64,000 bases of DNA. It comes from Tepidisphaeraceae bacterium. Lineage in GTDB: Bacteria > Planctomycetota > Phycisphaerae > Tepidisphaerales > Tepidisphaeraceae. Shown here piece by piece: positions 1 to 64,000 of the stretch. Positions within the stretch are counted from its first letter, which is position 1; each line of letters opens with the position of its first letter. The position numbers and the translations under genes were made by a program. Under the pieces are notes generated by a model. The model was not told the DNA's origin. It worked only from the letters and a program-made list of their open reading frames with translations, and did no database searches. Location: the NCBI GenBank assembly GCA_035998445.1, contig DASYHQ010000013.1:62001-126000 (forward strand). Direction: 5' to 3'.

Positions 1-879
1 CAGTTCCATTACGCCTACAAGGGGATGAACGGCGACGGTACCGTCATTGCCCAGGTCGCATTACAGCAGAACACGGACCCGTGGGCCAAGGGTGGCGTGA
101 TGGTGCGCAGCGGCATCGGTGCCGCAGACCCGTACGTCGGTCTCTTCCTCACGCCGACCAATGGCATCGCGCTTCAGTACCGCTCCAGCGTTGGCGGCTC
201 CACGACCAACGCTGGCAGTGTTGCGGGCCTCGCGGCACCCGTTTGGTTGAAGCTGGTCCGCAGCGGCAACACGTTCACCGCGTCGTACTCCACCTCCGGA
301 TCCAGTTGGACGCAGGTCGGATCTCCCGTGTCGATCGGCGTGGCCACGAATGCCAAGGCGGGCCTGGCCGCCACCAGCCACAGTACGCTCACCACGGGCT
401 CGACGAACTTCACGAACGTCACGGTCGGCGTCCCCGTGACCACGACGAGCGCGCCGGTCGGCCGCAACATTGGCTTCCGCGCGACGATCAACAACCGGTA
501 CGTCATGTCTGACCAGAACGACTCGTTGCGCCGGCTGAAGGCCACCGTGGCCACGACCGTCGGCGCGTGGGAGCAGTTCGACGTCGTCGACGCGGGCGGC
601 GGGTTCATCGCGCTCAAGAGTCGTGTTACCGGCACGTTCGTCACGGCCGACCAACGCGTCGGCGCCAACGGACAGCTCCGTGCAGACACGGCAACCGTTA
701 TCGACACGTGGGAACAATTTGAGTGGGTCGATCAGGGCAACGGCCTGTTCGCGTTACGCGCCGTGATCAGCGGCCTGTTCGTCAGTTCCGACCAGAACAA
801 CGGCGGCGTCCTGAAGGCGTGGGCCACCGCGGTGCGATCGTGGGAACTGTTCGACTGGGCAGACCTCGGCGCCTCGTAA
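1..879 (+). CDS. C-terminal part of a secreted protein with a DUF1349/LamG-like sandwich and a fascin-like beta-trefoil
   Basis: The reading frame is open from base 1, so the gene begins upstream and only its last 292 codons are seen. About the first 145 visible residues form a beta-sandwich of the DUF1349 / concanavalin-like type (WAKGGVMVRSG, GLFLTPTNGIALQYRS, WLKLVRSGNTFTASYS), often attached to secreted glycosidases. The last 140 residues hold three repeats of a fascin-like trefoil: NRYVMSDQND, GTFVTADQRVGANG and GLFVSSDQNNGG, each followed by a WE(Q/L)F motif. These are usually carbohydrate- or protein-binding modules; the catalytic part, if any, lies outside the window. The gene ends 11 bases before a perfect hairpin terminator. 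Confidence 0.8.
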   Translation, partial: QFHYAYKGMNGDGTVIAQVALQQNTDPWAKGGVMVRSGIGAADPYVGLFLTPTNGIALQYRSSVGGSTTNAGSVAGLAAPVWLKLVRSGNTFTASYSTSGSSWTQVGSPVSIGVATNAKAGLAATSHSTLTTGSTNFTNVTVGVPVTTTSAPVGRNIGFRATINNRYVMSDQNDSLRRLKATVATTVGAWEQFDVVDAGGGFIALKSRVTGTFVTADQRVGANGQLRADTATVIDTWEQFEWVDQGNGLFALRAVISGLFVSSDQNNGGVLKAWATAVRSWELFDWADLGAS

Positions 880-890
880 ATGTCGTGTCG

Positions 891-936
891 CCCGGCCTTC
901 ATGGCCCTCATAACCATGAAGGCCGGGCGTTTTTTT
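891..936 (+). terminator. Rho-independent terminator
   Basis: A perfect 14-bp stem (891-904 with 914-927), a 9-nt loop and a run of seven T at 930-936 directly follow the stop of the fascin-like gene. This is the clearest intrinsic terminator in the window. Confidence 0.93.
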
Positions 937-1027
937 CCATCTATTAGGTGCGGGATTGCGAAGGTTGTGGGGCGACGCGTTCCTGGGAAGGCGTCGCTTT
1001 CATCCTGCTCCCGCGTTGAGTGAGAGA

Positions 1028-2974
1028 ATGAAACGAATCGACTTGGCCGCACGGCCGTGGCATCTCATCGGTTGGCGGCCGAACTACTGGCTGATGGAGC
1101 GGGCCGGGGAGACCGGCGCGTTGTTCGGCCCGGACGTGGGGCCGATCCCCGCATCGTTGCCTGGTTCGGCGTACACTGCGTTGCGTGCCGCGGGCGTGAT
1201 CCCGGACTGGAACGTTGGTCTGAACTCACGCGCGTGTGAGTGGGTCGAACATCGCGATTGGGAGTTCTACACCGACATCGCCGCCGACGAGATACCGATT
1301 GGTGAGCAGGCGGTGCTGCACGCGGATGGACTAGATTACGCCGGCGCAGTGCTGGTCGACGGTGCGGTCGTCGCGCGCTTCAGCGGCGCGCTCGTTCGGC
1401 ACCGCATCGATCTCTCGGCCGCGCTGAACGACGGTCGCCCGCACCGGCTGCGGATCGTATTTACCCAGCCGCCAGAGGAACAGGGGCAAATCGGACGCAC
1501 GTCCGCCACGCACGTGTTCAAACCGCGGTTCAACTTCAGTTGGGACTGGTGCCCGCGGCTGGTGCCGGTCGGCGTGTGGGACGATTTGTCCCTCGTCATC
1601 GATAACGTTCCGGCAGAGGTAGTCAAGGTGCTGGTGGACGTCGGGCTCGACGGGAGGTCCGGCAGCGTCTTGATTGACATGCAACCGATGTCGGATCGAC
1701 CGACGCAAGCGCGGGCAGAACTGTCGCGGGAGGGCCGCTCCATCGCGATGGGTTCCATCACGATAGCCGGCGGCGTGCCAGCGTCTCTTCGGCTGAACGC
1801 CGACGAAGTCGACCTGTGGTGGCCAAACGGCCATGGTGCGCAGCCGCTTTACGTGCTTCGCGTCTGGGCGGCGAACGGCGATGACGCCGAGTTGCTCATC
1901 CATGAAGTGAACGTGGGCTTTCGGCGAATCGACTGGACGCAGTGCGCCGATGCGCCCGCCGGCGCGGCGCCGTTGCTGTGCGAGGTGAATGGCCGGCCGG
2001 TGTTCCTGCAGGGGGTGAACTGGACGCCGGTGCGACTCGACTATCATGCCTGGTCGATCGACGACTATCGCCGCCGCATCGATCTGTACCGCGAGATGGG
2101 CTGCACGGTGCTGCGGGTGTGGGGCGGAGCGTACCTCGAGCGCGAGGCATTCTTCGATCTGTGCGACCGGGCAGGCATCCTCGTATGGCAGGAATTTCCG
2201 CTGTCGTCGTCCGGATACGAGAACGACGCGCCTCGGGGTCCGCACGTGATCGCGGAGCTGTGCGAGATCGCCCGCGACTATGTCAGGCGGCGCGCGCACC
2301 ACGCGTGCAAGCTGTTGTGGTGCGGCGGGAATGAACTGCAGGCCGGGCCCGACGCGCCGCTCACGCTTGCCCATCCGGCCATCGCTGCCATGGCCGAGGT
2401 CGTGGAAACCGAGGATCCCCAGACGCGCTACCTGCCGACGTCACCCCTCGGGCCCACGTTCGCTGCCGACGCTGCGCGATTCGGGCAGGGCCGGCACCAC
2501 CACGTCCACGGCCCGTGGAACATGACGGGCACGTTCGAGCAGTGGCAGGATTACTGGGAGCGTGACGACGCGCTGTTCCGGTCGGAGAGCGGCATGCCCG
2601 GCGCGGCGTCAGCGGAACTGATCGAGCGATATGCCGGCGACCTGCCTGCTTGGCCCCCGACGCGCGACAATCCGCTGTGGAACCACGTTTCCGCATGGTG
2701 GGTGCAGCCCGATGCTTTTCGGCTCACCACGGATGGGCTTGCGCCAGCTGAAGCGCTTCGCCGCCACGTGCAACTTAGCCAGCGCCTTCAGGCGGACGCG
2801 CTCGGCGTCGCGGCGCGTGCGGTGAAGGGTCGGTTCCCTCGGACCGGGGCGTTCATCGTCTGGATGGGGCACGACTGCTTCCCGTGCCCGAGCAATACGA
2901 GCATCATCGACTTTGACGGCAACCCCAAGCCCGCCTACCACGCGCTGCGCGAAGCCTTCAGGGGTGACTTGTAA
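1028..2974 (+). CDS. GH2-family beta-mannosidase-like glycoside hydrolase
   Basis: A 648-aa protein with the order typical of GH2 beta-mannosidases: N-terminal jelly roll, Ig-like domain, then a TIM barrel. It opens with RPWHLIGWRPNYW. The acid/base is probably E436 in WCGGNE and the nucleophile E520 in FRSESGMPG; the 84-residue spacing suits the family. At about 650 residues it is shorter than the usual 800 or more, so the C-terminal beta-domains are reduced. No signal peptide is visible, so it should work in the cytosol on imported oligosaccharides. The ATG at 1028 was chosen because MKRIDLAARPWH starts the homologous region and GAGAGA precedes it; an upstream TTG at 956 is open but unlikely. 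Confidence 0.85.
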   Translation: MKRIDLAARPWHLIGWRPNYWLMERAGETGALFGPDVGPIPASLPGSAYTALRAAGVIPDWNVGLNSRACEWVEHRDWEFYTDIAADEIPIGEQAVLHADGLDYAGAVLVDGAVVARFSGALVRHRIDLSAALNDGRPHRLRIVFTQPPEEQGQIGRTSATHVFKPRFNFSWDWCPRLVPVGVWDDLSLVIDNVPAEVVKVLVDVGLDGRSGSVLIDMQPMSDRPTQARAELSREGRSIAMGSITIAGGVPASLRLNADEVDLWWPNGHGAQPLYVLRVWAANGDDAELLIHEVNVGFRRIDWTQCADAPAGAAPLLCEVNGRPVFLQGVNWTPVRLDYHAWSIDDYRRRIDLYREMGCTVLRVWGGAYLEREAFFDLCDRAGILVWQEFPLSSSGYENDAPRGPHVIAELCEIARDYVRRRAHHACKLLWCGGNELQAGPDAPLTLAHPAIAAMAEVVETEDPQTRYLPTSPLGPTFAADAARFGQGRHHHVHGPWNMTGTFEQWQDYWERDDALFRSESGMPGAASAELIERYAGDLPAWPPTRDNPLWNHVSAWWVQPDAFRLTTDGLAPAEALRRHVQLSQRLQADALGVAARAVKGRFPRTGAFIVWMGHDCFPCPSNTSIIDFDGNPKPAYHALREAFRGDL

Positions 2975-3018
2975 AGCGGAACCTGAACCGGGTGATCGGC
3001 ATGCGCGTGACACGGCAA

Positions 3019-3042
3019 AAGGCGGGGCGGGGCGGGGCGGTC
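3019..3042 (+). other. G-rich tract between two genes
   Basis: Three GGGG runs separated by single C and flanked by GG pairs lie between two convergent genes. The tract could fold as a short G-quadruplex in the + strand RNA or DNA. Only composition supports this. Confidence 0.4.
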
Positions 3043-3053
3043 GGCCGTTGCCG

Positions 3054-3902
3054 CTATCGCTGATCGATGCGCCACTTCGGATAAGGAAACTTCGCCTGCA
3101 GGTTGGCCAGCGAGTAGTCGGCCGCGTTCGTCGGGATGTTCTTCCGCGGCACGCTCTCGGCGTGGCCATCGAAGAACAGGACGTTCGTCAGCGTCTGACG
3201 TCGTCCGTGGCGGCCGGCGACGCGGAAGGGGGCGGCGGGCGCCAAGCTTGTGTGGTTCATGAAGGTGCCGTCGAACAGGAACACGAGCTCCGACGAGCGG
3301 ACGCTCGTCAGCTTGTTCAAGCGGTAGTCGTTCGTGGTCCCGTCGCGTGGCAGGCGACGCCCGGGCAACTGGAACCAACCAGCGAACGGCGAGCCGAAGT
3401 CACCAGTCGCCGCGTTGATGCCGTACCAGGTGTGGACATACGTGCCGGTGGACAGCGAGAACTGCCGCGCCGCCGTGCCAGAACCGGTCGGACCGGTCGG
3501 CCAGTTCGTGAACATCTCGGCCAGCCCGCTCGGGCAGTGCAGCACCGTCCCGGTCGCCGGTGGCGCTGCGGCGTCGGTGATGACCGGCACGGGAATCAGC
3601 TTCAGGTTTGCCAGCAGCGTCGCCCACCCCTCGCGCTGTGTCGTCGTGCCGGGCGCGACGTACTCGGCCGGCACGATGTACCCCTTAACCGCGTTGACGT
3701 AGAGATGGTTGGCCAGCCCGATCTGGCGCAGGTTTGCCAAGCACCGCACCGTGTTCGCCTGCTCCCGCGCCTTCTGAAGCGCCGGGAGCAACAGCCCGAC
3801 GAGCACTGCGATGATGCCGATCACCACGAGCAGCTCGACGAGCGTGAAGCCCGCCGAGCTGCCTGGTCGTCGTGCTGTTGAAGTGGAGCACTGTGTACGC
3901 AT
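3054..3902 (-). CDS. Type II pseudopilin, planctomycete H-x9-DG type
   Basis: This 282-aa protein has a prepilin-peptidase site and N-terminal helix ([19 protein letters not shown]), followed by a globular domain that ends with the planctomycete hallmark DGH ([13 protein letters not shown]). Such proteins are processed by a PilD-type peptidase and are thought to assemble into, or dock with, a type II secretion pseudopilus or surface filament. No secretion ATPase or secretin lies nearby, so it is an orphan. The ATG at 3902 was preferred to an earlier start at 3968 because it leaves a normal short leader. It follows the PEP-CTERM gene at 3976 on the same strand with a 73-nt gap, probably as one transcript. 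Confidence 0.88.
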
Positions 3903-3975
3903 TGCTCGCGTTCCGATCGTTCGTGCCGTCGCGCCACGTTGTCTAAAATCGAGGGGATAGATTCGCAAATTCCCG

Positions 3976-4854
3976 TCACCGCGTGGCGAAGTGACGACGG
4001 CGTCGCATTGCGAGCAGGCCGGAAGCGGCTGCCACCATCGCCAGCCCGGTCGGCTCCGGCACGGCCGACACGTCCGACAGGCGGCGCGACTCCAGTGCGG
4101 TCGCCGTCAGGGCGCCACCGGTGTCACCGATCGTCTTCGTCCCGTCAATGCGGAAGTTGTCCAACAAGCCGACGAACGCGCGGTCGAAAGCGCCGGCGTT
4201 GTTGCGGTTGCCGATGATCAGCGCCCCCGTTCCGTTGTTTGTGGTGCCGGAGTTTCGGGTGGCAGTTGTAAGCAGCGATACCGCGGCAGAGGAAGCGCCT
4301 GCGGCGGTCGCCTCGGCATCGGTGCGGAAGCCCAGGTAATACTTCACGTTGTTCAGCGTGGCAGTACCGTCGTACGTAATCGCGAAGAACGCCCATTGGT
4401 TGTTCTGCGGATAAGAGGCCGCGCTGACACCCGCGTTGCTGCTGTTCACCGAAAGCGTGAGGGTGCTCGTCCCGGGAATAATCTCTTGTTCATTCGGATT
4501 GTGCATGATGCGCCCGGTGAGCCCGCCGGTTTTGTACCAGCCGGAGATCGTGAACGACACGAGCCCGTCGATGTTGTCGTTGTCGGCGGCGTGCGAGGCC
4601 CGCTGGGAACCGCCCGTGCTGCTGTAGGCGCGATCGATCGACGACTCCGGCAGGCCCAAGCCTCCCGTGACCCCCGTGCCGGCGGCGCTCTGGGTCGCCC
4701 CGAACAGAACCACAGGCGTCACATCGCCGCCCGTGCTGGCCAGCGTTTCGAACTTGTACTCCAGAATCGGTGCCGCGGTCGCGACCGATCCTGTGGCGAT
4801 GACGACAACGGCGGCAGCCGAAAACAGCGTGGACAAAGCGTGACGATTGAACAT
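3976..4854 (-). CDS. Secreted LamG-domain PEP-CTERM protein
   Basis: A 292-aa protein: signal peptide (about residues 1-27, ending SVATAA), one concanavalin/LamG-like jelly roll ([44 protein letters not shown]) and a PEP-CTERM tail ([19 protein letters not shown] then RRRR). The tail is the exosortase sorting signal that places proteins at the envelope or exopolysaccharide. LamG folds bind glycans, so a role as a surface binding protein is likely, though no ligand can be read from the sequence. GAGAGGAATA is a good ribosome site before the ATG. It is divergent from the XylR-type regulator at 5001, which may control it. Confidence 0.88.
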
Positions 4855-4940
4855 GTACTATTCCTCTCAACCAATGAATGGGACGACCTGTTGGCGACGA
4901 CAGGCAAATAATGCCTCATGCCGGCAGAGTCGCCAGCGAG

Positions 4941-4979
4941 TTTTGCGTGAAACATTCTTGATTTTGCGCAAACAATGGT
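4941..4979. promoter_or_regulatory. 21-nt-spaced direct repeat, candidate AraC/XylR operator
   Basis: TTTTGCGTGAAACATT at 4941 is repeated as TTTTGCGCAAACAATG at 4962. The 21-nt period is two helical turns, the spacing AraC-family proteins commonly use. It lies between the PEP-CTERM gene and the XylR-type regulator, so it could serve both. Confidence 0.45.
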
Positions 4980-5000
4980 CGATATAGGATTGGAGGTGAC

Positions 5001-6155
5001 ATGGCCAAACCTCTCGTCCACATCGCTGTGTTGACCGACCACGTTGGCACCTATGGCCGGCAGGTGCTGGAGGGCATTGCGCGCTACGCCACCGTCGCAG
5101 GAAATTGGAAGCTGATCCTCCGTCCCGAATTCGTCCTGTTGCAGCAGTTTCAGGAGAGCGATTGGACGTGGAACGGCATGATCGTTCAGGCGTTCGAACG
5201 ATCGCTTGCCAAAGAGGTGGCCGCCCGTGGGGTGGCGGCGGTGAACATCTCGACGATCATGCCCGACCCACCGTTGCCCAGCGTGCTGGTCGACCATGCG
5301 GCGGTGGCGCAGATGGCGGTGCGGGACTTGGTGGAACGTGGCTTCCGAGAGTTGGCGTACGTCGGCTTCAATGCGCCGTACTCGGCCGCCCGTGAGGCGG
5401 CGTTCGTCGAGGCGGCACATCAAGGCGGTCGCACCGCCCACGTCTGGGTTAGCCCAACGCCCGATCCGGACGAGGCGGTGCTGGGCCAGTGGTTGGCACA
5501 ACTGCCCAAGCCGGTCGGCATCCTCGGCTGCAACGACCAGCACGCCGCCCATGTCGTCACCGCCGCCACGCGCGCCGGCGTCGCCGTGCCCGAGCAGGCA
5601 GCGGTGCTAGGGGTGGACAACGACGAACTGGTCAACCGGATGCTGCGCCCGACGTTATCCAGCATTGCCGTCGCGGGCGAGCGGATCGGCTACGAGGCTG
5701 CGGCGCTGCTGGACCAGGTGATCCAGGGGAAGGTCGAGCGTTCGCCGGCGCTGCCGCCCGTCATTATTGCGCCCGTCGGTGTGGTCACGCGACAGAGCAC
5801 GGACGTGCTCGCCATTGCCGATGCCGATGTCGCGGCCGCGGTGCGGTTCATCCGCGAGCATGCCGGCGACCCGATCCGCGTTGACGACGTCCTCCGCGAG
5901 GTGCCCGCCAGCCGCCGGTCGCTCGAGTTGCGATTTCGGCGCGTGCTCGGCCGCAGTCCACTGGATGAGATCGTCCGCGTCCACGTTGAGCGCGCCAAGC
6001 ACCTGTTGGCCGAGACGGAACTGCCAATGCCGCGCGTTGCGGTCGCGTGCGGGTTTCGGGATGCCAGCTACATGGGCGTCGTCTTCCGCAAACTCACCGG
6101 CCAAACCCCAACGAGTTACCGTCAGCTCTTTCGATTAGGTGGCGGTAATCGTTAA
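5001..6155 (+). CDS. XylR-type AraC-family regulator with periplasmic-binding-like sensor
   Basis: The 384-aa protein has a LacI-like periplasmic-binding fold in residues 1 to about 265 (HIAVLTDHVGTYGRQVLEG, LGVDNDELVNRMLRPTLSS) and a C-terminal double helix-turn-helix of the AraC type in about 285-384 (SRRSLELRFRRVLG, ACGFRDASYMGVVFRKLTG). This XylR architecture binds a sugar and activates catabolic genes. The start is set by a strong GGAGGTGAC ribosome site. It is divergent from the LamG/PEP-CTERM and pseudopilin genes at 3054-4854. The inducing sugar is not evident. Confidence 0.9.
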   Translation: MAKPLVHIAVLTDHVGTYGRQVLEGIARYATVAGNWKLILRPEFVLLQQFQESDWTWNGMIVQAFERSLAKEVAARGVAAVNISTIMPDPPLPSVLVDHAAVAQMAVRDLVERGFRELAYVGFNAPYSAAREAAFVEAAHQGGRTAHVWVSPTPDPDEAVLGQWLAQLPKPVGILGCNDQHAAHVVTAATRAGVAVPEQAAVLGVDNDELVNRMLRPTLSSIAVAGERIGYEAAALLDQVIQGKVERSPALPPVIIAPVGVVTRQSTDVLAIADADVAAAVRFIREHAGDPIRVDDVLREVPASRRSLELRFRRVLGRSPLDEIVRVHVERAKHLLAETELPMPRVAVACGFRDASYMGVVFRKLTGQTPTSYRQLFRLGGGNR

Positions 6156-6209
6156 CGCGGAGGGCAACGTTCGCACATGCAGCGCCTTTGGAAGATCTGC
6201 CGAATGTTC

Positions 6210-6326
6210 TCACATGGCGCGCAGCGAACGGTCGTTTGCCTTGGCGACGGCGGCGCCGATGCCACCGGGGCCGCCACCGGTCACCAGCACTTCAGCCTCA
6301 GCGCGATCGAGGTTGCGCGGACAGCG
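6210..6326 (-). pseudogene. Remnant of a Rossmann-fold (FAD or NAD) oxidoreductase N-terminus
   Basis: An open stretch of 38 codons on the minus strand encodes EAEVLVTGGGPGGIGAAVAK, a good match to the GxGxxG dinucleotide-binding start of FAD-dependent oxidoreductases (also resembling SDR enzymes). It has no start with a ribosome site and stops soon after, so only the nucleotide-binding loop remains. The rest of 6156-6544 shows no gene; 6440-6544 is AT-rich and probably holds the promoter of the next gene. Confidence 0.4.
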
Positions 6327-6544
6327 TTACGCTTAGCTTCTATTGACGTTCATTTCGTCCGTTGATGAGGGCCGACGGCGACGGTTATGGTAGGCGCGTT
6401 CGCCACGCTTCTGATTGCAATGTTCGCGGCAATTAGTGGGGAAGGCATCACATTTTTCGGTTTTCGAATTCTCGTTTTCCGATCTTGGTTTTGACTGGCT
6501 CTCTCCCGTTGACGCGCGCTCGTTGGGTCGAGTGAAATGCGCGC

Positions 6545-8275
6545 ATGACTAACCGCTCTCGCTGCTGCGCCGTGATTTTGGCGATGACTTACATCGTGAT
6601 GTCGATCACCGTCAGCGCGCCCTCGGCGCACGCGCAGACGCTGCCGCAAGCGAAGGCGCCGATCGGCATGAACCTGGGCGGCATTGCCGATTACACATTA
6701 GGCTTCCCGTTCAAGAACCTGATGTGGGGCGCGCGCCCGTGGCTCACGCGCAACGCCGAGGGTGGCGGTCCATTCAACACCGAACTGGCAGGCAAGATTG
6801 CGTTGGACCCGGACGGCTATCCGCTTGAGCTGCCCGCGACCATCGAGGGCGCAGACCAGCCGCAGGTCGTGTTCACGATCATTCCCAACGTGGCAGAGCC
6901 GGGCCGCTACGTCGTGTTGTACGACGGGGAAGGCGAGGTGACGTCCGCCATGTCGAGTAAGGCGACCGAATCAAAACCCGGTCGCCTCGTGCTGGATTAC
7001 AAGGGTGCCGCCAATGATGGGGCGTACGAGGGGATCGCCATTGTGCGGTCGACCCGTGGCAATCACGTGCGCAACATCCGCATCGTCCCCGAGGCACAGG
7101 CCGATGCGGACCTTGCCGCCAATCCGTTCCGCGACGACTTCGTCGAGTACTGCCGTCAGTGGCACGCGCTGCGATTCATGGACTGGCAGGCCACCAACAA
7201 CTCGCTAGAAAAGGAATGGGCCGGCCGCAAGAAGCCCACGTTCTACACCATGGTGGCCAGTGGCGGCGACGCGATCGGCCGGTGGGGTCCGCCAGCGTCG
7301 GAGTTTGATCAGCTCTTCTCCGGCGGCGTGGCGCTCGAGACCATCATCCAACTCGCCAACATGATTCAGGTCGACCCCTGGGTCTGCGTGCCGCACCGTG
7401 CCACGCCTGAGTACATGCGCGAGATGGCGCAGCTGTTCAAGGATAAGCTGGATCCGAAGCTGAAGGTGTACGTCGAGTATTCCAACGAAGTCTGGAACTG
7501 GCAGTTCCAGCAGGCCGGTTGGATGATTCAAAGCAAGGAGGCCGGCGAACGCGTGGTAGCCGCCGGTGGGCAGGCGTGGCAGGAGGGGTTGGTTCCAGAG
7601 TTCACGCTGGATAACGGTGCGGTCGCCAAGGATGGGGGGACGAACCATCCGGAGCGGATGGGCGCCCTAAGCCGTCGATGCTTTGAACCCTGGGAAGCGG
7701 TCTTTGCCGGGGCGGATCGCGCGCGCCTGGTGCGAGTCGTTGGTGTGCAACACGCGTGGCTCGATACTGTCGAGCGGACCGTGAAGTGGGTGATGGCCAA
7801 CGGTGGCGCCGATGCGGTCAGCCCTGCCGGTTACTTCGGGCCGAACGACGAAATCTACTCGCGCTGGGAGACCGCCGGCGCCAGCCTGACCGCCGAGCAG
7901 GTGATCGCGGACATGCGCGAGTCGCTGGAGAAAGATTCAGCCGTCTGGACACGCGCCATCGGGAAGGTCGCCAAGGACGCCGGGCTGGCGTACTTGGTCT
8001 ATGAGGGCGGCCAGCACATTCAACCGAAGGGGCAGGAGGAGAAGCCGTACATGCCTGCTCTGCGCGACGCGCAGTTCCACCAAGGCATGTACGACATTTA
8101 CATGGCGAACTTCGCCGTCCACAAGGAGGCCGGCTGCTCGCTCTTCATGGCCTTCAGCAGCATCAGCCGCCAAGGCACGCGATACGGCTCGTGGGGCCAT
8201 CAAGAGTATTACGGCCAACCCCGCAGCGAGATCCCGAAGTTCGGCGCGTTGATTGATGCAAACTCAGCCAAATAG
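6545..8275 (+). CDS. Secreted clan-A-like glycoside hydrolase or cellulose-binding-annotated protein
   Basis: A 576-aa protein with a clear signal peptide (cut after about residue 31, SAHA|QT). An N-terminal beta-rich domain (to about residue 170) precedes a probable TIM barrel. The motif VYVEYSNEVWNWQF places E315 after Asn, as in the acid/base site of clan GH-A enzymes, and YEGGQH gives E487, a plausible nucleophile 172 residues later. Related planctomycete proteins are often annotated only as cellulose-binding, so the substrate is unknown. No sorting tail is present, so it may be released or periplasmic. It stands alone, with repeat-rich DNA downstream. Confidence 0.65.
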   Translation: MTNRSRCCAVILAMTYIVMSITVSAPSAHAQTLPQAKAPIGMNLGGIADYTLGFPFKNLMWGARPWLTRNAEGGGPFNTELAGKIALDPDGYPLELPATIEGADQPQVVFTIIPNVAEPGRYVVLYDGEGEVTSAMSSKATESKPGRLVLDYKGAANDGAYEGIAIVRSTRGNHVRNIRIVPEAQADADLAANPFRDDFVEYCRQWHALRFMDWQATNNSLEKEWAGRKKPTFYTMVASGGDAIGRWGPPASEFDQLFSGGVALETIIQLANMIQVDPWVCVPHRATPEYMREMAQLFKDKLDPKLKVYVEYSNEVWNWQFQQAGWMIQSKEAGERVVAAGGQAWQEGLVPEFTLDNGAVAKDGGTNHPERMGALSRRCFEPWEAVFAGADRARLVRVVGVQHAWLDTVERTVKWVMANGGADAVSPAGYFGPNDEIYSRWETAGASLTAEQVIADMRESLEKDSAVWTRAIGKVAKDAGLAYLVYEGGQHIQPKGQEEKPYMPALRDAQFHQGMYDIYMANFAVHKEAGCSLFMAFSSISRQGTRYGSWGHQEYYGQPRSEIPKFGALIDANSAK

Positions 8276-8408
8276 CGATCGGCCGCTTGCCTTTGAGCAG
8301 TCGTATGAGACGCCTAGTCTGAAATGCGCTTGCGTGAGCGTGATGCAGGCAGGGGGCGCAACCTATCAAGAGCAACACCAATGCTACGCATTGACGATCG
8401 GATCCCTC

Positions 8409-8490
8409 ACGTCGTCATCCTGAGGTACTCCAAAGGATCCCTTGTTCTTCGACCTGGGGAAAGAAGAGATCCGTGGCAGTATGCCAGAAA
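8409..8490. repeat. Palindromic intergenic repeat fragment
   Basis: The segment starts with GTCATCCTGAGGTACTCC and contains an imperfect hairpin built from GGATCCCTTGTTCTT and AAAGAAGAGATCC. It resembles the first half of a dispersed palindromic element, with the second arm degraded. It lies in the 800-bp gene-free region 8276-9075. Confidence 0.4.
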
Positions 8491-8565
8491 AGCTTAAGGG
8501 AGTCGGATACGTTCGATGACGGTTGGTCAACGATCCCCCGATTATGATCCAGCACGAAGCCCAGC

Positions 8566-8739
8566 GGCTTGCGGACGAAACCCTTTCGCCACGTCCAACT
8601 GTGTCAACCCGAGCGGAGCAGTAGCGACTCGAGGGATCTCGAACGCCGCGCATTGCTGACGTTGGTGATCCCTCAGGTCGCCTTAGGCTCCCTTCGGGAT
8701 GGCAATTGCGCGCGAGGCGACAGATTTTTGTCCGCCAGC
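8566..8739. repeat. Dispersed inverted-repeat element, copy A (degenerate)
   Basis: Ends are TTGCGGACGAAACC on the left and a TTTTTGTCCGCCAGC right arm. Inside are GAGGGATCTC, GATCCCTCAGGTCG, TCGGGATGG and GCGCGCGAGGCG, all shared with the copy at 39775. No coding sequence is present, so this looks like a non-autonomous mobile element. In 8740-9075 nothing else is recognised. Confidence 0.6.
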
Positions 8740-9075
8740 TTTTCGGTTCCGGCTCCCATCGGGATGATGTTGGCCCAACAGGGGCAGCGCTTTACGTCGC
8801 AGATACCCTGTTAGGATGACGAGGCCCTGAGAAGTCGACAGGTCCGGAGATATCAATGAGCTTCTGACGTAGCTGCCGCTATCACGGCACACGGCCCGAC
8901 GTGCAAGGATGATAGAAGGCCGCTCGATCGCATCAGCGGCGAGCCTATGCCCGTTTAGGCGCAAAAAGAACGCCGGTAGATCTCTCGCCACCACCCGCGG
9001 GGCAAGGGATCTATCGGCGTAAGTTGAACGGCATTCGCAACGGGCGGTCGAACAGCACCAGTCGGACGCCGCCGG

Positions 9076-9885
9076 TCAGTTCCAGAAGCTCCACTGGGTA
9101 CACGGGTACTTGACGTCAAACCCCTTGATGCCGTTGTACGTCTCGACGTGACCGTCCATGAACGCGACGTTGCCAGCGTTCCGCTTGTTATGGCGGAACA
9201 TCCATCCCCACTTCACGTAGGTCAAGCCGGTTCCCCAGTTCTCCGTATCGGGCGCGCCGCCCGGGACGCCGCCGACCGTCGTGAACCACTCGCTGTACAG
9301 CCCGCCGTCGTACCGCTCGGTGAACAGGATGATCTCGGACGGCGATACCTTACGGTTCCTCGGCCGCATGCGGATTTTATTTACGGCGGCGAACTCGTCT
9401 TTTGCCCCGGCGTACAGCGGCTCGGCGGCGGTCCACGCCGGCCGCAGCCACGAGTAGCTCGTCCACCGCGGGTCCCATGACTCGAGTGAGTTGTTGGGGT
9501 TAGCGTCCGACGGGCACAGCATGAATGCTTGTTTCTTCCGCTCGGTGGGGTCTTGGTCGACCGCCCTGTTCGCGTACGCCTGCAACTGCGTGATGGCCGT
9601 GCGGAAGTTCTGCCGTAGAGCGTTGTGGCCCCACGTACCGTCGGTACGCTGGCCGCAAAACTGCGCGGGAAGATAGCCCTTGTAATCGGCAGCGTAGGTC
9701 TCGGCCATCAGGAGCAACTGCCGCATGTTGCTCGCGCACTGAACGGTTCTAGCCGCCTCTCGGGCCTTGTTCAGGCTCGGCAGCAGGATGCTGATCAGCA
9801 ACGCGATGATGCCGATGACCACAAGCAGTTCCACCAGCGTGAAGCCGGTGATGCGAGACCGTTTTGATTTGAGAGGCGACGCCAT
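9076..9885 (-). CDS. Type II pseudopilin, planctomycete H-x9-DG type
   Basis: This 269-aa protein has a short basic leader, the prepilin cleavage site and helix ([19 protein letters not shown]), then [24 protein letters not shown], and a C-terminal DGH motif ([14 protein letters not shown]). AAGGGAG eight bases before the ATG supports the start. It is the last gene of a same-strand group with the two PEP-CTERM genes at 9919 and 11051 (33-nt and 46-nt gaps) and is likely co-transcribed with them. No pilus or secretion assembly genes lie nearby. Confidence 0.9.
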
Positions 9886-9918
9886 GTGATGCTCCCTTTT
9901 GACGGGTGAAGTGGTTCT

Positions 9919-11004
9919 CTAAGCAGTGCGAGATGACGAGGTGCAGCGACGCCGGCCAAAGGCGAAAAGGCCGGGGCCGATGAGGATCATCGCCCCCGGT
10001 TCCGGCACTGCTGCCACGCCGGCATCGGGATGGGTCGAAACGACGTCCCAGATCGTCTGCTGAAGCAGGTTGATCGTTTCGGCAGAGATGTTCGAGCGCG
10101 CCGGGTCGTCGGCCATGCCCGGCAGGTCGAAGTTGCCGCTGCCTGTGTAGGCGGTATAGGGCTGCGTCCAGGTGGTGGGGATCGTCATGCCCGCAGGGTT
10201 CTGCTTGTAAAGCGTGGCGAAGAAGGTGCTGCCGGTGATGAACGAACCCAGATTGCCGAAGTGGATGCCGTCGCCGTACAGCGCCGACACGTCGCTAAGG
10301 CCGGGGATCGATCCCGCCTTGGCGCGCTTGTCGATCTCGTACAGCACGTCGCCCACGGGCACCATGAGCACGCGCTTCGTCAGTTGCTGGCCATGGTCTT
10401 CACGGGCGCCGTCGAGCAGTTGCTTGAAGTAGTCGCGGGTCTCGTTCGTGTTGTCCCACCCGCCGGTGTACTTGCGGTCCCACTGTTCCTGGTAGTTGAA
10501 CGGCTTGTAGCCGGTCACCTTGTCGTTCGCATCCTTGAACTCGGCGCGGCGCGGCCAGCGGGAGTAGATGTAGACCTGCGCGTCCTTGTTGTCCGGGTTC
10601 TGCAGGGCAAGGTCAACGTAGCGGCTGACCGTGGCGCGGTCGCCAAACCCATCGTCCTGCGTCATCAGCCGATCGAACGGCTGAAGCGTGATGACGTCCC
10701 ACTTGTGGTTGACGAACGCATTGTTCGGCGCGCCGTAGGCCGCCTCGGTGAAGCCGGAATCCTGGTTCTTCCATAACCATTCCAGTGGCGCGCCGGGAAT
10801 CATGTGGCGGCCCATCGTGTATTGACCGCCCGCCTGGGCGGCCAGACTTCCGAGCCCACTATAATTGATCGTGTCGGTAACAGAATTACCGACGTGGTAC
10901 ACCTTCAGTGAAGGTGCCGCGGCCTCGGCCGTGGTGGCCGCCGACAAGGCGGCGGCCACCACGCCGCTTGCGATCATCGAAAGGGATTTGCTGGACAACA
11001 TCAT
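9919..11004 (-). CDS. Secreted SGNH-hydrolase-like PEP-CTERM protein
   Basis: A 361-aa protein with a signal peptide (cut near residue 29, TAEAA), an SGNH-like fold and a PEP-CTERM tail (VPEPGAMILIGPGLFAFG then RRR). YHVGNSVTD carries the block I Gly-Asn-Ser with candidate nucleophile S41; YGDGIHFGNLG near residue 245 looks like the block V Asp-x-x-His pair. A surface-tethered carbohydrate esterase is the best guess; DUF4886-type proteins look similar. The ATG at 11004 is chosen because TAGGAG lies nine bases before it; the frame also opens at a TTG three codons earlier. Confidence 0.75.
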   Translation of the reverse strand: MMLSSKSLSMIASGVVAAALSAATTAEAAAPSLKVYHVGNSVTDTINYSGLGSLAAQAGGQYTMGRHMIPGAPLEWLWKNQDSGFTEAAYGAPNNAFVNHKWDVITLQPFDRLMTQDDGFGDRATVSRYVDLALQNPDNKDAQVYIYSRWPRRAEFKDANDKVTGYKPFNYQEQWDRKYTGGWDNTNETRDYFKQLLDGAREDHGQQLTKRVLMVPVGDVLYEIDKRAKAGSIPGLSDVSALYGDGIHFGNLGSFITGSTFFATLYKQNPAGMTIPTTWTQPYTAYTGSGNFDLPGMADDPARSNISAETINLLQQTIWDVVSTHPDAGVAAVPEPGAMILIGPGLFAFGRRRCTSSSRTA

Positions 11005-11050
11005 CGGTGCCAACTCCTAAGTGTGCCTGACCAATCGACCGCGATGCACG

Positions 11051-11791
11051 CTAGCGCGACCGACGACGCAGCGCCAGCAGGCCGGCGAGTCCGAGCCCGG
11101 CGATCGAGGTCGGCTCTGGCACCGGGGCGGCATCGCCGACGGCGGTCCAGGTGTCGGCGGTGAAGAAACTCGACAGTGAGCCAGAGCTTGGGGCCGTTGC
11201 CCAATCCTCAGCGGTGAACGTGACGGACGCATCCCGTATGAAGCTCGCTGAATTCGCGTTGACAAGATTGAGGAATGCGTCTGGCGTGCCTTCGGTATCC
11301 GATTTCGCATTGGCACCGTAGAACAGGTCAACACGAGTCTGGTTCCAATTCAGATCGACGATTTTTACAACGAAGTCGAACGTCTCTGAGCCGGCAACGG
11401 TGGTAGTGTGGTCACTCGCCGTGCCGTCAAATCGCCAGTTTGTACCGCCACTCGTCTTGTGGATTCGGATGCCGTTTAAACTTCCACCCTCCGGTCCGGA
11501 CCGAAGGAGGTTCAACGTCAACGAGCCGCCCCATTGCGGATTGTCGTTGGGCGAGTAATTGAGCGTCCCACCGATATACCGGGTTCGTGTAGCGTCCGGA
11601 CTGCCACTGTCCGGGTCGGTGAACTGTCCCGTAGCCGGGTCCAAAGGCGTTGTGGCAGACTGGGTGACGCTCTCACCGCCCGTGGTAGAAAAGCTGGGCG
11701 CAAAACCCGGGTAATACGTTACAGCGGCGTCAGCTGCGCCGGTCGACAACAACAACGTGCAAGCAATTGTCCCAAAAGCAATTCGCGACAT
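11051..11791 (-). CDS. Secreted PEP-CTERM protein of unknown function
   Basis: The 246-aa protein has a signal peptide (cut near residue 22, GAADAA), a beta-rich middle without a family I recognise (GGTLNYSPNDNPQWGGSLTL, FDFVVKIVDLNWNQTRVD, VTFTAEDWATAP) and a PEP-CTERM tail (VPEPTSIAGLGLAGLLAL then RRRSR). The start is fixed by GAGGGAGAATAG before the ATG. It is the first gene of a same-strand run with the SGNH-like and pseudopilin genes and is divergent from the XylR-type regulator at 11950, which probably controls the run. Confidence 0.85.
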   Translation of the reverse strand: MSRIAFGTIACTLLLSTGAADAAVTYYPGFAPSFSTTGGESVTQSATTPLDPATGQFTDPDSGSPDATRTRYIGGTLNYSPNDNPQWGGSLTLNLLRSGPEGGSLNGIRIHKTSGGTNWRFDGTASDHTTTVAGSETFDFVVKIVDLNWNQTRVDLFYGANAKSDTEGTPDAFLNLVNANSASFIRDASVTFTAEDWATAPSSGSLSSFFTADTWTAVGDAAPVPEPTSIAGLGLAGLLALRRRSR

Positions 11792-11859
11792 CTATTCTCC
11801 CTCGAAGTGGAAGGCCAGCATTCCGATGCTGTAGCCCTTAGGCCGTACTATCCATCACG

Positions 11860-11890
11860 TTCCCCAAAGTTCCAATTCACTTTCCCAACT
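11860..11890. promoter_or_regulatory. 21-nt-spaced direct repeat, candidate XylR-type operator
   Basis: TTCCCCAA at 11860 recurs as TTTCCCAA at 11881, a 21-nt spacing, with a further GTTCCAA at 11869. The position is midway between the PEP-CTERM gene and the second XylR-type regulator. A TATATT at 11920 could be the -10 of the regulator's promoter. Confidence 0.35.
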
Positions 11891-11949
11891 GTGTTTTTCC
11901 ACTTTTCGACAGAGCATGGTATATTTGCATGTCCAGTGAGGCTCGTACG

Positions 11950-13128
11950 ATGACGAATCAGCGACCCATCTCCGTTATGGCGGCCGTGAGTCTCGGCGTA
12001 CAGGCACCCCACGTGGCCGGTGTGCTCGCGGGGATCAACGCCGTTGCCGTGGCTCGCGGTTGGGTCCTGCACATGTACGATCCGGGCCAGTTTTTGCGGC
12101 CCGCAATGATCGACCACAAGCCGGACCTCATGGTGGCAGTGATGACCGGTGATCTGCCGGAAGAGCTGCTCAATGGCAGTTCGGGCGTGCCATTGGTAGC
12201 GGCAGGACTGGACCTGTCAGACAGGGGGGTGGTGTCCGTGGACGTCGACGACGAGGCGGCCGGAGAGTTGGCAGGCCAGCACTTGGCCTCGCGCGGGTTG
12301 CGAACGCTTGCCGCGTTCGGTTTCTGGCAGCATGGGTGGGCACTTCGTCGCGTGGTCGGCTTCCGCAGGGCCGCGATGAACGCCGGCATCCCTTGCGTGG
12401 TCAGTGGATGGCCAGATGTCACCACTGACCCCCCGATCGGCGACGCGGGCCTTAGCAAGCCGATCGAGATCCGGGCGTGGCTGCTTTCGCTGCCGAAACC
12501 GACGGGCATGATGATTTGCTGCGACGCGTGGGCTCAATTGATCACCAATCAGGCGCGCTTGGCTGGCATTCGGGTGCCGGAAGACCTCGCGCTCGTTGGG
12601 ATCGACAATAACCCCCAGGTCTGCGAGCTGATGCACCCACCCCTGTCGAGCGTGGACATCCCATGGCGGCGCATCGGTTACGACGCTGCGCAGCTTGGCG
12701 AGCGGTTGCTGAGGCGGGAGTCGATCGACGTGCGCCGCATCGCGCTGCCACCGGCGGGCGTTGTCGCGCGACGCAGCAGTGATGTGCTGGCCGTGGACGA
12801 CCCGGACGTGGCCGCGGCACTGGCGTTCATTCACGCCCGCGCCGACCGCCCCGTCACCGTCGCCCAGATCCTTCGCCACGTGCCGGTGTATCAGCACCGG
12901 CTCGAACGGAAGTTCAAGCAGTTGGTCGGCCGACGCATGCAACAGGAGATCCGGCGCGTCCACGTCGAACTAGCCAAGCGCCTGCTGACCGCCACCGACC
13001 TGCCGATGCCCGACGTCGCCGTGAAGAGCGGTTTCGCCAACGCCAGCAAGCTGTCGGTGGCCTTCCGCACCGAGACCGGACAGACGCCGAGCGACTTTCG
13101 CCGTCGCTTTCGTCTCGCGCCACTGTAA
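11950..13128 (+). CDS. XylR-type AraC-family regulator with periplasmic-binding-like sensor
   Basis: A 392-aa protein with a LacI-like sensor domain (ISVMAAVSLGVQAPHVAGVL; LVGIDNNPQVCELMHPPLSS) and a C-terminal AraC double helix-turn-helix (YQHRLERKFKQLVGRRMQQE, KSGFANASKLSVAFRTETG). It has the same design as the regulators at 5001 and 15487 but differs enough in the sensor to bind another ligand. Two starts are possible: the ATG at 11929 and the ATG at 11950; the second has GTGAGG eight bases upstream and was chosen. Its likely targets are the divergent PEP-CTERM, SGNH and pseudopilin genes at 9076-11791. Confidence 0.9.
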   Translation: MTNQRPISVMAAVSLGVQAPHVAGVLAGINAVAVARGWVLHMYDPGQFLRPAMIDHKPDLMVAVMTGDLPEELLNGSSGVPLVAAGLDLSDRGVVSVDVDDEAAGELAGQHLASRGLRTLAAFGFWQHGWALRRVVGFRRAAMNAGIPCVVSGWPDVTTDPPIGDAGLSKPIEIRAWLLSLPKPTGMMICCDAWAQLITNQARLAGIRVPEDLALVGIDNNPQVCELMHPPLSSVDIPWRRIGYDAAQLGERLLRRESIDVRRIALPPAGVVARRSSDVLAVDDPDVAAALAFIHARADRPVTVAQILRHVPVYQHRLERKFKQLVGRRMQQEIRRVHVELAKRLLTATDLPMPDVAVKSGFANASKLSVAFRTETGQTPSDFRRRFRLAPL

Positions 13129-13239
13129 CAGGGCCGGAGTCGCGCTCATTCTCGGTACGCAGTTGTGATGCAGCGTAATCATGCAGAAATGCAGATGTTC
13201 GAATCAGACTTAGCATCGTTGGCGCGTGCGGCGGAACTT

Positions 13240-14259
13240 CTATCCAATTCTAGGGCCGGGCGCAAGCGGACATACTGATTCTCCAGGGTACACAAGACCA
13301 ATCTGCCGGCGGATCTCATCCATAACCTCCATGCGCTCTATAACTTCAGAACTGGGGAGGAGCGGGCTCTCGGTGAGGCCCAGGCGAAGGCAGCGCATCG
13401 TTTCGTTCGCTTGATAACAGCTCGCAGGCAGTGGGAGCTTTGGCTCGACGGTCAGTGGCTCCTGTCCATTCCGAAGCAGTGTGGCCCCGTGCGCCCAGGT
13501 GAACTGTTCAACATGAATTTGACCTTCGGTGCCGATGATGCACCCGCGGTGGGGCGTGCGGGTTCGGTTGGCGCAAGACAAGACTGCTAACCCGCCTCTG
13601 GGATACTTCAACACCATGGCGGCCTGCTCGTCGACGCCGGTGGCGCAAAGAGTGCCTTGGGCGGAGATACCGATCGGCCCGAGCCCCAAGGCCATCGTAG
13701 CGAATGCCAGGGAATAGCATCCCACGTCGAGCAGACAACCGCCGCGTCGCTCCATAGAGAAGTGCCGCTTCTCGGGATCCCACTCCGTGCAAAACCCGAA
13801 ATCGGCGATCACCTGCCGCACGTCACCGATCTGTCCTTCAGCCAGCCAGCCTGCCATCACGCGGGCGGCGGGCAGGAAGCGAGACCACAGCCCCTCCATG
13901 CAGAACACGCCCTTCTCCTTCGCCAGTGCGATGACCGCCTTGGCCTCGTCCGCGTTGATGGTGAACGGCTTCTCGACGAGCACTGCTTTGCCCTGACCGA
14001 TGAGTTCCAACGCATGCTCCGCGTGGAATTGAGGGGCAGACGCGATGTAGACGGCGTCGACGTCCGGATCCCTCGCCAGCGCCGCCACGCTGTCATAGCA
14101 GTGAGGCACACCGAACTGGTGGCCAAAGGCATCGGCGCTGGCCTGAAAGCGCGACGCGACCGCGATGACTTTCGCGTCGGGTAGCGCAGCCATCGCCTTC
14201 GCAAATTCCTTGGCATAGCCGGTACCAACAATGCCCCAGCGAGTGATCGGTTGAATCAT
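13240..14259 (-). CDS. Gfo/Idh/MocA-family sugar dehydrogenase
   Basis: This 339-aa NAD(P)-dependent oxidoreductase has an N-terminal Rossmann fold (WGIVGTGYAKEFAKAM) and the family's EKP motif (VLVEKPFTIN), followed by the C-terminal alpha/beta domain with LLDVGCYSL. It is closest in look to the dihydrodiol/xylose dehydrogenase branch. The likely reaction is oxidation or epimerisation of a free sugar or sugar acid in the cytosol. The ATG at 14259 is used; the frame opens earlier only at a TTG. It is divergent from the sugar isomerase at 14616, with which it may form a pathway, and a copy of the 41-nt motif lies between them pointing towards this gene. Confidence 0.9.
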   Translation of the reverse strand: MIQPITRWGIVGTGYAKEFAKAMAALPDAKVIAVASRFQASADAFGHQFGVPHCYDSVAALARDPDVDAVYIASAPQFHAEHALELIGQGKAVLVEKPFTINADEAKAVIALAKEKGVFCMEGLWSRFLPAARVMAGWLAEGQIGDVRQVIADFGFCTEWDPEKRHFSMERRGGCLLDVGCYSLAFATMALGLGPIGISAQGTLCATGVDEQAAMVLKYPRGGLAVLSCANRTRTPHRGCIIGTEGQIHVEQFTWAHGATLLRNGQEPLTVEPKLPLPASCYQANETMRCLRLGLTESPLLPSSEVIERMEVMDEIRRQIGLVYPGESVCPLAPGPRIG

Positions 14260-14428
14260 ATGGTTGAAGGTGCGTTGGACAGATGGCGGTGCCAACAAGT
14301 TATGCCGATATCCGGGCTACAGGTCTTGCGAACTGGACGTTCCGGACGATATAGCTTTAGCCTGCCGGCCGTAAAACGGCCACGACTCTGTCGAGCCACC
14401 TGCTCATTGTGCCCCGGGTTTCACGCCA

Positions 14429-14469
14429 GCCAATGTCACTGAGCGCAGGAATCTCTCTCGTTTGGCGCA
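14429..14469 (-). promoter_or_regulatory. 41-nt conserved motif, copy 3
   Basis: Read on the minus strand this is TGCGCC, 17 nt, TGCGC, 5 nt, GACATTGGC. It agrees with the copies at 16648, 32536 and 39986 at most positions and has exactly the same length. Its downstream edge is 170 nt before the Gfo/Idh/MocA start. The surrounding 14260-14615 region holds nothing else recognised. Confidence 0.7.
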
Positions 14470-14615
14470 CCCAATGAACGGTGTGGAACGTGCTGGGGGC
14501 GCGGCGGCAGGGTTGCGTTCGCAGGGCATTCAAACATCCAGGGATATTGGCCAGTTCGCCAGCCCGGGCGTTGAACAGACCGATCAATCTTTTACTGCGT
14601 AGAAGAGGTTACATC

Positions 14616-15461
14616 ATGAATCCGTTACAGGGCGCGTTGCGTGTGGGTGGCCCGGTGTTCGTGAAGACCGACGATCCTGTTGAACTCGCACGCGCGCACC
14701 GCGACGCCGGGTGGTCGGCGGCCCTCGGTCCACCGATTGACCCCGGCGACTCGAGCCAAGCCCGCCGGGTGCGAGACGCTTTTGCAGCCGTGGACGTGAT
14801 GTTGGCGGAGGTTGGGGCCTGGGGCAACATGATCTCACCCGACACCGCGCGGCGAACGGCGAGCCTCGCGAAGGTGACGCGCAAACTCGCCGAGGCCGAC
14901 GCGCTGGCTGCGCGGTGCTGCATCAATTACCTGGGGACGCTCGATCCCGACACCGACTTCGGTCCGCACCCCGCTAATCTGACCCCCGATGCGTTCGACC
15001 TTGCCGTGGAAACGATTCGCGCGGTCATCGATGCCGTGCGTCCGACCCGAACGAAGTTCTGTCTGGAGATGATGCAGTGGATCATTCCCGATAGCGTCGA
15101 GATCTACGCAGATTTGATTCGCGCCGTCGACCGCAATGCGTTTGCCGCGCACGTGGATCCAGTGAACCTCGTGCTCACGCCGCGTCAGTACTTTGATACC
15201 GGAAAACTCATACGCCATGCCTTTGCCGTACTTGGTCCGCACGTGGTCAGCTGCCATGCGAAGGACGTCGTGTTGCGATACTCCCTTGGGCTGCACATGG
15301 ACGAGGTGCCGCCCGGCAAGGGCGCGATGGATTACGTGACGTACCTTCGCGAGATCCGCGAACTGGGGCGAGACGTCCCGTTGCTCATCGAGCACCTGGG
15401 CTCGGCCGAGGAGTATGAACAAGCCCGCCTGCACTTGGCGGCATGTGATCGGCCGCACTGA
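14616..15461 (+). CDS. Sugar phosphate isomerase/epimerase-like TIM-barrel protein
   Basis: A 281-aa member of the AP-endonuclease-2 / xylose-isomerase-like barrel family. Candidate metal-binding residues are seen in KFCLEMMQW (Glu), AAHVDPVNL (Asp and His), VSCHAKDV (His) and LLIEHLG (Glu), the usual four-site pattern. Such enzymes isomerise or epimerise sugars or keto-inositols with a divalent metal. The ATG at 14616 follows AGAAGAGG; an earlier ATG at 14481 would add 45 residues unlike the family. It is divergent from the dehydrogenase at 13240, suggesting a shared pathway. Confidence 0.87.
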   Translation: MNPLQGALRVGGPVFVKTDDPVELARAHRDAGWSAALGPPIDPGDSSQARRVRDAFAAVDVMLAEVGAWGNMISPDTARRTASLAKVTRKLAEADALAARCCINYLGTLDPDTDFGPHPANLTPDAFDLAVETIRAVIDAVRPTRTKFCLEMMQWIIPDSVEIYADLIRAVDRNAFAAHVDPVNLVLTPRQYFDTGKLIRHAFAVLGPHVVSCHAKDVVLRYSLGLHMDEVPPGKGAMDYVTYLREIRELGRDVPLLIEHLGSAEEYEQARLHLAACDRPH

Positions 15462-15486
15462 CACGACGCGCCGTAGGCTCGTTCCG

Positions 15487-16611
15487 TCATCGGAAGCGGT
15501 AATGCTTGCGATACTCGCCAGGCGTCGTGTTCAGCCGCCGCTGAAACGCGCGGTACATTTGCAGGGCGGTCGCAAATCCCGACGACCTGGCGATGTCAGG
15601 CGCGCGCAGGTCAGTCTGAGCGAGCATGCGCTTCGCACGCTCGATCCGCGCGTGCTCAATCTCGTACATCACCGTTCGCCCCATGACGCGCTTGAATCGG
15701 ATCTGCAGCGTCCGGCGGCTGAGGCGGGCGGCGTCGGCGACGTCGTCGTAGTCGATCTGGTGTTCGGCGTTCTCGTGGATGAAACGCATTGCGGCAATGA
15801 TGTCCGGATCGCTGACTGCCTGCAGGTCGGACGACGCGCGGGTCACCACGCCGGTAGGGGGCAATAGGATCGGGCCCGAGGGTGGCGCCTTCCCCCGCAT
15901 CAACTGGTCGAGCAGCCGCGTCGCCTCGAAACCGATCTGCTCGGCCGGCACGTCGATGCTCGAGATCGGCACGAACGACTGCGTGCAGGCCAGCTCGTCG
16001 TTGTTCACGCCAAGCAACGCCGCCTCCTGCGGCACGTTGATGTCGGCCTGAACGCACATGTCGCTCAAGTGTCGCACCATCCGGTCATCGGCGCCAAAGC
16101 CGGCGAAGGGTTTGGGCACTTCGCGCAACCAGCCGATGACGTACTCGTCGTAGTCGGCTGAATGCATGCCGACGAAGTTCATGCGATGCACACGGTGCCC
16201 GGCCGCCTCCACCGCTTCCGTGAACGCTGCTTCTCGAAGTTCGGAGTAGACCGCCTCACGCCTCACGATGTAGACGAAGTGTTCGTACTGCCGCTCGAGA
16301 AAGTACGCCGCCGCCATCGCGCCGATCGCGTGGTCATCCGGCGCCACCCGTGGCAAATCTGCCGCCTCCGGAAGGACGCGGGTTGTATCCACCACCGGAA
16401 AATCCTTGGTCCGCAGGTATTCCAATTCGCGCGGCGCAGTCAGATGTGTCAGCGCACCTCGGATCTGAAAGTTCTCGAAGAGCCATGGCGAAAACGACTC
16501 GACGAACAGCCACCGTTTCAGGGGAAACGTGTATCGGATAATTCCCCGGATTACGCCGCGCTCATAGTGGTAGTCGGGCGGAACCAACATCGAGATTCGG
16601 TCGACTTTCAT
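15487..16611 (-). CDS. XylR-type AraC-family regulator with periplasmic-binding-like sensor
   Basis: The 374-aa protein has a LacI-like sensor (residues 1 to about 265: DRISMLVPPDYHYERGVIRG, ALLGVNNDELACTQSFVPIS) and a C-terminal AraC domain (SRRTLQIRFKRVMGR, RSSGFATALQMYRAFQRRLN). AGAGGTG six bases before the ATG at 16611 sets the start; a GTG three codons earlier is less likely. One copy of the 41-nt motif lies 36 bases upstream of its start, so this regulator is the best candidate to recognise all four copies. It ends 25 bases past the convergent isomerase gene. Confidence 0.9.
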   Translation of the reverse strand: MKVDRISMLVPPDYHYERGVIRGIIRYTFPLKRWLFVESFSPWLFENFQIRGALTHLTAPRELEYLRTKDFPVVDTTRVLPEAADLPRVAPDDHAIGAMAAAYFLERQYEHFVYIVRREAVYSELREAAFTEAVEAAGHRVHRMNFVGMHSADYDEYVIGWLREVPKPFAGFGADDRMVRHLSDMCVQADINVPQEAALLGVNNDELACTQSFVPISSIDVPAEQIGFEATRLLDQLMRGKAPPSGPILLPPTGVVTRASSDLQAVSDPDIIAAMRFIHENAEHQIDYDDVADAARLSRRTLQIRFKRVMGRTVMYEIEHARIERAKRMLAQTDLRAPDIARSSGFATALQMYRAFQRRLNTTPGEYRKHYRFR

Positions 16612-16647
16612 CCAATGCACCTCTGGCCTTTGATCCTACGACCTCTT

Positions 16648-16688
16648 TGCGCCAAACGATAGACATTTCTGCGCAGGACGACATTGGC
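16648..16688 (+). promoter_or_regulatory. 41-nt conserved motif, copy 1
   Basis: Reads TGCGCC, AAACGATAGACATTTC, TGCGC, AGGAC, GACATTGGC. The TGCGC half-sites are 22 nt apart. It sits in the divergent region between the third XylR-type regulator and the PEP-CTERM gene at 16957. Confidence 0.7.
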
Positions 16689-16956
16689 TGCTGAAATTTA
16701 TGAGTAATATTATGAGGGTTGAAGGGCCGGTCCCCACGGGGCCGTCGCGCGGTGTACGCAGTCGCTGAGACCGCCCTCGGTACACCGCCGCGTCCAGATG
16801 CTGGAGTCTTCGATTCGCAGAGAACGCACCGTTGTGACGGTGTTCACTTGTTCGATGGCGAAGGTGGCCGTCAACCGTCCTGTCCGTTTGATGACGCTGC
16901 TGATGTCACGTGTGTGGCAGGCGGAGTCGGTCTACCTGTTTTCCCTTGGAGGAAGA
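16689..16956 (+). other. Long GC-rich leader before a PEP-CTERM gene
   Basis: No gene is apparent. The stretch contains complementary arms GCGGTGTAC (16749-16757) and GTACACCGC (16780-16788), and a GGCCGG..CCCC..GGGGCCG element just before them. It may be a structured 5' leader; the ribosome site TTGGAGGAAG ends it. Confidence 0.3.
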
Positions 16957-17820
16957 ATGAATCGCTTCTTGTTGTGTGCCGCGGCCGTTTCCGTTCTGTC
17001 CGCAAGCACCGTTTCGATGGCGGCTTTTACTTACGACTTTAACGCTGGTCAGACAGACTTTACTAACAACTTTAGCGCGACTGGCAACAACTCAGTTCTC
17101 CCAACAAACGGGCTGTCGGGAGGCGGTGGCCTCGATCGTACAACCGGCGGCGGCGCGTACGTCTACTATAAGACGTCGCTTGGACAGTTCACTACAGCCG
17201 GTCAAACGGCTTCGCTCTCCTACTACTTCCTTGGTTCGGCAAACAACACTGCTGGCGTGAATGACTTCCTGGGGTTCTCGACCAACATTGCGAACGGGAA
17301 CCCGACGTCGACGAACAACACGAACAATATTGTGGCTGGTGTGAAGGCGCAGCTCGTCAATAACGCACTCGTGAACAGCGCGTATTCCAACACGTCGTCG
17401 CGGATCGAAACCAGCAACAACAGCGGAAGTGGGCTTGTTGCCACGGCCGGTCCCACGACGTTCACCCTTCCGGTTAATGGCACCAGTCCTGCTCAGTGGT
17501 TCTATCAGACGCTCTCCCTGACGTACAACGGTAGCGGGAGCTTCGATGTCGCCACCTCGCTGCACAACTCGTCCAACACCGGTGCGATTGGTACGCTATT
17601 GGACAGCTACTCCGTCACGCGCACGGGTCTGACTTCGCTCGAAAACGCCCCGATCTACGGTGGCTTTCAAGTCTTCAGCGGCAGCAATTCGAACATTCGC
17701 GCTGGCGCCGCAGACAACTTCACCGCCAACGAGATTGCTGCGGTCCCCGAACCAACTTCCCTGGCCGCCCTCGGCTTGGCCGGGCTGCTGGGTCTGCGCC
17801 GTCGCGCTCGGTCGATGTAA
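16957..17820 (+). CDS. Secreted PEP-CTERM protein of unknown function
   Basis: A 287-aa protein: signal peptide (cut near residue 22, VSMAA), a low-charge Asn/Thr/Ser/Gly-rich beta domain (TYDFNAGQTDFTNNF, YVYYKTSLGQFTTAGQT, DFLGFSTNI) and a textbook PEP-CTERM tail (VPEPTSLAALGLAGLLGL then RRRAR). TTGGAGGAAGA before the ATG fixes the start and rules out an in-frame upstream extension to 16798. The middle resembles LamG/concanavalin-like jelly rolls seen in this protein class, but no binding residues can be named. It is divergent from the XylR-type regulator at 15487 and followed by an intrinsic terminator. Confidence 0.88.
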   Translation: MNRFLLCAAAVSVLSASTVSMAAFTYDFNAGQTDFTNNFSATGNNSVLPTNGLSGGGGLDRTTGGGAYVYYKTSLGQFTTAGQTASLSYYFLGSANNTAGVNDFLGFSTNIANGNPTSTNNTNNIVAGVKAQLVNNALVNSAYSNTSSRIETSNNSGSGLVATAGPTTFTLPVNGTSPAQWFYQTLSLTYNGSGSFDVATSLHNSSNTGAIGTLLDSYSVTRTGLTSLENAPIYGGFQVFSGSNSNIRAGAADNFTANEIAAVPEPTSLAALGLAGLLGLRRRARSM

Positions 17821-17838
17821 CCGATCTTACTCTTCAAC

Positions 17839-17876
17839 TAACGGACGCGATGGTCAACGCTGTCGCGTCCGTTTTC
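17839..17876 (+). terminator. Rho-independent terminator
   Basis: A stem of 12 bp (17839-17850 with 17863-17874, core ACGGACGCGA) is followed by the tail of a TTTTCGT stretch, 19 bases after the PEP-CTERM stop codon. Confidence 0.8.
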
Positions 17877-17906
17877 GTATCCCGCCTGCCTGCTGGAGGA
17901 GTGACC

Positions 17907-18230
17907 ATGCGCCCAGGTTCTCGCACCCCATTTTCTTGGGTTCGCCGGCTGGTCGACCGCCGGGTTGCGGTCTGCGCGGCGGTGGCGTCCGCCGTGTCGG
18001 CGGCGTCGCTGGTACAGGCTCAGTCCACCAAATTCACGTTCACCCAGATGGACTTCTACGACGGCGCCCCGTTCCTGGGCACCGATGCGCTGGCCAGCGA
18101 CGGTGAGGTCCGCACGAGCTTCCGCGCCGTCGCCGTCCAGGCGGTGGCCGTGCCCGAGCCGTCGTCGCTCGGGTTGCTGTGTGTCACCGCTGGCGCGCTC
18201 TTGCGTCGCGGTCGCCGCGCGACGCGTTGA
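17907..18230 (+). CDS. Very short PEP-CTERM protein
   Basis: Only 107 aa long: a basic start, a hydrophobic signal segment (VCAAVASAVSAASLVQA), about 45 residues of mature sequence (STKFTFTQMDFYDGAPFLG) and a PEP-CTERM tail (VPEPSSLGLLCVTAGALL then RRGRR). CTGGAGGAGTGACC before the ATG is an excellent ribosome site, so it is probably expressed. It lacks room for a normal binding domain. It may be a cut-down remnant, or a small surface protein. It lies just upstream of the large beta-helix gene with 21 bases between, likely the same operon. Confidence 0.72.
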   Translation: MRPGSRTPFSWVRRLVDRRVAVCAAVASAVSAASLVQAQSTKFTFTQMDFYDGAPFLGTDALASDGEVRTSFRAVAVQAVAVPEPSSLGLLCVTAGALLRRGRRATR

Positions 18231-18251
18231 ACCCCTCGCAGAAGGACACCC

Positions 18252-21200
18252 ATGATGCGATCCCCACGCCGCCGTACGACCGCCGCCACCCCCGCTGGGC
18301 GTTTGATCGAGGAACTGGAGAACCGGCTACTGCTGACGACGTACTACGTCTCGACCGCTGGCGTGACGGGCAACGCCGGCACGTCGATCGACGCGCCGAT
18401 GCGCACGATCCAGGCCGCCGTAGACGCCGCGATGGCCGGCGACACGATCCTCGTACGCGGCGGCACCTACCGCGAGACCGTCACCACGCCGCGTTCGGGC
18501 ACGGCGCTGGCACGCATCACCATTCAGAACTACGAGAACGAGGTCGTGACCGTCAACGGCACGGACGTCATCACCGGCAGTTGGACCTCGATAGGCAACG
18601 AGGTCTACCGAGCGCCGATGGCGTGGAACTATCAGTTCGAGAACCACAGCACGGCTTACAACTCGAATCAGGTGTTCCACAACGGCCAGATGATTGAGCT
18701 GGCCCGCTGGCCCAACCAGACCAGCAGTGACGTCGTGATGCCGACGCTGGCGAACGCCGACAGCGTCACGATCGCCAATGGGCAGGTCACGTTTCACGAG
18801 GCCAGCTTCACCGACAACCCCGCCCGCTGGGTGGGCGCCAAGATCTGGGTCAACCTGGCCCGCAACGACATGGACGGTCAGGGCCAGACGGGCACGGTCG
18901 TCGCGGCGGCCAACGGCAGCATCACGGTCAGCGGCATCGACACGCGCGGCGGCAACCAGCCGTGGGGCGTGGGGACCGGGACCGAGTTCTACCTGTTCCA
19001 GCCGACGCTTGCCGCGCTGAACAACACCGGCGGCATCATGCAGGGGCTTGACCGCGGCGAGTGGTTCCTCGACACCGCTGCACAGCAGCTCTACGTGCGC
19101 ACGCCCACCGGCGCTGCCCCGGCGGCCGATTCGATCGAGGCGAAGCGCCGCACCTATGGCTTCAACCTGGACGGCGACAGTCACCTGAGCGTCAAGGGCA
19201 TCAACCTGTTCGGCACCTCGCTGACGACCGACAACCTCGCCGCCAACCGCAATGGCTCGCCCGGTGGCGTAGCGGCGGCCAGTAACATCCTGATTGACTC
19301 GATGAACGCGCGGTACGTGTCGCACCTCACCGATCAGACCGGCAACTACCAGATGCAGTGGCAGCAGAAGTCCGGCCTGATCCTCAGTGGAACCGCAATC
19401 ACGTTTCAGAACGGCGACGTCCGCTACAGCGCCGGGGCGGGCATGAGCGTGATCGGCCGCCAGCACAAGGTGCTGAACAACGTCTTCAAGGATCTGAACC
19501 TGAGCGCCAGCGAAGCAGGCATGGTCAACTTTGGAAAGACCTACGACGGTGGCGGCCCCATCATCAGCGAGGACCACGAGTTCGGTTACAACACGCTCTC
19601 GCACTCGCCGCAACAGGGCATCAACTTCCGGGCGCTCAAGAACAGCACCAACAGCCCGAACGACGTGCGGGCCCGCATCCACCACAACGTGATTCACGAC
19701 GTGATGCTCCGCAGCGCAGATTCGGCGGCGATCGACTCGTTCGGCGTGAACCACCAGTACGTGCGCATCGATCACAACGTCATCTACAACGTGACGGGCG
19801 GGCGTCGGTACGGGATCTACTTCGACTACTCCAGTGGCGGGATCGTCGACCACAACGTGGTCTACAACGTGACCCGCCCGGTCAACATCAACTGGAACAC
19901 GACCGGCGCGCAGAACATGCGGATCTTCAACAACGTCGGCATCTCCGATCTGCCACAGGGAGCGGGGCTGGACACCGGCAGCACCTCCAGTGAAGGCAGC
20001 ATCATCCGCAACAACATCTGGTCGAACGGCATCTGGGCCGGCGGATGGAATGGTGGGGTGGACACGCCACTGGCCGGCGCGACGGTCAGCCATAACCTGG
20101 TGGCCAGCAACTCGCTGTTCGTCGATTCGACGAACGCAAACATGGCACTGCGGAACTACCAGCTGAAGAGCACCGCGGGCGCCGCGATCGACCAAGGCAT
20201 CAGTGTGGCGCCATACGACGACGACCCGCTCGTCGGTCCGCCTGACATCGGCGCGTACGAGTACGGCGTTGCCCCCTGGGGCGCCGGTGCCGGGCAAGTG
20301 ACGGTCCCCTCGTCGTGGATCATCGGCGGTGTCGCCTACCGCGACGGGAATCGTAATGGCACGCGCGACGCGGGCGATCCACTGCTGGCCGGGCGCAGCG
20401 TCTACCTCGACCTCAACGGCAACGGCCTGCTTGACCCTGCCACCAACCGATCGTTCGCCTACACCGGCTCCGCGGTCGCGATCCGAGACAACAGCGTGTC
20501 GACGGCGACGATCACGGTGCCGGCCAACTCCGGTACCATCTCGAGCCTGCGCGTGACGCTCAACATTGCCCACACTTGGGACAGCGACCTGCGCGGGTTC
20601 CTGGTCGCGCCCGACGGCACCACCGTCGCCCTGATGGCCGCCAATGGGGGGAATGGCGACAACTTCAACAACACGGTCTTCGATGATGCGGCCGCCACGC
20701 CGATCGCCAATGGCGTCGCGCCGTTCACCGGTACCTTTCGCCCGACCGGCTCGCTGGGGACGCTCGACGGGAAGGTCGCAGCCGGCACGTGGACGCTGCG
20801 CATCGAGGACTCGGCCAGCGGCGACATCGGAACGATCAACGCGTTTTCGATCGCCTACGGCACGGCCGCCGAACCGGCGACGACGACTGCGGCCGACGGT
20901 TCGTACGCGTTCTACAACCTCGGCACCGGCTCGTACACGGTGCGCCAAGTTGTGCCGTCGGGGTGGTCAACCGTCACGCCGTCAAGCGGTGGTTACGTCG
21001 TGGCGATGACGGCTGGCACGTCGGTCCTCGACCGCGACTTCGGCAGCTATGAAAACAGCACGCCCACCGTCGCGACCGCGGCGGCGGTCGCGCCCAACCC
21101 ACCGACCGCCGCCGCGGCCGCGGCGTTGAGCGTGCTGGGCGCCGACGCCAACGGCGCGGGCAACCTGACCTACGCGTGGTCGGTCACCGCAAGGCCGACA

Positions 21201-21884
21201 GGCGCAAGCGACCCCGCGTTCGGCGCTAGCGGCACCAACGCCGCCCGGTCGACCAGCGTCACGTTCGCCGCCGCCGGCAGCTATACGCTGAGGGCGACGA
21301 TCACCAACGCCGCCGGCGCGTCGGTCACGTCAGACGTAACGGTGACCGTCAACGCCCCCACCCCGCCCGCGCCCACGGTACAGAGCCTGAGCGTCAACGA
21401 CGGCGTGGCCCAGCGCAGCATGGTGACGCGGATCACCTACGTCTTCAGCACCGCCGTCACCCCGGCCGCTGGCGCGTTCACGCTCACCCGCCGCGGCGAC
21501 GGCCAATCGGTGTCCCCCGTCGTCACGAACCCCGCCGGCGACGGACGAACCTACGTCCTGAGCTTCGGCGGCACGGGCATCGTCGGCGGCAGCCTCGCCG
21601 ACGGCGTCTACGACTTGGCGGTGGTCGCCGCCAAGATCACCGATGTCCACGGGCAGGCGCTGGCCGGCGGCGGGGGCAGCTTAGCGTTCCACCGGTTGTT
21701 CGGCGACCAGGACGGCGACCGCGACGTCGATACGGTCGACACCGCCCGGTTTAAACAGGCCTCGGGATCGCGCGTCGGTGACGCCGCGTACCGCTCCCAC
21801 TTCGACAGCGACGGCGACGGCGACATCGATACCGTCGACACCGCCCGCTTCAAGCAACGCATCGGCATCCGTTACACCTATTGA
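18252..21884 (+). CDS. Large secreted beta-helix protein with P-domain, PKD-like domain and dockerin-like C-terminus
   Basis: This 1210-aa protein starts with an LEPR-XLL-like segment (LIEELENRLLLTTYYVS), which in planctomycetes replaces a normal signal peptide. Residues about 35-670 form a right-handed parallel beta-helix (NAGTSIDAPMRTIQAAVDAA, many NNV/HNVI turns). Next come a proprotein-convertase-like P-domain (about 740-870, HTWDSDLRGFLVAPDGTTV), an SdrD/Cna-like piece, a PKD-like domain (about 935-1030) and a C-terminal pair of calcium-loop repeats, DQDGDRDVDTVD and DSDGDGDIDTVD, both followed by TARFKQ, as in type I dockerins. The helix region is a close paralogue of the protein at 40199. 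A polysaccharide lyase or hydrolase role is likely, but no catalytic residues can be assigned. Confidence 0.85.
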   Translation: MMRSPRRRTTAATPAGRLIEELENRLLLTTYYVSTAGVTGNAGTSIDAPMRTIQAAVDAAMAGDTILVRGGTYRETVTTPRSGTALARITIQNYENEVVTVNGTDVITGSWTSIGNEVYRAPMAWNYQFENHSTAYNSNQVFHNGQMIELARWPNQTSSDVVMPTLANADSVTIANGQVTFHEASFTDNPARWVGAKIWVNLARNDMDGQGQTGTVVAAANGSITVSGIDTRGGNQPWGVGTGTEFYLFQPTLAALNNTGGIMQGLDRGEWFLDTAAQQLYVRTPTGAAPAADSIEAKRRTYGFNLDGDSHLSVKGINLFGTSLTTDNLAANRNGSPGGVAAASNILIDSMNARYVSHLTDQTGNYQMQWQQKSGLILSGTAITFQNGDVRYSAGAGMSVIGRQHKVLNNVFKDLNLSASEAGMVNFGKTYDGGGPIISEDHEFGYNTLSHSPQQGINFRALKNSTNSPNDVRARIHHNVIHDVMLRSADSAAIDSFGVNHQYVRIDHNVIYNVTGGRRYGIYFDYSSGGIVDHNVVYNVTRPVNINWNTTGAQNMRIFNNVGISDLPQGAGLDTGSTSSEGSIIRNNIWSNGIWAGGWNGGVDTPLAGATVSHNLVASNSLFVDSTNANMALRNYQLKSTAGAAIDQGISVAPYDDDPLVGPPDIGAYEYGVAPWGAGAGQVTVPSSWIIGGVAYRDGNRNGTRDAGDPLLAGRSVYLDLNGNGLLDPATNRSFAYTGSAVAIRDNSVSTATITVPANSGTISSLRVTLNIAHTWDSDLRGFLVAPDGTTVALMAANGGNGDNFNNTVFDDAAATPIANGVAPFTGTFRPTGSLGTLDGKVAAGTWTLRIEDSASGDIGTINAFSIAYGTAAEPATTTAADGSYAFYNLGTGSYTVRQVVPSGWSTVTPSSGGYVVAMTAGTSVLDRDFGSYENSTPTVATAAAVAPNPPTAAAAAALSVLGADANGAGNLTYAWSVTARPTGASDPAFGASGTNAARSTSVTFAAAGSYTLRATITNAAGASVTSDVTVTVNAPTPPAPTVQSLSVNDGVAQRSMVTRITYVFSTAVTPAAGAFTLTRRGDGQSVSPVVTNPAGDGRTYVLSFGGTGIVGGSLADGVYDLAVVAAKITDVHGQALAGGGGSLAFHRLFGDQDGDRDVDTVDTARFKQASGSRVGDAAYRSHFDSDGDGDIDTVDTARFKQRIGIRYTY

Positions 21885-21910
21885 ACCGACGACCCCAAAG
21901 GACCAGAACT

Positions 21911-22507
21911 ATGAAGACCTTCCTCACCGCGTTCACTACGGCCTCGCTGGCCACCGCCGTTGCCGCGCAAGCGGGCCTGCTCTTCTCCGCCGGCGTGCCG
22001 GTCGCCGACGTGGACATCTCGGGCGGCCCGGTCACGATCACCGTGCCGCTCTACATCGAGCAGACGAGCCCGACGACCAGCATCTCCGGCGTGGGCCTCT
22101 ACTCGGTCGGCTCGGCCGTCACACGCACCGGCGGGTCGGCGACCCTCACCGGGGCCGCGCGCTTCGACGCGAACTTCGACGACGCGGGCTTCAGCTCCGT
22201 GAGCTTCACGCCCACCAGTGCGCTGCTGAAGGTGCAGCGCGACGAGGTCGGCGGCCTGAGCAATGCGTCGGGCAAACTGCAGTTCGGGACGCTCAGCCTC
22301 CTCCTGAGCAATGTGGGCACGTCCACCTTCACGCTCTCGGACAACGACCTCGACGCCGACGACACGCTCGACGGTAACATCGACCCGTTAGACGTTTTGA
22401 TCAGCAACTCGGCGTTCAGCGTCACCGCGGTCGTGCCGGAACCGGCGGTGCTTTCGTTCACGCTGCTTGCGGTACCCGCGCTACTACGGCGCCGCCGTGG
22501 ACAGTGA
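21911..22507 (+). CDS. PEP-CTERM protein with a cohesin-like beta-sandwich
   Basis: A 198-aa protein: signal peptide (cut near residue 20, VAAQA), a single beta-sandwich (VTITVPLYIEQTSPTTSISG, SGVGLYSVGSAV, FDANFDDAGFSS) and a PEP-CTERM tail (VVPEPAVLSFTLLAVPALL then RRRR). The strand pattern is reminiscent of cohesin domains in secreted planctomycete proteins; this is a fold impression, not a proven match. It follows the dockerin-like protein after 26 bases, clearly one operon. The ATG at 21911 (AAAGGA upstream) is chosen over 21881, which overlaps the previous stop. Confidence 0.8.
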   Translation: MKTFLTAFTTASLATAVAAQAGLLFSAGVPVADVDISGGPVTITVPLYIEQTSPTTSISGVGLYSVGSAVTRTGGSATLTGAARFDANFDDAGFSSVSFTPTSALLKVQRDEVGGLSNASGKLQFGTLSLLLSNVGTSTFTLSDNDLDADDTLDGNIDPLDVLISNSAFSVTAVVPEPAVLSFTLLAVPALLRRRRGQ

Positions 22508-22690
22508 GGCCCCCATGCACCGGCCATCGCCGCGCGCCTACCTTGACGCCGGTAATGAGCGTCACGAGGCTTGACTGTTGGCTTCTGCTTTACCTTAAAA
22601 TCGCCTTCAATCGGCTCCAGAACGACGTGACGTCCATCACGCCGCTCTGGCGCTGCGCTTGATCGCCTGACGTGCGGTCGGAATGACGAC

Positions 22691-24109
22691 ATGCCTACCA
22701 CGATTGAAATGAACAGCAAGTTGACGGCCGGGGCTCACCTCGAGTGGTGGTTAGAGGCACGGTTCGGCATGAGCCTTCACTGGGGGCTGTACTCCATTCC
22801 CGGCCGCGGTGAGTGGATCCGTTCCGGCGAGCGACTGTCGGTGGAACAGTACCAACCCTACTTCGACGCATTCGCGCCCGACCCCGGCTGCTGTCGGGAG
22901 TGGGCTCGCCTCGCGCGCGAGGCTGGGGCGAAGTACGTCGTACTGACGGCCAAGCACCACGACGGCTTCTGCTTGTGGGACAGCAAGCTGACGTCCTACA
23001 CCTCCATGAACACGCCAGCCGGCCGGGATCTTATTCGCGAGTACGTCGATGCGCTTCGAGCCGTGGGGCTGCGCGTCGGCTTGTACTACTCGTTGGTCGA
23101 CTGGCATCATCCGGACTACGGCCTCGTCTATGGCGACCGACAACACCCATTGCGGCACGATTCCCAGCAGCGCGAGCTGGACGCGAAGCGCGACTGGTCA
23201 CACTACGTTCGCTACCTGCACGGGCAGGTCGAAGAGCTGATGACCCACTACGGCACGATCGACGTGCTGTTCTTCGACTTCAGCTACTGGGACTTCGCCG
23301 GCGAGCAGTGGGGGGCAGGCGACCTGATGCGCACGGTGCGCCGGCTACAGCCCAACATTGTCGTGAACGATCGGCTGGGTGGTGAAGAGATCAAGGCCGC
23401 GACGCCGGCGGCATGGGTGGGGGATTTCGACCACGCCGAGCAGAACATCCCACGCGAGCCCGTCGTGGATGCCCGTGGCTGTAGGGTTCCGTGGGAGGCA
23501 TGGCTCACGCTGACCAACAGCTGGTGTCACAGCGAAGGTCCTTCCGACTACAAGTCGGCTGCGACCGTGGTGCGGTCGCTCGTGAACTCCGTGAGCAAGG
23601 GTGGGAATATGTGTCTGAACGTCGCGCCGGACGCGAAGGGACACTTGGCGAAGGAAACCGTGGCGATCCTGCAGCAGGTCGGCAAGTGGATGCGAAGCAA
23701 CGGCGAGAGCATCTACGGTTGCGGACCAACCGCGCTGTCGAAGCCGGACTGGGGACGGTTCACGCTGTCGAACGACGGGCGGCACCTTTATGCCCACCTG
23801 CTCGAACAACAGATTGGGCACGTTTCGCTGGCGGGGCTGCGTGGCTGGGTTGAACGGCCGCTCGTGCTGGCGACGGGGAAGCCGGCATTGCTGGGTAACT
23901 ATTGGAATCCCGGCGTGCAGACGTTCGACTCGCCCGATGACGTGTTCCTGAATACCGCTGCCCCCATGCAGGCCACTTGGCCGCTGCCGGACGAGACCGA
24001 CACGGTCATCCGTTTTGACGTGGTGCGCGATCCGGAGCGCCGTCAGCAGATCGTTCAGGAGATGCAGGCCGAATTCGACCGTGCAATGCGGCGCGTGCCG
24101 TTCGAATGA
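22691..24109 (+). CDS. GH29 alpha-L-fucosidase
   Basis: The 472-aa protein begins with the GH29 signature region: WWLEARFGMSLHWGLYSIPG, then YVVLTAKHHDGFCLWDS. The nucleophile is probably D196 in IDVLFFDFSYWD, at the place of the usual WFDG Asp. A C-terminal beta-sandwich follows the barrel. It releases terminal alpha-L-fucose from glycans. No signal peptide is visible, so it likely acts in the cytosol. It is convergent with the GH95-like gene at 24158, and the two together point to a fucose-containing substrate. In 22508-22690 upstream no gene is seen. Confidence 0.9.
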   Translation: MPTTIEMNSKLTAGAHLEWWLEARFGMSLHWGLYSIPGRGEWIRSGERLSVEQYQPYFDAFAPDPGCCREWARLAREAGAKYVVLTAKHHDGFCLWDSKLTSYTSMNTPAGRDLIREYVDALRAVGLRVGLYYSLVDWHHPDYGLVYGDRQHPLRHDSQQRELDAKRDWSHYVRYLHGQVEELMTHYGTIDVLFFDFSYWDFAGEQWGAGDLMRTVRRLQPNIVVNDRLGGEEIKAATPAAWVGDFDHAEQNIPREPVVDARGCRVPWEAWLTLTNSWCHSEGPSDYKSAATVVRSLVNSVSKGGNMCLNVAPDAKGHLAKETVAILQQVGKWMRSNGESIYGCGPTALSKPDWGRFTLSNDGRHLYAHLLEQQIGHVSLAGLRGWVERPLVLATGKPALLGNYWNPGVQTFDSPDDVFLNTAAPMQATWPLPDETDTVIRFDVVRDPERRQQIVQEMQAEFDRAMRRVPFE

Positions 24110-24151
24110 ACGGGACAACGAGCGGCTACGTCGTCGCTCGAACGGCACGCG
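24092..24151. terminator. Inverted repeat shared by two convergent fucosidase genes
   Basis: A perfect 14-bp inverted repeat (24092-24105 with 24138-24151, core GCGTGCCGTTCGA) overlaps the last codons of the GH29 gene and ends seven bases before the GH95-type stop. It lacks T runs. It could act as a bidirectional stop or RNA stabiliser. Confidence 0.4.
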
Positions 24152-24157
24152 GTTGGA

Positions 24158-26404
24158 TCATTGTGCGCAGTCGATCACGATCGTCTGTCCGGCGGAAGTC
24201 GGGATGCGCGCCACACTTTGCTCGCTGCGCAACGGCTCGTCGCCGATTCGGCACTGGCCGAGACCGGCCGTCGCCAACACTAATTCTTGGCCTTGGACGC
24301 TCCTGATCCGTACCTGCGTGATGGCAGCCTCGCGCACGGTGACGCCGCAGAGGAACGCGCCTTCGGTCAGCAAGCCGTCAAACTCCAGTTCGCGCCAGCC
24401 CTTCGGCAACCCGGCCGGCAGGAGGTGGATGACTGGCTCGCCGGTGGACCAGCGGCATTGAACCAGCAGTTCGCAGACGGCGGTCACCAACGACATCGCC
24501 GCTTCCATCTGCATGATCTCGTAGTTCGTCGACGGATCGCGGCGGAAATTGCGCTGCCCGAACCCACCATCGCTGAACGCGCTGGTGCCGGCGAAGTCGC
24601 CGTTGTGCAACGTGCCGTAACCCTCGTTGCAGAACGCGTACGCCCACCACTTCAGCCACAGGATCGCCGGGGTCGCCAGCCCCATTCGGGCATAAATAAT
24701 GCTCGCCCATGGCACGCACCATCCGGTCCACTCACCAGCGCCAATCCACGTCCAGTGACCGATCGTATTTGCAACCGCGCGGTTGTGACGCTCGTCGAAT
24801 GGGTCGATAGTGCAGAACGGCCACAGGCCCGCGAGGTGCGCGTGGTGTCGATGGCTCTTGGTCAGGTCGTGCCCGTCCCACAGCGTGATGCGGCGTTGGT
24901 CGGCCCGGTGCGGGTCAGGCATGCTGGCGTAAGGCGGCAACCGATCGAGGACCGCTTGCCACCGCGGATCCAGGTCGCGTCCGAGCACGCGCGCTGCACG
25001 TTGCAGCAGCTGTGCGGTCATGTGCGCCGCGGCCATCTGGAAGCTCGAGTCACGACCCCACTGGCCGGCCATCGTGTGGTCGCGGTGATATTCGGGACTG
25101 ACGCTGACCGGCAACGTCAGCGAGCCGTCCGGCTTCTGTTCAAACATCACCCAAAAGCCTTCGAACGCGCCCACCATCAGCGGCCAGGCGATATCGCGCA
25201 GCACCTTCTCGTCCATCGTATGGCGATAGTGCAGCCACGCCATCTGCGCAATCCACGCCGTGCAGGCGTGGTCGATCGTGCCTGCCCAGAACGTCCCGAT
25301 GACGTTGCAACGGTCGTCAACGGCGTGCGGCAGCAGCATCGCGCCATCGCGCTCAAAGAAGCGCTCGCCATATTCGCGCAGTTTGGGAAACCACGATGTC
25401 ACCATCGACCAGAGTGGCCCCATGTGCTCGGGTCGGTTGCTCGGCAGGCACGCGCTGTACACGAGCTGCACATTGATGTTGAAGTGGTAGTCGTTGCTCC
25501 ACGGCGGGATCTGGTAATCCTCCATGAAGCAACCCTGCAGCGTCGCCGCCTCTGCGTGGGGCGGATTCAGACCAGCCTGTTTGTACAGCCCGAGGTCGAG
25601 GTAGCGCTGCAGTTCCACATCGGGAATCTGGATCTGCGGCACGGCCTTCCAATAACTTGACCACCACGCCTCGGCGTCGCGTCGCACGGCGGCGACGTCC
25701 GCTTCCTGCACGCGGGCCTGAACGATCGCCCGCGCATCGGCGCCGAGCGCGCTGCCCAGCAGTAACGACCCCTTCGTTCGCTTCCAAGCGACAGCCAGCG
25801 GTTCATCGTCCGGCAGGCATTGGATGAACCCGCCACTGTACTTCTCGTTCCATTTTTCAGGACGTGGCATGCCTCGATCCTCCAGCCGTTCTCGGGTGGT
25901 TTCGAAGGCTGGAGTGAGGGTGACGACCGCTCCATCGAGCAGCCCGGCCGTGTCGGACTTGAGCCACGCGATTTCGTCGGTCGGGTGCAGGCCGATGCGA
26001 AGGCGCTGAGTCTCATGCCCGCTTCGCAGTTCGAGCGATACCTCGGCCGTCGTCACGTCAAGGGACGCGCGCAGGGGTTTGAAGCCATTTGCAAACGTGA
26101 TCTCCAGTCGGCCACCGCCGTACTGGCATGGGCGGTCGGGCGACGCTTTTGGCTGATCACGACCGAACAGGCGATCGAGCCCTGCGGCGTCGTCCGTCTG
26201 CAGCAGCGACTTCACCTCTGCGAACGTCGCGCGGTCCAGTACCGGATTGGCTCCGCGATGGTCCCAGAACCCCGCGCGGGCGATCGTGATGCAGAGCGTG
26301 TCGGTCCCCCAGATCAGGAGACCCATTGTGCCGTTGCCAAGCGGAACTCCCGCATGTTGCTTCTGGATCGGGTAGTACCACTCGACTGATGATCGTGATT
26401 GCAT
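24158..26404 (-). CDS. GH95-type alpha-L-fucosidase-like (alpha/alpha)6 hydrolase
   Basis: A 748-aa protein with the GH95 plan: N-terminal beta-sandwich (EWYYPIQKQHAGVPLGNGTM), helical linker, (alpha/alpha)6 barrel (FMEDYQIPPWSNDYHFNINV, HAVDDRCNV) and C-terminal beta domain. SHRHHAHLAGLWPF corresponds to the HRH-LxGL(Y/W)P motif of the family. GH95 enzymes act on alpha-1,2-fucosyl or galactosyl links by inversion. It has no signal peptide, so it is probably cytosolic like the convergent GH29. AGGTGTAGG lies upstream of the ATG. A related uncharacterised GH family remains possible because the catalytic residues were not aligned. Confidence 0.8.
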   Translation of the reverse strand: MQSRSSVEWYYPIQKQHAGVPLGNGTMGLLIWGTDTLCITIARAGFWDHRGANPVLDRATFAEVKSLLQTDDAAGLDRLFGRDQPKASPDRPCQYGGGRLEITFANGFKPLRASLDVTTAEVSLELRSGHETQRLRIGLHPTDEIAWLKSDTAGLLDGAVVTLTPAFETTRERLEDRGMPRPEKWNEKYSGGFIQCLPDDEPLAVAWKRTKGSLLLGSALGADARAIVQARVQEADVAAVRRDAEAWWSSYWKAVPQIQIPDVELQRYLDLGLYKQAGLNPPHAEAATLQGCFMEDYQIPPWSNDYHFNINVQLVYSACLPSNRPEHMGPLWSMVTSWFPKLREYGERFFERDGAMLLPHAVDDRCNVIGTFWAGTIDHACTAWIAQMAWLHYRHTMDEKVLRDIAWPLMVGAFEGFWVMFEQKPDGSLTLPVSVSPEYHRDHTMAGQWGRDSSFQMAAAHMTAQLLQRAARVLGRDLDPRWQAVLDRLPPYASMPDPHRADQRRITLWDGHDLTKSHRHHAHLAGLWPFCTIDPFDERHNRAVANTIGHWTWIGAGEWTGWCVPWASIIYARMGLATPAILWLKWWAYAFCNEGYGTLHNGDFAGTSAFSDGGFGQRNFRRDPSTNYEIMQMEAAMSLVTAVCELLVQCRWSTGEPVIHLLPAGLPKGWRELEFDGLLTEGAFLCGVTVREAAITQVRIRSVQGQELVLATAGLGQCRIGDEPLRSEQSVARIPTSAGQTIVIDCAQ

Positions 26405-26461
26405 TGTGCCTACACCTGGAAATGTTCGATGAAGTATGAGCGGTTAATCAGGAAAGAGAAT

Positions 26462-26509
26462 CCCTAAAAGACCGAGGCTTGTCCACCATGGTGGGGGCAA
26501 GCCTCGGTC
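26462..26509 (-). terminator. Rho-independent terminator of the giant GH2-like gene
   Basis: A 12-bp stem (26470-26481 with 26498-26509, core GACCGAGGCTTG) with an inner palindrome CCACCATGGTGG. On the minus strand it is followed by TTTTAGGG. It lies 42 bases beyond the stop of the gene at 26551. Confidence 0.75.
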
Positions 26510-26550
26510 AAAGGGCCAGCATGCGTTTAGAACAGGCCGCGCAGCCCCGG

Positions 26551-29500
26551 TTACCAGTTGTAGAACCGGTGCGGCTCATCGCCCAATTCGAAATCCTCGC
26601 GGTAGTCGGCGTGGTAGAGGCCGGGCGACTTCGGCTTCGGCGCTTCCTTGGGCAGGCTGAGCCGCATGTCAGCCTCGACGCCCGTAAAGCCACCGCCACC
26701 GAACCGGTCCCACACGCGCACCGCCAACACGTTCTGGCCTTGGCGAAGCAGGCTTGCGGGAACGGCGTACTCGCGCTTCACACTCCAGTTTGCTTCATCG
26801 GAGTCGCCGCGCCCACCGATGCGCGTACCGTTGAGGTAGACGTCGTCGTTGTCGTCGATCGCGCCCAGCGACATTCGCAGGTCACGACCCCGCAGCGATT
26901 CGGGCACCTCGAACGTGCGGCGGAACACGGCCTCGCCATCACGATTGGCCCATGTCTGGCCGAGCGTCTCCATGTCGCGCGGCATCTGGGCCTTCTGCCA
27001 ATCGGCATCGTTCACGTCGACACCCACAAGGGCTTTAGCCTCTGCGGAGATCGACGGGTCCACATGCCCCTTTTCGGGTGACGTGGCTGCGGGAAGCGAC
27101 TGCACCTGACGGGCGCGCCATTCGCCGGCGAGCGACAGCTCGGGCGACGATTCAGGTGGCAGCTCCGGACGCAGCGGGCGTGCGTCGGCCGTGAATGACG
27201 CGCCGAGGTTCGCCAGCAGCTGAGAGAGGGCCCCCGTCTGCCGCCAACGCGTCTTACGGAAGTACGTCTTCGTATCGGCATCGAAGCGATCGGGATCGAC
27301 CTGGCTGAAGACCGCGACGCCTTCGCCCACTTCCAGGCGTGCAATCTGCCCACCCGCGGTGGACTCGGCGCCAGGGCCAACCAGCCACGCGTCGGTGGCG
27401 GCACGCCAGCGGAGGTCCGCCGTCGTCAGACCGGCTGTTTCCGCCCAATCGGCCACTTCCGGGGCCTTCAGGTCGGCGGCGGTCTCCTGCACGAAGTTGA
27501 GTCCGAGCACCGGTTCTGCCGACACGCGCGGAAGGAACAGAGCCCGTCCACCGGCCGACAGGAACTTGCGCAGCGTGTCATTATCCGGCTTGGTGCTGCG
27601 CCCAACGATCAGAAGGTGGTCAGGGTTGGGCACGGCGTCAACGCGCGTCGCCTCGACGCCAACGGTGTTCAGGAACGCAGCATCTTCGTCGCTGCCCATC
27701 AACACCGTCGGCCGACGCGGCGACAGCGGCGCGGTCGCTGCGTGGTTGATCAGCTGGCGTGCCAACTTCATGGCGGCGGGGTCGGAGGTGTAGTCTTCCA
27801 AGTCAAGCTGGTTCCACGTGATCCGTCCACTGCCCAGGTTCAATTCCAGCAGCGGCGAGTAAGCCAGATCGAAGTCGGACACGAGCAGCGGACGCCAGCC
27901 TGCGCGGTGCGGCGTCTCGATCGGCGCCGTCGAGATGGCGCCACGGTTGCCCCAACGCCAGCCAGCGTACGGATAGATTGACTTGGACTTCAGCTGGTCC
28001 GGGCCCGTCAACTCGGCCGTGGACGGGTAGGGCTTAACCAGCGTGCTGGAACCACGCCAGTCGCGCAGGTCTTCGGTGTCCAGCCCCGCGAGTACGGGAT
28101 GGTCGCCGTCCACCGGGAACGCGCTGCGCTGTGACCGCCAGCTGACGCGCATCCCCAGTTGCTTGCGCATGAACTCCGGCGGTTGTGACATGATGATGAC
28201 GCGCCCGCCCGCCTTGGCGAACTGCTCGACGTCCGCAGTGAGGGCCGGTTCATCGGCCAACGCGCCGCGGCCAACGATCAGCAACTCACCCGATGCCTTG
28301 CGGTCCCACTCGGTAGCGGACACGCCCAGCTGTTCCAGCATTGCCTTCGATCGACCTTGAGGATCGACGACGAACGCCTTGACCTGTTCGGCCTGATTGC
28401 CCTCGCCGCGCTTCGCCATCGGCGCGAAGACGCGGAACGCGAACGTATCGCGCTGCTCCGCTTCGCCGATCGTCGCGGTCATCTCGATCGACCCGTCGGC
28501 CTTGTCCTGCTGCAACTGCGGGGTTGTGAACTCGAACGGAACGAACAGCGTCTGTCCCGGCGTAAGCGTGCCGGACGCGTCTGAGCCACCGACCTTGCTG
28601 CCGTTCACCGTAGCGATCCAGCTCACGCGGTACGGTTGCTCGCTGCGCGTGTCGTTCAGCAGTGCGACCTGCTTTTCAACCTTGTCGCCGGCCACGTAGT
28701 TGTGCGAGCGATCTGTGAAGGCATCGGCCGGACCGGCGATCCAGGCCAGCGTGGGTTGGTTGTTCTCCGCCAGCGCGTCGCCCGCGACCGTGCGTTTGCC
28801 GTCGATGACGGCATAGCCATCGTCCCATGGGATCATGCCACCAGTGATGCCCCACGTGCGCCACGTGCGCCACGTGTCGCGCAGGAACACCGCCTGCATG
28901 GCTTGGAAGGGGGGTGACGTCCGAATGAATTTATTGAAGTGCCAGCCGGCGTACGTTTGACCTTCCTTGAACTGGCGGACGAGTTCCTGCCGGTACTCGG
29001 GCGCTTCCAGTCGATAGGCATCGGGCCCGATGAACCCGGCGCTGTACTCGGTAATGAACGGTTCGCTTGCCGTCGTGTTGCCGTAGTTGTTACGGCCGCG
29101 CATCAGCGACGAGTAGAGGGGCGTGCCGAACTCGACGTACATCACCGGCATGTCGCCCTTGGCGGCGTAGACGCTCAGCCACTCGCTGCGTTCCTGGAGC
29201 GGCATGAGGTTCAGGTACAGGTTAGCGGTGAAGACGTCGCCGACCGCGCCACCGTTGTGGAAGAAGATGGGCCGGGTCGGGTCGATGGCCTTCAGCAGGG
29301 CGATCGCTTCTGCGCCCAGTGCGTCCGGTTGTTCCCGCTTCATCGTGGCCGCCCGCGCCTTGGCGGCGGCCTCGCGATTACCCACTGCTTCCGGCCCGAT
29401 GAACGCGCCCAGCGCGTTACCACTGCTGCCCCACATGAGGATCGACGGGTGGTTGCGGTACTTTCGCATCTCCCGCTCGGCCGCCGCCTGGAAGGCCGCC

Positions 29501-31311
29501 ATCTTCGCCGGCGAGTTCACGTTGCCGCCCATCCATCCGATGTTGGCCGTGATCGCGCTCACCGCGACACCCTGCTCATCGGCCACGTCGTACCACTTTG
29601 CCCAGGGCGCTGTCTTGCCGCGCTCGTAAGGATCCTCGGGCCACTGCTCGAAGAAGTTGAAGCCCATCGCCTTGTCGCGTTCCATAATGCTTGCGACGGC
29701 GTTGTTCGGGTTCGCGTCGGGGGCGGCGATCGACTGCCCCATGCTGGCCAGCGTCGGCCGCAGGCGCAGCGGCGTCCCGTTCAGCATGAAGTTCTTTCCC
29801 TCGATCCAGAATTCGCGGAATCCGAACCGCTGGCGCACCGCATCACTCACCGGCTCACCGGTGGACGTAAGGCGCAGCGTGTACAGGTTCGGCTGCTCCA
29901 GGTCCCACTTGCGCGCGTCGGCCCACGGCCAGGTCATCTTCACGCGCTGCACCGGCGTGGCTTGCAGGGGCGTCTCGGTCTTGAAGGTCTTCTCGACCTG
30001 TCCCTTCTCATCGACCAACTCGGCAGTCCAGTTGGCGGTGCCGGCGGTGGTGATACCGGTCAGCTCCACATCCACCGTCATCTCGTTGCGCCGCACGGAG
30101 GGCTGCACGAAGACGTCCGTCACGTGCGCGCCCTTCGGTCGGGCCACCAACCGCACGGGCCCGATTAGGCCACCCGAAGACAGCGTGGCCTTCACGGTGT
30201 AGTTCTGCCCCGGCGCGTTGCCCATCATTACCAGCACTTCGTCCTTGTCGGTCGTGGCGACAATGAACAACTGCAGGGTCACGCTTTTGCCGGGCGTAAG
30301 GGCGGGCGTCAGATCGACAGCGCCGGTGGGCCAGGTGATCTGACCGACCGACTTGCCGTCGACGAAGACGGTGGCATCGGTGCTGACGCGGTCCAGTTCC
30401 AGCACGATCGCGCGGCCGTCCCAGTCGGCCGGCACGTCGATCGTGCGCTCGTACCAGGCGCCGCCTAGGGTTTTCCCGTTATAGCCTTCCCAAGCTGGGC
30501 CGGTTCCACGGGCGACGATGTCCTCATTGCGCATCCACGAGCCGGGGACGGAGATCCAACCCCAGCCGGATTCCGGCGCGGCGCCACCCGTCGGCGCCGG
30601 CACGAATCGCCACAGGCCCGTCAGATCCATCTGTGACCGCAGCGAGGTGATTTCTTTAGCGCTCGGCTTAGCGGCCAGGCCCTGCTTCGCCTCAGGCAGC
30701 TTCGCGTCTGCCGTAGGCGCGGCCGCCTTCTGTTCGACTGGCTTGGCGGCCGATCCGGTGCCGGCGGCGATCGTCAGGTCGTCGAAGTCGACCGTGCCGG
30801 CGGCGCCGAGCATCGACGGGGACAGTCGAACGGCCACGGCGCCTTCCGGCACGTCGTTGGTCGTCTCCAACGTCACCCAATCAGAGTCCGCCTTCAGGTG
30901 CGGCACCTGCGGCCAGGTGCCGATCATCTCGTCCTGTTTGTCGACGAACGTGAATGCGACCCGCGCGTCGTTCCACCCCTGGTCGCCCATCTCCAGCTTA
31001 TTCGCGCGCATCTTCACGCGCACTGCGAGGCGCTTCCACGCCGGATCAAGCGGAACGGTCTGGAGCAACTGAGTGGCGGTCTTCTCATTGCCGTGGTCGA
31101 TGCGCAGGAAGGTATTGCCCCCTTCGGTCACGGTCTTGACGTGTTCGTTGCCGCCAGACCAGTCGGCCGGTCGACCGTCCTCGATGCGCTCGAAATTGGC
31201 GTTCTTCACGCGGGCCTCGGATGTCGCTGCGTACGTTGGCTGGGCCACAAGCAGAAGCGTGAAAGCGGCGGCGAGCGCGCGACCGATGCTCGGGTGTTTT
31301 GAATTCATCAT
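26551..31311 (-). CDS. Giant secreted GH2-like protein lacking the usual acid/base glutamate
   Basis: A 1586-aa protein: signal peptide (cut near residue 30, QPTYAA), a CBM4/11-like sandwich (about 35-185, VKNANFERIEDGRPADW, ending VDFDDLTI), a GH2 sugar-binding domain (about 225-400, VPGSWMRN, DRVSTDATVFVDGKS), an Ig-like domain, a TIM barrel (about 515-800), a glutamine-amidotransferase-like region (about 1000-1430) and a C-terminal galactose-binding domain (DDVYLNGTRIGG). The nucleophile E727 (MYVEFGT) is kept, but the NE acid/base site reads MWGSSGNALG with A633. It may bind rather than cleave, or use another acid. The 1450-aa protein at 51393 is its paralogue. The start at 31311 is chosen so that the signal peptide begins normally. 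Confidence 0.85.
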   Translation of the reverse strand: MMNSKHPSIGRALAAAFTLLLVAQPTYAATSEARVKNANFERIEDGRPADWSGGNEHVKTVTEGGNTFLRIDHGNEKTATQLLQTVPLDPAWKRLAVRVKMRANKLEMGDQGWNDARVAFTFVDKQDEMIGTWPQVPHLKADSDWVTLETTNDVPEGAVAVRLSPSMLGAAGTVDFDDLTIAAGTGSAAKPVEQKAAAPTADAKLPEAKQGLAAKPSAKEITSLRSQMDLTGLWRFVPAPTGGAAPESGWGWISVPGSWMRNEDIVARGTGPAWEGYNGKTLGGAWYERTIDVPADWDGRAIVLELDRVSTDATVFVDGKSVGQITWPTGAVDLTPALTPGKSVTLQLFIVATTDKDEVLVMMGNAPGQNYTVKATLSSGGLIGPVRLVARPKGAHVTDVFVQPSVRRNEMTVDVELTGITTAGTANWTAELVDEKGQVEKTFKTETPLQATPVQRVKMTWPWADARKWDLEQPNLYTLRLTSTGEPVSDAVRQRFGFREFWIEGKNFMLNGTPLRLRPTLASMGQSIAAPDANPNNAVASIMERDKAMGFNFFEQWPEDPYERGKTAPWAKWYDVADEQGVAVSAITANIGWMGGNVNSPAKMAAFQAAAEREMRKYRNHPSILMWGSSGNALGAFIGPEAVGNREAAAKARAATMKREQPDALGAEAIALLKAIDPTRPIFFHNGGAVGDVFTANLYLNLMPLQERSEWLSVYAAKGDMPVMYVEFGTPLYSSLMRGRNNYGNTTASEPFITEYSAGFIGPDAYRLEAPEYRQELVRQFKEGQTYAGWHFNKFIRTSPPFQAMQAVFLRDTWRTWRTWGITGGMIPWDDGYAVIDGKRTVAGDALAENNQPTLAWIAGPADAFTDRSHNYVAGDKVEKQVALLNDTRSEQPYRVSWIATVNGSKVGGSDASGTLTPGQTLFVPFEFTTPQLQQDKADGSIEMTATIGEAEQRDTFAFRVFAPMAKRGEGNQAEQVKAFVVDPQGRSKAMLEQLGVSATEWDRKASGELLIVGRGALADEPALTADVEQFAKAGGRVIIMSQPPEFMRKQLGMRVSWRSQRSAFPVDGDHPVLAGLDTEDLRDWRGSSTLVKPYPSTAELTGPDQLKSKSIYPYAGWRWGNRGAISTAPIETPHRAGWRPLLVSDFDLAYSPLLELNLGSGRITWNQLDLEDYTSDPAAMKLARQLINHAATAPLSPRRPTVLMGSDEDAAFLNTVGVEATRVDAVPNPDHLLIVGRSTKPDNDTLRKFLSAGGRALFLPRVSAEPVLGLNFVQETAADLKAPEVADWAETAGLTTADLRWRAATDAWLVGPGAESTAGGQIARLEVGEGVAVFSQVDPDRFDADTKTYFRKTRWRQTGALSQLLANLGASFTADARPLRPELPPESSPELSLAGEWRARQVQSLPAATSPEKGHVDPSISAEAKALVGVDVNDADWQKAQMPRDMETLGQTWANRDGEAVFRRTFEVPESLRGRDLRMSLGAIDDNDDVYLNGTRIGGRGDSDEANWSVKREYAVPASLLRQGQNVLAVRVWDRFGGGGFTGVEADMRLSLPKEAPKPKSPGLYHADYREDFELGDEPHRFYNW

Positions 31312-31380
31312 GTGTGTGTTGTTACCTGGCTCGTGAGACACGAGGGGGAAGGCGGGTTGATCTGATCCCTCAACCAACGC

Positions 31381-31413
31381 TCGGAACCTGATCGCGACAC
31401 GATCAGGTTCCGA
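31381..31413. other. Stem-loop between pseudopilin and giant GH2-like gene
   Basis: A perfect 14-bp stem (31381-31394 with 31400-31413, core TCGGAACCTGATCG) and 5-nt loop lie between the pseudopilin stop and the GH2-like start. No T run follows on the minus strand, so it may be an attenuator or an RNA processing/stability hairpin. Confidence 0.6.
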
Positions 31414-31522
31414 GGAAGGCCGTACTTCGTGTGGACGGGCAGTGGGTGCAGACCAAACGCGGATCTGCGGCCATCCCCACGATCGATAAGGTCACTTTCC
31501 CCCATCAATTAGGTCGGTCAGT

Positions 31523-32401
31523 TTAGTCCTTAACGTACGTCCAGCGACCCGAGGTAGGGCCCTTCATCCTGTTGATGTAGTCAGGGCTGCCCTTGATGAC
31601 GCCAGCAGACTCGTAGGGCGTCATCGCCTCCACGTGCCCATCGGCAATCAGGTAGTTGAAACGTCCGCCGGGGTGAAGCGCGTACGAGATGGCGCCGACC
31701 GGGGAATTGCTCGGAAGGTTTGTATTCTCCCAAGGCCCCTTAACCTGTTGGGCCGGCGCATCTTTCGCAGAGCCACCCGTCGTGCCCATTGGGCTGTTGG
31801 GAAGCGAATCGTTGATCACTGAACCATCCGACCACTCCATCAGCATGATGGTGTCGTTCGCAATGGACGAATATTGCTTTCTCGAGGCGGGCTTGCCGTA
31901 AAAATCTACCGTTGTAGGACCGGCAGATATCGTCGATATGCCCAGAGAACCCAGCCCGAACGAGTTCCAATTACGGTTGCGGATCGGCTTGTACGTGATG
32001 TTCCGCATGGGCGTGCTATTGTCCGACGGGCACTGAAGAATTGGCGGGCAGTACGTTTGGGCGGTATTGGAATAGTCGCCGTCCTTGACGGCGTCAGGCA
32101 TGCGACCACCGGTCAAGTACTTGTCCATCCAGTCGGTCCAAGTCCAGTTTCGACCCGGCGCAAGCTGATAGCCGCCCGGTGGCAGAATCCCGCTGTTCTC
32201 GTTCGCGTACATCCGGAACATCAGGCCGATCTGCCGCATGTTGCTGGCGCACGCGACCGTGTTGGCAGCCTGCCTCGCCTTATTCAGCGACGGAAGCAGG
32301 ATGCTGATCAGCAGGGCGATGATGCCGATGACAACGAGTAACTCGACCAGCGTGAAGCCCAAGGGACAGGACCGACGGGACGATTTGCGGTTGCGCGACA
32401 T
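31523..32401 (-). CDS. Type II pseudopilin, planctomycete H-x9-DG type
   Basis: The 292-aa protein has a basic leader, the cleavage site and helix ([20 protein letters not shown]), the [21 protein letters not shown] continuation and a C-terminal DGH motif (FNYLIADGHVEAMTP). AAGGAG five bases before the ATG supports the start. It is directly upstream of the giant GH2-like gene on the same strand, with a stem-loop in the 211-nt gap, exactly the order found again at 50434-55745. A copy of the 41-nt motif lies 135 nt upstream, pointing at this gene. Confidence 0.9.
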   Translation of the reverse strand: MSRNRKSSRRSCPLGFTLVELLVVIGIIALLISILLPSLNKARQAANTVACASNMRQIGLMFRMYANENSGILPPGGYQLAPGRNWTWTDWMDKYLTGGRMPDAVKDGDYSNTAQTYCPPILQCPSDNSTPMRNITYKPIRNRNWNSFGLGSLGISTISAGPTTVDFYGKPASRKQYSSIANDTIMLMEWSDGSVINDSLPNSPMGTTGGSAKDAPAQQVKGPWENTNLPSNSPVGAISYALHPGGRFNYLIADGHVEAMTPYESAGVIKGSPDYINRMKGPTSGRWTYVKD

Positions 32402-32535
32402 GCGAACTCCTTAAGCAAGAACTGACGTGAATGTTGATTCGGCCAACGAAGCTTGCATGGCGGGGTAGCACGGAATGCCCAAGCCGCTATTCAAGCCAAT
32501 TTCGTCAGAGTAAATATGCACCCAATTCTGCGCAG

Positions 32536-32576
32536 GCCAATGTCGCTCGGCGCAGAAATCTCTATCAACGGGCGCA
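32536..32576 (-). promoter_or_regulatory. 41-nt conserved motif, copy 4
   Basis: On the minus strand it reads TGCGCC, CGTTGATAGAGATTTC, TGCGC, CGAGC, GACATTGGC. It lies 135 nt upstream of the pseudopilin start. The rest of 32402-32902 holds no recognisable gene; a 150-codon minus-strand frame there is of low quality. Confidence 0.7.
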
Positions 32577-32902
32577 GCCTCCTTGCAATCTGAATTAGTT
32601 GAGGCAGATTGTGCGTAACTCTCGGTAGAACAGATGCACTCGGCCTTTCGTTCTCGATCGATTAGCGGGATTGGGATGCTCTGCGGGTAACCCCTTAGCC
32701 AAAAAGACGACGTCGGACGAGAGACGGAGGATCTACGAGTCGAGCGTGTCCCATCCGATCTGTCTTCTCGTCGTTCATTGAGTGTCTCTGGCGCAGCGGG
32801 AGCATTCCGGTGCGGGTCGCGCTCCGCTTCGGTCGCAAAAATTTTGGGCGGATCGCCGTACATGGATACACCCTGCTGGGGACATTGTGAGGTTGAGTGC
32901 AG

Positions 32903-34771
32903 ATGACAACTGATACGAACACGCCCGACGCCACCTACGCCGCGCTACAGGCACGGCTGTGCCAGGGGTGGAACACGTGGGACGTGCGCAGCCTGCTCAG
33001 TCACGTGCTGTTGCCGCACGCGCTGGCGGTGCGGATCGGCATCAAGGAGTACGCGTCCGGCCGTTACCTGGGTGAGGCGCTTGTGGGGCGGCACGGCGAG
33101 CAGGTGGAAGCGGTACGGCCTGGCGTGCGCAGCTACGACGGCGCGTACACCGAACTCGAGATCACCTGGGCGAACGTGCGGCTTCGCGTCGAGTCGACCG
33201 CTGACGACAGCGGGCTTCTCCTGCTCGTGACGCCCCTGGACCGCCAGTCGGTCGACCGTTCGCTACGCCTGCCCGTGCTGGTCGTTGGTGGCGCCTTCCT
33301 GTGGAACAGCGACGGTGTCGTGCGCCACGATGGACTGGATCTGCTCGCGACGCCGCCGGGCGAATCAGCCGTGCGCATAGCGTGCAGCGGCCAACGGAGC
33401 GACGACCGCAACGTGCCGGCGACGGGGCCGTACGTCGCGGTGACGATCGAGGATCAACCGATCGTCATCACCGCCGGCAAACCATATGACGCGCCAGCCG
33501 CGCGAAAGTTGCTGGATGCGCGGCGCGAATCGCTGCATGCGAGCTTTGCCGCTCAAGGCGAACGGGACGGGGAAATTGCCGGGGCGGTACAGTCGGCTTT
33601 GGCGTGGAACACGATTCACGATCCGGATGGTCGCCGCGCGATCAGCCCGGTAAGCCGCGTGTGGAGCAGCCAGCAGGGTGGGTGGGTGCTGTTCTGCTGG
33701 GACACTTATTTTGCTGCCATCTTGGCCAGTGCGACGGGAAACGTGGACCTCGCGTACGCCAACGTCGTCGAGATCACGCGCCACGCGACAGAAGCGGGGT
33801 TCGTTCCGAATACTACGAACGCGCATGGCTTTGCGACGCGCGACCGCAGCCAACCGCCCGTCGGTGGAACGGTGCTGCTGGAACTGTTCCGCCGTCACGG
33901 CGACGCGTGGGTTGTGCGGTTGCTGCTCGATCGCTTGCTGAAATGGAACCGCTGGTGGCACGAGGCGCGGGCCGCTGGCGAGGGCTGTCTGGCGTGGGGC
34001 AGCAACACGTATGCGCCCGTCGTCGGCAACGAGTGGGAGACGGCCAAGAACGGTGTCGGCGGGCGGTTTGGTGGCGCGCTGGAGAGCGGGATGGATAACA
34101 GCCCGACCTACGACGACGTGCCGTTCGATGCCGCCACCGGCACGCTCGCGCTGCAGGACGTTGGCCTGACCAGCCTGTACGTATCCGATTGCGACGCGCT
34201 GGCGGAACTGGCCACGGCCGTCGACCGCCACGAGGTGGCCGCGGAACTGCGCGGGCGGGCGCAGGTGTATCGTGCGGGTCTGGCTTCGCTGTGGTGCGAG
34301 GAATTGGGTCTGTTCGCGAACCGACGGTTGGACACGGGCGAGTTCAGCCATCGTTCGGCGCCGCCGAGCTTTTTCCCACTTTTAGTGCCGGGCGTGGCGA
34401 CTGCCAGCCAGATGCAGCGGATGTTGAAAGAGCACCTGCATGCGCCGACGCGATTCGGTGGTGAGTGGGTGATTCCCAGCTGCCCGCGCGACGATGCCGC
34501 CTACCCCGAGCAGCACTACTGGCGCGGACGCATCTGGGGGCCGCACAACTACCTGGTTTGGCTCGGTTTACGCCGAAGCGGCCTGGATGATGCCGCTGCC
34601 GACCTGGCGCATCGGTCGGCGGCGCTGTTGCTGCGCGAGTGGCGGTCACATCGGCATGTACACGAAAACTACCATGGGGACAGTGGCGACGGCTGCGGTT
34701 ATCGCTGGAGCGATTCGTTCTATCACTGGGGTGGGTTGCTCGGTATTCCGTCCATTTTGACGCCGAAATAG
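32903..34771 (+). CDS. GH63-like glycoside hydrolase
   Basis: A 622-aa (alpha/alpha)6 enzyme of the GH63/GH37 type. The general acid is probably D267 in LFCWDTYFAA and the base E588 in HENYHGDSGDG; YWRGRIWGPHNYLVW and YRWSDSFYHWGGLLG are characteristic barrel motifs. Bacterial GH63 enzymes are inverting alpha-glucosidases or mannosylglycerate hydrolases; which applies here is not clear. There is no signal peptide, so it is likely cytosolic. The ATG at 32903 has GAGG ten bases upstream; a GTG at 32897 is an alternative. It is divergent from the pseudopilin/GH2 pair and may share its regulation. Confidence 0.82.
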   Translation: MTTDTNTPDATYAALQARLCQGWNTWDVRSLLSHVLLPHALAVRIGIKEYASGRYLGEALVGRHGEQVEAVRPGVRSYDGAYTELEITWANVRLRVESTADDSGLLLLVTPLDRQSVDRSLRLPVLVVGGAFLWNSDGVVRHDGLDLLATPPGESAVRIACSGQRSDDRNVPATGPYVAVTIEDQPIVITAGKPYDAPAARKLLDARRESLHASFAAQGERDGEIAGAVQSALAWNTIHDPDGRRAISPVSRVWSSQQGGWVLFCWDTYFAAILASATGNVDLAYANVVEITRHATEAGFVPNTTNAHGFATRDRSQPPVGGTVLLELFRRHGDAWVVRLLLDRLLKWNRWWHEARAAGEGCLAWGSNTYAPVVGNEWETAKNGVGGRFGGALESGMDNSPTYDDVPFDAATGTLALQDVGLTSLYVSDCDALAELATAVDRHEVAAELRGRAQVYRAGLASLWCEELGLFANRRLDTGEFSHRSAPPSFFPLLVPGVATASQMQRMLKEHLHAPTRFGGEWVIPSCPRDDAAYPEQHYWRGRIWGPHNYLVWLGLRRSGLDDAAADLAHRSAALLLREWRSHRHVHENYHGDSGDGCGYRWSDSFYHWGGLLGIPSILTPK

Positions 34772-34864
34772 GCGCGCAATTATCAGGCAAATCTCGGCTG
34801 ATTTAGGCAGTTTCAGGCTATTTAGGTGTATACGCAGCGAACGAAAATTCCTTATCGCGGTCGC

Positions 34865-35701
34865 TCATCCGTAGACGCGCTGGCTCGCCCGATATCGCTC
34901 CGGCGCGGTGCCGATCGTGCGTCGGAACGCGCGGCTGAACGAGAAGGGATCCGGAACGCCGACCCGTCTCGCGATCTCCTTGACCGGCAGCGTCGTCGTA
35001 GCCAGCAGCACGCTCGCCGCCTCGCACCGAAGGCGCGCCAGGTACTTAGCCGGCGCCAGCCCGGTGCGGGCGCGGATCTGCTGACGCACCGACGAGTAGC
35101 TGATGTCGTGCCGGCGCGCCAGCGCCTGGAAGTCCAGCGGCTCCTGCAGGCGCTGCCGGCACGTCGCGAGGATGGCCTCGATCGGGTCGCTCGGCGAGGG
35201 CGCGCCCGCGGCGGCGGCGTGGAGGTCGACCAGCAGCTGCTGGCCCACCAGGCAGGCGCGGTCGACGTCACCCATCGCGTCGCGCTGGTAGAGGCGGGCG
35301 GCCTCCTGGAACAGCGCGACCGCGAACGTCACCTCTGGCAGCCGGAGCGGAATGCCACCGGTGGGGATCAGCCCGGACTCCACGAGCCGAGCTGCATTGG
35401 GGCCATCGAAGCCGATGTAGTGCTCCTCCCAATCGTCGTCCGGGCCGTAGTCGAACACCGGTCCCGGGTACACGCCGATCACCATGCCCGGCGACACCAC
35501 GGTACAGGGCCCGTTGCCGGCGCGGTACGTGCCCTTGCCGCGCACGATCAGCGCGATGGCCGGGAAGTTGAATCGGGCCTTCACGTGCGTGCGCTTCCGT
35601 CGGAAGTACCCGATGCTCGCCAGGTACAGGTCGCGGCGGATCACGCCGGGTGGGCAGGGTTGACCGGTGAACGCGGGGGGCAAGTCGGGGGTCGTTGTCA
35701 T
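34865..35701 (-). CDS. AraC-family regulator with cupin-like sensor
   Basis: A 278-aa protein with an N-terminal cupin-like ligand domain (HVKARFNFPAIALIVRGKG, VVSPGMVIGVYPG) and a C-terminal AraC double helix-turn-helix (ISYSSVRQQIRARTG, ARRVGVPDPFSFSRAFRRT). This is the classic RhaS/AraC design, unlike the XylR-type regulators elsewhere in the window. The ATG at 35701 is used; a GTG at 35734 would add 11 residues. It is divergent from the dioxygenase, esterase and beta-helix operon at 35818-39694, which it probably controls. The short gap 34772-34864 shows nothing. Confidence 0.88.
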   Translation of the reverse strand: MTTTPDLPPAFTGQPCPPGVIRRDLYLASIGYFRRKRTHVKARFNFPAIALIVRGKGTYRAGNGPCTVVSPGMVIGVYPGPVFDYGPDDDWEEHYIGFDGPNAARLVESGLIPTGGIPLRLPEVTFAVALFQEAARLYQRDAMGDVDRACLVGQQLLVDLHAAAAGAPSPSDPIEAILATCRQRLQEPLDFQALARRHDISYSSVRQQIRARTGLAPAKYLARLRCEAASVLLATTTLPVKEIARRVGVPDPFSFSRAFRRTIGTAPERYRASQRVYG

Positions 35702-35817
35702 TTCTGTTGGTTGTATGGCAAGCCTGCTATTCACCCGCAGTCGGCCGAGGTCATAAGGTATTCCCCGGATGACGATTGTCCATCGTCACGACTTCACCCC
35801 CACCGGAGAGTAATACC

Positions 35818-36543
35818 ATGAACGCGACCGCCCCTGACATCACCGAGACGCTCAGCCCCGACCAGACTGAACGGTTCGATCGCGACGGCTACATCGCGAT
35901 CCCGAAACTGCTCGACCCGACAACGCTTGAAACGTTGCGGGACTACTACGACCGCATCATCCGTTCTGAGATTAAGCTTCCCGGCGATCGGCAACTCGGC
36001 AGCGTGACGCGGCAGGTCATGCATCCGCGTAAGGACATTCCGTACTTTAACGACAACCCCGCCGTCAGCCGTGGATTGCGGCTTGCAAAGCAGCTGCTTC
36101 GCGCCGATCGGGTCGAGGTCTCCTTTGACATGCTGATCTACAAGCCGCCGATGCACCCGAAGGCGACGCCCTGGCACCAGGACTTCGCGTACAACAACAT
36201 GCCCTTCGCGCCCGAGGGGATGCCAATGGATGGCGGCGGCGTCCAGTTCTGGGTCGCGCTCGACGATGTCGACTTCGAAAATGGCTGCATGCATTTCCTG
36301 CCCGGGCACCACAAGCAGGCATTGCGGCTGCATTACGTTTACGCGGGCAAACCCACGGACGAAGGCCGCCTTCTCGCGACCGCGGCGTTCGGCGATCCGG
36401 ACCTGCCCAACGAGGGCATCGCGTGCCCACTGGCCGCCGGCGGCTGCACGATTCACGCGTATGGAACGCCGCACTATACGCCGCCAAACACGAGCCAAAG
36501 CCGCGGACGGCGCGCGTACATCTTCAACGTCCGTGCAATGTGA
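35818..36543 (+). CDS. Phytanoyl-CoA-dioxygenase-like Fe(II)/2-oxoglutarate oxygenase
   Basis: The 241-aa protein carries the iron site H120-x-D122 (TPWHQDFAYNN) and a distal His in HAYGTPHYTPPNTS, followed by Arg residues suitable for 2-oxoglutarate binding (SRGRRAY). Members of the PhyH family hydroxylate many small molecules; the substrate here is unknown. CCGGAGAGTAATACC before the ATG sets the start. It is the first gene of a three-gene operon with an SGNH esterase (25-nt gap) and a cytosolic beta-helix enzyme (24-nt gap), so it may modify a sugar or a sugar substituent. Confidence 0.87.
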   Translation: MNATAPDITETLSPDQTERFDRDGYIAIPKLLDPTTLETLRDYYDRIIRSEIKLPGDRQLGSVTRQVMHPRKDIPYFNDNPAVSRGLRLAKQLLRADRVEVSFDMLIYKPPMHPKATPWHQDFAYNNMPFAPEGMPMDGGGVQFWVALDDVDFENGCMHFLPGHHKQALRLHYVYAGKPTDEGRLLATAAFGDPDLPNEGIACPLAAGGCTIHAYGTPHYTPPNTSQSRGRRAYIFNVRAM

Positions 36544-36568
36544 AATTGCCGGATCGAACAGGGACCAG

Positions 36569-37591
36569 ATGCTTTACAACGATGTGGAACTGCACAACGT
36601 CACCGCCATTGAGGCCATTCCCGGAAAACCGGGCATGCGCCTGCAGCGGGTTCCCGATTCGGTCCGCGCCGATTTGAACGAGGGCGCGAGCGGCGCCTCG
36701 CTCGCGCCCACCTCGTGCGAGGTGCGTTTCGTCACCAAGTCGCCGACCCCACGCGTCAAGCTTTACTCAGACGTGCACCACGAGTACGTGCACGTGTCGC
36801 AGGGCGACTTCCTTCAGTCGGAGGTCATGATCGAGCCCGGCGCCACGCGCACGATCGAGCTGCAGGCCGCCGTCGATCTGCCGGGGCTGGTGCAAGCCAA
36901 CGGGCTGCGATCCGCGTTTGCGCCAACCGTGTGGCGCCTTCGGCTGAGCGGGACCGGCCGCGTCCACCTTGTCTCGGTGGACGCGGGCGGCCTCCCCGTG
37001 CGGCCGCCGATGGACAGCGAAAAGCCGGCGAAGCGGTGGCTCGCCTACGGGTCGTCCATCACGCAGGGGTTCAGCGCCCCGCGGCTTGCCAACCCCTACG
37101 TCGTGCAGGCCGCGCGGCAGTTGGGCGTAGACGTGTACAACGTCGGCTTCGGCGGCAGCTGTCACGCCGAGCGGGAACTCACCGACTATTTCGCCGCGCG
37201 CGACGATTGGGATCTGATCACCTGCGAGCTCGGCATCAACCTGCACAACCACACGATGCCGATCGCCGAGGCGGCTGACCGCTTCGCCTACCTGGCCCGC
37301 ACGTTAGGTGCTGCCCAACCTGACAAACCGGTCGTCCTGATCACCGCGTTCTTCTCGTCCCACGACCTTCGGCCACCGTCGGAAAACGTCCGAATGCGTG
37401 CCGACTCGCTTCGCGCCGCCGTGCGCGACGCTGCGGCCAACTGCGGTTGCGACAACGTTACGTTGATCGAGGGAACGGATCTGTTGCCCAGCCTGAGGGG
37501 GCTGTCGCCCGACCTGGTTCACCCCAGCGATCACGGGATGACGATCATCGCTGACAATCTTGCCGCCCGCCTTGCACCGCTGATTGGGTAG
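36569..37591 (+). CDS. SGNH/GDSL-family esterase
   Basis: A 340-aa protein: an N-terminal jelly-roll domain (to about residue 150) and a C-terminal SGNH hydrolase. Block I is YGSSITQG with nucleophile S163, the oxyanion Gly is in GFGGSCHAE, the Asn is in GINLHNH, and DLVHPSDHG gives the Asp/His pair. This two-domain layout is that of CE2-like acetyl esterases acting on decorated polysaccharides. No signal peptide is seen, so it probably removes acyl groups from imported oligosaccharides. It sits between the dioxygenase and the beta-helix gene in one operon. Confidence 0.87.
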   Translation: MLYNDVELHNVTAIEAIPGKPGMRLQRVPDSVRADLNEGASGASLAPTSCEVRFVTKSPTPRVKLYSDVHHEYVHVSQGDFLQSEVMIEPGATRTIELQAAVDLPGLVQANGLRSAFAPTVWRLRLSGTGRVHLVSVDAGGLPVRPPMDSEKPAKRWLAYGSSITQGFSAPRLANPYVVQAARQLGVDVYNVGFGGSCHAERELTDYFAARDDWDLITCELGINLHNHTMPIAEAADRFAYLARTLGAAQPDKPVVLITAFFSSHDLRPPSENVRMRADSLRAAVRDAAANCGCDNVTLIEGTDLLPSLRGLSPDLVHPSDHGMTIIADNLAARLAPLIG

Positions 37592-37615
37592 CACTACCTC
37601 GGACGAGCCGAAACA

Positions 37616-39694
37616 ATGAATGAGTTCTCGATCACAACCGACGGCGACGATACCGCGCCCGAAGGGCCCTGGGCCTCGTTAGTCGGCGCCCGCGACGGGT
37701 TGCGACGATTGCGCGAGTGCGGCCAGTTGAAGGGGCCGGCACGCGTCACCGTGGGCGGTGGCCGCTATGCCATGCGCGAAGCGATCCGCTTCAAGGTGGC
37801 CGATGGCGACACCACGTACGTCGCCGACCCCAATGCGCCCGCCATCTTCGACGGCGCCGAGCGCATCGACGGGTGGACCGAGACCACGCACGCCGGGTGC
37901 CGCGCCTGGGTGACGACCGTACCCGACGTGGCTGCCAACCGTTGGTATTTCCGATCGCTCTTCGTTCGCGGTTCGCGTCGGCCGCGCGCCCGTCTGCCGA
38001 AGTTCACCGCAGATGCCAAAGGCGTCGCGAACGTGCGGCGCATTGCCGAGCTGCGCTACCCGGAGAACCGGAAGCTGTTCGCCGGCGACAACGTCTTCAA
38101 GCCCGCCGCCGGCGATGTGCAGGACTGGCCGAGCCTGATTGACGCGGAGATCGTATTGCTGCACTACTGGCTCGAGACGCGGTTGCCCTCGCCACGGTTC
38201 GACGCGCGAACGGGTTGGGTGCGGTGCGGCCGGCGGTCGGTCTTCAACCTCTACGAATCGTTCAACCCGAAGCTGGCACGCTATTACGTCGACAACCTGT
38301 ACGAGGCGCTATCGGAACCCGGCGAGTGGTACCTCAACCGCGACACGGGGCAGCTGACCTACCTGCCGCTGCCCGACGAAACGCTGGAGGACACGGAGGT
38401 GCTGGCGCCCCGGCTGACGGAGTTCGTGCAGGTGCGCGGCCAGGCGTACAACCGCGGCGCCCTCCTGTCGGAACCGACCGACGTGCGGCCGGTGAAGGGG
38501 CTTCGTTTCGAGGGACTGACGTTCCGGCACGCCGACTGGTACCAGCCGCAGGCCGAAATGCTGCCGCACACGCTCGGCGACTTCGATATTCAGGAAGTGC
38601 CGATCGGCAGCGCCCCCCAGGCGGCCGCCCACGTGCCGTCCGTGATCAACCTGAAGTTCGCTACGCATTGCGCGATCGACGGATGCACGATCGAGCACGT
38701 CGGCTTCAGCGCGGTGGAGATGGGGCCGGGATGCTTGGACTGCTCGGTCCTTCACAACCAGTTTCGCCAGTTGGGCGGCGGGGGAATCAAGATCGGCGGA
38801 AGTGAACTGGACGGCGCGCTCACCGAGCGCACGGGCCGCATCACGACCAGCGACAACACGATCAGCTACATCGGGAAGGTCTTCCATCAGAGCGTCGGCA
38901 TTCTGCTCACGAATGCTCACGACTGCACGATCGCGCACAACGAGGTCGCCCACAGCTGCTACACGGGCATTTCGTGCGGGTGGTCGTGGGGATACCGCCG
39001 GACGGTCACGCAGGACATCCGCATTGAAAAGAACCTCATCCGCGATATCGGCGAGGGCGTGCTGTCCGACAACGGCGGCATCTACCTGCTGGGCGTGCAG
39101 CCCGGCACAGTGGTGCGCGGCAACCACGTCTGCCGCGTGACGGCAGCCGATTACGGTGGGTGGGGCATTTACCCGGACGAGGGAAGCGCGCACCTGCTGA
39201 TCGAGGGCAACTGGGTCCACGACACGCAGGGACCTATGTTGAACATCCATTACGGGCGCGAGATCGTCATCCGTAACAACGTCTTCGCGCGTTCGACCGA
39301 GGGTGGCACGCTCTGCGTCGGCCGTGGCGAGCCGCACATCTCGGCCAACGTGTTCCAGAACCTCTTCCTTGGTCCGGCCAAGGCCAGCTACCAGGGCGCC
39401 TACGCCGGCGACATCCGCCAATCGGTGCGGGCGACGTCCAACCTGTTCCATTTCCCCGACGGGGTTCCCGACGCCACCCACATGGACTTCCGCGATGACG
39501 TGCAACACGAAATCAGCTGGCAGGAATGGCTGGCGGCCGGTCAGGATGCGGCGTCGATCAACGCCGACCCGATGGTGACCGAAACGGAGCGCAACTTGAC
39601 GTTTGCGCCCGACAGCCCCATCTCGCGCATCGGTTTTCGTCCCTACGACTGGTCGGACTGCGGGCCGCGACCGCGACCGCAGCCCACGAAGTAG
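37616..39694 (+). CDS. Cytosolic right-handed beta-helix enzyme, GH141-like
   Basis: The 692-aa protein has no signal peptide. It contains a glycan-processing beta-helix: an N-terminal GPARVTVGGGRYAMREAIRF, an inserted sandwich (GEWYLNRDTGQLTYLPLPDE), and regular turns later (NNVFARS, EGNWVHDTQG, GVLSDNGGIYLLG). The NRDTG-QLTYLP and NGGIYLLG motifs are reminiscent of GH141-type fucosidases/xylanases from gut bacteria, but membership needs a profile search. It is the last gene of the operon with the dioxygenase and SGNH esterase. Its start at 37616 is 24 bases after the esterase stop. Confidence 0.75.
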   Translation: MNEFSITTDGDDTAPEGPWASLVGARDGLRRLRECGQLKGPARVTVGGGRYAMREAIRFKVADGDTTYVADPNAPAIFDGAERIDGWTETTHAGCRAWVTTVPDVAANRWYFRSLFVRGSRRPRARLPKFTADAKGVANVRRIAELRYPENRKLFAGDNVFKPAAGDVQDWPSLIDAEIVLLHYWLETRLPSPRFDARTGWVRCGRRSVFNLYESFNPKLARYYVDNLYEALSEPGEWYLNRDTGQLTYLPLPDETLEDTEVLAPRLTEFVQVRGQAYNRGALLSEPTDVRPVKGLRFEGLTFRHADWYQPQAEMLPHTLGDFDIQEVPIGSAPQAAAHVPSVINLKFATHCAIDGCTIEHVGFSAVEMGPGCLDCSVLHNQFRQLGGGGIKIGGSELDGALTERTGRITTSDNTISYIGKVFHQSVGILLTNAHDCTIAHNEVAHSCYTGISCGWSWGYRRTVTQDIRIEKNLIRDIGEGVLSDNGGIYLLGVQPGTVVRGNHVCRVTAADYGGWGIYPDEGSAHLLIEGNWVHDTQGPMLNIHYGREIVIRNNVFARSTEGGTLCVGRGEPHISANVFQNLFLGPAKASYQGAYAGDIRQSVRATSNLFHFPDGVPDATHMDFRDDVQHEISWQEWLAAGQDAASINADPMVTETERNLTFAPDSPISRIGFRPYDWSDCGPRPRPQPTK

Positions 39695-39774
39695 CGGCTG
39701 ACGGCTGCAGTATGGCGTGACCTGAACAAATTGCTGCGCGATGCATTGCCGTTCTTGTGATATGGGCCCCAAGG

Positions 39775-39943
39775 CTGGTGGACAAAACCTCGACGCCATG
39801 CGCGGACGGGTCATCCCGATGGGAGGCTTGCCGACTTGAGGGATCTCCCAAGGCCCAGAACCGTCCGTGGCTTGAGATCCCTCAGGTCGGCGAGCCTCCC
39901 ATCGGGATGACAAGTGCGCGCGAGGCGGTGGGGTTTTGTCCGC
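39775..39943. repeat. Dispersed inverted-repeat element, copy B
   Basis: A 169-bp palindromic element. The ends are CTGGTGGACAAAACC and GGTTTTGTCCGC. The inner arms TCATCCCGATGGGAGGCTTG and CAGGTCGGCGAGCCTCCC plus ATCGGGATGACA are complementary, as are TTGAGGGATCTC and GAGATCCCTCA. It is non-coding and is the best preserved of three copies. Confidence 0.75.
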
Positions 39944-39985
39944 TATACATCAGGCCCCTGCTGTCGTCGTGCGAGCTTGCGATCT

Positions 39986-40026
39986 TGCGCCGAGCGATAA
40001 ACATTTCTGCGCTCGACGACATTGGC
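39986..40026 (+). promoter_or_regulatory. 41-nt conserved motif, copy 2
   Basis: Reads TGCGCC, GAGCGATAAACATTTC, TGCGC, TCGAC, GACATTGGC. It is 172 nt upstream of the second LEPR-XLL-type beta-helix gene and points towards it. The gap 39695-40198 otherwise holds only repeat copy B. Confidence 0.7.
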
Positions 40027-40198
40027 GACGTGTGGATCCACGGCATATTACAGGTAGCACTGCTAGAGATCGGCGGGCGCGCCGCCGACGAACTTTCTAA
40101 TTCCCCGAACGTCGCAAGAATCGCCGCACTTAGCGCAATGGCCTTCCACCCTGATCGCCGCTCGCGCCGACGCAATTCTCCTTTGGAAGACACAGACG

Positions 40199-42310
40199 AT
40201 GCATCAACCAATCTCATTCGACCGGCCCGTTTACCAAACCGTCAACGGCTATCGCAAGTTGATCGACCTGCTCGACGGGCGTGTGATGCTTTCGGTGTTG
40301 TTCGTTTCGGTGGCGGGGAACGACGCGAACCCCGGTACGTCGATCGACGCGCCGGTGCGGACCATTCAGCAGGCGGTGAGCCTTGCAAAGCCCGGCGATT
40401 CGGTGGTCGTCCGTGAGGGCACTTATCGCGAAACCGTGACGACCTCCCATTCCGGCACCGCGGCTGCGCCCATCACGATCCGCAGTCATGAGGACGAACG
40501 CGTGGTTGTCAGTGGCACCGACGTGATCAGCGGCGAGTGGACGAAGGTGGGAGAAGAGGTCTACCGCGCGCCGATGCCGTGGAACTACCACTTCGAAAAC
40601 GAGGACGCGGCTTACGATTCCAACCAGGTCTTTCACGCCGGCGAGATGATGGAACTGGCCCGCTGGCCCGACCAGACCAGCGCCGACCCCGTCCGCCCGA
40701 CGATCGCGATCGCCGATTCGGTCACGTTCTCCAAGAGCGATCCGGGTCTGGAGAAGAACGATTTGGCGACGTTCCACAACGCTGACTTCAGCGAGGACCC
40801 CGCGCGCTGGGTGGGGGCCAAGATCTGGGTGAACCTGGCCCGCAACGACACCGACGGTCAGGGCCAGACCGGGGTGGTGGTCGAGACGGGCGCGGGCACG
40901 ATCACCGTCAAGGGGATCGACACGCGCGGCGGCGACGGCGCCTGGAGCATCGGTGAGGGGACCGAGTTCTACCTGTTTCAACCGACCACCGAAGGGCTCA
41001 CCAGTACCGGTGGCATCGAGGCGGCGCTCGGCCGCGGCGAGTGGTTCATCGACGCCGCCGCCCAGCAGATCTACCTCCGCACGCCCACCGGGGAAGCGCC
41101 GGCGGCCGACTCGGTGGAGGCCAAGCGGCGCACGTACGGGTTCAACCTCGATGGCGACAGCTACATCAACATCAAGGGCATCAACCTGTTCGCCACCTCG
41201 CTGACGACCGACGACCTGGCCGCTAACCGCAACGTCGATCCCGGTGGGGTCGCCGCGGCAAGCAACATCCTGATCGACGGGATGAACGCGCGGTACGTGT
41301 CGCACTTCACCGACCAGACCGGCAACTACCAGATGCAGTGGCAGCAGAAGTCGGGCCTGATCCTCAGCGGCACCAGGATCACGTTCCAGAACGGCGACGT
41401 GCGCTACAGCGCGGGGTCGGGCCTGAGCATGTTCGGGCGGCAGGGGAAGGTGCTCAACAGCGTCTTCAGGGACCTGAACCTGCAGGGCAGCGAAACCGGC
41501 ATGGTGAACTTCGGCAAGACGTACGACCCGGGCAACGGCGTCGTCATCAGCGAGGACCACGAGTTCGGGTACAACACGCTGTCGAACTCGCCGCAACAGG
41601 GCATCAACTTCCGCGCCCTCAAGAACAGCACGAAGAAGCCGACCGACTCGAAGGCGCGGATCCACCACAACCTGATCCACGACGTAATGCTGCGCTCGGC
41701 CGACTCGGCGGCGATCGACTCGCTGGGATCGGATCACCAGTACGTGCGCATCGACCACAACGTGATCTACAACGTGACCGGCAAGGGCCGGAAGTACGGG
41801 ATCTACTTCGACTTCGCCGCCGGCGGTGTAGTCGACCACAACGTGGTCTACAACGTGACGGATCCGTTCAACATCAATTGGGACGAGAAGCGAGGCGCGC
41901 AGAACATGTGGATCTTCAACAACGTGGGCATCTCGGACAAGCCGAAGGGGGGAGGGTTGGAAACCGGTGCCCGCGAGAGCGCAGGCAGCATTATCCGCAA
42001 CAACATCTGGTCCAACGGCATCTGGGCCGGTGGATGGAACGGCGGGTTCACCACGCCGCTGGGGAAGGCCAAGATCAGCAACAACCTCGTTAGCAGCGAC
42101 AGCCTGTTCGTCGACTCGACAAACTCGGACATGGCCCAGCGCAACTACCAGCTGAAGGAGACCGCGACCGAGGCGATCAACAAGGGCGTGAAGGTGCCGC
42201 CGTACGACGATAAGCTCGTCGGCCCGCCCGACATCGGCGCTTACGAACTCGGCGTCGATCCCTGGACCGTCGGGGCTGGAAAGATGCCGACGACGCCCAC
42301 CAGACGGTAA
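40199..42310 (+). CDS. Secreted right-handed beta-helix protein with LEPR-XLL-like start
   Basis: The 703-aa protein begins with LIDLLDGRVMLSVLFVSVAG, an LEPR-XLL-type targeting segment, and continues as a beta-helix (NPGTSIDAPVRTIQQAVSLA; SPQQGINFRALKNST; NNVGISDKPKGGG). It is collinear with residues 35-670 of the protein at 18252 and most segments are nearly identical, but it ends right after the helix (PPDIGAYELGVDPW) and lacks the P-domain, PKD and dockerin-like parts. Its function is probably the same polysaccharide binding or cleavage without the anchoring module. GGAAG lies upstream of the ATG. It is convergent with the gene at 42426. Confidence 0.87.
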   Translation: MHQPISFDRPVYQTVNGYRKLIDLLDGRVMLSVLFVSVAGNDANPGTSIDAPVRTIQQAVSLAKPGDSVVVREGTYRETVTTSHSGTAAAPITIRSHEDERVVVSGTDVISGEWTKVGEEVYRAPMPWNYHFENEDAAYDSNQVFHAGEMMELARWPDQTSADPVRPTIAIADSVTFSKSDPGLEKNDLATFHNADFSEDPARWVGAKIWVNLARNDTDGQGQTGVVVETGAGTITVKGIDTRGGDGAWSIGEGTEFYLFQPTTEGLTSTGGIEAALGRGEWFIDAAAQQIYLRTPTGEAPAADSVEAKRRTYGFNLDGDSYINIKGINLFATSLTTDDLAANRNVDPGGVAAASNILIDGMNARYVSHFTDQTGNYQMQWQQKSGLILSGTRITFQNGDVRYSAGSGLSMFGRQGKVLNSVFRDLNLQGSETGMVNFGKTYDPGNGVVISEDHEFGYNTLSNSPQQGINFRALKNSTKKPTDSKARIHHNLIHDVMLRSADSAAIDSLGSDHQYVRIDHNVIYNVTGKGRKYGIYFDFAAGGVVDHNVVYNVTDPFNINWDEKRGAQNMWIFNNVGISDKPKGGGLETGARESAGSIIRNNIWSNGIWAGGWNGGFTTPLGKAKISNNLVSSDSLFVDSTNSDMAQRNYQLKETATEAINKGVKVPPYDDKLVGPPDIGAYELGVDPWTVGAGKMPTTPTRR

Positions 42311-42425
42311 GCCCGCGACAGCAGCCGCGCATCGGCTGCGCCGGAGGGGCTGGAAGCGGCGACGAAAACACGCTCCGCGGTTCAGAACCGCCTCCGCCTC
42401 GCGGTACACGTCGGCGGCCAGGATG

Positions 42426-44429
42426 TCAGCGATCCGCAGGTTCGTCCAAGAGGATCGTCGCCCGGTCGTCACCGGATGTCGCGGTTGCCTCCCCGGAACG
42501 TTGCGGCTTTTCCGAACTCACATGCGCGTATAGGCGGATCGTCTCGCCGGCGATGGTCGGGAAGCGGAATTGACCAGCGGCGTCGGTGCGGGCTGAGGCC
42601 ATGCCAGACTCCGGCCCCATCGCGGTCACGTCCACATCGGCTGCCGGTCCGCCGTCGGCGTCGAAGACGGTGCCCGCGACGAAGCTGTCGAGCCGCTTGA
42701 TGACCAGCGGCGGCAGCACCAGCGTTTTGCTGCCGCCCAGCTTTAGCTGCATCTGCCGCTTGCCGAACCCCTTGGCGGTCGCGTTGACCGTGTAGCGGCC
42801 GTCCGGCCATAGATCGGCAATAGAGAACGCCCCGTCGGCATCGGTCATCCCGACGTCGCGGCCGAACCCGTACTGCCCGGTCATCTGCGTCAAGCTGAGG
42901 ATGGCCCCTGCGACCGGCTTGCCGTCGGCGTCGACGACCTTGCCTGCCGCGCTGTGAAGCGCGTCAGCGCGCAGCCGGAGGGTGACCGACCCGTCGGCCG
43001 CCGGCGCGACGGCCGCGGGCGTGGCAAGCTTGTCCTTACGGGCCCGCATCCGGAACGACGTGTCACCCCGCTCGCGGGACAGCTCGAATCGCCCGTCGGC
43101 ATCGCTCACGGCACTGGCGGCGAATTGCTGCCGGTCCGACTCGACCATGACCGATGCCCCCGACACCGGCCGGCCGTCCTCAAAGACGACAAGGCCCTTC
43201 ACCACCGAATCGGCCGTCGCGCGCTCGAAGGTGAAGTCGATCGTCATCGTTTGACCGTCGGTCGTGGTCACCGTTCGATTGCGCTCCGCCTCCGGTGGCA
43301 TCTGGTATCCCTTGGGCGGCGCGGAGGTTTGCACGTAAACGTACTGTTCACCGGCCGGCGTCCGGATCGAGTACGCCCCATCGGCCTCCGAGACTGCCCG
43401 GTTGATGGCGGCCGCGCTGCGCGGCCTCGCTGGGCCGTAGAGGCCGATCGGCACATCGGCGATTCCCTTGCCTGTGTCGTCGCGAACGTGCCCGGTGATC
43501 AGGGAGCCGGTCACGAGCTTAAGATCGGTGTCGGCGGCGTCCTCACCAGCAGCCAGCTCAAGCCCGTCGATGGCTCGAGCGGTCCAATCCTTCGCCAGGG
43601 CAGGATCCAGGTACAGCGATACCACGAACTGGCCGGCCGGCATTCGCGCGACCCGGTAGTGCCCGTCCGGGTCGGTGACGGCGGTCCCACCGCCCTGTTG
43701 CCGGCCGACGCCCTGCAGCGACACGCGCACGCCGAGCGCCGGCTTGCTGGTGCCGTCGTACGTCACGCGCCCGCGCACGACTGCCGCTGGCCGCAACGTG
43801 GTTGGCGGCGCGGTGAAGGTCGCCTCGTTCGGCAGGAGGACCGCGTCGTCGTAGGTCAGCCGGGCGAAGCGGTCGTCGTCAACGTCGATCAACGCGCGGG
43901 CGGCTCGCGGCAGACCGTGAATGACCGCGACGCCGTCCTGATCCGTACGAGCAGAGAAGAAGGACGTATCGGCCGGCGCTTCGATGAACTCGAACGACAT
44001 GTCCGTCATTCCGGAGATGACCACACCTCGCACCTTTACGGCGACGCCAGCCACGGGCGCATTGCCCGCGGCGGCATCGAGCAGTTTCACGGTCAGCACG
44101 CACTCTGCCCGTAGCGGCACGTCCAGCGGCTCGGTCGGCGACGTCACCGGCCGCGCCCCGGCCCCCAGCCCCTCGGCGACGGCACCGATCGTCACGCGAC
44201 CCCCGTCCGCGGTGGGCGGCTCGTACGAGAGCGCGTATCGGCCGTCGGCGTCGGTCTTCGCCGTCGTCGCGGATGGTGGTTCGAATGCTGCGGACTCCCA
44301 GATCCACACGGTGGCGCCGGCGACCGGCTGGCCGTCTGGTGACAGAACCCGACCGGTCACTGTGGCTGCGTCAGCACGCGAAACGCACAACGCCAATACA
44401 GCGGCCACGAAAAACATCGGGAAACGCAT
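42426..44429 (-). CDS. Secreted carboxypeptidase-regulatory-like repeat protein
   Basis: A 667-aa protein: signal peptide (cut near residue 22, SRADA|AT) followed by about seven CarboxypepD-regulatory-like / Cna-B-like beta-sandwich repeats. Each has the signature GxVxDxxGxPVxGAxV and a later DADGRY/F (for example VLSPDGQPVAGATVWIWES, TDADGRYALSY, VDADGKPVAGAILSLTQ). Such repeats form rigid surface or periplasmic stalks; no enzyme domain is attached. The ATG at 44429 was chosen because AGGGGACA lies upstream and the signal peptide begins there, rather than the earlier start at 44480. It is a lone gene, convergent with the beta-helix gene. Confidence 0.85.
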   Translation of the reverse strand: MRFPMFFVAAVLALCVSRADAATVTGRVLSPDGQPVAGATVWIWESAAFEPPSATTAKTDADGRYALSYEPPTADGGRVTIGAVAEGLGAGARPVTSPTEPLDVPLRAECVLTVKLLDAAAGNAPVAGVAVKVRGVVISGMTDMSFEFIEAPADTSFFSARTDQDGVAVIHGLPRAARALIDVDDDRFARLTYDDAVLLPNEATFTAPPTTLRPAAVVRGRVTYDGTSKPALGVRVSLQGVGRQQGGGTAVTDPDGHYRVARMPAGQFVVSLYLDPALAKDWTARAIDGLELAAGEDAADTDLKLVTGSLITGHVRDDTGKGIADVPIGLYGPARPRSAAAINRAVSEADGAYSIRTPAGEQYVYVQTSAPPKGYQMPPEAERNRTVTTTDGQTMTIDFTFERATADSVVKGLVVFEDGRPVSGASVMVESDRQQFAASAVSDADGRFELSRERGDTSFRMRARKDKLATPAAVAPAADGSVTLRLRADALHSAAGKVVDADGKPVAGAILSLTQMTGQYGFGRDVGMTDADGAFSIADLWPDGRYTVNATAKGFGKRQMQLKLGGSKTLVLPPLVIKRLDSFVAGTVFDADGGPAADVDVTAMGPESGMASARTDAAGQFRFPTIAGETIRLYAHVSSEKPQRSGEATATSGDDRATILLDEPADR

Positions 44430-44608
44430 GGGCTGTCCCCTGGTAAGGCGAATCGATCGTGTGAGGGCGGGAAGTCGCACCCCCGTTCACATAGCTTAAC
44501 TGCGCGACGATCCAGTTCCGCAAGGAATTCTTTTGCCTGCTGAACGCCGCCTGTGCCGCGTCAAGATTCACGTCGGCCATCGCGGGCACGCCGAGCGGGT
44601 TGCTAAAG

Positions 44609-44978
44609 GCTGGCGGACAAAACCCTTTCGCCTCGAGTGCCCTTGTCATTCCGATGGGAGACTAAAGACTAGAGCGTGTTAGGCACTTTCGGGGTCAGTA
44701 ACGCAGGCGTGACGACGCTGGGTGCCACGGTTTGGTACGCCAAGCCGTGTCTGCGTGTACCGGCACGGCTTGGCGTACCAAACCGTGGCACCCAAGCCAG
44801 TTTCTGAGCTGGAAAGTGCATAACACGCTCTAGCGGATAAATCCCGGGCAATGCTCAACCTGTCATCCCGGGGGATCTCCCACGGCCCGCACCGTCAGCC
44901 AGGCGAGATCCCTCAAGTCGGCAAGCCTCCCATCGGGATGACACGTTCATGATCAAATGCAGGGGTTTTGTCCGCTGG
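44609..44978. repeat. Dispersed inverted-repeat element, copy C, interrupted by another element
   Basis: Left end GCTGGCGGACAAAACC and right end GGTTTTGTCCGCTGG are inverted repeats. Inside, GAGATCCCTCAAGTCGGC, CCTCCCATCGGGATGACA and GGGGGATCTCC match copy B. It is longer than copy B because a separate palindromic element (44669-44833) sits in its left half. It lies in the otherwise gene-free 44430-45215. Confidence 0.7.
44669..44833. mobile_element. 165-bp nested palindromic element (MITE-like)
   Basis: Outer inverted repeats of 22 bp with one mismatch (44669-44690, CTAGAGCGTGTTAGGCACTT.., and 44812-44833) flank a perfect 31-bp hairpin (44719-44749 with 44764-44794, starting TGGGTGCCACGGTTTGG) with a 14-nt loop. 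It carries no gene. The outer ends and a position inside another repeat point to a transposed, non-autonomous element. Confidence 0.75.
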
Positions 44979-45168
44979 CCGTAAGAGTCGACTACGTGAC
45001 CATCGAGGTTCCAAAACACCCGTCGCCGATCAGGCCAACATCGATCGGTCCCCGATCGGTACGCCAGTCGAACATCTAGTGGTAGATCATCGCGCTGGGC
45101 CTGCTGACCGTTGGCTCATCGCTGCACAATGCATCTGGAATTACCGAAAACCTTCGAATACCGAACAG

Positions 45169-45197
45169 TTGTAACGCTTTGATCCATGATGTACATT
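45169..45197 (+). promoter_or_regulatory. Candidate sigma-70-type promoter of the first LacI gene
   Basis: TTGTAA at 45169 and TACATT at 45192 are 17 bp apart, and the start codon follows 18 nt later with GGAG between. The match is moderate. Confidence 0.35.
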
Positions 45198-45215
45198 GTC
45201 TGAATCCGGAGCAGC

Positions 45216-46256
45216 ATGTCGGTGACGATCAAACAAGTGGCCGCTCGGTCCGGCATGTCGCTGATGACCGTCAGCTACATCTTGAATGGCACGCGTGGCC
45301 GTACGTTCCGCGCGGAGACGCGCGATCGCGTTCTCGCCGCTGCGGCTGAGCTGGGGTACCGGCGCAACAGCGCGGCAAAGGCGATCTCCACCGGGCGCTT
45401 CGGGAGCGTGGCGCTGGTTCAGAGCAATAAGCCGTTCCACGGTTACCTGCCCGACAGCCTGCTCGGGGGCATTCACGATGCGCTGGCACTGCGCGACCTT
45501 AGCCTCACCCTGGCGCGCCTGCCGGACGAAAAGCTGACCGATGAGGCATTCGTCCCGAAGGTGCTCCGCGAGTGGACGAGCGACGGTCTGCTGATCGACT
45601 ACATCACCGACATCCCGCAGCGATTGGCCGACCTGATCGACCGGCACCAGATCCCGGCGATCTGGATCAACGCCAGGCGCGCCGCCGACTGTGTTTTCCC
45701 GGATGACCTGCGCGCCGGCTACGACGCCACCCGGCGGTTGATCGAGATGGGCCACCGGCGGATCGCCTACCTGAATTACACGCGCGGGTACGTCACGCGG
45801 TCGCGCCACTACAGCGAGGCCGACCGGGCGGCCGGGTATGAGAAGGCCATGCTCGAGTCGGGACTAGCGGCCGAGTCGATCTGTCTCGATGGCGTCAGCC
45901 TCGGTCGGGACGACATCGAGATCAGTGAGCAATGGCTCCGGCGCCCCGATCGACCGACGGCAGTGCTGACCTACTCCATGCGCGAGCCGGCGGCCGTCCT
46001 CGTCGCAGCGCGCAGCTGTGGGCTGCGCGTCCCGCACGACCTGTCGCTCATCGCGTTCAGCGCCGAGCCGACGGCCAACGCGTGGGGCGTGGCGTGCTCG
46101 GCCATGCTGGTGCCGCAGGCGACCGTCGCCGACCGCGCGGTCGAGCAACTGGCGCAGCGCATCCAGGTGCCGGCGAAGTCGATCGAACCGGTCGCCGTTC
46201 CGCTCTGCTGGGTAGAGGGCACCACGGTTGCGCCACCCCCGATCGAAGCAGCTTGA
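45216..46256 (+). CDS. LacI-family transcriptional regulator
   Basis: The 346-aa protein has the N-terminal LacI helix-turn-helix (IKQVAARSGMSLMTVSYILN, then RDRVLAAAAELGYRRN) and a periplasmic-binding-like sugar sensor. TCCGGAGCAGC before the ATG fixes the start. It shares the unusual segment (R/L)PDEKLTD and IDRHxIPAxWIN with the LacI protein at 49345, so the two are paralogues. It is followed after 56 nt by two MDR dehydrogenases on the same strand and probably represses them until a sugar binds. Confidence 0.92.
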   Translation: MSVTIKQVAARSGMSLMTVSYILNGTRGRTFRAETRDRVLAAAAELGYRRNSAAKAISTGRFGSVALVQSNKPFHGYLPDSLLGGIHDALALRDLSLTLARLPDEKLTDEAFVPKVLREWTSDGLLIDYITDIPQRLADLIDRHQIPAIWINARRAADCVFPDDLRAGYDATRRLIEMGHRRIAYLNYTRGYVTRSRHYSEADRAAGYEKAMLESGLAAESICLDGVSLGRDDIEISEQWLRRPDRPTAVLTYSMREPAAVLVAARSCGLRVPHDLSLIAFSAEPTANAWGVACSAMLVPQATVADRAVEQLAQRIQVPAKSIEPVAVPLCWVEGTTVAPPPIEAA

Positions 46257-46312
46257 CCGAGGTTTGCAATAATCAGTCGTCACGAGCCATCTGAGAGAAT
46301 CGGAATTGAACT

Positions 46313-47305
46313 ATGAGTAAGACCAAAGCAACCGCCGTCGTTTTTCCACGTGCGAACGCCTGCGAGATGGTGCAATACGAGCCACCCGCGTTGGACGCTG
46401 GCGAACTGCTGGTGCGAACCGAGTACTCCGGCGTCAGCCAGGGTACCGAAATCTGGGCCTACACCGGGCACCGGCCTGAGCTGCAGTTTCCAACGGTGCC
46501 CGGCTACCAGACCGTGGGTGTCGTCGAACAGGTGGGCGAAGGCGTCGAAGGGTTCGCGGTGGGGCAGCGCGTGTTGTGGCACGCCAGCCGTCTGCCGGCG
46601 CAATGGCCGGCGACCTGGATGGCCGGGCACGTCTCGCTGGCGGTGGTCCCGGTGAAGCACGATCCACCGCCGCGCGTGATCCCCAACGAGGTGGACCCGG
46701 TTGCCGCCTCACTGGCTGCGTTGGCGGCGGTAAGCCTGCGCGGCATCGACATGCTCGACATTCGCCCGGGCGACCTTGCGGTCGTCACCGGGCAAGGGTT
46801 GATCGGCCAGGCGTCGGCGCAACTGGCGCGCCTGCGCGGCGCCACGGTCATCGCGACCGACCTGTCGGCCAAGCGCCTGCAGCTCAGCAAGGCCCACAGC
46901 GCCGACCTCGTCGCCAACCCGCGGGATGGCGACCTCAAGCAACTCGTGACCTCACTGCGCCCCAACGGCGCCGACCTTGTGATCGACACCACCGGCCGCT
47001 CCGAAGCGTTCGCCGAGTGCGTGGCGCTGTTGCGGTGGGAAGGGCAGTTCCTCATGCAGGGGTGGTACCCCAAGCCGATCACGTTCGACTTCCACGCTAC
47101 CCACATGAAGAAGCCCAAAATCGCCATCACCTGCGGCATCGGTGACACCGACCGCACGCTGGAACTCATGCGCTACGGCAAGCTGGACTGGCGGCCGCTC
47201 GTGACCGACCTCGTGCCGGTCGGTGACGCGCCGGCGATCTACCAGAAACTGGCGGCCAACGATCCGGACACGCTCGGCGTGGTCTTTGACTGGAAGGGCA
47301 TCTGA
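46313..47305 (+). CDS. Medium-chain dehydrogenase/reductase without clear zinc ligands
   Basis: A 330-aa MDR protein: GroES-like N-terminal half (SGVSQGTEIWAYTGHRPEL, PGYQTVGVVEQVGEG) and Rossmann half (LAVVTGQGLIGQASAQLARL). The usual Cys-His zinc pair is absent, so it may act without catalytic zinc, like chlorophyllide- or quinone-type MDR members. It is followed by a second MDR gene whose ATG overlaps this stop by one base (TGATG), showing tight translational coupling, and both follow a LacI regulator. A sugar or sugar-alcohol oxidation pathway is likely. Confidence 0.87.
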   Translation: MSKTKATAVVFPRANACEMVQYEPPALDAGELLVRTEYSGVSQGTEIWAYTGHRPELQFPTVPGYQTVGVVEQVGEGVEGFAVGQRVLWHASRLPAQWPATWMAGHVSLAVVPVKHDPPPRVIPNEVDPVAASLAALAAVSLRGIDMLDIRPGDLAVVTGQGLIGQASAQLARLRGATVIATDLSAKRLQLSKAHSADLVANPRDGDLKQLVTSLRPNGADLVIDTTGRSEAFAECVALLRWEGQFLMQGWYPKPITFDFHATHMKKPKIAITCGIGDTDRTLELMRYGKLDWRPLVTDLVPVGDAPAIYQKLAANDPDTLGVVFDWKGI

Positions 47306-48309
47306 TGCGCGCGCTAATCGTCCCGGAAAAGGGCAAGATCACGCTCGGCGAGTCGCCGGAACCGGCGATCGGCCCGTATCAGGCGCTGGTGAAGGTCGAG
47401 GTTTGCGGCATCTGCAGCAGCACCGACTGGAAGATCATCAACGGCCAAATGACCTGGGCGGGCCCGTTCCCGCTCGTGCTGGGGCACGAATCGGTCGGAA
47501 CCGTGGTGGCGGTCGGTAAGCGGGCGCGCAGGTTCCGCGTCGGTGATCGCGTGACTCGCGTGGTGCTGCCGAAAACGGATCAGCTAAACTCGGCAATGGG
47601 TGGGTTTGCGCAGTTTGGCGTCGTCACCGATGCCGGCGCGATGGCGGCCGACGGCGATCCTTCGTTGCTGGAGGACTACAACGCGCAACGGCAGATCGTC
47701 GTGCCGCCGGCGCTCGACCCGATCGATGCCGCGTTGGCCATCAGCCTCGCCGAGACCGCCAGCGTGATCAGCGGGCTGCCGAACTTGCGCCAGCGGCGGA
47801 TCGTCGTCGCGGGCACCGGCATTGCCGGGCTTGCGCTCACGCTATGGGCGAAGCTGGCCGGCGCGTACGTGGTGACGCTCGGCCGTCGCCAGGAACGCCT
47901 GCAACGGGCCCGCGAAGTAGGTGCCGACGCAGTGGTCGACACGACTGCAGGCGATTGGGTCGATCAGGTTCAGCGCGCCTTGGGGGCTGATGGCCGCGCG
48001 GACGGACTGATCGAAGCGATCGGCGACGTCGCCTTTGCCGAACAACTCATCGGCTTACTGAAACCCGACGGCTTTGCCACAGCCTACGGGGCGCCCCCTG
48101 ACGGCGCATCGTTTGGCGCCCGCTGGACCCAGGCCGACGTACGCGAGCAAGCGACATACGCATGGGTTGCCGACTTGATGCTCCGCCGGTGGATCAAGCG
48201 AGAATGGTTCGTCACCCACACCTGGCCACTGGATGAGGCCGTTGGCGCGTTCGAACAGGTTCGGCGTGGGGAAGTGCTGAAAGGTTTTGTACGCGTTGAT
48301 CCAAGTTAG
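47305..48309 (+). CDS. Zinc-dependent alcohol dehydrogenase (MDR family)
   Basis: The 334-aa protein has zinc ligands C37 (VEVCGICSSTD) and H61-E62 (LVLGHESVG), and an NAD(P) fold (IVVAGTGIAGLALTLWAKL). The four-Cys structural zinc lobe of many ADHs is missing. It is probably a polyol or sugar dehydrogenase. Its start overlaps the stop of the previous MDR gene by one base. The pair under one LacI regulator suggests two steps on the same substrate. Confidence 0.9.
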   Translation: MRALIVPEKGKITLGESPEPAIGPYQALVKVEVCGICSSTDWKIINGQMTWAGPFPLVLGHESVGTVVAVGKRARRFRVGDRVTRVVLPKTDQLNSAMGGFAQFGVVTDAGAMAADGDPSLLEDYNAQRQIVVPPALDPIDAALAISLAETASVISGLPNLRQRRIVVAGTGIAGLALTLWAKLAGAYVVTLGRRQERLQRAREVGADAVVDTTAGDWVDQVQRALGADGRADGLIEAIGDVAFAEQLIGLLKPDGFATAYGAPPDGASFGARWTQADVREQATYAWVADLMLRRWIKREWFVTHTWPLDEAVGAFEQVRRGEVLKGFVRVDPS

Positions 48310-48310
48310 T

Positions 48311-48332
48311 GGGCGACTGCTACAGTCCGCCC
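48311..48332 (+). terminator. Weak stem-loop after the dehydrogenase operon
   Basis: GGGCGACTG and CAGTCCGCCC pair with one bulged base around a 3-nt loop just after the stop. There is no T run, so termination is uncertain. Confidence 0.3.
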
Positions 48333-48372
48333 AAGCCAACTGCCCGTTCCTCTTCTAGAGCAACTTTTTATC

Positions 48373-48444
48373 TTTTACGTACAAAGTGGGAATGTTTTTG
48401 CATCAAGGGAAATCAGGATGTAGATTCCTCTTGTTACGTAAAAA
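48373..48444. promoter_or_regulatory. Two TTTTACGTA sites in inverted orientation
   Basis: TTTTACGTACAA (48373) and, on the other strand, TTTTACGTAACAA (48431-48443) lie about 60 bp apart upstream of the PEP-CTERM gene. The palindromic TACGTA core is suitable for a LacI-type dimer, and a LacI gene lies next to it. Confidence 0.4.
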
Positions 48445-48486
48445 CACTTCGGCGGACTGGGGTCTGGGCCTATTTTAGGAATGGTT

Positions 48487-49272
48487 ATGATAATGCAGCG
48501 TGGGATCGTTTCAGCGTGCGTGTTCTCTGCTTCGACACTGGTGGCTGCGACCGATGCGGGGGCGGCCGTTCACTTGGATTTCGGCTTGAACGGGCAGCGG
48601 GTACAGGCGGATTACATCGGGGTGTCGGGTCTTCAAACACCGAACGTGAGCACAGTTAGTGTTCCTGCCGCCGGCTCTGCGGGCGAGTCTCTGGTGATCT
48701 CGACGATCGTCTCGCCCACCGATTCGACCCCGACCACGGGACTCCTGTCCTACCGTGATCGCGGCACCTATGTAGATCACGGCGGCCTCGAGCACGCGAT
48801 CGAGGATTTCCTTCGTGGTGGCACCGGTACTTCCGGGTACGCGACGATGCGCCTGGCCGTGGGCGGGCTCGTGGCGCACACGACGTACGAGGCGCGGTTC
48901 CGCATCTTCGACGGCTGGAACGCGCTTTCCGGCACGTACTCGTTCACGATCTCGGGAACGGGTGATCAGGACTTCTACGCGGCCAGCGACAACTACGACT
49001 CGGTCTACCAGAACGGTGGCGGTGAAAGTGATGGCGACGTCAACAACACCACCGCGCAACGGGCCGGGCATTTGGAACGCTTCGTCAGCGACGCCAGCGG
49101 CAACCTGGTGCTGACGATCCAGCAGACCGGTGGTACAGAGCGAAACATCGCGTTGAACAGCTTCGATCTGGTGGCTGTCGAAACGATGGTTCCAGAGCCC
49201 GCGGCGCTTTCACTGATGGGCCTGGCGAGCATCGCGATGCTGCGCCGCCGGAACGACCGATCCTGCAAGTAA
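48487..49272 (+). CDS. Secreted PEP-CTERM protein of unknown function
   Basis: A 261-aa protein with a signal peptide (cut near residue 26, ATDAGAA), a beta-rich middle (VHLDFGLNGQRVQADYIGV, FEARFRIFDG-like region TTYEARFRIFDGW, GTYSFTISGTGDQDFYAAS) and a PEP-CTERM tail (VPEPAALSLMGLASIAML then RRR). The middle resembles a malectin/galactose-binding-like sandwich. Three ATGs are close together; 48487 is chosen because AGGA lies six bases before it. It is followed by a LacI regulator, pseudopilin and giant GH2-like gene on the same strand. Confidence 0.85.
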   Translation: MIMQRGIVSACVFSASTLVAATDAGAAVHLDFGLNGQRVQADYIGVSGLQTPNVSTVSVPAAGSAGESLVISTIVSPTDSTPTTGLLSYRDRGTYVDHGGLEHAIEDFLRGGTGTSGYATMRLAVGGLVAHTTYEARFRIFDGWNALSGTYSFTISGTGDQDFYAASDNYDSVYQNGGGESDGDVNNTTAQRAGHLERFVSDASGNLVLTIQQTGGTERNIALNSFDLVAVETMVPEPAALSLMGLASIAMLRRRNDRSCK

Positions 49273-49344
49273 GAGATCGGGCAGTGGAGCGGCGGCGGAG
49301 AAGGTATATTGGTATGTGATTCCATTTACCTGAGAGGTTTACAC

Positions 49345-50400
49345 GTGATCGTCACCCAGAAGAAGGTCGCCGAGATAGCGGGCGTCAGCCAGATGACCGT
49401 CTCGTACGCATTGCGCGGTTCGGAGCTGATCGCGCAGGAGACGCGCAACCGCGTGCTGCAGGTGGCCGACCAATTGGGGTACCGGCCGAACACATCGGCC
49501 GTCGCGATTCGCCAAGGGCGCTTCGGGTGCGTCGCGATTGTCGAGAGCACGGTGTCGTACCGCAGCAGCCTGTTCGGCGGGGCGTTGTTCGACGGTGTGG
49601 AATCGGTGCTGGCCGCCCGCGACTACCACATCAGCGTCGTGCGGATGCCGGACGAGAAGCTGACGGACGTCGCCGTTATGCCCAAGATCCTGCGGCAGTA
49701 CATGGCCGACGGCCTCCTGCTGAACTACTTCGCCGCCGTGCCACCGCAATTGGTGGAGTTGATCGACCGGCACAACATCCCGGCGGTGTGGATCAACTCG
49801 AAGCAGCCGCACGACTGCGTCTACCTGGACGACTACGGCGGCGGCCGCGACGCCGCCGAGCATCTACTGAAGCTTGGGCACCGCGACATCGCCTACGTCG
49901 ACTACTGCTGCCTGCGCGAGTCGGACACGCTGCCGCAGAGCGCGATTCATTACAGCATTCAGAGCCGCCTGAAGGGCTGTGCCGACGCGGCCAGCGAGGC
50001 CGGGGTGTCGTTGAGAGTGCTTCACGACGGGCGCAACTTCATGTCGCCGGCAACCGGACTGGAGGCGGCCCGCCGCGTGTTCGCGGCGCCCGACCGTCCC
50101 CGCGCGTTCATCGCCTACAGCGGTGCGACGGCACTGCAGATCGTGCAGGCGGCGACCGAGCGGGGCCTGAGCCCGGTACGCGATTACTCGCTGATCATGT
50201 TTGAAGACTGGACCGTAGCGCCCAGCGGCCTGTGCATCACCACGATGCGGCACCAATGGAAGTCCGTGGGCGCCGCGGCGTCCAACATGCTCCTGAAGCG
50301 ACTCGAGGACCGCGATGAGCTTCAGTCACCCCAGGCATTACGGTTCACGCTGGTGGAGGGCAATACGTGTGGAGCCCCACCAGAACCGCACCACGCGTGA
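49345..50400 (+). CDS. LacI-family transcriptional regulator, GTG start
   Basis: The 351-aa protein has the LacI helix-turn-helix at its very start (VTQKKVAEIAGVSQMTVSYA, then RNRVLQVADQLGYRPN) and a sugar sensor domain. GAGAGG seven bases before a GTG at 49345 sets an N-terminus that matches the family; an upstream in-frame start at 49309 would add an unneeded extension. It is a paralogue of the LacI protein at 45216. Its place between a PEP-CTERM gene and the pseudopilin/GH2-like pair suggests it controls both sides. Confidence 0.9.
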   Translation: MIVTQKKVAEIAGVSQMTVSYALRGSELIAQETRNRVLQVADQLGYRPNTSAVAIRQGRFGCVAIVESTVSYRSSLFGGALFDGVESVLAARDYHISVVRMPDEKLTDVAVMPKILRQYMADGLLLNYFAAVPPQLVELIDRHNIPAVWINSKQPHDCVYLDDYGGGRDAAEHLLKLGHRDIAYVDYCCLRESDTLPQSAIHYSIQSRLKGCADAASEAGVSLRVLHDGRNFMSPATGLEAARRVFAAPDRPRAFIAYSGATALQIVQAATERGLSPVRDYSLIMFEDWTVAPSGLCITTMRHQWKSVGAAASNMLLKRLEDRDELQSPQALRFTLVEGNTCGAPPEPHHA

Positions 50401-50433
50401 GCACCTGATCATTTCTAATTTAGGAGTTTCCCC

Positions 50434-51246
50434 ATGTCTATCAACCGCAAATCAACTGATGCCCGCCGCCGCGTCGCTGGGTTTACGCTCGTCGAACTGC
50501 TGGTCGTTATCGGCATTATCGCACTGTTAATCTCGATCTTGCTACCGTCGCTCAACAAGGCACGCCGCGCGGCGGCGAACGTGAAGTGCCAGAGCAACCT
50601 GCGGCAGATCGGGATGAGCATGCAGTTTTACGCCAACGATAACGCAGGCTATCTGGTGCCGTTCGACAGGGGGTCGGAAATGTATCCCAATGCTGCTCCC
50701 GACACCCGCTGGTGGATGGAGTATCTAGTAGCCGGCAAGTACATTCCGGGTCCTCAAATCAGTCCTCCAGTCCCGGTCGATCAATATGTCGAATCTGTTC
50801 GCAGATCCGCTTTCATGTGTCCGGAATTCGATGCGAGCTACCCGCCCAGCCCCACTTTGCAGCACCAGATCGGCTACGGGATGAGCGTGTTTGCCGGCCC
50901 TGATGGTGCTGCGTCAAAGTCGAACAATATGCCCGGAACGGCTTGGCACTGGTGGGATATCCCCTCGAACCCATACTGGCAGAAAAAGTACGTGTTCAAG
51001 CGGACCCAAATACGCAATGCCGTTCAGAAGGTCATCATTGGGGACTCGGGCCATTATCAATTGCATAGCCAGCAATCGCACTGGAATCAACCGACCGGTG
51101 CGAACGTCAGAATGGGCCGTCACACGAAGGATGCTGGAAACTACCTGTTCTTGGACGGTCACGCCGACAGCGCGCGTCGCTCCGAGACGTATCATCCGAC
51201 GGCCGCACACCAGTGGGCCTCGCCGATTGTGAACTTCTACCGCTAA
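50434..51246 (+). CDS. Type II pseudopilin, planctomycete H-x9-DG type
   Basis: This 270-aa protein shows a basic leader, cleavage site and helix ([20 protein letters not shown]), [21 protein letters not shown] and a DGH end (NYLFLDGHADSARRSE). TAGGAGTTTCCCC before the ATG is a good ribosome site. It follows the LacI gene by 33 nt and precedes the second giant GH2-like gene by 146 nt with a stem-loop between, the same order as at 26551-32401. Confidence 0.9.
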   Translation: MSINRKSTDARRRVAGFTLVELLVVIGIIALLISILLPSLNKARRAAANVKCQSNLRQIGMSMQFYANDNAGYLVPFDRGSEMYPNAAPDTRWWMEYLVAGKYIPGPQISPPVPVDQYVESVRRSAFMCPEFDASYPPSPTLQHQIGYGMSVFAGPDGAASKSNNMPGTAWHWWDIPSNPYWQKKYVFKRTQIRNAVQKVIIGDSGHYQLHSQQSHWNQPTGANVRMGRHTKDAGNYLFLDGHADSARRSETYHPTAAHQWASPIVNFYR

Positions 51247-51269
51247 TCGCACGCGTTGCTCACCTTTCG

Positions 51270-51308
51270 ACGAGCCGGTGGTTCTCCGTCGGTGGACCAC
51301 CGGCTCGT
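51270..51308 (+). terminator. Stem-loop between pseudopilin and giant GH2-like gene
   Basis: A perfect 12-bp stem (51270-51281 with 51297-51308, core ACGAGCCGGTGG) 24 bases after the pseudopilin stop. It is followed by TCGTC rather than a T run, so it may be a partial terminator or RNA stability hairpin. Confidence 0.55.
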
Positions 51309-51392
51309 TCGTCAATGTGACTCTCGTTAAATCAACCGTGCCGTGTGCCCCATGCTGGCGCGCAGCGATGTCACCAATGATGTAGGGTCCAG

Positions 51393-54300
51393 ATGATCTT
51401 GAAGGTGCTCAGCACGTGCATTGCGGTTTCCCTCGCAACGGCCTCGCTCACCTTGGCGGAGCCGGCGGCATCGCTGGTTGGCGATCAGCTCGATTGGGAC
51501 CGCGCGCCAATAGAGGTGCTGTCGCCCGTGCGTGACCAGATCGTCCTGAACGGCGTGTGGCAGTTCCAGCCCGCCGTTGGTGCGGCTGAGCGCGGCGCGG
51601 TGCCGACGGCGTGGGGGCAACTGCGGGTGCCGGGCAGCTGGAAGCCGGCCGGTGGGCTGCCGAAAGTCGAATCTCCCGGCGGCGGGGAAACGTGGGACAA
51701 TCTGGACCTGCTGAAGCTGGCCAAGGGGTGGTACCGACGTGAGATCGACATTCCGGCGACTTGGGATGGACGGGCGATCGAGCTCCTCCTCGACCGGGTC
51801 AGCACCGACGCCGACGTGTTTGTGAACGGCCAGCGCTGCGGGCAGATCAACTGGCCCCGCGGGTCCGTCCGGATCGACAACGCCGTGAAGGCGGGCGAGC
51901 GGGCGACGATCGAGGTGCTCGTGGCTGCGGCTTCGACCGTGAAGGAGGTCGAGGTCTTCATGGGCTTCGGACAGAGCCACATGGCCAAGTCGCAGTTGGC
52001 CACCTGTGGCCTGACCGGCGATGTGCTGCTCGTGTCGCGCCCGGCTGGGGCGCATATCGCTGACGTCGGCATCCGCACGTCCACCCGGCAACAACGCATC
52101 GATCTGGACGTCGACATCGCCGACGTGCAGGCAGACGGCCCGGTGACCGTGACGGTCGACATGCTCAACGGTCGCGGCGAAGTCGAGAAGCAGTTCACGC
52201 AAACCGTTGATGCCAAGGCTGGCGCGAACAGCACGATCACCATCGGCTGGCCGTGGGCCGACCCGCGCCTCTGGGACGTGGGCAAGCCCGAGCTGTACAC
52301 CGCCATGGTAAAGGTGAACGGCACCGGGCTGAACGACCAGCGGCCGCAGCGGTTCGGCTTCCGCGAGTTCTGGATCGATGGCCGAAAGTTCATGCTGAAC
52401 GGCAGCGAGATCCGCCTGCGGCCTATCAACGCGCTGGCGCCCGACTGGACGGGCATCGGCGACTCGCGCGAGGTCATCTCTCAGGTGTTGCGTTCGTACC
52501 GCGATGCCGGCTTCAACTTCGTCGAGATCTGGCCGGTCGACATTGCGGCCCGCGGGTCGCGCGACGTCTGCCAAACCTGGTGTGAACTGGCCGACGAGAT
52601 CGGCATTACGATTGGCTCGATCGCGCTCCCGATGAACCCGCTCTTCAGCCAGTGGGGCGAGCCTGGGGTAAAGGATGATTACATCGCCCGGATGGCCGCG
52701 TCGATGCGCCGGGTGCGCAACAGCCCGTCGCACGTGATGTGGTCGTTCACGCCGAACTCGTTCGGGCACGCCCAGGATCAGAACCCGGTCTTGATGGGCA
52801 AATCGCTGGCGCAGCCCATCTGGCACTCCGACTACTTCGACGCTGGCTGGCATCGCCGGATGGCGCTGGGCAAAGAGGGTGTGGAGATCGTTAAGTCGCT
52901 CGACCCCACACGGCCGGTACTGGTGCATCAGGGTGGGCCGGTGGGGGACGTGTACGCGCTGAACAACTATCTCTGTTGGGTTCCGCTTCAGGAGCGGATG
53001 GAGTGGCTGACGGAGTGGTCGCAGAACGGCGACATGCCGTACATGGCCGTCGAGTTCGGCGCGCCGCTTCACACGTCGTACATGCGCGGTCGGTGGGGCG
53101 GTGGATGGGGTCGCGGCGAAGGGGCCAGCCACAGCGAACCGCTCGTCAGCGAGTTCGCGGCGGCGTACCTGGGCCCACAGGCATACGCGCTGGAGACCCA
53201 GAGCTACCGAGATTCCATTCGTAGCAAGTTCGCGCCCGCAGACGCGAAGGAGGAAAAGGATTCGTCGCAGATGTACCGCTCGTTCTGGGGCGATCCCAAC
53301 ATCAACCATGGCCCCGTGACCAACCGCATCCAGTCGCTGTTCATCAAGGAGACATGGCGCAGCTGGCGCGCGCTGGGCGTCACCGGTGGGCTCGTTCCGT
53401 GGGATGATGCGCACGGGTTCGACCATTCGGGCGATGCGGGACAACGGCTGGTCGAAGTTGCCCCGCCCGCTCCCGGCCAACGTGGATCGTGGCCGCAGGC
53501 GGTCAAGGCGCGGTTCCTGAATCCCTATCAGCCGGCTGGCGCGAAGGTGCTCTCCAGTGGTGAGGCCTTGCTGAACAACAATCGCGACACGCTGGCCTAC
53601 ATCGCGGGCAAGCCCGAACGAGTGACGTCGCAGGACCACCACTTCACGGCCGGCGGCTCGTTCACGAAGCAAATCGTACTGATGAACGATCGCCGCGACC
53701 CAATCGAGGCCGCGTGGTCCGTCGTGGTGACGCTGGGCGACGACGAAGTTCTGCGGCGGACGGAGACGGCGTCGCTCGGCGTCGCCGAGACCCGGATGGT
53801 GCCGATCGAGATCAAGGCGCCGATGGTCACCGCCGCGACTGATGGCGCCATTGTCCTCACCGCAGAGGTGGGTGGCACCCGCCACGAGGATCGCTTTGCT
53901 TTCCGCGTTTATCCCACCCCGGCACCGGCCAGGCAGCGCGTTGCCGTCATCGATCCGCAAGGCAAGTCGGCGGCCATGCTGAAGCAACTTGGGTTCGACG
54001 TCCAGCACGTCGATACGCCTGGAGACGCGACGACGCTGATCATCGGCAGCCATGCGACAAAGGACGATCCGAAGGTGGTCTCGAAGCTGCAGGGCTGGGT
54101 AGAGCAGGGAGGCGCGCTCCTGCTGATGAGCCAGCACCCGGACTTCTTCACCGATGTGATGGGGCTGCGGGTTCATCCGCTGATCGAACGACGCGCATTT
54201 CCGGTCACCACTGACCACCCGATCACCCGTGGTTTGGACGCCGACGACTTGCGCGACTGGGTAGGCGAAAGCCGCGTGGTCGATCCGTATCCGAACTACT

Positions 54301-55745
54301 TGGACAAGACGATCCGCGTTACCAACTACGTTGGCTTCCCCTGGCACGGCTGGCGCTGGGGCGGGTATGGCGGCGTGACGTCGGTTGCGATCGAGAAGCC
54401 GCACCAGTCGGGTTGGACGCCGCTCATCGAATGCGGGTTCGACCTGATGTACTCCCCATTATTGACGATGCAGCACGGCCGCGGCCGCGTGACGATCTGC
54501 ACGCTGGATCTGGAAGACCACGCCGCGTCCGATCCCGCAGCGGCGCTGCTGGCGCAGCGCATCGTTAGCCACAGTCTGAGTCACGTGCCAGCAGAAGAGA
54601 CGGCCGCATCGTACATCGGCGGTGAAACGTTGCACGACCGTCTGACGGAACTGGGCGTCGTGTTTGAACGCGTTTCCGGTACACCCCAGCAGCCCGGCCT
54701 GCTGCTGGTTGACCCCGCGTCGACTATCGCCCCCGACGCCCTTCGGCAATATGCCGAGCGGGGCGGGCGCGTGCTGGTGCTGGCATCGGCCGACGGCAAG
54801 TCTAGCCTGGCGACGTATGCGAACGATAAGAAGTTCGCAGGATCATTAGAAGTGCCGCAGTGGCCAGAGACGGTTGGCCTGAGCGGTTCCGATCTGCGCA
54901 CCCGTGTCGATGTGCCAGCCTGGAAAATTGCCGATCGCGCCGAGGTGGCTGCCAACGGGTTGCTGGCGCGCGAAACGGTCGGCACCGGCGTTATGGTCTC
55001 GTCTCAGGTCAACCCGTGGGCGTTGGACACCCAGAAGGAACCGTACCTGCGATATACCCGCTGGCGGCATACGCGGGCGCTGTCGCAACTGATCGCGAAT
55101 ATGGGCGGCCAGTTCCGCACGAACGCGCAGTTCTTCGCCGAACCGTCCGACGTGCCTGATGCTCTTGAACTGGCGGGATCTTGGCAGGCCAAACGCACGC
55201 TTGTCCTCGAGGCGGCCGCGTCGTTCGAAGCGGCGCACGCCGATCCTGGTCTCTCGCCAGAGGCGCAGTCGATCGTCTCCTCCACAAGCGCAGCGACCGA
55301 GGCCGGGTGGCAGGAACTAGCGTTGCCCGGCTTCTGGGACAACTGGGGCGACGGCTGGAACAAGACCGACGGCGAAGCCGTCTTCCGTCGAACGTTCGAC
55401 GTGCCCGCCGCGTGGGCGGGGATAGACCTAGAGCTCGACCTGGGTCCGATCGACGACTTCGACGACACCTATGTGAACGGCACACTCGTCGGCCGGACCG
55501 ATATCGCGACGCCGCGCTTCTACGAGCACGCGCGCCTCTATAACGTCCCCTCCGAGCTGACCCGTCCCGGGATGAACACGATCACGATCCGCACGTTCGA
55601 CCGCTACGGCGGCGTCGGCTTCGGCGCCAAGCCGCAGCAGTTCAAGCTGTCGCCGAAACGGGAACCGACGCGCGGCTGGTACCATCCCGACTTCCGAACC
55701 GACTTCGCCTACGGCGACGACCCGTACCGCTACTGCCGCTGGTAA
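51393..55745 (+). CDS. Giant secreted GH2-like protein lacking the usual acid/base glutamate
   Basis: A 1450-aa paralogue of the protein at 26551. It has a signal peptide (residues 1 to about 23), a GH2 sugar-binding domain (LRVPGSWKPAGG, DRVSTDADVFVNGQR), an Ig-like domain, a TIM barrel, a glutamine-amidotransferase-like region (about 845-1040) and a C-terminal galactose-binding domain (DDTYVNGTLVGRT). It lacks the N-terminal CBM of its paralogue. The nucleophile E554 (MAVEFGAP) is kept, but the NE site reads MWSFTPNSFG with S456. TAGGG lies upstream of the ATG. In 55746-56061 downstream two short opposing frames show no recognisable family. Confidence 0.85.
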   Translation: MILKVLSTCIAVSLATASLTLAEPAASLVGDQLDWDRAPIEVLSPVRDQIVLNGVWQFQPAVGAAERGAVPTAWGQLRVPGSWKPAGGLPKVESPGGGETWDNLDLLKLAKGWYRREIDIPATWDGRAIELLLDRVSTDADVFVNGQRCGQINWPRGSVRIDNAVKAGERATIEVLVAAASTVKEVEVFMGFGQSHMAKSQLATCGLTGDVLLVSRPAGAHIADVGIRTSTRQQRIDLDVDIADVQADGPVTVTVDMLNGRGEVEKQFTQTVDAKAGANSTITIGWPWADPRLWDVGKPELYTAMVKVNGTGLNDQRPQRFGFREFWIDGRKFMLNGSEIRLRPINALAPDWTGIGDSREVISQVLRSYRDAGFNFVEIWPVDIAARGSRDVCQTWCELADEIGITIGSIALPMNPLFSQWGEPGVKDDYIARMAASMRRVRNSPSHVMWSFTPNSFGHAQDQNPVLMGKSLAQPIWHSDYFDAGWHRRMALGKEGVEIVKSLDPTRPVLVHQGGPVGDVYALNNYLCWVPLQERMEWLTEWSQNGDMPYMAVEFGAPLHTSYMRGRWGGGWGRGEGASHSEPLVSEFAAAYLGPQAYALETQSYRDSIRSKFAPADAKEEKDSSQMYRSFWGDPNINHGPVTNRIQSLFIKETWRSWRALGVTGGLVPWDDAHGFDHSGDAGQRLVEVAPPAPGQRGSWPQAVKARFLNPYQPAGAKVLSSGEALLNNNRDTLAYIAGKPERVTSQDHHFTAGGSFTKQIVLMNDRRDPIEAAWSVVVTLGDDEVLRRTETASLGVAETRMVPIEIKAPMVTAATDGAIVLTAEVGGTRHEDRFAFRVYPTPAPARQRVAVIDPQGKSAAMLKQLGFDVQHVDTPGDATTLIIGSHATKDDPKVVSKLQGWVEQGGALLLMSQHPDFFTDVMGLRVHPLIERRAFPVTTDHPITRGLDADDLRDWVGESRVVDPYPNYLDKTIRVTNYVGFPWHGWRWGGYGGVTSVAIEKPHQSGWTPLIECGFDLMYSPLLTMQHGRGRVTICTLDLEDHAASDPAAALLAQRIVSHSLSHVPAEETAASYIGGETLHDRLTELGVVFERVSGTPQQPGLLLVDPASTIAPDALRQYAERGGRVLVLASADGKSSLATYANDKKFAGSLEVPQWPETVGLSGSDLRTRVDVPAWKIADRAEVAANGLLARETVGTGVMVSSQVNPWALDTQKEPYLRYTRWRHTRALSQLIANMGGQFRTNAQFFAEPSDVPDALELAGSWQAKRTLVLEAAASFEAAHADPGLSPEAQSIVSSTSAATEAGWQELALPGFWDNWGDGWNKTDGEAVFRRTFDVPAAWAGIDLELDLGPIDDFDDTYVNGTLVGRTDIATPRFYEHARLYNVPSELTRPGMNTITIRTFDRYGGVGFGAKPQQFKLSPKREPTRGWYHPDFRTDFAYGDDPYRYCRW

Positions 55746-56061
55746 CTCGACCGCTCAGGAACGACCTTCATGCATGCTCGTCAGATGACCTCCGCCTTTG
55801 CCGCCAGCGGGTTCGGCAAGAAGCTTCTCGCGTACCTGAGCGGCCAGCCCGTGCAGGCTACCGGCCCACTCGTAGGTAGTGTCGCCGGCGCGCGAATCGG
55901 CTGTTGTGTTCATCGACGTTTGACGACGGGCGCGCGAGTTGGTCTGCGTTTCCCGTCGTTGCCCGGTTGACGCCCGAGCGGCGCAACCTGACTTATCTGT
56001 TGACCGCTGCACGCTGAGCGCGATGCGGCCCTAGCGTATCTACCGAGGAGGATTTGCACCC

Positions 56062-57846
56062 ATGACCGTTCACCGCCGCCATACAACGTTTGCCACGATC
56101 GCCTTTCTTTGTTGTGCTGCCTCTGCCACCTGGGCCGAGACGTACCACGTCTCGCCGTCCCCGCTGGAGGACGTCGACGCGGCGGTGCAGTTCCGCAAGA
56201 TCGGCGAGGCCGCCCACAAGGTGCAGCCGGGGGACACCGTCCGCATCCATACCGGCACCTATCGCGAACAGGTCTACGTGCCCACGAGCGGGACGGCCGA
56301 GCAACCCATCGTGTTCGAGGCCGCGCCGGCGGCGCACGTGGTGGTTACCGGGGCCGACCGTCTTCTCGACTGGCGGCTGGAGGGGACGAATGAGGAACGC
56401 ATCTTCTCGGCGCCGTTCCCCTACGACATCAAGACGTGGGGCGGCGACAAGCACTATCCCAAGGACGACTGGCATGCGCTGCTCGGCCGAATGGAACAGG
56501 TGTTCGTCGACCATTACCCGATGCGCCAGGTCCTGAAGCGCGCGCAACTGTCCCGCGGCACGTTCTGGATCGACGAGGAGGCCAAGCGGCTCTGGGTGTG
56601 GGCGTCGAACAACGCCAAGCTTGGGTCTTCGGTCGAAGGGGACCCCCCGGTCGAGGCTTCGGTGCGGCCGCTGCTCTGGCAGCAGGAGGGCGCCCACGTC
56701 ACGATTCGCGGCCTTCACTTCCGCCGGGCGGGCAACCAGGCGCAGGGCGGCGCGGTTAACTTCAAGGGGAACGACCTGCTGATCGAGGACTGCACGTTCA
56801 CAGAGAACAACACGAACGGCGCGAGCTTCACGGGAGAGCGCATCCGCGTGAACCGCTGCACGTTCGAGCGCAACGGCCAGCAGGGGTGGAGCGCCTACCG
56901 TTCGCACGGCCTGACGATGGTCGACTCGGTCACGCGCGACAACAACACGAATAACTTCAATCGCAGCTGGGAAGCAGGCGGCAACAAAATCGTGATGGCG
57001 CGCGACGTCGTCATTGAACGCTGCACGTTCAGCGGTAATCGCGGCGTAGGGCTCTGGTTCGACGTGGGCAATGAGAACGCCATCGTGCGCAACTGCCTGA
57101 TCGAGAACAACGAGAACGTCGGCCTGTTCTACGAGATCTCGTTCGGCATGCACGCGCACGACAACGTGATCGTCGGCAACGGATTCGAATCGTACGGCGG
57201 CGCGTGGGGCGCGTCGGGTGGCCTCTCGATCGCCTCGTCGCCGGGGTGCGTGATCGAGCGCAACCTGATCGTGGGCAACAAGGAAGGCTTCCAGCTGCGC
57301 GAGCACCTGCGAACCACTCCGAAGATCGGCGACCCCAGCGGGACGGCGGAGCACCCGGTGTGGAACCGCGACGCGATCGTCCGCAACAACACGATCGCCC
57401 TCAACCGCGACGGGCAAATCTGGGCTTGGTTCGAGACGGGCGACTTGCGCTACTGGCCCGCTGCGATCCAAGGCGAGATGCAGGAATCGCTGGCCAAGGG
57501 GATGGTCGACAACGCCGAGGCGTACAAGGCCAAGCATCGCGGCGGGGTGCCGGACGACCTGTCGCTCGAGACACTCAACCTGAAGTTCGAGAACAACCTG
57601 CTCTGGCCGTCGGGTAAGGGGACGCTTTGGAACTGGGGCCTGCCTTGGGCCAAGCATCGCCGGTACGCCGATCTGGAGGCGGTGCGCCACGAACTGTCTC
57701 TTGACTCCGGCAGCACCATGGCCGCCTTCGAGTTCGCCAACTTCCCCCAGCGCGACTTCCGCGTGCCGGCCGACAGCCCGGCGTTGCAGATGGGCGCTTA
57801 CCCGAAGGGCGAGGTGCCCGGGGTTCGCCTGGGCAAACTGGAGTAA
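56062..57846 (+). CDS. Secreted right-handed beta-helix protein
   Basis: A 594-aa protein: signal peptide (cut near residue 25, SATWA|ET), then a right-handed beta-helix (VQPGDTVRIHTGTYREQVYV; NNTNGASFTGERIRVNRCTF; NCLIENNENVGLFYE) ending ADSPALQMGAYPKGEVPG. Such DUF1565/pectate-lyase-like helices act on, or bind, acidic polysaccharides; no catalytic residues can be named. It carries no sorting tail. A strong GAGGAGG ribosome site precedes the ATG. The nucleoside-hydrolase-like gene follows after 62 nt on the same strand. Confidence 0.85.
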   Translation: MTVHRRHTTFATIAFLCCAASATWAETYHVSPSPLEDVDAAVQFRKIGEAAHKVQPGDTVRIHTGTYREQVYVPTSGTAEQPIVFEAAPAAHVVVTGADRLLDWRLEGTNEERIFSAPFPYDIKTWGGDKHYPKDDWHALLGRMEQVFVDHYPMRQVLKRAQLSRGTFWIDEEAKRLWVWASNNAKLGSSVEGDPPVEASVRPLLWQQEGAHVTIRGLHFRRAGNQAQGGAVNFKGNDLLIEDCTFTENNTNGASFTGERIRVNRCTFERNGQQGWSAYRSHGLTMVDSVTRDNNTNNFNRSWEAGGNKIVMARDVVIERCTFSGNRGVGLWFDVGNENAIVRNCLIENNENVGLFYEISFGMHAHDNVIVGNGFESYGGAWGASGGLSIASSPGCVIERNLIVGNKEGFQLREHLRTTPKIGDPSGTAEHPVWNRDAIVRNNTIALNRDGQIWAWFETGDLRYWPAAIQGEMQESLAKGMVDNAEAYKAKHRGGVPDDLSLETLNLKFENNLLWPSGKGTLWNWGLPWAKHRRYADLEAVRHELSLDSGSTMAAFEFANFPQRDFRVPADSPALQMGAYPKGEVPGVRLGKLE

Positions 57847-57908
57847 CGCAGTCGCAGACTGCCGCCCGCGGTACCGCACGCGCGGAAGATCTATCAACGG
57901 AAAACACC

Positions 57909-59480
57909 ATGCAAAATATCGCACGACTTCGTCCCACGCGTCGCCTGACCCTCGCCGCCACGCTGATGACCGCCACGCTGCTGGCGGCTAACGTCGATGG
58001 GCAGACGAAGGTCATTTACGACACCGACTTTTCGACCGACGTTGACGATGCCGGCACGCTCGCCATGTTGCACGCGATGGCGGACAACGGGCAGGCCGAC
58101 ATCCTCGGCGTCATGCATAACAGCACCTACGTGCACAGCGTGGCGGCGATCGACGTCATCAACACGTACTACGGCCGCCCGAACGTGCCGATCGGCGCGT
58201 TGAAGGCGTTCGAGTTCGACAAGGACGCGACGCGCGCGTTCGTGCCACTGATCGCCGGCAAGTACGCGCACGACCAGACGCGGGCGACCGCGCCCGACGC
58301 GACGTCGCTGTACCGGCAGTTGCTCGCATCGCAGCCGGACAACAGCGTCGTGATCGTCAGCGTCGGCTTCATGACCAACCTGCAGGGGTTGATGAAGTCG
58401 ACGGCCGACGCCCACAGCGACCTGGGCGGCGCTGATCTCATCCAGCGGAAGGTGAAGGAGGTCGTCATCGGCAGTGGACGGTTCCCGAGGTCCACCGAGC
58501 CGGGCTGGAACTACAGCCACGCCGGCGCGACGCCGTATACACAGGACGTAATCAACAACTGGCCCGGTCAGATGACGTTCGTCGGGAACGAAATTGCCAA
58601 GGACATCCAGACCGGTAGCGCGCTAAAGGATTCCGATCCTGCCAACCCGGTGGCCGAGTCGTACTACAGTTTCTTCAACAACAACTGGGGCAGCCGATTC
58701 AGTGCCGATCAAGGCGTGCTGCTGTACGGCGTGGGTGGAACGGCCGACCTGTTTGGCTATGTCGAGGGTGGGTACAACCACGTTTACAACAATGGCAATA
58801 ACGAGTGGCTGACCACGCAGAACAAGCCGAACCACCGTTATCTCACGAAGACCGCCGTCGCGACCGATTCGCATCTGCACGGCATCATTGAGGAGCTGAT
58901 GGTCCAACCGTCGGTCAATGCGCCGCCGCCGCCCGTTACGCCGCCTGAGCCGAATCCGAACACGATTCGGATCAACTTTCAGGCAGCGTCATCCGAGACG
59001 CCCGCTAGCTACCTCGCTGATGCGGGGAATGTTTTCGGCGACCGTGGGAACGGCAAGTCGTACGGGTGGAACGCCGACAACGTCGCGAACGGGCGCGAGC
59101 GCAACGCCCACGGCGATCAGCGGTACGACACGTTCAACCACATGATGAAGGAAAACGGCGGCACCGTCTGGGAGATCGCGCTCCCCGACGGCCAGTACGA
59201 GATCACCCTCGTGGCCGGCGATCCCTCTTTCTACGCCGATTCCTATCATAGCATCTTCATCGAGGACCAACTCCTGTTGCAGGGCCAGCCCACGAGCGAC
59301 AGCCGCTTCATCACCCTTAGTGGCACCGTGCTCGTACAGGATGGCTACCTGTCGCTGACCAACGGGCCCGCAGCGATCAACAACAAGATCAGTTACATCG
59401 ACATCACCCCGGTCCCTGAACCCACGGCCTCACTCGTGTCGCTGATTGGGGTATTTACTCTGCTAAGGCGGGCACGCTGA
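57909..59480 (+). CDS. Secreted nucleoside-hydrolase-like protein with malectin-like domain and PEP-CTERM tail
   Basis: The 523-aa protein has a signal peptide (cut near residue 31, NVDGQ), a nucleoside hydrolase (IUNH) fold with the calcium loop YDTDFSTDVDDAG (D38, D40, D44, D46, D47), a proline linker near residue 340 (NAPPPPVTPPEPNPN), a malectin/galactose-binding-like domain (IRINFQAASSETPASYLAD, FIEDQLLLQG) and a PEP-CTERM tail (VPEPTASLVSLIGVFTLL). IUNH proteins hydrolyse N-glycosidic bonds of ribosides; surface attachment and a sugar-binding module make a nucleotide role doubtful and a glycan role possible. Confidence 0.85.
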   Translation: MQNIARLRPTRRLTLAATLMTATLLAANVDGQTKVIYDTDFSTDVDDAGTLAMLHAMADNGQADILGVMHNSTYVHSVAAIDVINTYYGRPNVPIGALKAFEFDKDATRAFVPLIAGKYAHDQTRATAPDATSLYRQLLASQPDNSVVIVSVGFMTNLQGLMKSTADAHSDLGGADLIQRKVKEVVIGSGRFPRSTEPGWNYSHAGATPYTQDVINNWPGQMTFVGNEIAKDIQTGSALKDSDPANPVAESYYSFFNNNWGSRFSADQGVLLYGVGGTADLFGYVEGGYNHVYNNGNNEWLTTQNKPNHRYLTKTAVATDSHLHGIIEELMVQPSVNAPPPPVTPPEPNPNTIRINFQAASSETPASYLADAGNVFGDRGNGKSYGWNADNVANGRERNAHGDQRYDTFNHMMKENGGTVWEIALPDGQYEITLVAGDPSFYADSYHSIFIEDQLLLQGQPTSDSRFITLSGTVLVQDGYLSLTNGPAAINNKISYIDITPVPEPTASLVSLIGVFTLLRRAR

Positions 59481-59820
59481 AGGAGTGCCATACGTAGATA
59501 GGGCATTTTGAGATTGCCCGCTCGACCGTGTCCTTCTAGCGGGGATAGACGCGCTTCAGAACGTCCGCACTGCGGGGAGTGCAACTAGAAGTTTGCTTAT
59601 CGGGTATGTACTGGCGTCGAGAGCCACATCGATGCGCCTGCCGTTGTCCGGGGGACGGACGAGTGGAACGTCACGGTCATCGCGTTTCACCTGCCTCCCG
59701 AGCGCGGCGGCATCGGCGACCGTGATCGCGCGGGTGTTCGCCTTCCTCGGTGACCCCACGCGCCTGCGGCTCGTGAGAACGCAACAGAGCGGCGCGCGGC
59801 CGGCTGAATTCCCGATCGAC

Positions 59821-62800
59821 CTACTTCTCGCTGATGCGCACCACCGCCAGCAGTCCGCGCGGCAGGGTGATGTCGGCGACGCCGTCGCGCACGTCGAGGG
59901 CGCGGCCGCTGATCAGGTCGACGCATTTAGCGTTTGCGGGAAGACCGCCGATCGTAACGGTGGCGTCGCCGGCTCTACTAATGTCGTCGAGGGATGCCTG
60001 CGCCACCTCGCGACCATCCACGTAGGCCATGGGGTGCAGCACCACGAACGTGGCGCCGTCGTCGCCGCGCATCATGCCTGACAGGACGCGGTCGCCCGCC
60101 ACTTTGTACGGCGCGATGCCTGCATGCTGCGCGACGAGCCCGCCGATCCATGCCGCCGAGGCGCGCCGGTCCAGTTGACCCGCGACCACAATGACGCGGC
60201 CGCGGCCGAGCGGGCGCTCGACAACCACCGGGTCTCCAGACGCATTCCTGATGATCACTTTCGCGTCGGACGGCAGCGGCCGTAGCGTGCTGACCGACTC
60301 GAGCTTGAGGCTGACGCCGCCACCCACATCGATAGTTGCGGCGCGCGCGTCGATTGCAGGGTCGACCTCGAACCCGAACCGCGCCAGCAGGTGGTCGGTC
60401 CGTTTGGCGGTCGTGGGCTGATGCATGCCCGCAGTCACATCGCAGACAAAAACGCCACCGCCACGAACGTACGCCTCGATCGTGTCGGCCGACGCGGGCG
60501 TCAACACGCGGCTTCCGCCATCGACGATGAGCGGGTACTTGGACAGGACCTCGAGCGGGCTCACATCATCCACCCAGGCGCATGGCGTGGCGAGCACAGT
60601 CTGAGACGCGTCGTTCAAGTCGCGCACGCCGTCGTACAACAGGCAGCGCATCGAGCGAGACTGGAGCAGTTCGGTGGTCGATGAGTAATATCCCGCCCAC
60701 GTGACCGCGGGGCGCAGCGTTGCCAGCGTGCCCGCATGCTGCGACATCGCCTTGCAGAGCGCGCCAACGGCGTTGTATTCCGGCATGCCGATGTGCGGCT
60801 TCTTCGCCCACACTAGTCCCCATTGAAGGTTGTGCCCACCGTACCCACCAGCCAACAGCGAATAGAAGGAAAGGCGCGCGATGGTACCGACGTTGGCCTG
60901 CACCTGCCCGGGCTCGACCATCACGTTCACGCCGTGCCCGCGCATGATGCTGGCCTGCACGAACGACGATCGATTCTCACCACCGCCGTTGCTGTAGATG
61001 TAGCGGTTGCGTTTGAACACCGGCCCGAGCAAACCGGGCGGGCCGAAGCCCTCCTTGGCGTACATATAGACAGGGCGGTCCGGGTCGATTGCGCGCGTGA
61101 GGCGCTGGAGGGCATCGAGGTAATCGGGCACGAACCCGAGCTTGAAGTTGTGGAAGTCGTACCACGCGACCGACGTCTCCCACGCGAGCGAGAAGTCCGG
61201 GATCGGCGGGCGAACCACGTCGAACGATGCGAAGGTGGCGCTCCACGCCGCATTGAGCTTGCCGATCGATTCGTAGCGCGTGCGCAGGTACGCGCGGAAC
61301 GCCTTCACGGCATGCTCGCTGTAGTCGGCGATCTTCGGTGGGGTGTCGGTGATGAAGCCCTCGCTCGGCCCGGCCTGCAACGCGTACGACACGACGCGCG
61401 GGTCGCGTTGGTACCGCGTCACCACGGCCCGCCACAGCCGTTCCTGTGCCGCGCGAACGCGCGGGCCAAGCGGGCTGGCGTAGTGGTAGTCGTGGTGGAT
61501 CGTCTGCTGGTTCTGGCTCAGCAGTTCCTCGAACCATAGCCATTCGGGCAGGTTGTCGCCGCTGAAGTTCACGCCGATCGCCGCCTGCCGGCCGTCGGTG
61601 GCGAAGGCGAGGTAGCGGTCGATGGCGTCCCAGTTGTAGCACCCCTCGACCGGCTCCAACTCACGCCAGAAGATCAGGAACGATGGCACCGTCTCGTGCG
61701 CGTACGCCCACTCGACCAGGTTCGGCAATGTGGATTGCGGCAACCGCTGTGTGTGCTCGGGATCTTCGGTCACCTTGGTCTGACTGAGCACGAGCGGGCG
61801 CGTGGTGGGCTTGGGAAGGACGGACGTGGCGGGCATGGAAGGCGCCAGCGGCGCGTCGACGCCGTATACGTAATCGGTGCCGTCCAAGTGCGCGCCGTCG
61901 GTCGCGGTGAACCGTATGGTCAGCGTAAAGCCACCGCCGCGGGCGGTGGGCAGGTCCAGCGTGGCCGACGGCGCGGCTGCGGTGAGCGCCGCCGACCCGG
62001 CCGCCTGCTCGCGCCCCTCGACGTCCTTCACGCTCCACGTCAGTGTCACCGGGCCCGACCGACCTGTCAGTAGCGTAGCTGCGTCGACCGTAGATCGCAG
62101 CGGCTGACCTACCGAGGCCGCCGGGCCACCCAGCTTCAGGCCGGACAGCTTCCACGGGTACGCCGCGGCCCCATCTCGCGGCAGCGTTGCAGGGGCGCCA
62201 TCGTCGCGTAGGACCTGATAGTTGAAATCGGTATTGCCGACCACTGCCTCCGCGGTGTTGAAGGCGGTCAGTTCAAGCGTATAGCAACCCACCGGCAACC
62301 GGGGCAGGTCGATCGGGCGGTCCAACTCTTCCACCTGCGCGAGGCTGGTCGACCAGATCGGTTCGCCAGTGGTCGTCCGCAGCACGGCTCGCAGGCGGCT
62401 TACGGGTTTGGCGGGATCGTTGCCCAGCGCCAGTCGCCATGCTGACGGACGCAGGCGCGCTTCGGCCTCGAAGCCATAGTCGTAGAAGCGGTCGCTCGTC
62501 CAGAACGTGCTGTCGGTCTTGGGCGAGTTGTGGTTCTTCAACTTCCAGACGCGCGTCGCGTGCTCCGGGGCGGCCGTCGTGGTGACGATGAGCGGGCCGA
62601 TGCTGATCGTCGTTTCAGGCTTTCGGCGGACGATCTCAATCGACTCCAACACGACTTCAGCCCCGCTGGCTGGCACGGGCATGGCAAGGTGACCGCGGCG
62701 CAGGTGCCACGCGAGCACGCCGGCCTGATGGCTTACCCAGAAGAACTGGTTCGGCCCGCTCACCGTGCCCTCGGTGTAGCCGCTTTCGACGTAGCGTCGC

Positions 62801-63756
62801 ACGCCACCCTGACGCAGCATGAACCGCACGCCGTTGTCGCGGCGCTCGGTCATCCAAAGGCCCAAGCCCGTGGTGCCCGGCGACAGGGCGACGTTCAACG
62901 GCAGCACGAGGCGCGGCTCGTCCTTGGCCAGCACGAAGCCAGCGGCGGACCCCTCAGGATCGGTCGCCGTGCCATCGCGCGCCTCGAACTGCTGAAGCAG
63001 CGGACGAAGGTCGACCAGCCGATCGTCGTCGCCATAGCTCGCCTGCCAAGTCGCCGTCCTCGTCACCGACGCCGGTTGCGCGATGGGTGGCAGTGCGGTG
63101 GCGGGAAGATCATCGCGCAAAATCGCATCCGCTATGCCCTCGCCCGTCACCCGTACGCCGACCGCTGCGGGCGTCAGTTCCATCGATCTCCCATCAATGT
63201 TGATGGAAGCACGCCCTGCACCTTTAAGGGTCACCGATTTGGAAGAACGGCCGCGCCAGGCCTGCGCGTCAGGCACGATGTCGAACGAAGTGACGCGGAT
63301 CTGCCCGGCATCGTCGCGCAACGCGATCAACGCGACCGTTGCCGGTGCCGAAGGCATGGCGGCGCCGACGACGCGCAGGTCACCGCTTGCGCGTTGCAAC
63401 GCGATGACGCCGAGTCGCTTCAATGGCTGTGCGGGCCCATCGGGCAACGGGAAGACGTCGACGTAACCGTCCTCGCGCACCGTCAGCAGTTCAGGGCCGG
63501 GCGTGCTCGCCGCCGCATCGGCGACGAGCAGTCGTACACGTGGGGCGGCCGGGCCCTCCAACTTCACGCGGTAGCGGCGCTGATTGGTCGCAGCGTCGCG
63601 TACGTCGATGGTGTTGGCGTCCACCAGTACGGCGACGTCGGTCGCTGCCCCCATCGGCGCGGCAGGGGCGCCGGTAGCCGCGCTGGGTAAACACATCAGA
63701 ACAGCAAGCGGAATACTTGCGCAAAGCAGGAAAACGCTGAGTCGGCTATAGCCCAT
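59821..63756 (-). CDS. Giant secreted GH42-like protein
   Basis: A 1311-aa protein: signal peptide (about residues 1-29, PSAATGA), several beta domains (30-650), a GH42-type TIM barrel (about 680-1010; FLIFWRELEPVEGCYNWDAI) and a glutamine-amidotransferase-like trimerisation domain (about 1060-1200; YPLIVDGGSRVLTPASAD). E799 (QAGPSEGF) and E948 (VNVMVEPGQVQ) are the candidate acid/base and nucleophile, 149 residues apart. GH42 enzymes are usually beta-galactosidases of about 700 residues, so the long N-terminal extension is unusual. In 59481-59820 downstream no convincing gene is seen. Confidence 0.8.
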   Translation of the reverse strand: MGYSRLSVFLLCASIPLAVLMCLPSAATGAPAAPMGAATDVAVLVDANTIDVRDAATNQRRYRVKLEGPAAPRVRLLVADAAASTPGPELLTVREDGYVDVFPLPDGPAQPLKRLGVIALQRASGDLRVVGAAMPSAPATVALIALRDDAGQIRVTSFDIVPDAQAWRGRSSKSVTLKGAGRASINIDGRSMELTPAAVGVRVTGEGIADAILRDDLPATALPPIAQPASVTRTATWQASYGDDDRLVDLRPLLQQFEARDGTATDPEGSAAGFVLAKDEPRLVLPLNVALSPGTTGLGLWMTERRDNGVRFMLRQGGVRRYVESGYTEGTVSGPNQFFWVSHQAGVLAWHLRRGHLAMPVPASGAEVVLESIEIVRRKPETTISIGPLIVTTTAAPEHATRVWKLKNHNSPKTDSTFWTSDRFYDYGFEAEARLRPSAWRLALGNDPAKPVSRLRAVLRTTTGEPIWSTSLAQVEELDRPIDLPRLPVGCYTLELTAFNTAEAVVGNTDFNYQVLRDDGAPATLPRDGAAAYPWKLSGLKLGGPAASVGQPLRSTVDAATLLTGRSGPVTLTWSVKDVEGREQAAGSAALTAAAPSATLDLPTARGGGFTLTIRFTATDGAHLDGTDYVYGVDAPLAPSMPATSVLPKPTTRPLVLSQTKVTEDPEHTQRLPQSTLPNLVEWAYAHETVPSFLIFWRELEPVEGCYNWDAIDRYLAFATDGRQAAIGVNFSGDNLPEWLWFEELLSQNQQTIHHDYHYASPLGPRVRAAQERLWRAVVTRYQRDPRVVSYALQAGPSEGFITDTPPKIADYSEHAVKAFRAYLRTRYESIGKLNAAWSATFASFDVVRPPIPDFSLAWETSVAWYDFHNFKLGFVPDYLDALQRLTRAIDPDRPVYMYAKEGFGPPGLLGPVFKRNRYIYSNGGGENRSSFVQASIMRGHGVNVMVEPGQVQANVGTIARLSFYSLLAGGYGGHNLQWGLVWAKKPHIGMPEYNAVGALCKAMSQHAGTLATLRPAVTWAGYYSSTTELLQSRSMRCLLYDGVRDLNDASQTVLATPCAWVDDVSPLEVLSKYPLIVDGGSRVLTPASADTIEAYVRGGGVFVCDVTAGMHQPTTAKRTDHLLARFGFEVDPAIDARAATIDVGGGVSLKLESVSTLRPLPSDAKVIIRNASGDPVVVERPLGRGRVIVVAGQLDRRASAAWIGGLVAQHAGIAPYKVAGDRVLSGMMRGDDGATFVVLHPMAYVDGREVAQASLDDISRAGDATVTIGGLPANAKCVDLISGRALDVRDGVADITLPRGLLAVVRISEK

Positions 63757-63929
63757 GGAACGTCCCGTATATCAGTCAATACGATGTGTCTACGACGATG
63801 CAAACACCATATTGCGCATTGGGCCTTCCGGGAAGCGTGTGTAAAAAACCTGAGTTCTTTTACGGATCATCACAGTGGTGTTGGCAGCGTGGGATTGTAC
63901 CGTTGGTAGGACCAATCGGAGGAGCTCGC

Positions 63930-64000
63930 ATGCACATGTCTCAGAACGGCCACTCCGGCCGCGCCGCACGTCTCGCCATCGCGGCCGCAGCCGCAGTCGC
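63930..64000 (+). CDS. Start of a secreted protein, cut by the window edge
   Basis: Only 23 codons are visible: MHMSQNGHSGRAARLAIAAA and further Ala residues, typical of a signal peptide. GGAGGAGCTCGC before the ATG is a strong ribosome site. It is divergent from the GH42-like gene. The 63757-63929 gap holds the shared promoter region, including TTCTTTTACGGATC at 63857, which resembles the TTTTACGTA sites upstream of 48487. Confidence 0.75.
   Translation, partial: MHMSQNGHSGRAARLAIAAAAAV

Follow-up and report, generated by a model that had tools for sequence, protein, structure and literature searches.

Four copies of a 41-nt motif form a putative XylR-type operator-promoter set in a glycan cluster of a Tepidisphaeraceae bacterium

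Among the described switches closest to the one proposed here, E. coli XylR has two adjacent sites at each of the xylA and xylF promoters (PMC7567609), and XylR-type sites have been described as AT-rich direct repeats (PMC12125979). In Vibrio, several operons of the xul beta-1,3-xylan locus are preceded by a direct-repeat motif attributed to XylRA, and binding to this motif was tested by mobility shift (PMC12125979). Direct repeats of 21 bp also occur with the AraC-family rhamnose regulators, which are grouped as AraC-family and are not described as XylR-type; the repeat described below has a period of 22 bp. At araBAD of E. coli, AraC, whose sensor is a cupin domain, uses the direct half-sites I1-I2 (TAGC-N7-TCCATA, 21 bp), the second of which abuts the -35. 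For Planctomycetes, we found no description of an XylR-type operator in the open-access literature.

The window, by which we mean the whole analysed stretch of 64,000 nucleotides from a Tepidisphaeraceae bacterium, holds four copies of a 41-nt motif, at 14429..14469 (-), 16648..16688 (+), 32536..32576 (-) and 39986..40026 (+) (copies 1 to 4). A pattern scan recovered all four at the positions and on the strands given in an initial annotation, which had also placed each of them between genes, and our gene call from codon usage agrees. Dinucleotide shuffles of the window gave no match, against the four observed (up to three mismatches). Read in its own sense, the consensus is TGCGCC-N4-GA(T/G)A(G/A)A(C/G)ATT(T/C)C-TGCGC-N5-GACATTGGC. 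The shared boxes proposed initially are all present; the layout needed one correction, in that ATTYC runs straight into TGCGC with no gap. Twenty-eight of the 41 columns are invariant, and any two copies agree at 31-36 of 41 positions, whereas their flanks agree at 16-28 of 80, which is near chance. Within the motif, TGCGC-N5-GAYA recurs as a direct repeat with an offset of 22 bp, and the repeat ends in TTGGC; in copy 1, one half has GAGA in place of GAYA. This is the direct-repeat form expected if, as first suggested, TGCGC half-sites 22 nt apart suit an AraC-type dimer. The 13 variable columns recur with a period of 21-22 bp and fall mostly in two spacers (columns 7-10 and 28-32) offset from one another by 22 bp; such an arrangement of spacers in register would be expected for a pair of like protein subunits that contact one face of the helix.

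Set beside the known systems, this arrangement resembles that of Vibrio XylRA in having one local XylR-type regulator, one direct-repeat motif and several operons within one polysaccharide locus, but the phylum, the motif sequence and the substrate all differ. With E. coli XylR it shares a regulator homologous over its full length (PDB 4fe4/4fe7) and the use of direct repeats; in contrast, the boxes here are GC-rich (TGCGC, TTGGC) and the targets are glycan hydrolases, not xylose genes. As in AraC I1-I2, two direct half-sites lie two helical turns apart and the second abuts the -35 (class II), although the spacing there is 21 bp, the half-site sequence is another and the sensor is a cupin. Among the known XylR-type systems compared, GC-rich TGCGC/TTGGC boxes and a 22-bp spacing are the window motif's own.

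What follows the motif is equally regular. A -10-like hexamer lies 17 nt after each copy: CACAAT at 14406..14411 (-) for copy 1, AATATT at 16706..16711 (+) for copy 2, and CATATT both at 32513..32518 (-) for copy 3 and at 40044..40049 (+) for copy 4. Each matches TATAAT at four of six positions, at an identical offset in all four cases. Among 20,000 random 4-tuples of noncoding, gene-facing sequence, none had four hexamers of at least 4/6 at one common offset; the summed hexamer score was likewise reached in none of 20,000, and with a probability of 1e-4 in an AT-matched pool. If TTGGC is taken as the -35 region, the predicted order of half-site, half-site, -35, 17 nt and -10 corresponds to a class II activator promoter of the AraC type, such as araBAD.

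The copies are set within a cluster of genes whose products, named from Pfam, suggest glycan breakdown. Copy 1 lies between divergent genes for a Gfo/Idh/MocA dehydrogenase (13240..14298, -), its proposed target, and a xylose isomerase-like TIM barrel protein (AP_endonuc_2; 14616..15461, +). Copy 2 separates the XylR-type regulator gene (15487..16620, -) from the divergent PEP-CTERM/beta-helix/GH29 run that is its proposed target (16957..24109, +), with two PEP-CTERM proteins, a dockerin/P-domain repeat protein, an unnamed ORF and a GH29 alpha-L-fucosidase on the same strand. Copy 3 is placed between its proposed target, a same-strand run of DUF1559 pseudopilin, GH2 and GH95 genes (24158..32401, -), and a divergent gene 320 nt away for an MGH1/GH63/trehalase-like glycosidase (32897..34771, +). 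Copy 4 occupies a tandem gap upstream of its proposed target, a beta-helix protein gene (DUF1565/chondroitinase B-like; 40199..42310, +). Three gene starts had been put 135-172 nt from a copy; we now measure 169 nt for Gfo/Idh (from ATG 14259; 130 nt if TTG 14298 is used), 134 nt for the pseudopilin and 172 nt for the beta-helix protein. Copy 2 does lie, as annotated, between a PEP-CTERM gene and the XylR-type regulator, and the PEP-CTERM start (ATG 16957, preceded by GGAGGA) is 268 nt away. Three divergent regions (14.4, 16.7 and 32.5 kb) and one tandem gap (40.0 kb) each contain a copy, so that between 13.2 and 42.3 kb almost all transcription units have a site beside them and could be served by the four; the exception is the divergent pair of units around the cupin-type AraC gene at 34865-35644. 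GH29 and GH95 together presumably signify a fucose-bearing glycan, and they point to such a glycan as the substrate of the cluster.

The intergenic DNA of this genome also carries dispersed repeats. One, AGATCCCTCAGGTCGGCGAGCCTCCCATCGGGATGACA, is present in both orientations at 39806-39846, 39875-39915 and 44906-44946, with related copies on contigs C51 and C61; it closely precedes motif copy 4 and resembles an element of the REP/MITE type. A second, CTCTTCTGTAGGACAGGCATTCCTGCCTGTCTCTCCCC, has several near-identical intergenic copies on contigs C8, C41 and C61 (for example L098, L111 and L104).

With regard to occurrence beyond the window, the scan of the genome and the class that the initial annotation had proposed found no copies inside genes or at random places. 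The organism's own assembly (5,844,885 bases in 64 contigs, 95.5% complete) holds these four copies only, on one contig and within 26 kb, at up to three mismatches and with about 4.5% of the genome possibly missing; a reversed-pattern control gave no match. At the same threshold the motif was absent from 396 other genomes of the class, and it was absent from 25 other genomes of the family. An exact-pattern scan of a collection of genome contigs, in which this genome is perhaps not included, also returned none. The 3' half alone matched at two extra places on other contigs at the three-mismatch limit, and these look like chance because the reversed control also gives one. A weight matrix built from the four sites scored them at 58-64 bits, against 14 bits for the next best match in 1.0 Mb of the same genome, namely the sequence around all 25 XylR-type genes; leave-one-out scores were 43-55 versus 13-18 for the best match elsewhere. 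Since the copies are few, local and intergenic, the search for a repeat in place of an operator left the operator reading standing.

XylR-type relatives provide a view of this kind of promoter that does not depend on the window's own regulator. The genome encodes about 25 XylR-type paralogues that are 27-43% identical to the regulator at 15487. Among the best matches in the order and family, no orthologue exceeded 37% identity, and a scan of genome contigs found no close orthologue; the regulator and the motif therefore cannot be tracked together across species. We took the 350 nt upstream of 53 XylR-type genes (25 from this genome, 28 from the family). Self-similarity within these regions is highest at 21 bp, a spacing seen at 14 of 53 loci with at least 11 of 16 positions alike, most other spacings having 1-7 loci; one short spacing, 12 bp, is also high (12 loci), and counts of exact YGCGRMA pairs by spacing yielded few cases. 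Blind expectation-maximisation (run, like the gene calling, with custom scripts) on 52 upstream regions, with 15487 left out, returned tTtGCGcaaAa..TtT.cg.tTTTGCGaca, a direct repeat of GCG boxes spaced 21 bp and located shortly before the start of the regulator genes. Its best log-likelihood was 259; a control run reached 232 versus at most 138 in five shuffled sets, and four sets of other genes gave 188-201 without such a repeat. Palindromic TTTGCGCAAA boxes at the relatives look LacI-like, but a LacI-type operator was rejected, as the proteins carry AraC and not LacI DNA-binding domains.

When 26 of the relatives' sites are read away from the regulator, 12 of them have TGG at offset 6-7; a -10 is found at offset 28 in 42% and at offset 29 in 27%, most offsets having 0-4%. 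The window's layout is thus also present at the relatives' promoters, where it was found without the window's regulator, and the operator reading is supported because a blind search at 52 XylR-type relatives recovers an operator-promoter of a related kind. The spacing differs, being 22 bp in the window motif and 21 bp in the relatives' sites. A gapped profile of the relatives' sites, run over the window, ranked two training sites first and copies 4, 2 and 3 among the next five, on the strand given by the initial annotation, their second GCG box and their -10 both falling in register; the scores of the copies are individually weak (E 3-9) and copy 1 was not listed. The gene of the closest paralogue (C10:143118-144248, 37% identity) is flanked on either side by copies of a motif of its own, three in all (C10:142589-144343, L095), in which [TTCC-N5-TGCG(G/A)(A/C)A] occurs twice at 21 bp, so that the pattern of one local regulator with one local motif has a second instance. 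An all-against-all comparison of 41-mers near each paralogue was swamped by coding sequence and dispersed repeats, and clear private motifs emerged only on C10 and C38.

The regulator beside copy 2 is of the XylR type. Pfam assigns Peripla_BP_3 and HTH_18/HTH_AraC domains to it: a LacI-like periplasmic-binding sensor domain (PF13377, residues 105-264, E 8e-29) and a C-terminal AraC double helix-turn-helix (PF12833, residues 295-372, E 4e-19). Its similarity to E. coli XylR extends along the whole protein (4fe4_A, of the structures 4fe4/4fe7; E 7e-38, residues 5-371), and it carries the canonical first recognition helix SRRxLxxRF. Its likely start is ATG 16611, with copy 2 located 36 nt upstream.

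We favor a scenario, to which we give a probability of about 0.75, in which the motif is an operator fused to a promoter and is bound by an XylR-type dimer, most likely of the 15487 product, that activates the glycan cluster in class II fashion. What we infer is binding by a dimer, activation in preference to repression, an inducer and autoregulation, as follows. The protein encoded at 15487-16620, with its LacI/PBP-like sugar sensor and AraC-type DNA-binding domain, would bind each copy as a dimer through the directly repeated TGCGC-N5-GAYA half-sites with their 22-bp spacing. The proximal half-site would abut the -35 region TTGGC, with the -10 17 nt further on, and the dimer would recruit RNA polymerase. 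A sugar or oligosaccharide released from the glycan may serve as inducer. The runs starting at 14298 (-), 16957 (+), 32401 (-) and 40199 (+) would be switched on, perhaps together with the genes that diverge from them at 14616 and 32897. The regulator probably limits its own synthesis, which we propose because copy 2 is so near its start; no common -10 position was found in the regulator's own direction, so that distance is the basis on which autorepression is proposed.

The identity of the binding protein is where an alternative has most room, since the other candidates, encoded by the XylR-type genes at 5001 and 11929 and the cupin AraC gene at 34865, lie within the same window as 15487. The window also holds two LacI genes, at 45216 and 49309. 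That the same kind of operator is bound by the cupin AraC protein or by the XylR-type product of 5001 or 11929 is unlikely in our judgement, even with the cupin AraC gene (AraC_binding + HTH_18; 34865-35644) situated inside the cluster, between copies 3 and 4 and divergent from a PhyH dioxygenase gene. The promoter of 34865 lacks the motif, and it contains no tandem repeat of 21-22 bp. Gene 5001 owns a site of the 21-bp form, TTTGCGTGAAACATTCTTGATTTTGCGCAA, at 4942-4971, 26 nt upstream, and the paralogue at 11929-13128 has VYQHRLERKF as its first recognition helix instead of SRRxLxxRF and is preceded by TTCCCMA repeats 22 bp apart with no GCG boxes. Only 15487, among the local regulator genes, has a motif copy at its own start. 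We infer, in line with the initial annotation, that its product is the best candidate binder of the motif, because of that copy, the full-length XylR match and the canonical first helix, and because 5001 and 11929 have different own sites and the cupin AraC has none. One idea is that the conserved first helix may read GCG; this rests on one exception, 11929. Granting the 15487 product as binder, it could act as a repressor that blocks the promoter until sugar arrives. The site does abut the -35, and at copy 2, near the regulator's own start, a block is likely. We regard repression as quite improbable: the operator precedes the core promoter, whose -35 (TTGGC) differs from TTGACA in the manner of activator-dependent promoters; the relatives' promoters show the same layout; and E. 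coli XylR (PMC7567609) and Vibrio XylRA (PMC12125979) are activators.

Readings that dispense with an operator fare worse. Other dispersed intergenic repeats do exist in the genome, one family of them just upstream of copy 4, and the motif might on that account be a repeat or the remnant of a mobile element that fell between genes by chance. This explanation is already largely refuted and very improbable, given four copies only, unrelated flanks and variable positions that lie mostly in two register-matched spacers. The 130-270 nt between motif and start codons would leave room for a transcribed RNA element ahead of the four genes, such as a leader or riboswitch, but the motif lies upstream of the common -10 and so would not be transcribed with its target, and there is no Rfam match within 13-43 kb; we give this reading hardly any credence. 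An operator fused to a promoter, bound most likely by the 15487 product, remains the reading that we prefer.

Our findings support a new local regulon under a known kind of switch, as judged from the DNA. For a planctomycete glycan-degradation cluster, they would provide a sequence-specific, testable regulon with the likely switch named. It is also fairly probable, in our view, that this genome and its family share one inherited operator-promoter plan, consisting of two GCG boxes at 21-22 bp, TGGC in the role of the -35 and a -10 about 17 nt on. An enlarged set of local XylR-type activators (about 25 here) would use it, each with a specificity variant of its own that serves the adjacent glycan cluster, and the window motif would be the clearest case, with four sites. 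If this is true, polysaccharide loci in Phycisphaerae would have a readable regulatory code, of which we found no description in the open-access literature. Judging from the related sites at many XylR-type paralogues, sequence might reveal the operators, the target operons and perhaps the substrates of dozens of uncharacterised clusters, if each local sensor is matched to the adjacent GCG-box promoters.

Follow-up and report, generated by a model that had tools for sequence, protein, structure and literature searches.

A secreted GH2-fold protein family without the strand-4 acid/base glutamate and with a conserved candidate acid in loop 6

The window, by which we mean the whole stretch of 64,000 nucleotides analysed here, carries on its minus strand a gene for a large secreted protein, P0001, at the position where the first-pass annotation had placed a giant GH2-like protein (Table 1). 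Translation put the start ATG at 31311 and the stop codon at 26551-26553; an alternative TTG start at 31377 is likewise open. The core of P0001 has the domain order of GH2 (clan GH-A), and all three domains scored above the Pfam cut-off: sugar-binding (PF02837, residues 229-346), Ig-like (PF00703, 395-499) and TIM barrel (PF02836, Glyco_hydro_2_C, 572-732). Structure prediction, which had been proposed earlier, gave an AlphaFold model of this core (pLDDT 87.2, pTM 0.89) that matched GH2 structures, 6b6l being the best solved match (Z 25.0, rmsd 5.0 over 487). The N-terminal module had been called a CBM. It recurs in proteins of the same genome that have no GH2 match (contigs C7, C48 and C49); the Pfam scan returned no match for it, and carbohydrate binding is its probable function. 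Behind the core, the alpha/beta region is strongly conserved (YGWRWGN, IEKPH), and its earlier description as amidotransferase-like found a weak echo in DUF4350 matches, seen in 5 of 21 members. A PDB sequence search with this region gave one chance-like match, and the structure search listed no match inside it, a result that carries no information on its fold.

Table 1. Positions of the genes, domains and residues discussed in the text, numbered along the window.
Feature	Position	Strand	Description and basis
P0001, whole gene	26551..31311	minus	Secreted GH2-fold protein, 1586 aa; translation, Pfam GH2 domains
P0001 signal peptide	31228..31311	minus	Sec-type, about residues 1-28 (MMNSKHPSIGRALAAAFTLLLVAQPTYA); predicted by eye from translation
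P0001 N-terminal module	30742..31224	minus	About residues 30-190; probably carbohydrate-binding
P0001 GH2 core	28597..30678	minus	Residues 212-905; sugar-binding, Ig and TIM barrel domains; Pfam, AlphaFold model
E555	29647..29649	minus	End of strand 2; Arg in 65/66 outgroups
A633	29413..29415	minus	GH2 acid/base Glu site, after N632; alignments
E707	29191..29193	minus	In PLQE of loop 6; candidate for the moved acid/base; Glu 67, Asp 1, Gln 1 (n=69)
E727	29131..29133	minus	Nucleophile on strand 7 (VEFGTP), 68/69; alignments, AlphaFold model
P0001 C-terminal alpha/beta module(s)	27187..28389	minus	About residues 975-1375; weakly DUF4350-like; borders approximate
P0001 C-terminal jelly roll	26632..27114	minus	About residues 1400-1560; like sialate O-acetylesterases (7kmm), E 6.4e-13; borders approximate
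P0001 C-terminal tail	26554..26583	minus	GDEPHRFYNW-stop; divergent form of family tail DDPYR[YF]xRW
Second family member	51393..55745	plus	1450 aa; full-length
Second member, Ser456	52758-52760	plus	Acid/base site
Second member, E534	52992-52994	plus
Second member, E554	53052-53054	plus	Nucleophile
Second member, tail	within 51393..55745	plus	GDDPYRYCRW-stop; consensus form
GH29 gene adjoining P0001	22691-24109		Alpha-L-fucosidase-like; neighbour scan
GH95-like gene adjoining P0001	24158-26404		Neighbour scan
Zn-dependent dehydrogenase genes	46313-48309	plus	Two, adjacent

P0001 and a second gene of the window belong to one family, delimited below, and the genes around them point to a substrate. 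Beyond the two glycosidase-like genes that adjoin P0001, the window holds GH141-like and other beta-helix proteins, a GDSL esterase, MGH1-like and GH42-like proteins, LacI regulators and two Zn dehydrogenases. The intervals 22691-26404 and 32897-42310, with their GH29, GH95, GH141-like, MGH1-like and GDSL genes, are probably a fucose-polysaccharide locus. Outside the window the neighbour scan covered 18 genes picked from 11 loci. Sulfatases adjoin two family members (L122 and L107); none was found among the scanned genes of the 64-kb window, and no fucose- or sulfatase-type link appeared among the genes scanned at the cyanobacterial loci. To judge from these neighbours, the likely substrate field is fucose-containing, perhaps sulfated, polysaccharide. 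The two Zn dehydrogenases have counterparts (62% and 61% identical) directly beside member L098, at 11258-13320 in a Phycisphaeraceae genome, and on that evidence the pair and the family member are a conserved gene group. Elsewhere in the window, the GH42-like protein (59821-63756, minus, 1311 aa) has a weak trimerisation-domain match, a 523-aa protein (57909-59480, plus) weakly matches nucleoside hydrolases, under the Pfam cut-off, and a 684-aa protein (42426-44480, minus) is made of repeated carboxypeptidase-regulatory-like domains. Pilin-like N-methylation (DUF1559 type) and PEP-CTERM proteins lie near the family genes (31523-32401, minus; 50434-51246, 16798-17820 and 48481-49272, plus). 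Scanning the window for Rfam families and tRNAs gave no matches.

In the barrel motif of P0001, NHPSILMWGSSGNALG, alanine 633 occupies the position of the GH2 acid/base Glu. Three alignments agreed on this assignment: one to Pfam Glyco_hydro_2_C, one through an HMM built from 33 relatives and aligned to the Thermotoga beta-galactosidase 6s6z, and a MAFFT alignment that included 66 outgroup GH2 proteins. They uphold the first-pass annotation in its reading of N632, of Ala at the acid/base site and of the nucleophile E727 94 residues later, which in the core model falls within strand 512-517 (residues 723-728 of P0001). The family search suggested at that time found relatives, and in their acid/base column Glu occurs in 0 of 69 non-redundant members, as against 65 of the 66 nearest outgroup GH2 proteins, the 66th reading N-E-W, displaced by one position. 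Ala itself is present in 31 of the 69; the others have Phe (16), Ser, Tyr or Arg (4 each), Gly (3), Val or Leu (2 each), and Asp, Trp or Thr (1 each). The missing acid/base Glu is a trait of the whole family, not a one-off. N632, the Asn that precedes the site at the end of strand 4, is retained in 67 members. The strand-2 Arg of GH2 has also gone from nearly the whole column, which reads Tyr in 35 members, Glu in 27, Ile in 3, Arg in 2, and Leu and a gap in 1 each. A sequencing or frame error at A633 was ruled out by the five family members of the same genome, all without Glu (motif endings N-A, N-S, N-F, N-V and N-V). Another Glu standing in place at the acid/base site, the observation that was to have spoken against the earlier reading, was ruled out as well, because none of the 69 members has one. 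Since the acid/base feature was looked for and found absent, we file the family as GH2-fold, or GH2-related, and not as a canonical GH2 enzyme.

Relatives were sought in 61 genomes, in 397 genomes of the class and in a wider set of species genomes. Among the 397, 34 had a match above 400 bits, two candidates being scored per genome, and 80 loci were kept from the species-genome search. Since the patterns that fetched the species-genome relatives leave out the acid/base site, these relatives were not selected for its loss. As the records are named, members occur in Planctomycetota, Verrucomicrobiota, Lentisphaerota, Cyanobacteriota (Microcoleus, Roseofilum), Candidatus Melainabacteria, Armatimonadota, Acidobacteriota, Bacteroidota and Candidatus Poribacteria. 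The five in the genome of P0001 are P0001 itself, the second gene in the window and three elsewhere (C13:38799-44006, C45 and C38); the last of these, L010, is split by a frame change and is either a pseudogene or an assembly error. Removal of near-copies reduced 162 scoring frames to 139, and exclusion of rows shorter than 480 aa (family) or 400 aa (outgroup) left the 69 family and 66 outgroup proteins. The family cut-off of 300 bits falls between the lowest counted member (361) and the highest outgroup protein (217). Trees were built on the sandwich domains and the first strands, with the motif columns excluded. In a quick tree of 113 rows (68 family, 45 outgroup) one branch divides family from outgroup with an SH-aLRT of 92; in a careful tree of 73 rows (39 of the 69 family and 34 of the 66 outgroup rows, long and near-identical ones excluded) this branch has a support of 100/99 and is present in 100% of 200 bootstrap trees. 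The acid/base Glu would thus have been lost once in the family, or the lineage never had it.

One relative, L045 (G018:C8; the same as L090), has neither nucleophile nor E707 nor C-terminal tail. Its changes are E727A, E707Q, N632D, Y699G, H685W and W829Q. Of 21 conserved barrel positions with a polar or aromatic residue, 12 are altered in it, and of 14 conserved Gly, Pro or Ala positions none, while the other family rows average 0.75 and 0.46 changes, respectively. Judged by its sequence this pattern is the mark of a true pseudoenzyme, in a single case. Since the decay is confined to L045, the missing acid/base residue of the other members would not itself be decay, and these other 68 look active. 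P0001 deviates in its tail and at three of the 21 polar or aromatic positions, and may represent the family less well than its relatives do. If the barrels of the family merely bound carbohydrate, as the binding-protein option of the first-pass annotation had it, then the absent acid/base residue and the several attached modules would be accounted for, and L045 shows that such decay happens in the family. However, the nucleophile, N632, H685, N697, Y699, Q706, E707 and W829 are conserved in nearly all the other members, across phyla, and the pattern of active-site loss seen in L045 is not found in them; we regard a purely binding barrel as improbable.

At a threshold of at least 90% of members, the conserved acids of the barrel are E707, D578, D677, E727 and E755 and, as a class, a loop-4 Asp column and column 710. 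D578 sits in a helix and D677 outside the strand ends. E755, conserved in 69 of 69, was set aside as the acid because the pseudoenzyme retains it, along with R818. The joint loss in L045 suggests, from this one case, that E707 goes with the active site and E755 with the fold. The E707 column is a gap in 61 of the 66 outgroup proteins. In the core model Q706 and E707 begin a short helix immediately after strand 6, and the PLQE motif directly follows strand 6 in both AlphaFold models (the P0001 core and a 1162-aa member), a position that would place E707 on the catalytic face. Against E707 stands the fact that the loop-4 Asp and the acid at 710 are almost equally conserved. The former (D-x-N-P, seven positions past N632 in most members) is acidic, Asp or Glu, in 65 of 69 members and has gone from L045, but P0001 has Phe in this column and a shorter loop; the latter is acidic in 65 of 69, but alternates between Glu and Asp. 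We consider it unlikely that an active enzyme uses one of these two, or a residue from the C-terminal module or from the tail, in place of E707. An active enzyme might also do without a protein acid, given a good leaving group or a carboxylate supplied externally or by the substrate. Plant myrosinases work in this way, and the residue at the acid/base site varies as freely as if no in-place substitute existed, while the nucleophile is kept in all members but one. Nevertheless, a family-specific Glu near the nucleophile in sequence is conserved, the two were lost jointly in L045, and we think an acid-free mechanism rather unlikely.

We propose that this single-origin family of secreted GH2-fold (clan GH-A) proteins remained enzymatic after one loss of its strand-4 acid/base Glu; its members would most likely be retaining beta-glycosidases. 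In GH2 fashion, E727 on strand 7 would attack the sugar. A Glu relocated to the loop that follows strand 6, E707, would reach the glycosidic oxygen from there and would donate and accept the proton, with assistance from the neighbouring acid at 710. Replacement of the strand-2 Arg by Glu or Tyr implies that the -1 subsite was rebuilt too. Our observations in this respect are that the Glu is absent, that the family has a single origin, that E727 and E707 are conserved but missing together from one natural pseudoenzyme, and that the model has a GH2 fold. That another acid is used, one of the options of the first-pass annotation, gains ground from the single origin, the retained nucleophile and the family-specific conserved Glu in loop 6. 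We know of no family member with known activity. That the members are active enzymes by one route or another seems to us likely; for an acid/base residue relocated to E707, its most likely place, we put the chances at about even. In sum, the family is probably a working enzyme of different build, not a dead one.

The chain of intact members ends precisely with an aromatic tail, D-D-P-Y-R-[YF]-x-R-W-stop. A stop codon lay inside the locus for 39 of the 69 family frames, of which 35 end in Trp and 31 in Arg-Trp; of the four exceptions, one is masked and the other three have the tail in a different frame. None of 55 complete outgroup frames ends in Trp. The DNA pattern D-[DN]-P-Y-R-[YF]-x-R-W-stop had 33 sites in 26 of the 397 genomes and none in the control, and all 33 lie at the ends of family genes; 27 were assigned by contig, strand and position beside family matches and six by HMM, two of the six on weak matches (E 1e-13 and 3e-10, in frames of 94 and 162 aa). 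This strict pattern misses the divergent tail of P0001. The tail sits at the stop codon irrespective of the module that precedes it. A general sorting signal was ruled out, since within the 397 genomes every site belonged to the family and the control had no match. In favour of an acid drawn from this end of the protein, the C-terminal module roughly equals the barrel in conservation, and conservation peaks in the last 12 columns of the protein (0.75, versus 0.38-0.63 in the preceding blocks). On the other side, the tail Asp is absent in L056 and L128, which retain E707, and this weakens it as the acid; moreover, AlphaFold on the 1162-aa member with 26 aligned sequences (overall pLDDT 86.3) left the tail unplaced (pLDDT <50), so that the model does not support docking within one chain. 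A more far-reaching reading is that in this lineage of clan GH-A the catalytic pair has shifted from strands 4 and 7 to loop 6 and strand 7, and that the exact C-terminus DDPYR[YF]xRW, with the free carboxylate of its Trp, would complete an active site, either that of its own subunit or that of an adjacent one, or else be read by a dedicated partner. It is drawn from a tail that is exclusive to the family within the 397 genomes, always at the stop codon and missing in the pseudoenzyme, and we offer it as a tentative and somewhat doubtful possibility.

On their GH2 domains alone such proteins are easily labelled beta-galactosidases. If the acid/base residue has truly moved, a family found in several phyla would break with the strand-4/strand-7 rule by which clan GH-A is defined. 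The family would also provide, with L045 as control, a clean test case for the question raised by GH2_19 and GH2_21, namely whether such proteins are active, follow a new mechanism or are dead copies. The tail is a second puzzle, separate from the missing acid/base Glu.

With the GH2 beta-galactosidases and beta-glucuronidases (6s6z, 6b6l, 5t98) the family shares the domain order, the fold, the strand-7 nucleophile Glu and the Asn before the acid/base site. It differs from them in lacking the acid/base Glu, in having Glu or Tyr for the strand-2 Arg, and in adding the loop-6 QE motif, the C-terminal module and the fixed tail. The chain 6hpd, which we take to be a GH2_21 structure, matches P0001 at 0.006. 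In PMC12243196, GH2 is split into 23 subfamilies with a similarity threshold of 1e-59. There, NE is still the commonest pair in GH2_19, some members of which have TV, NA or NQ; GH2_18 and GH2_19 have Thr in place of the loop-8 Trp; the GH2_22 beta-xylosidase has Asp for the strand-2 Arg and keeps NE; and GH2_21 has Trp or hydrophilic residues at the acid/base site, a conserved Glu, E402, being proposed instead. Acid/base loss in GH2 is already known in outline from GH2_19 and GH2_21 (PMC12243196), and the novelty is smaller than the first-pass annotation implied. P0001 might then simply be a member of one of these two subfamilies, which show the same kind of loss, and the GH2_19 structure 7xyr ranks among the structures that best match its core model (Z 23.2, rmsd 4.1 over 494). 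Yet the sequence match of P0001 to 7xyr is 1e-6, far from the threshold for GH2_19 (a rough comparison, with one member and differing database sizes), while the genome of P0001 also encodes a 612-aa protein that matches 7xyr at 6e-143 and keeps NE. Moreover, 7xyr has 591 aa and no C-terminal module, the pair reported as commonest in its subfamily is absent from all 69 family members, and the loop-8 Trp is kept in 63 of them, against the Thr reported for GH2_18 and GH2_19. We therefore hold simple membership in GH2_19 or GH2_21 to be very unlikely. GH2_22 resembles part of the family in its acid for the strand-2 Arg, but is described as retaining NE. In GH2_21, as described there, the ulvan-pathway beta-glucuronidase T2KN75 resembles the family in that its acid/base Glu is replaced and another Glu is proposed; from the numbering alone, E402 is expected before the acid/base site, whereas E707 lies 74 residues after it. 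The single origin, and a similarity to solved GH2 chains far under the published subfamily threshold, favour the new subfamily that had been suggested as an option, and on these grounds we would set the family apart within the GH2-fold group, if only tentatively from GH2_21.
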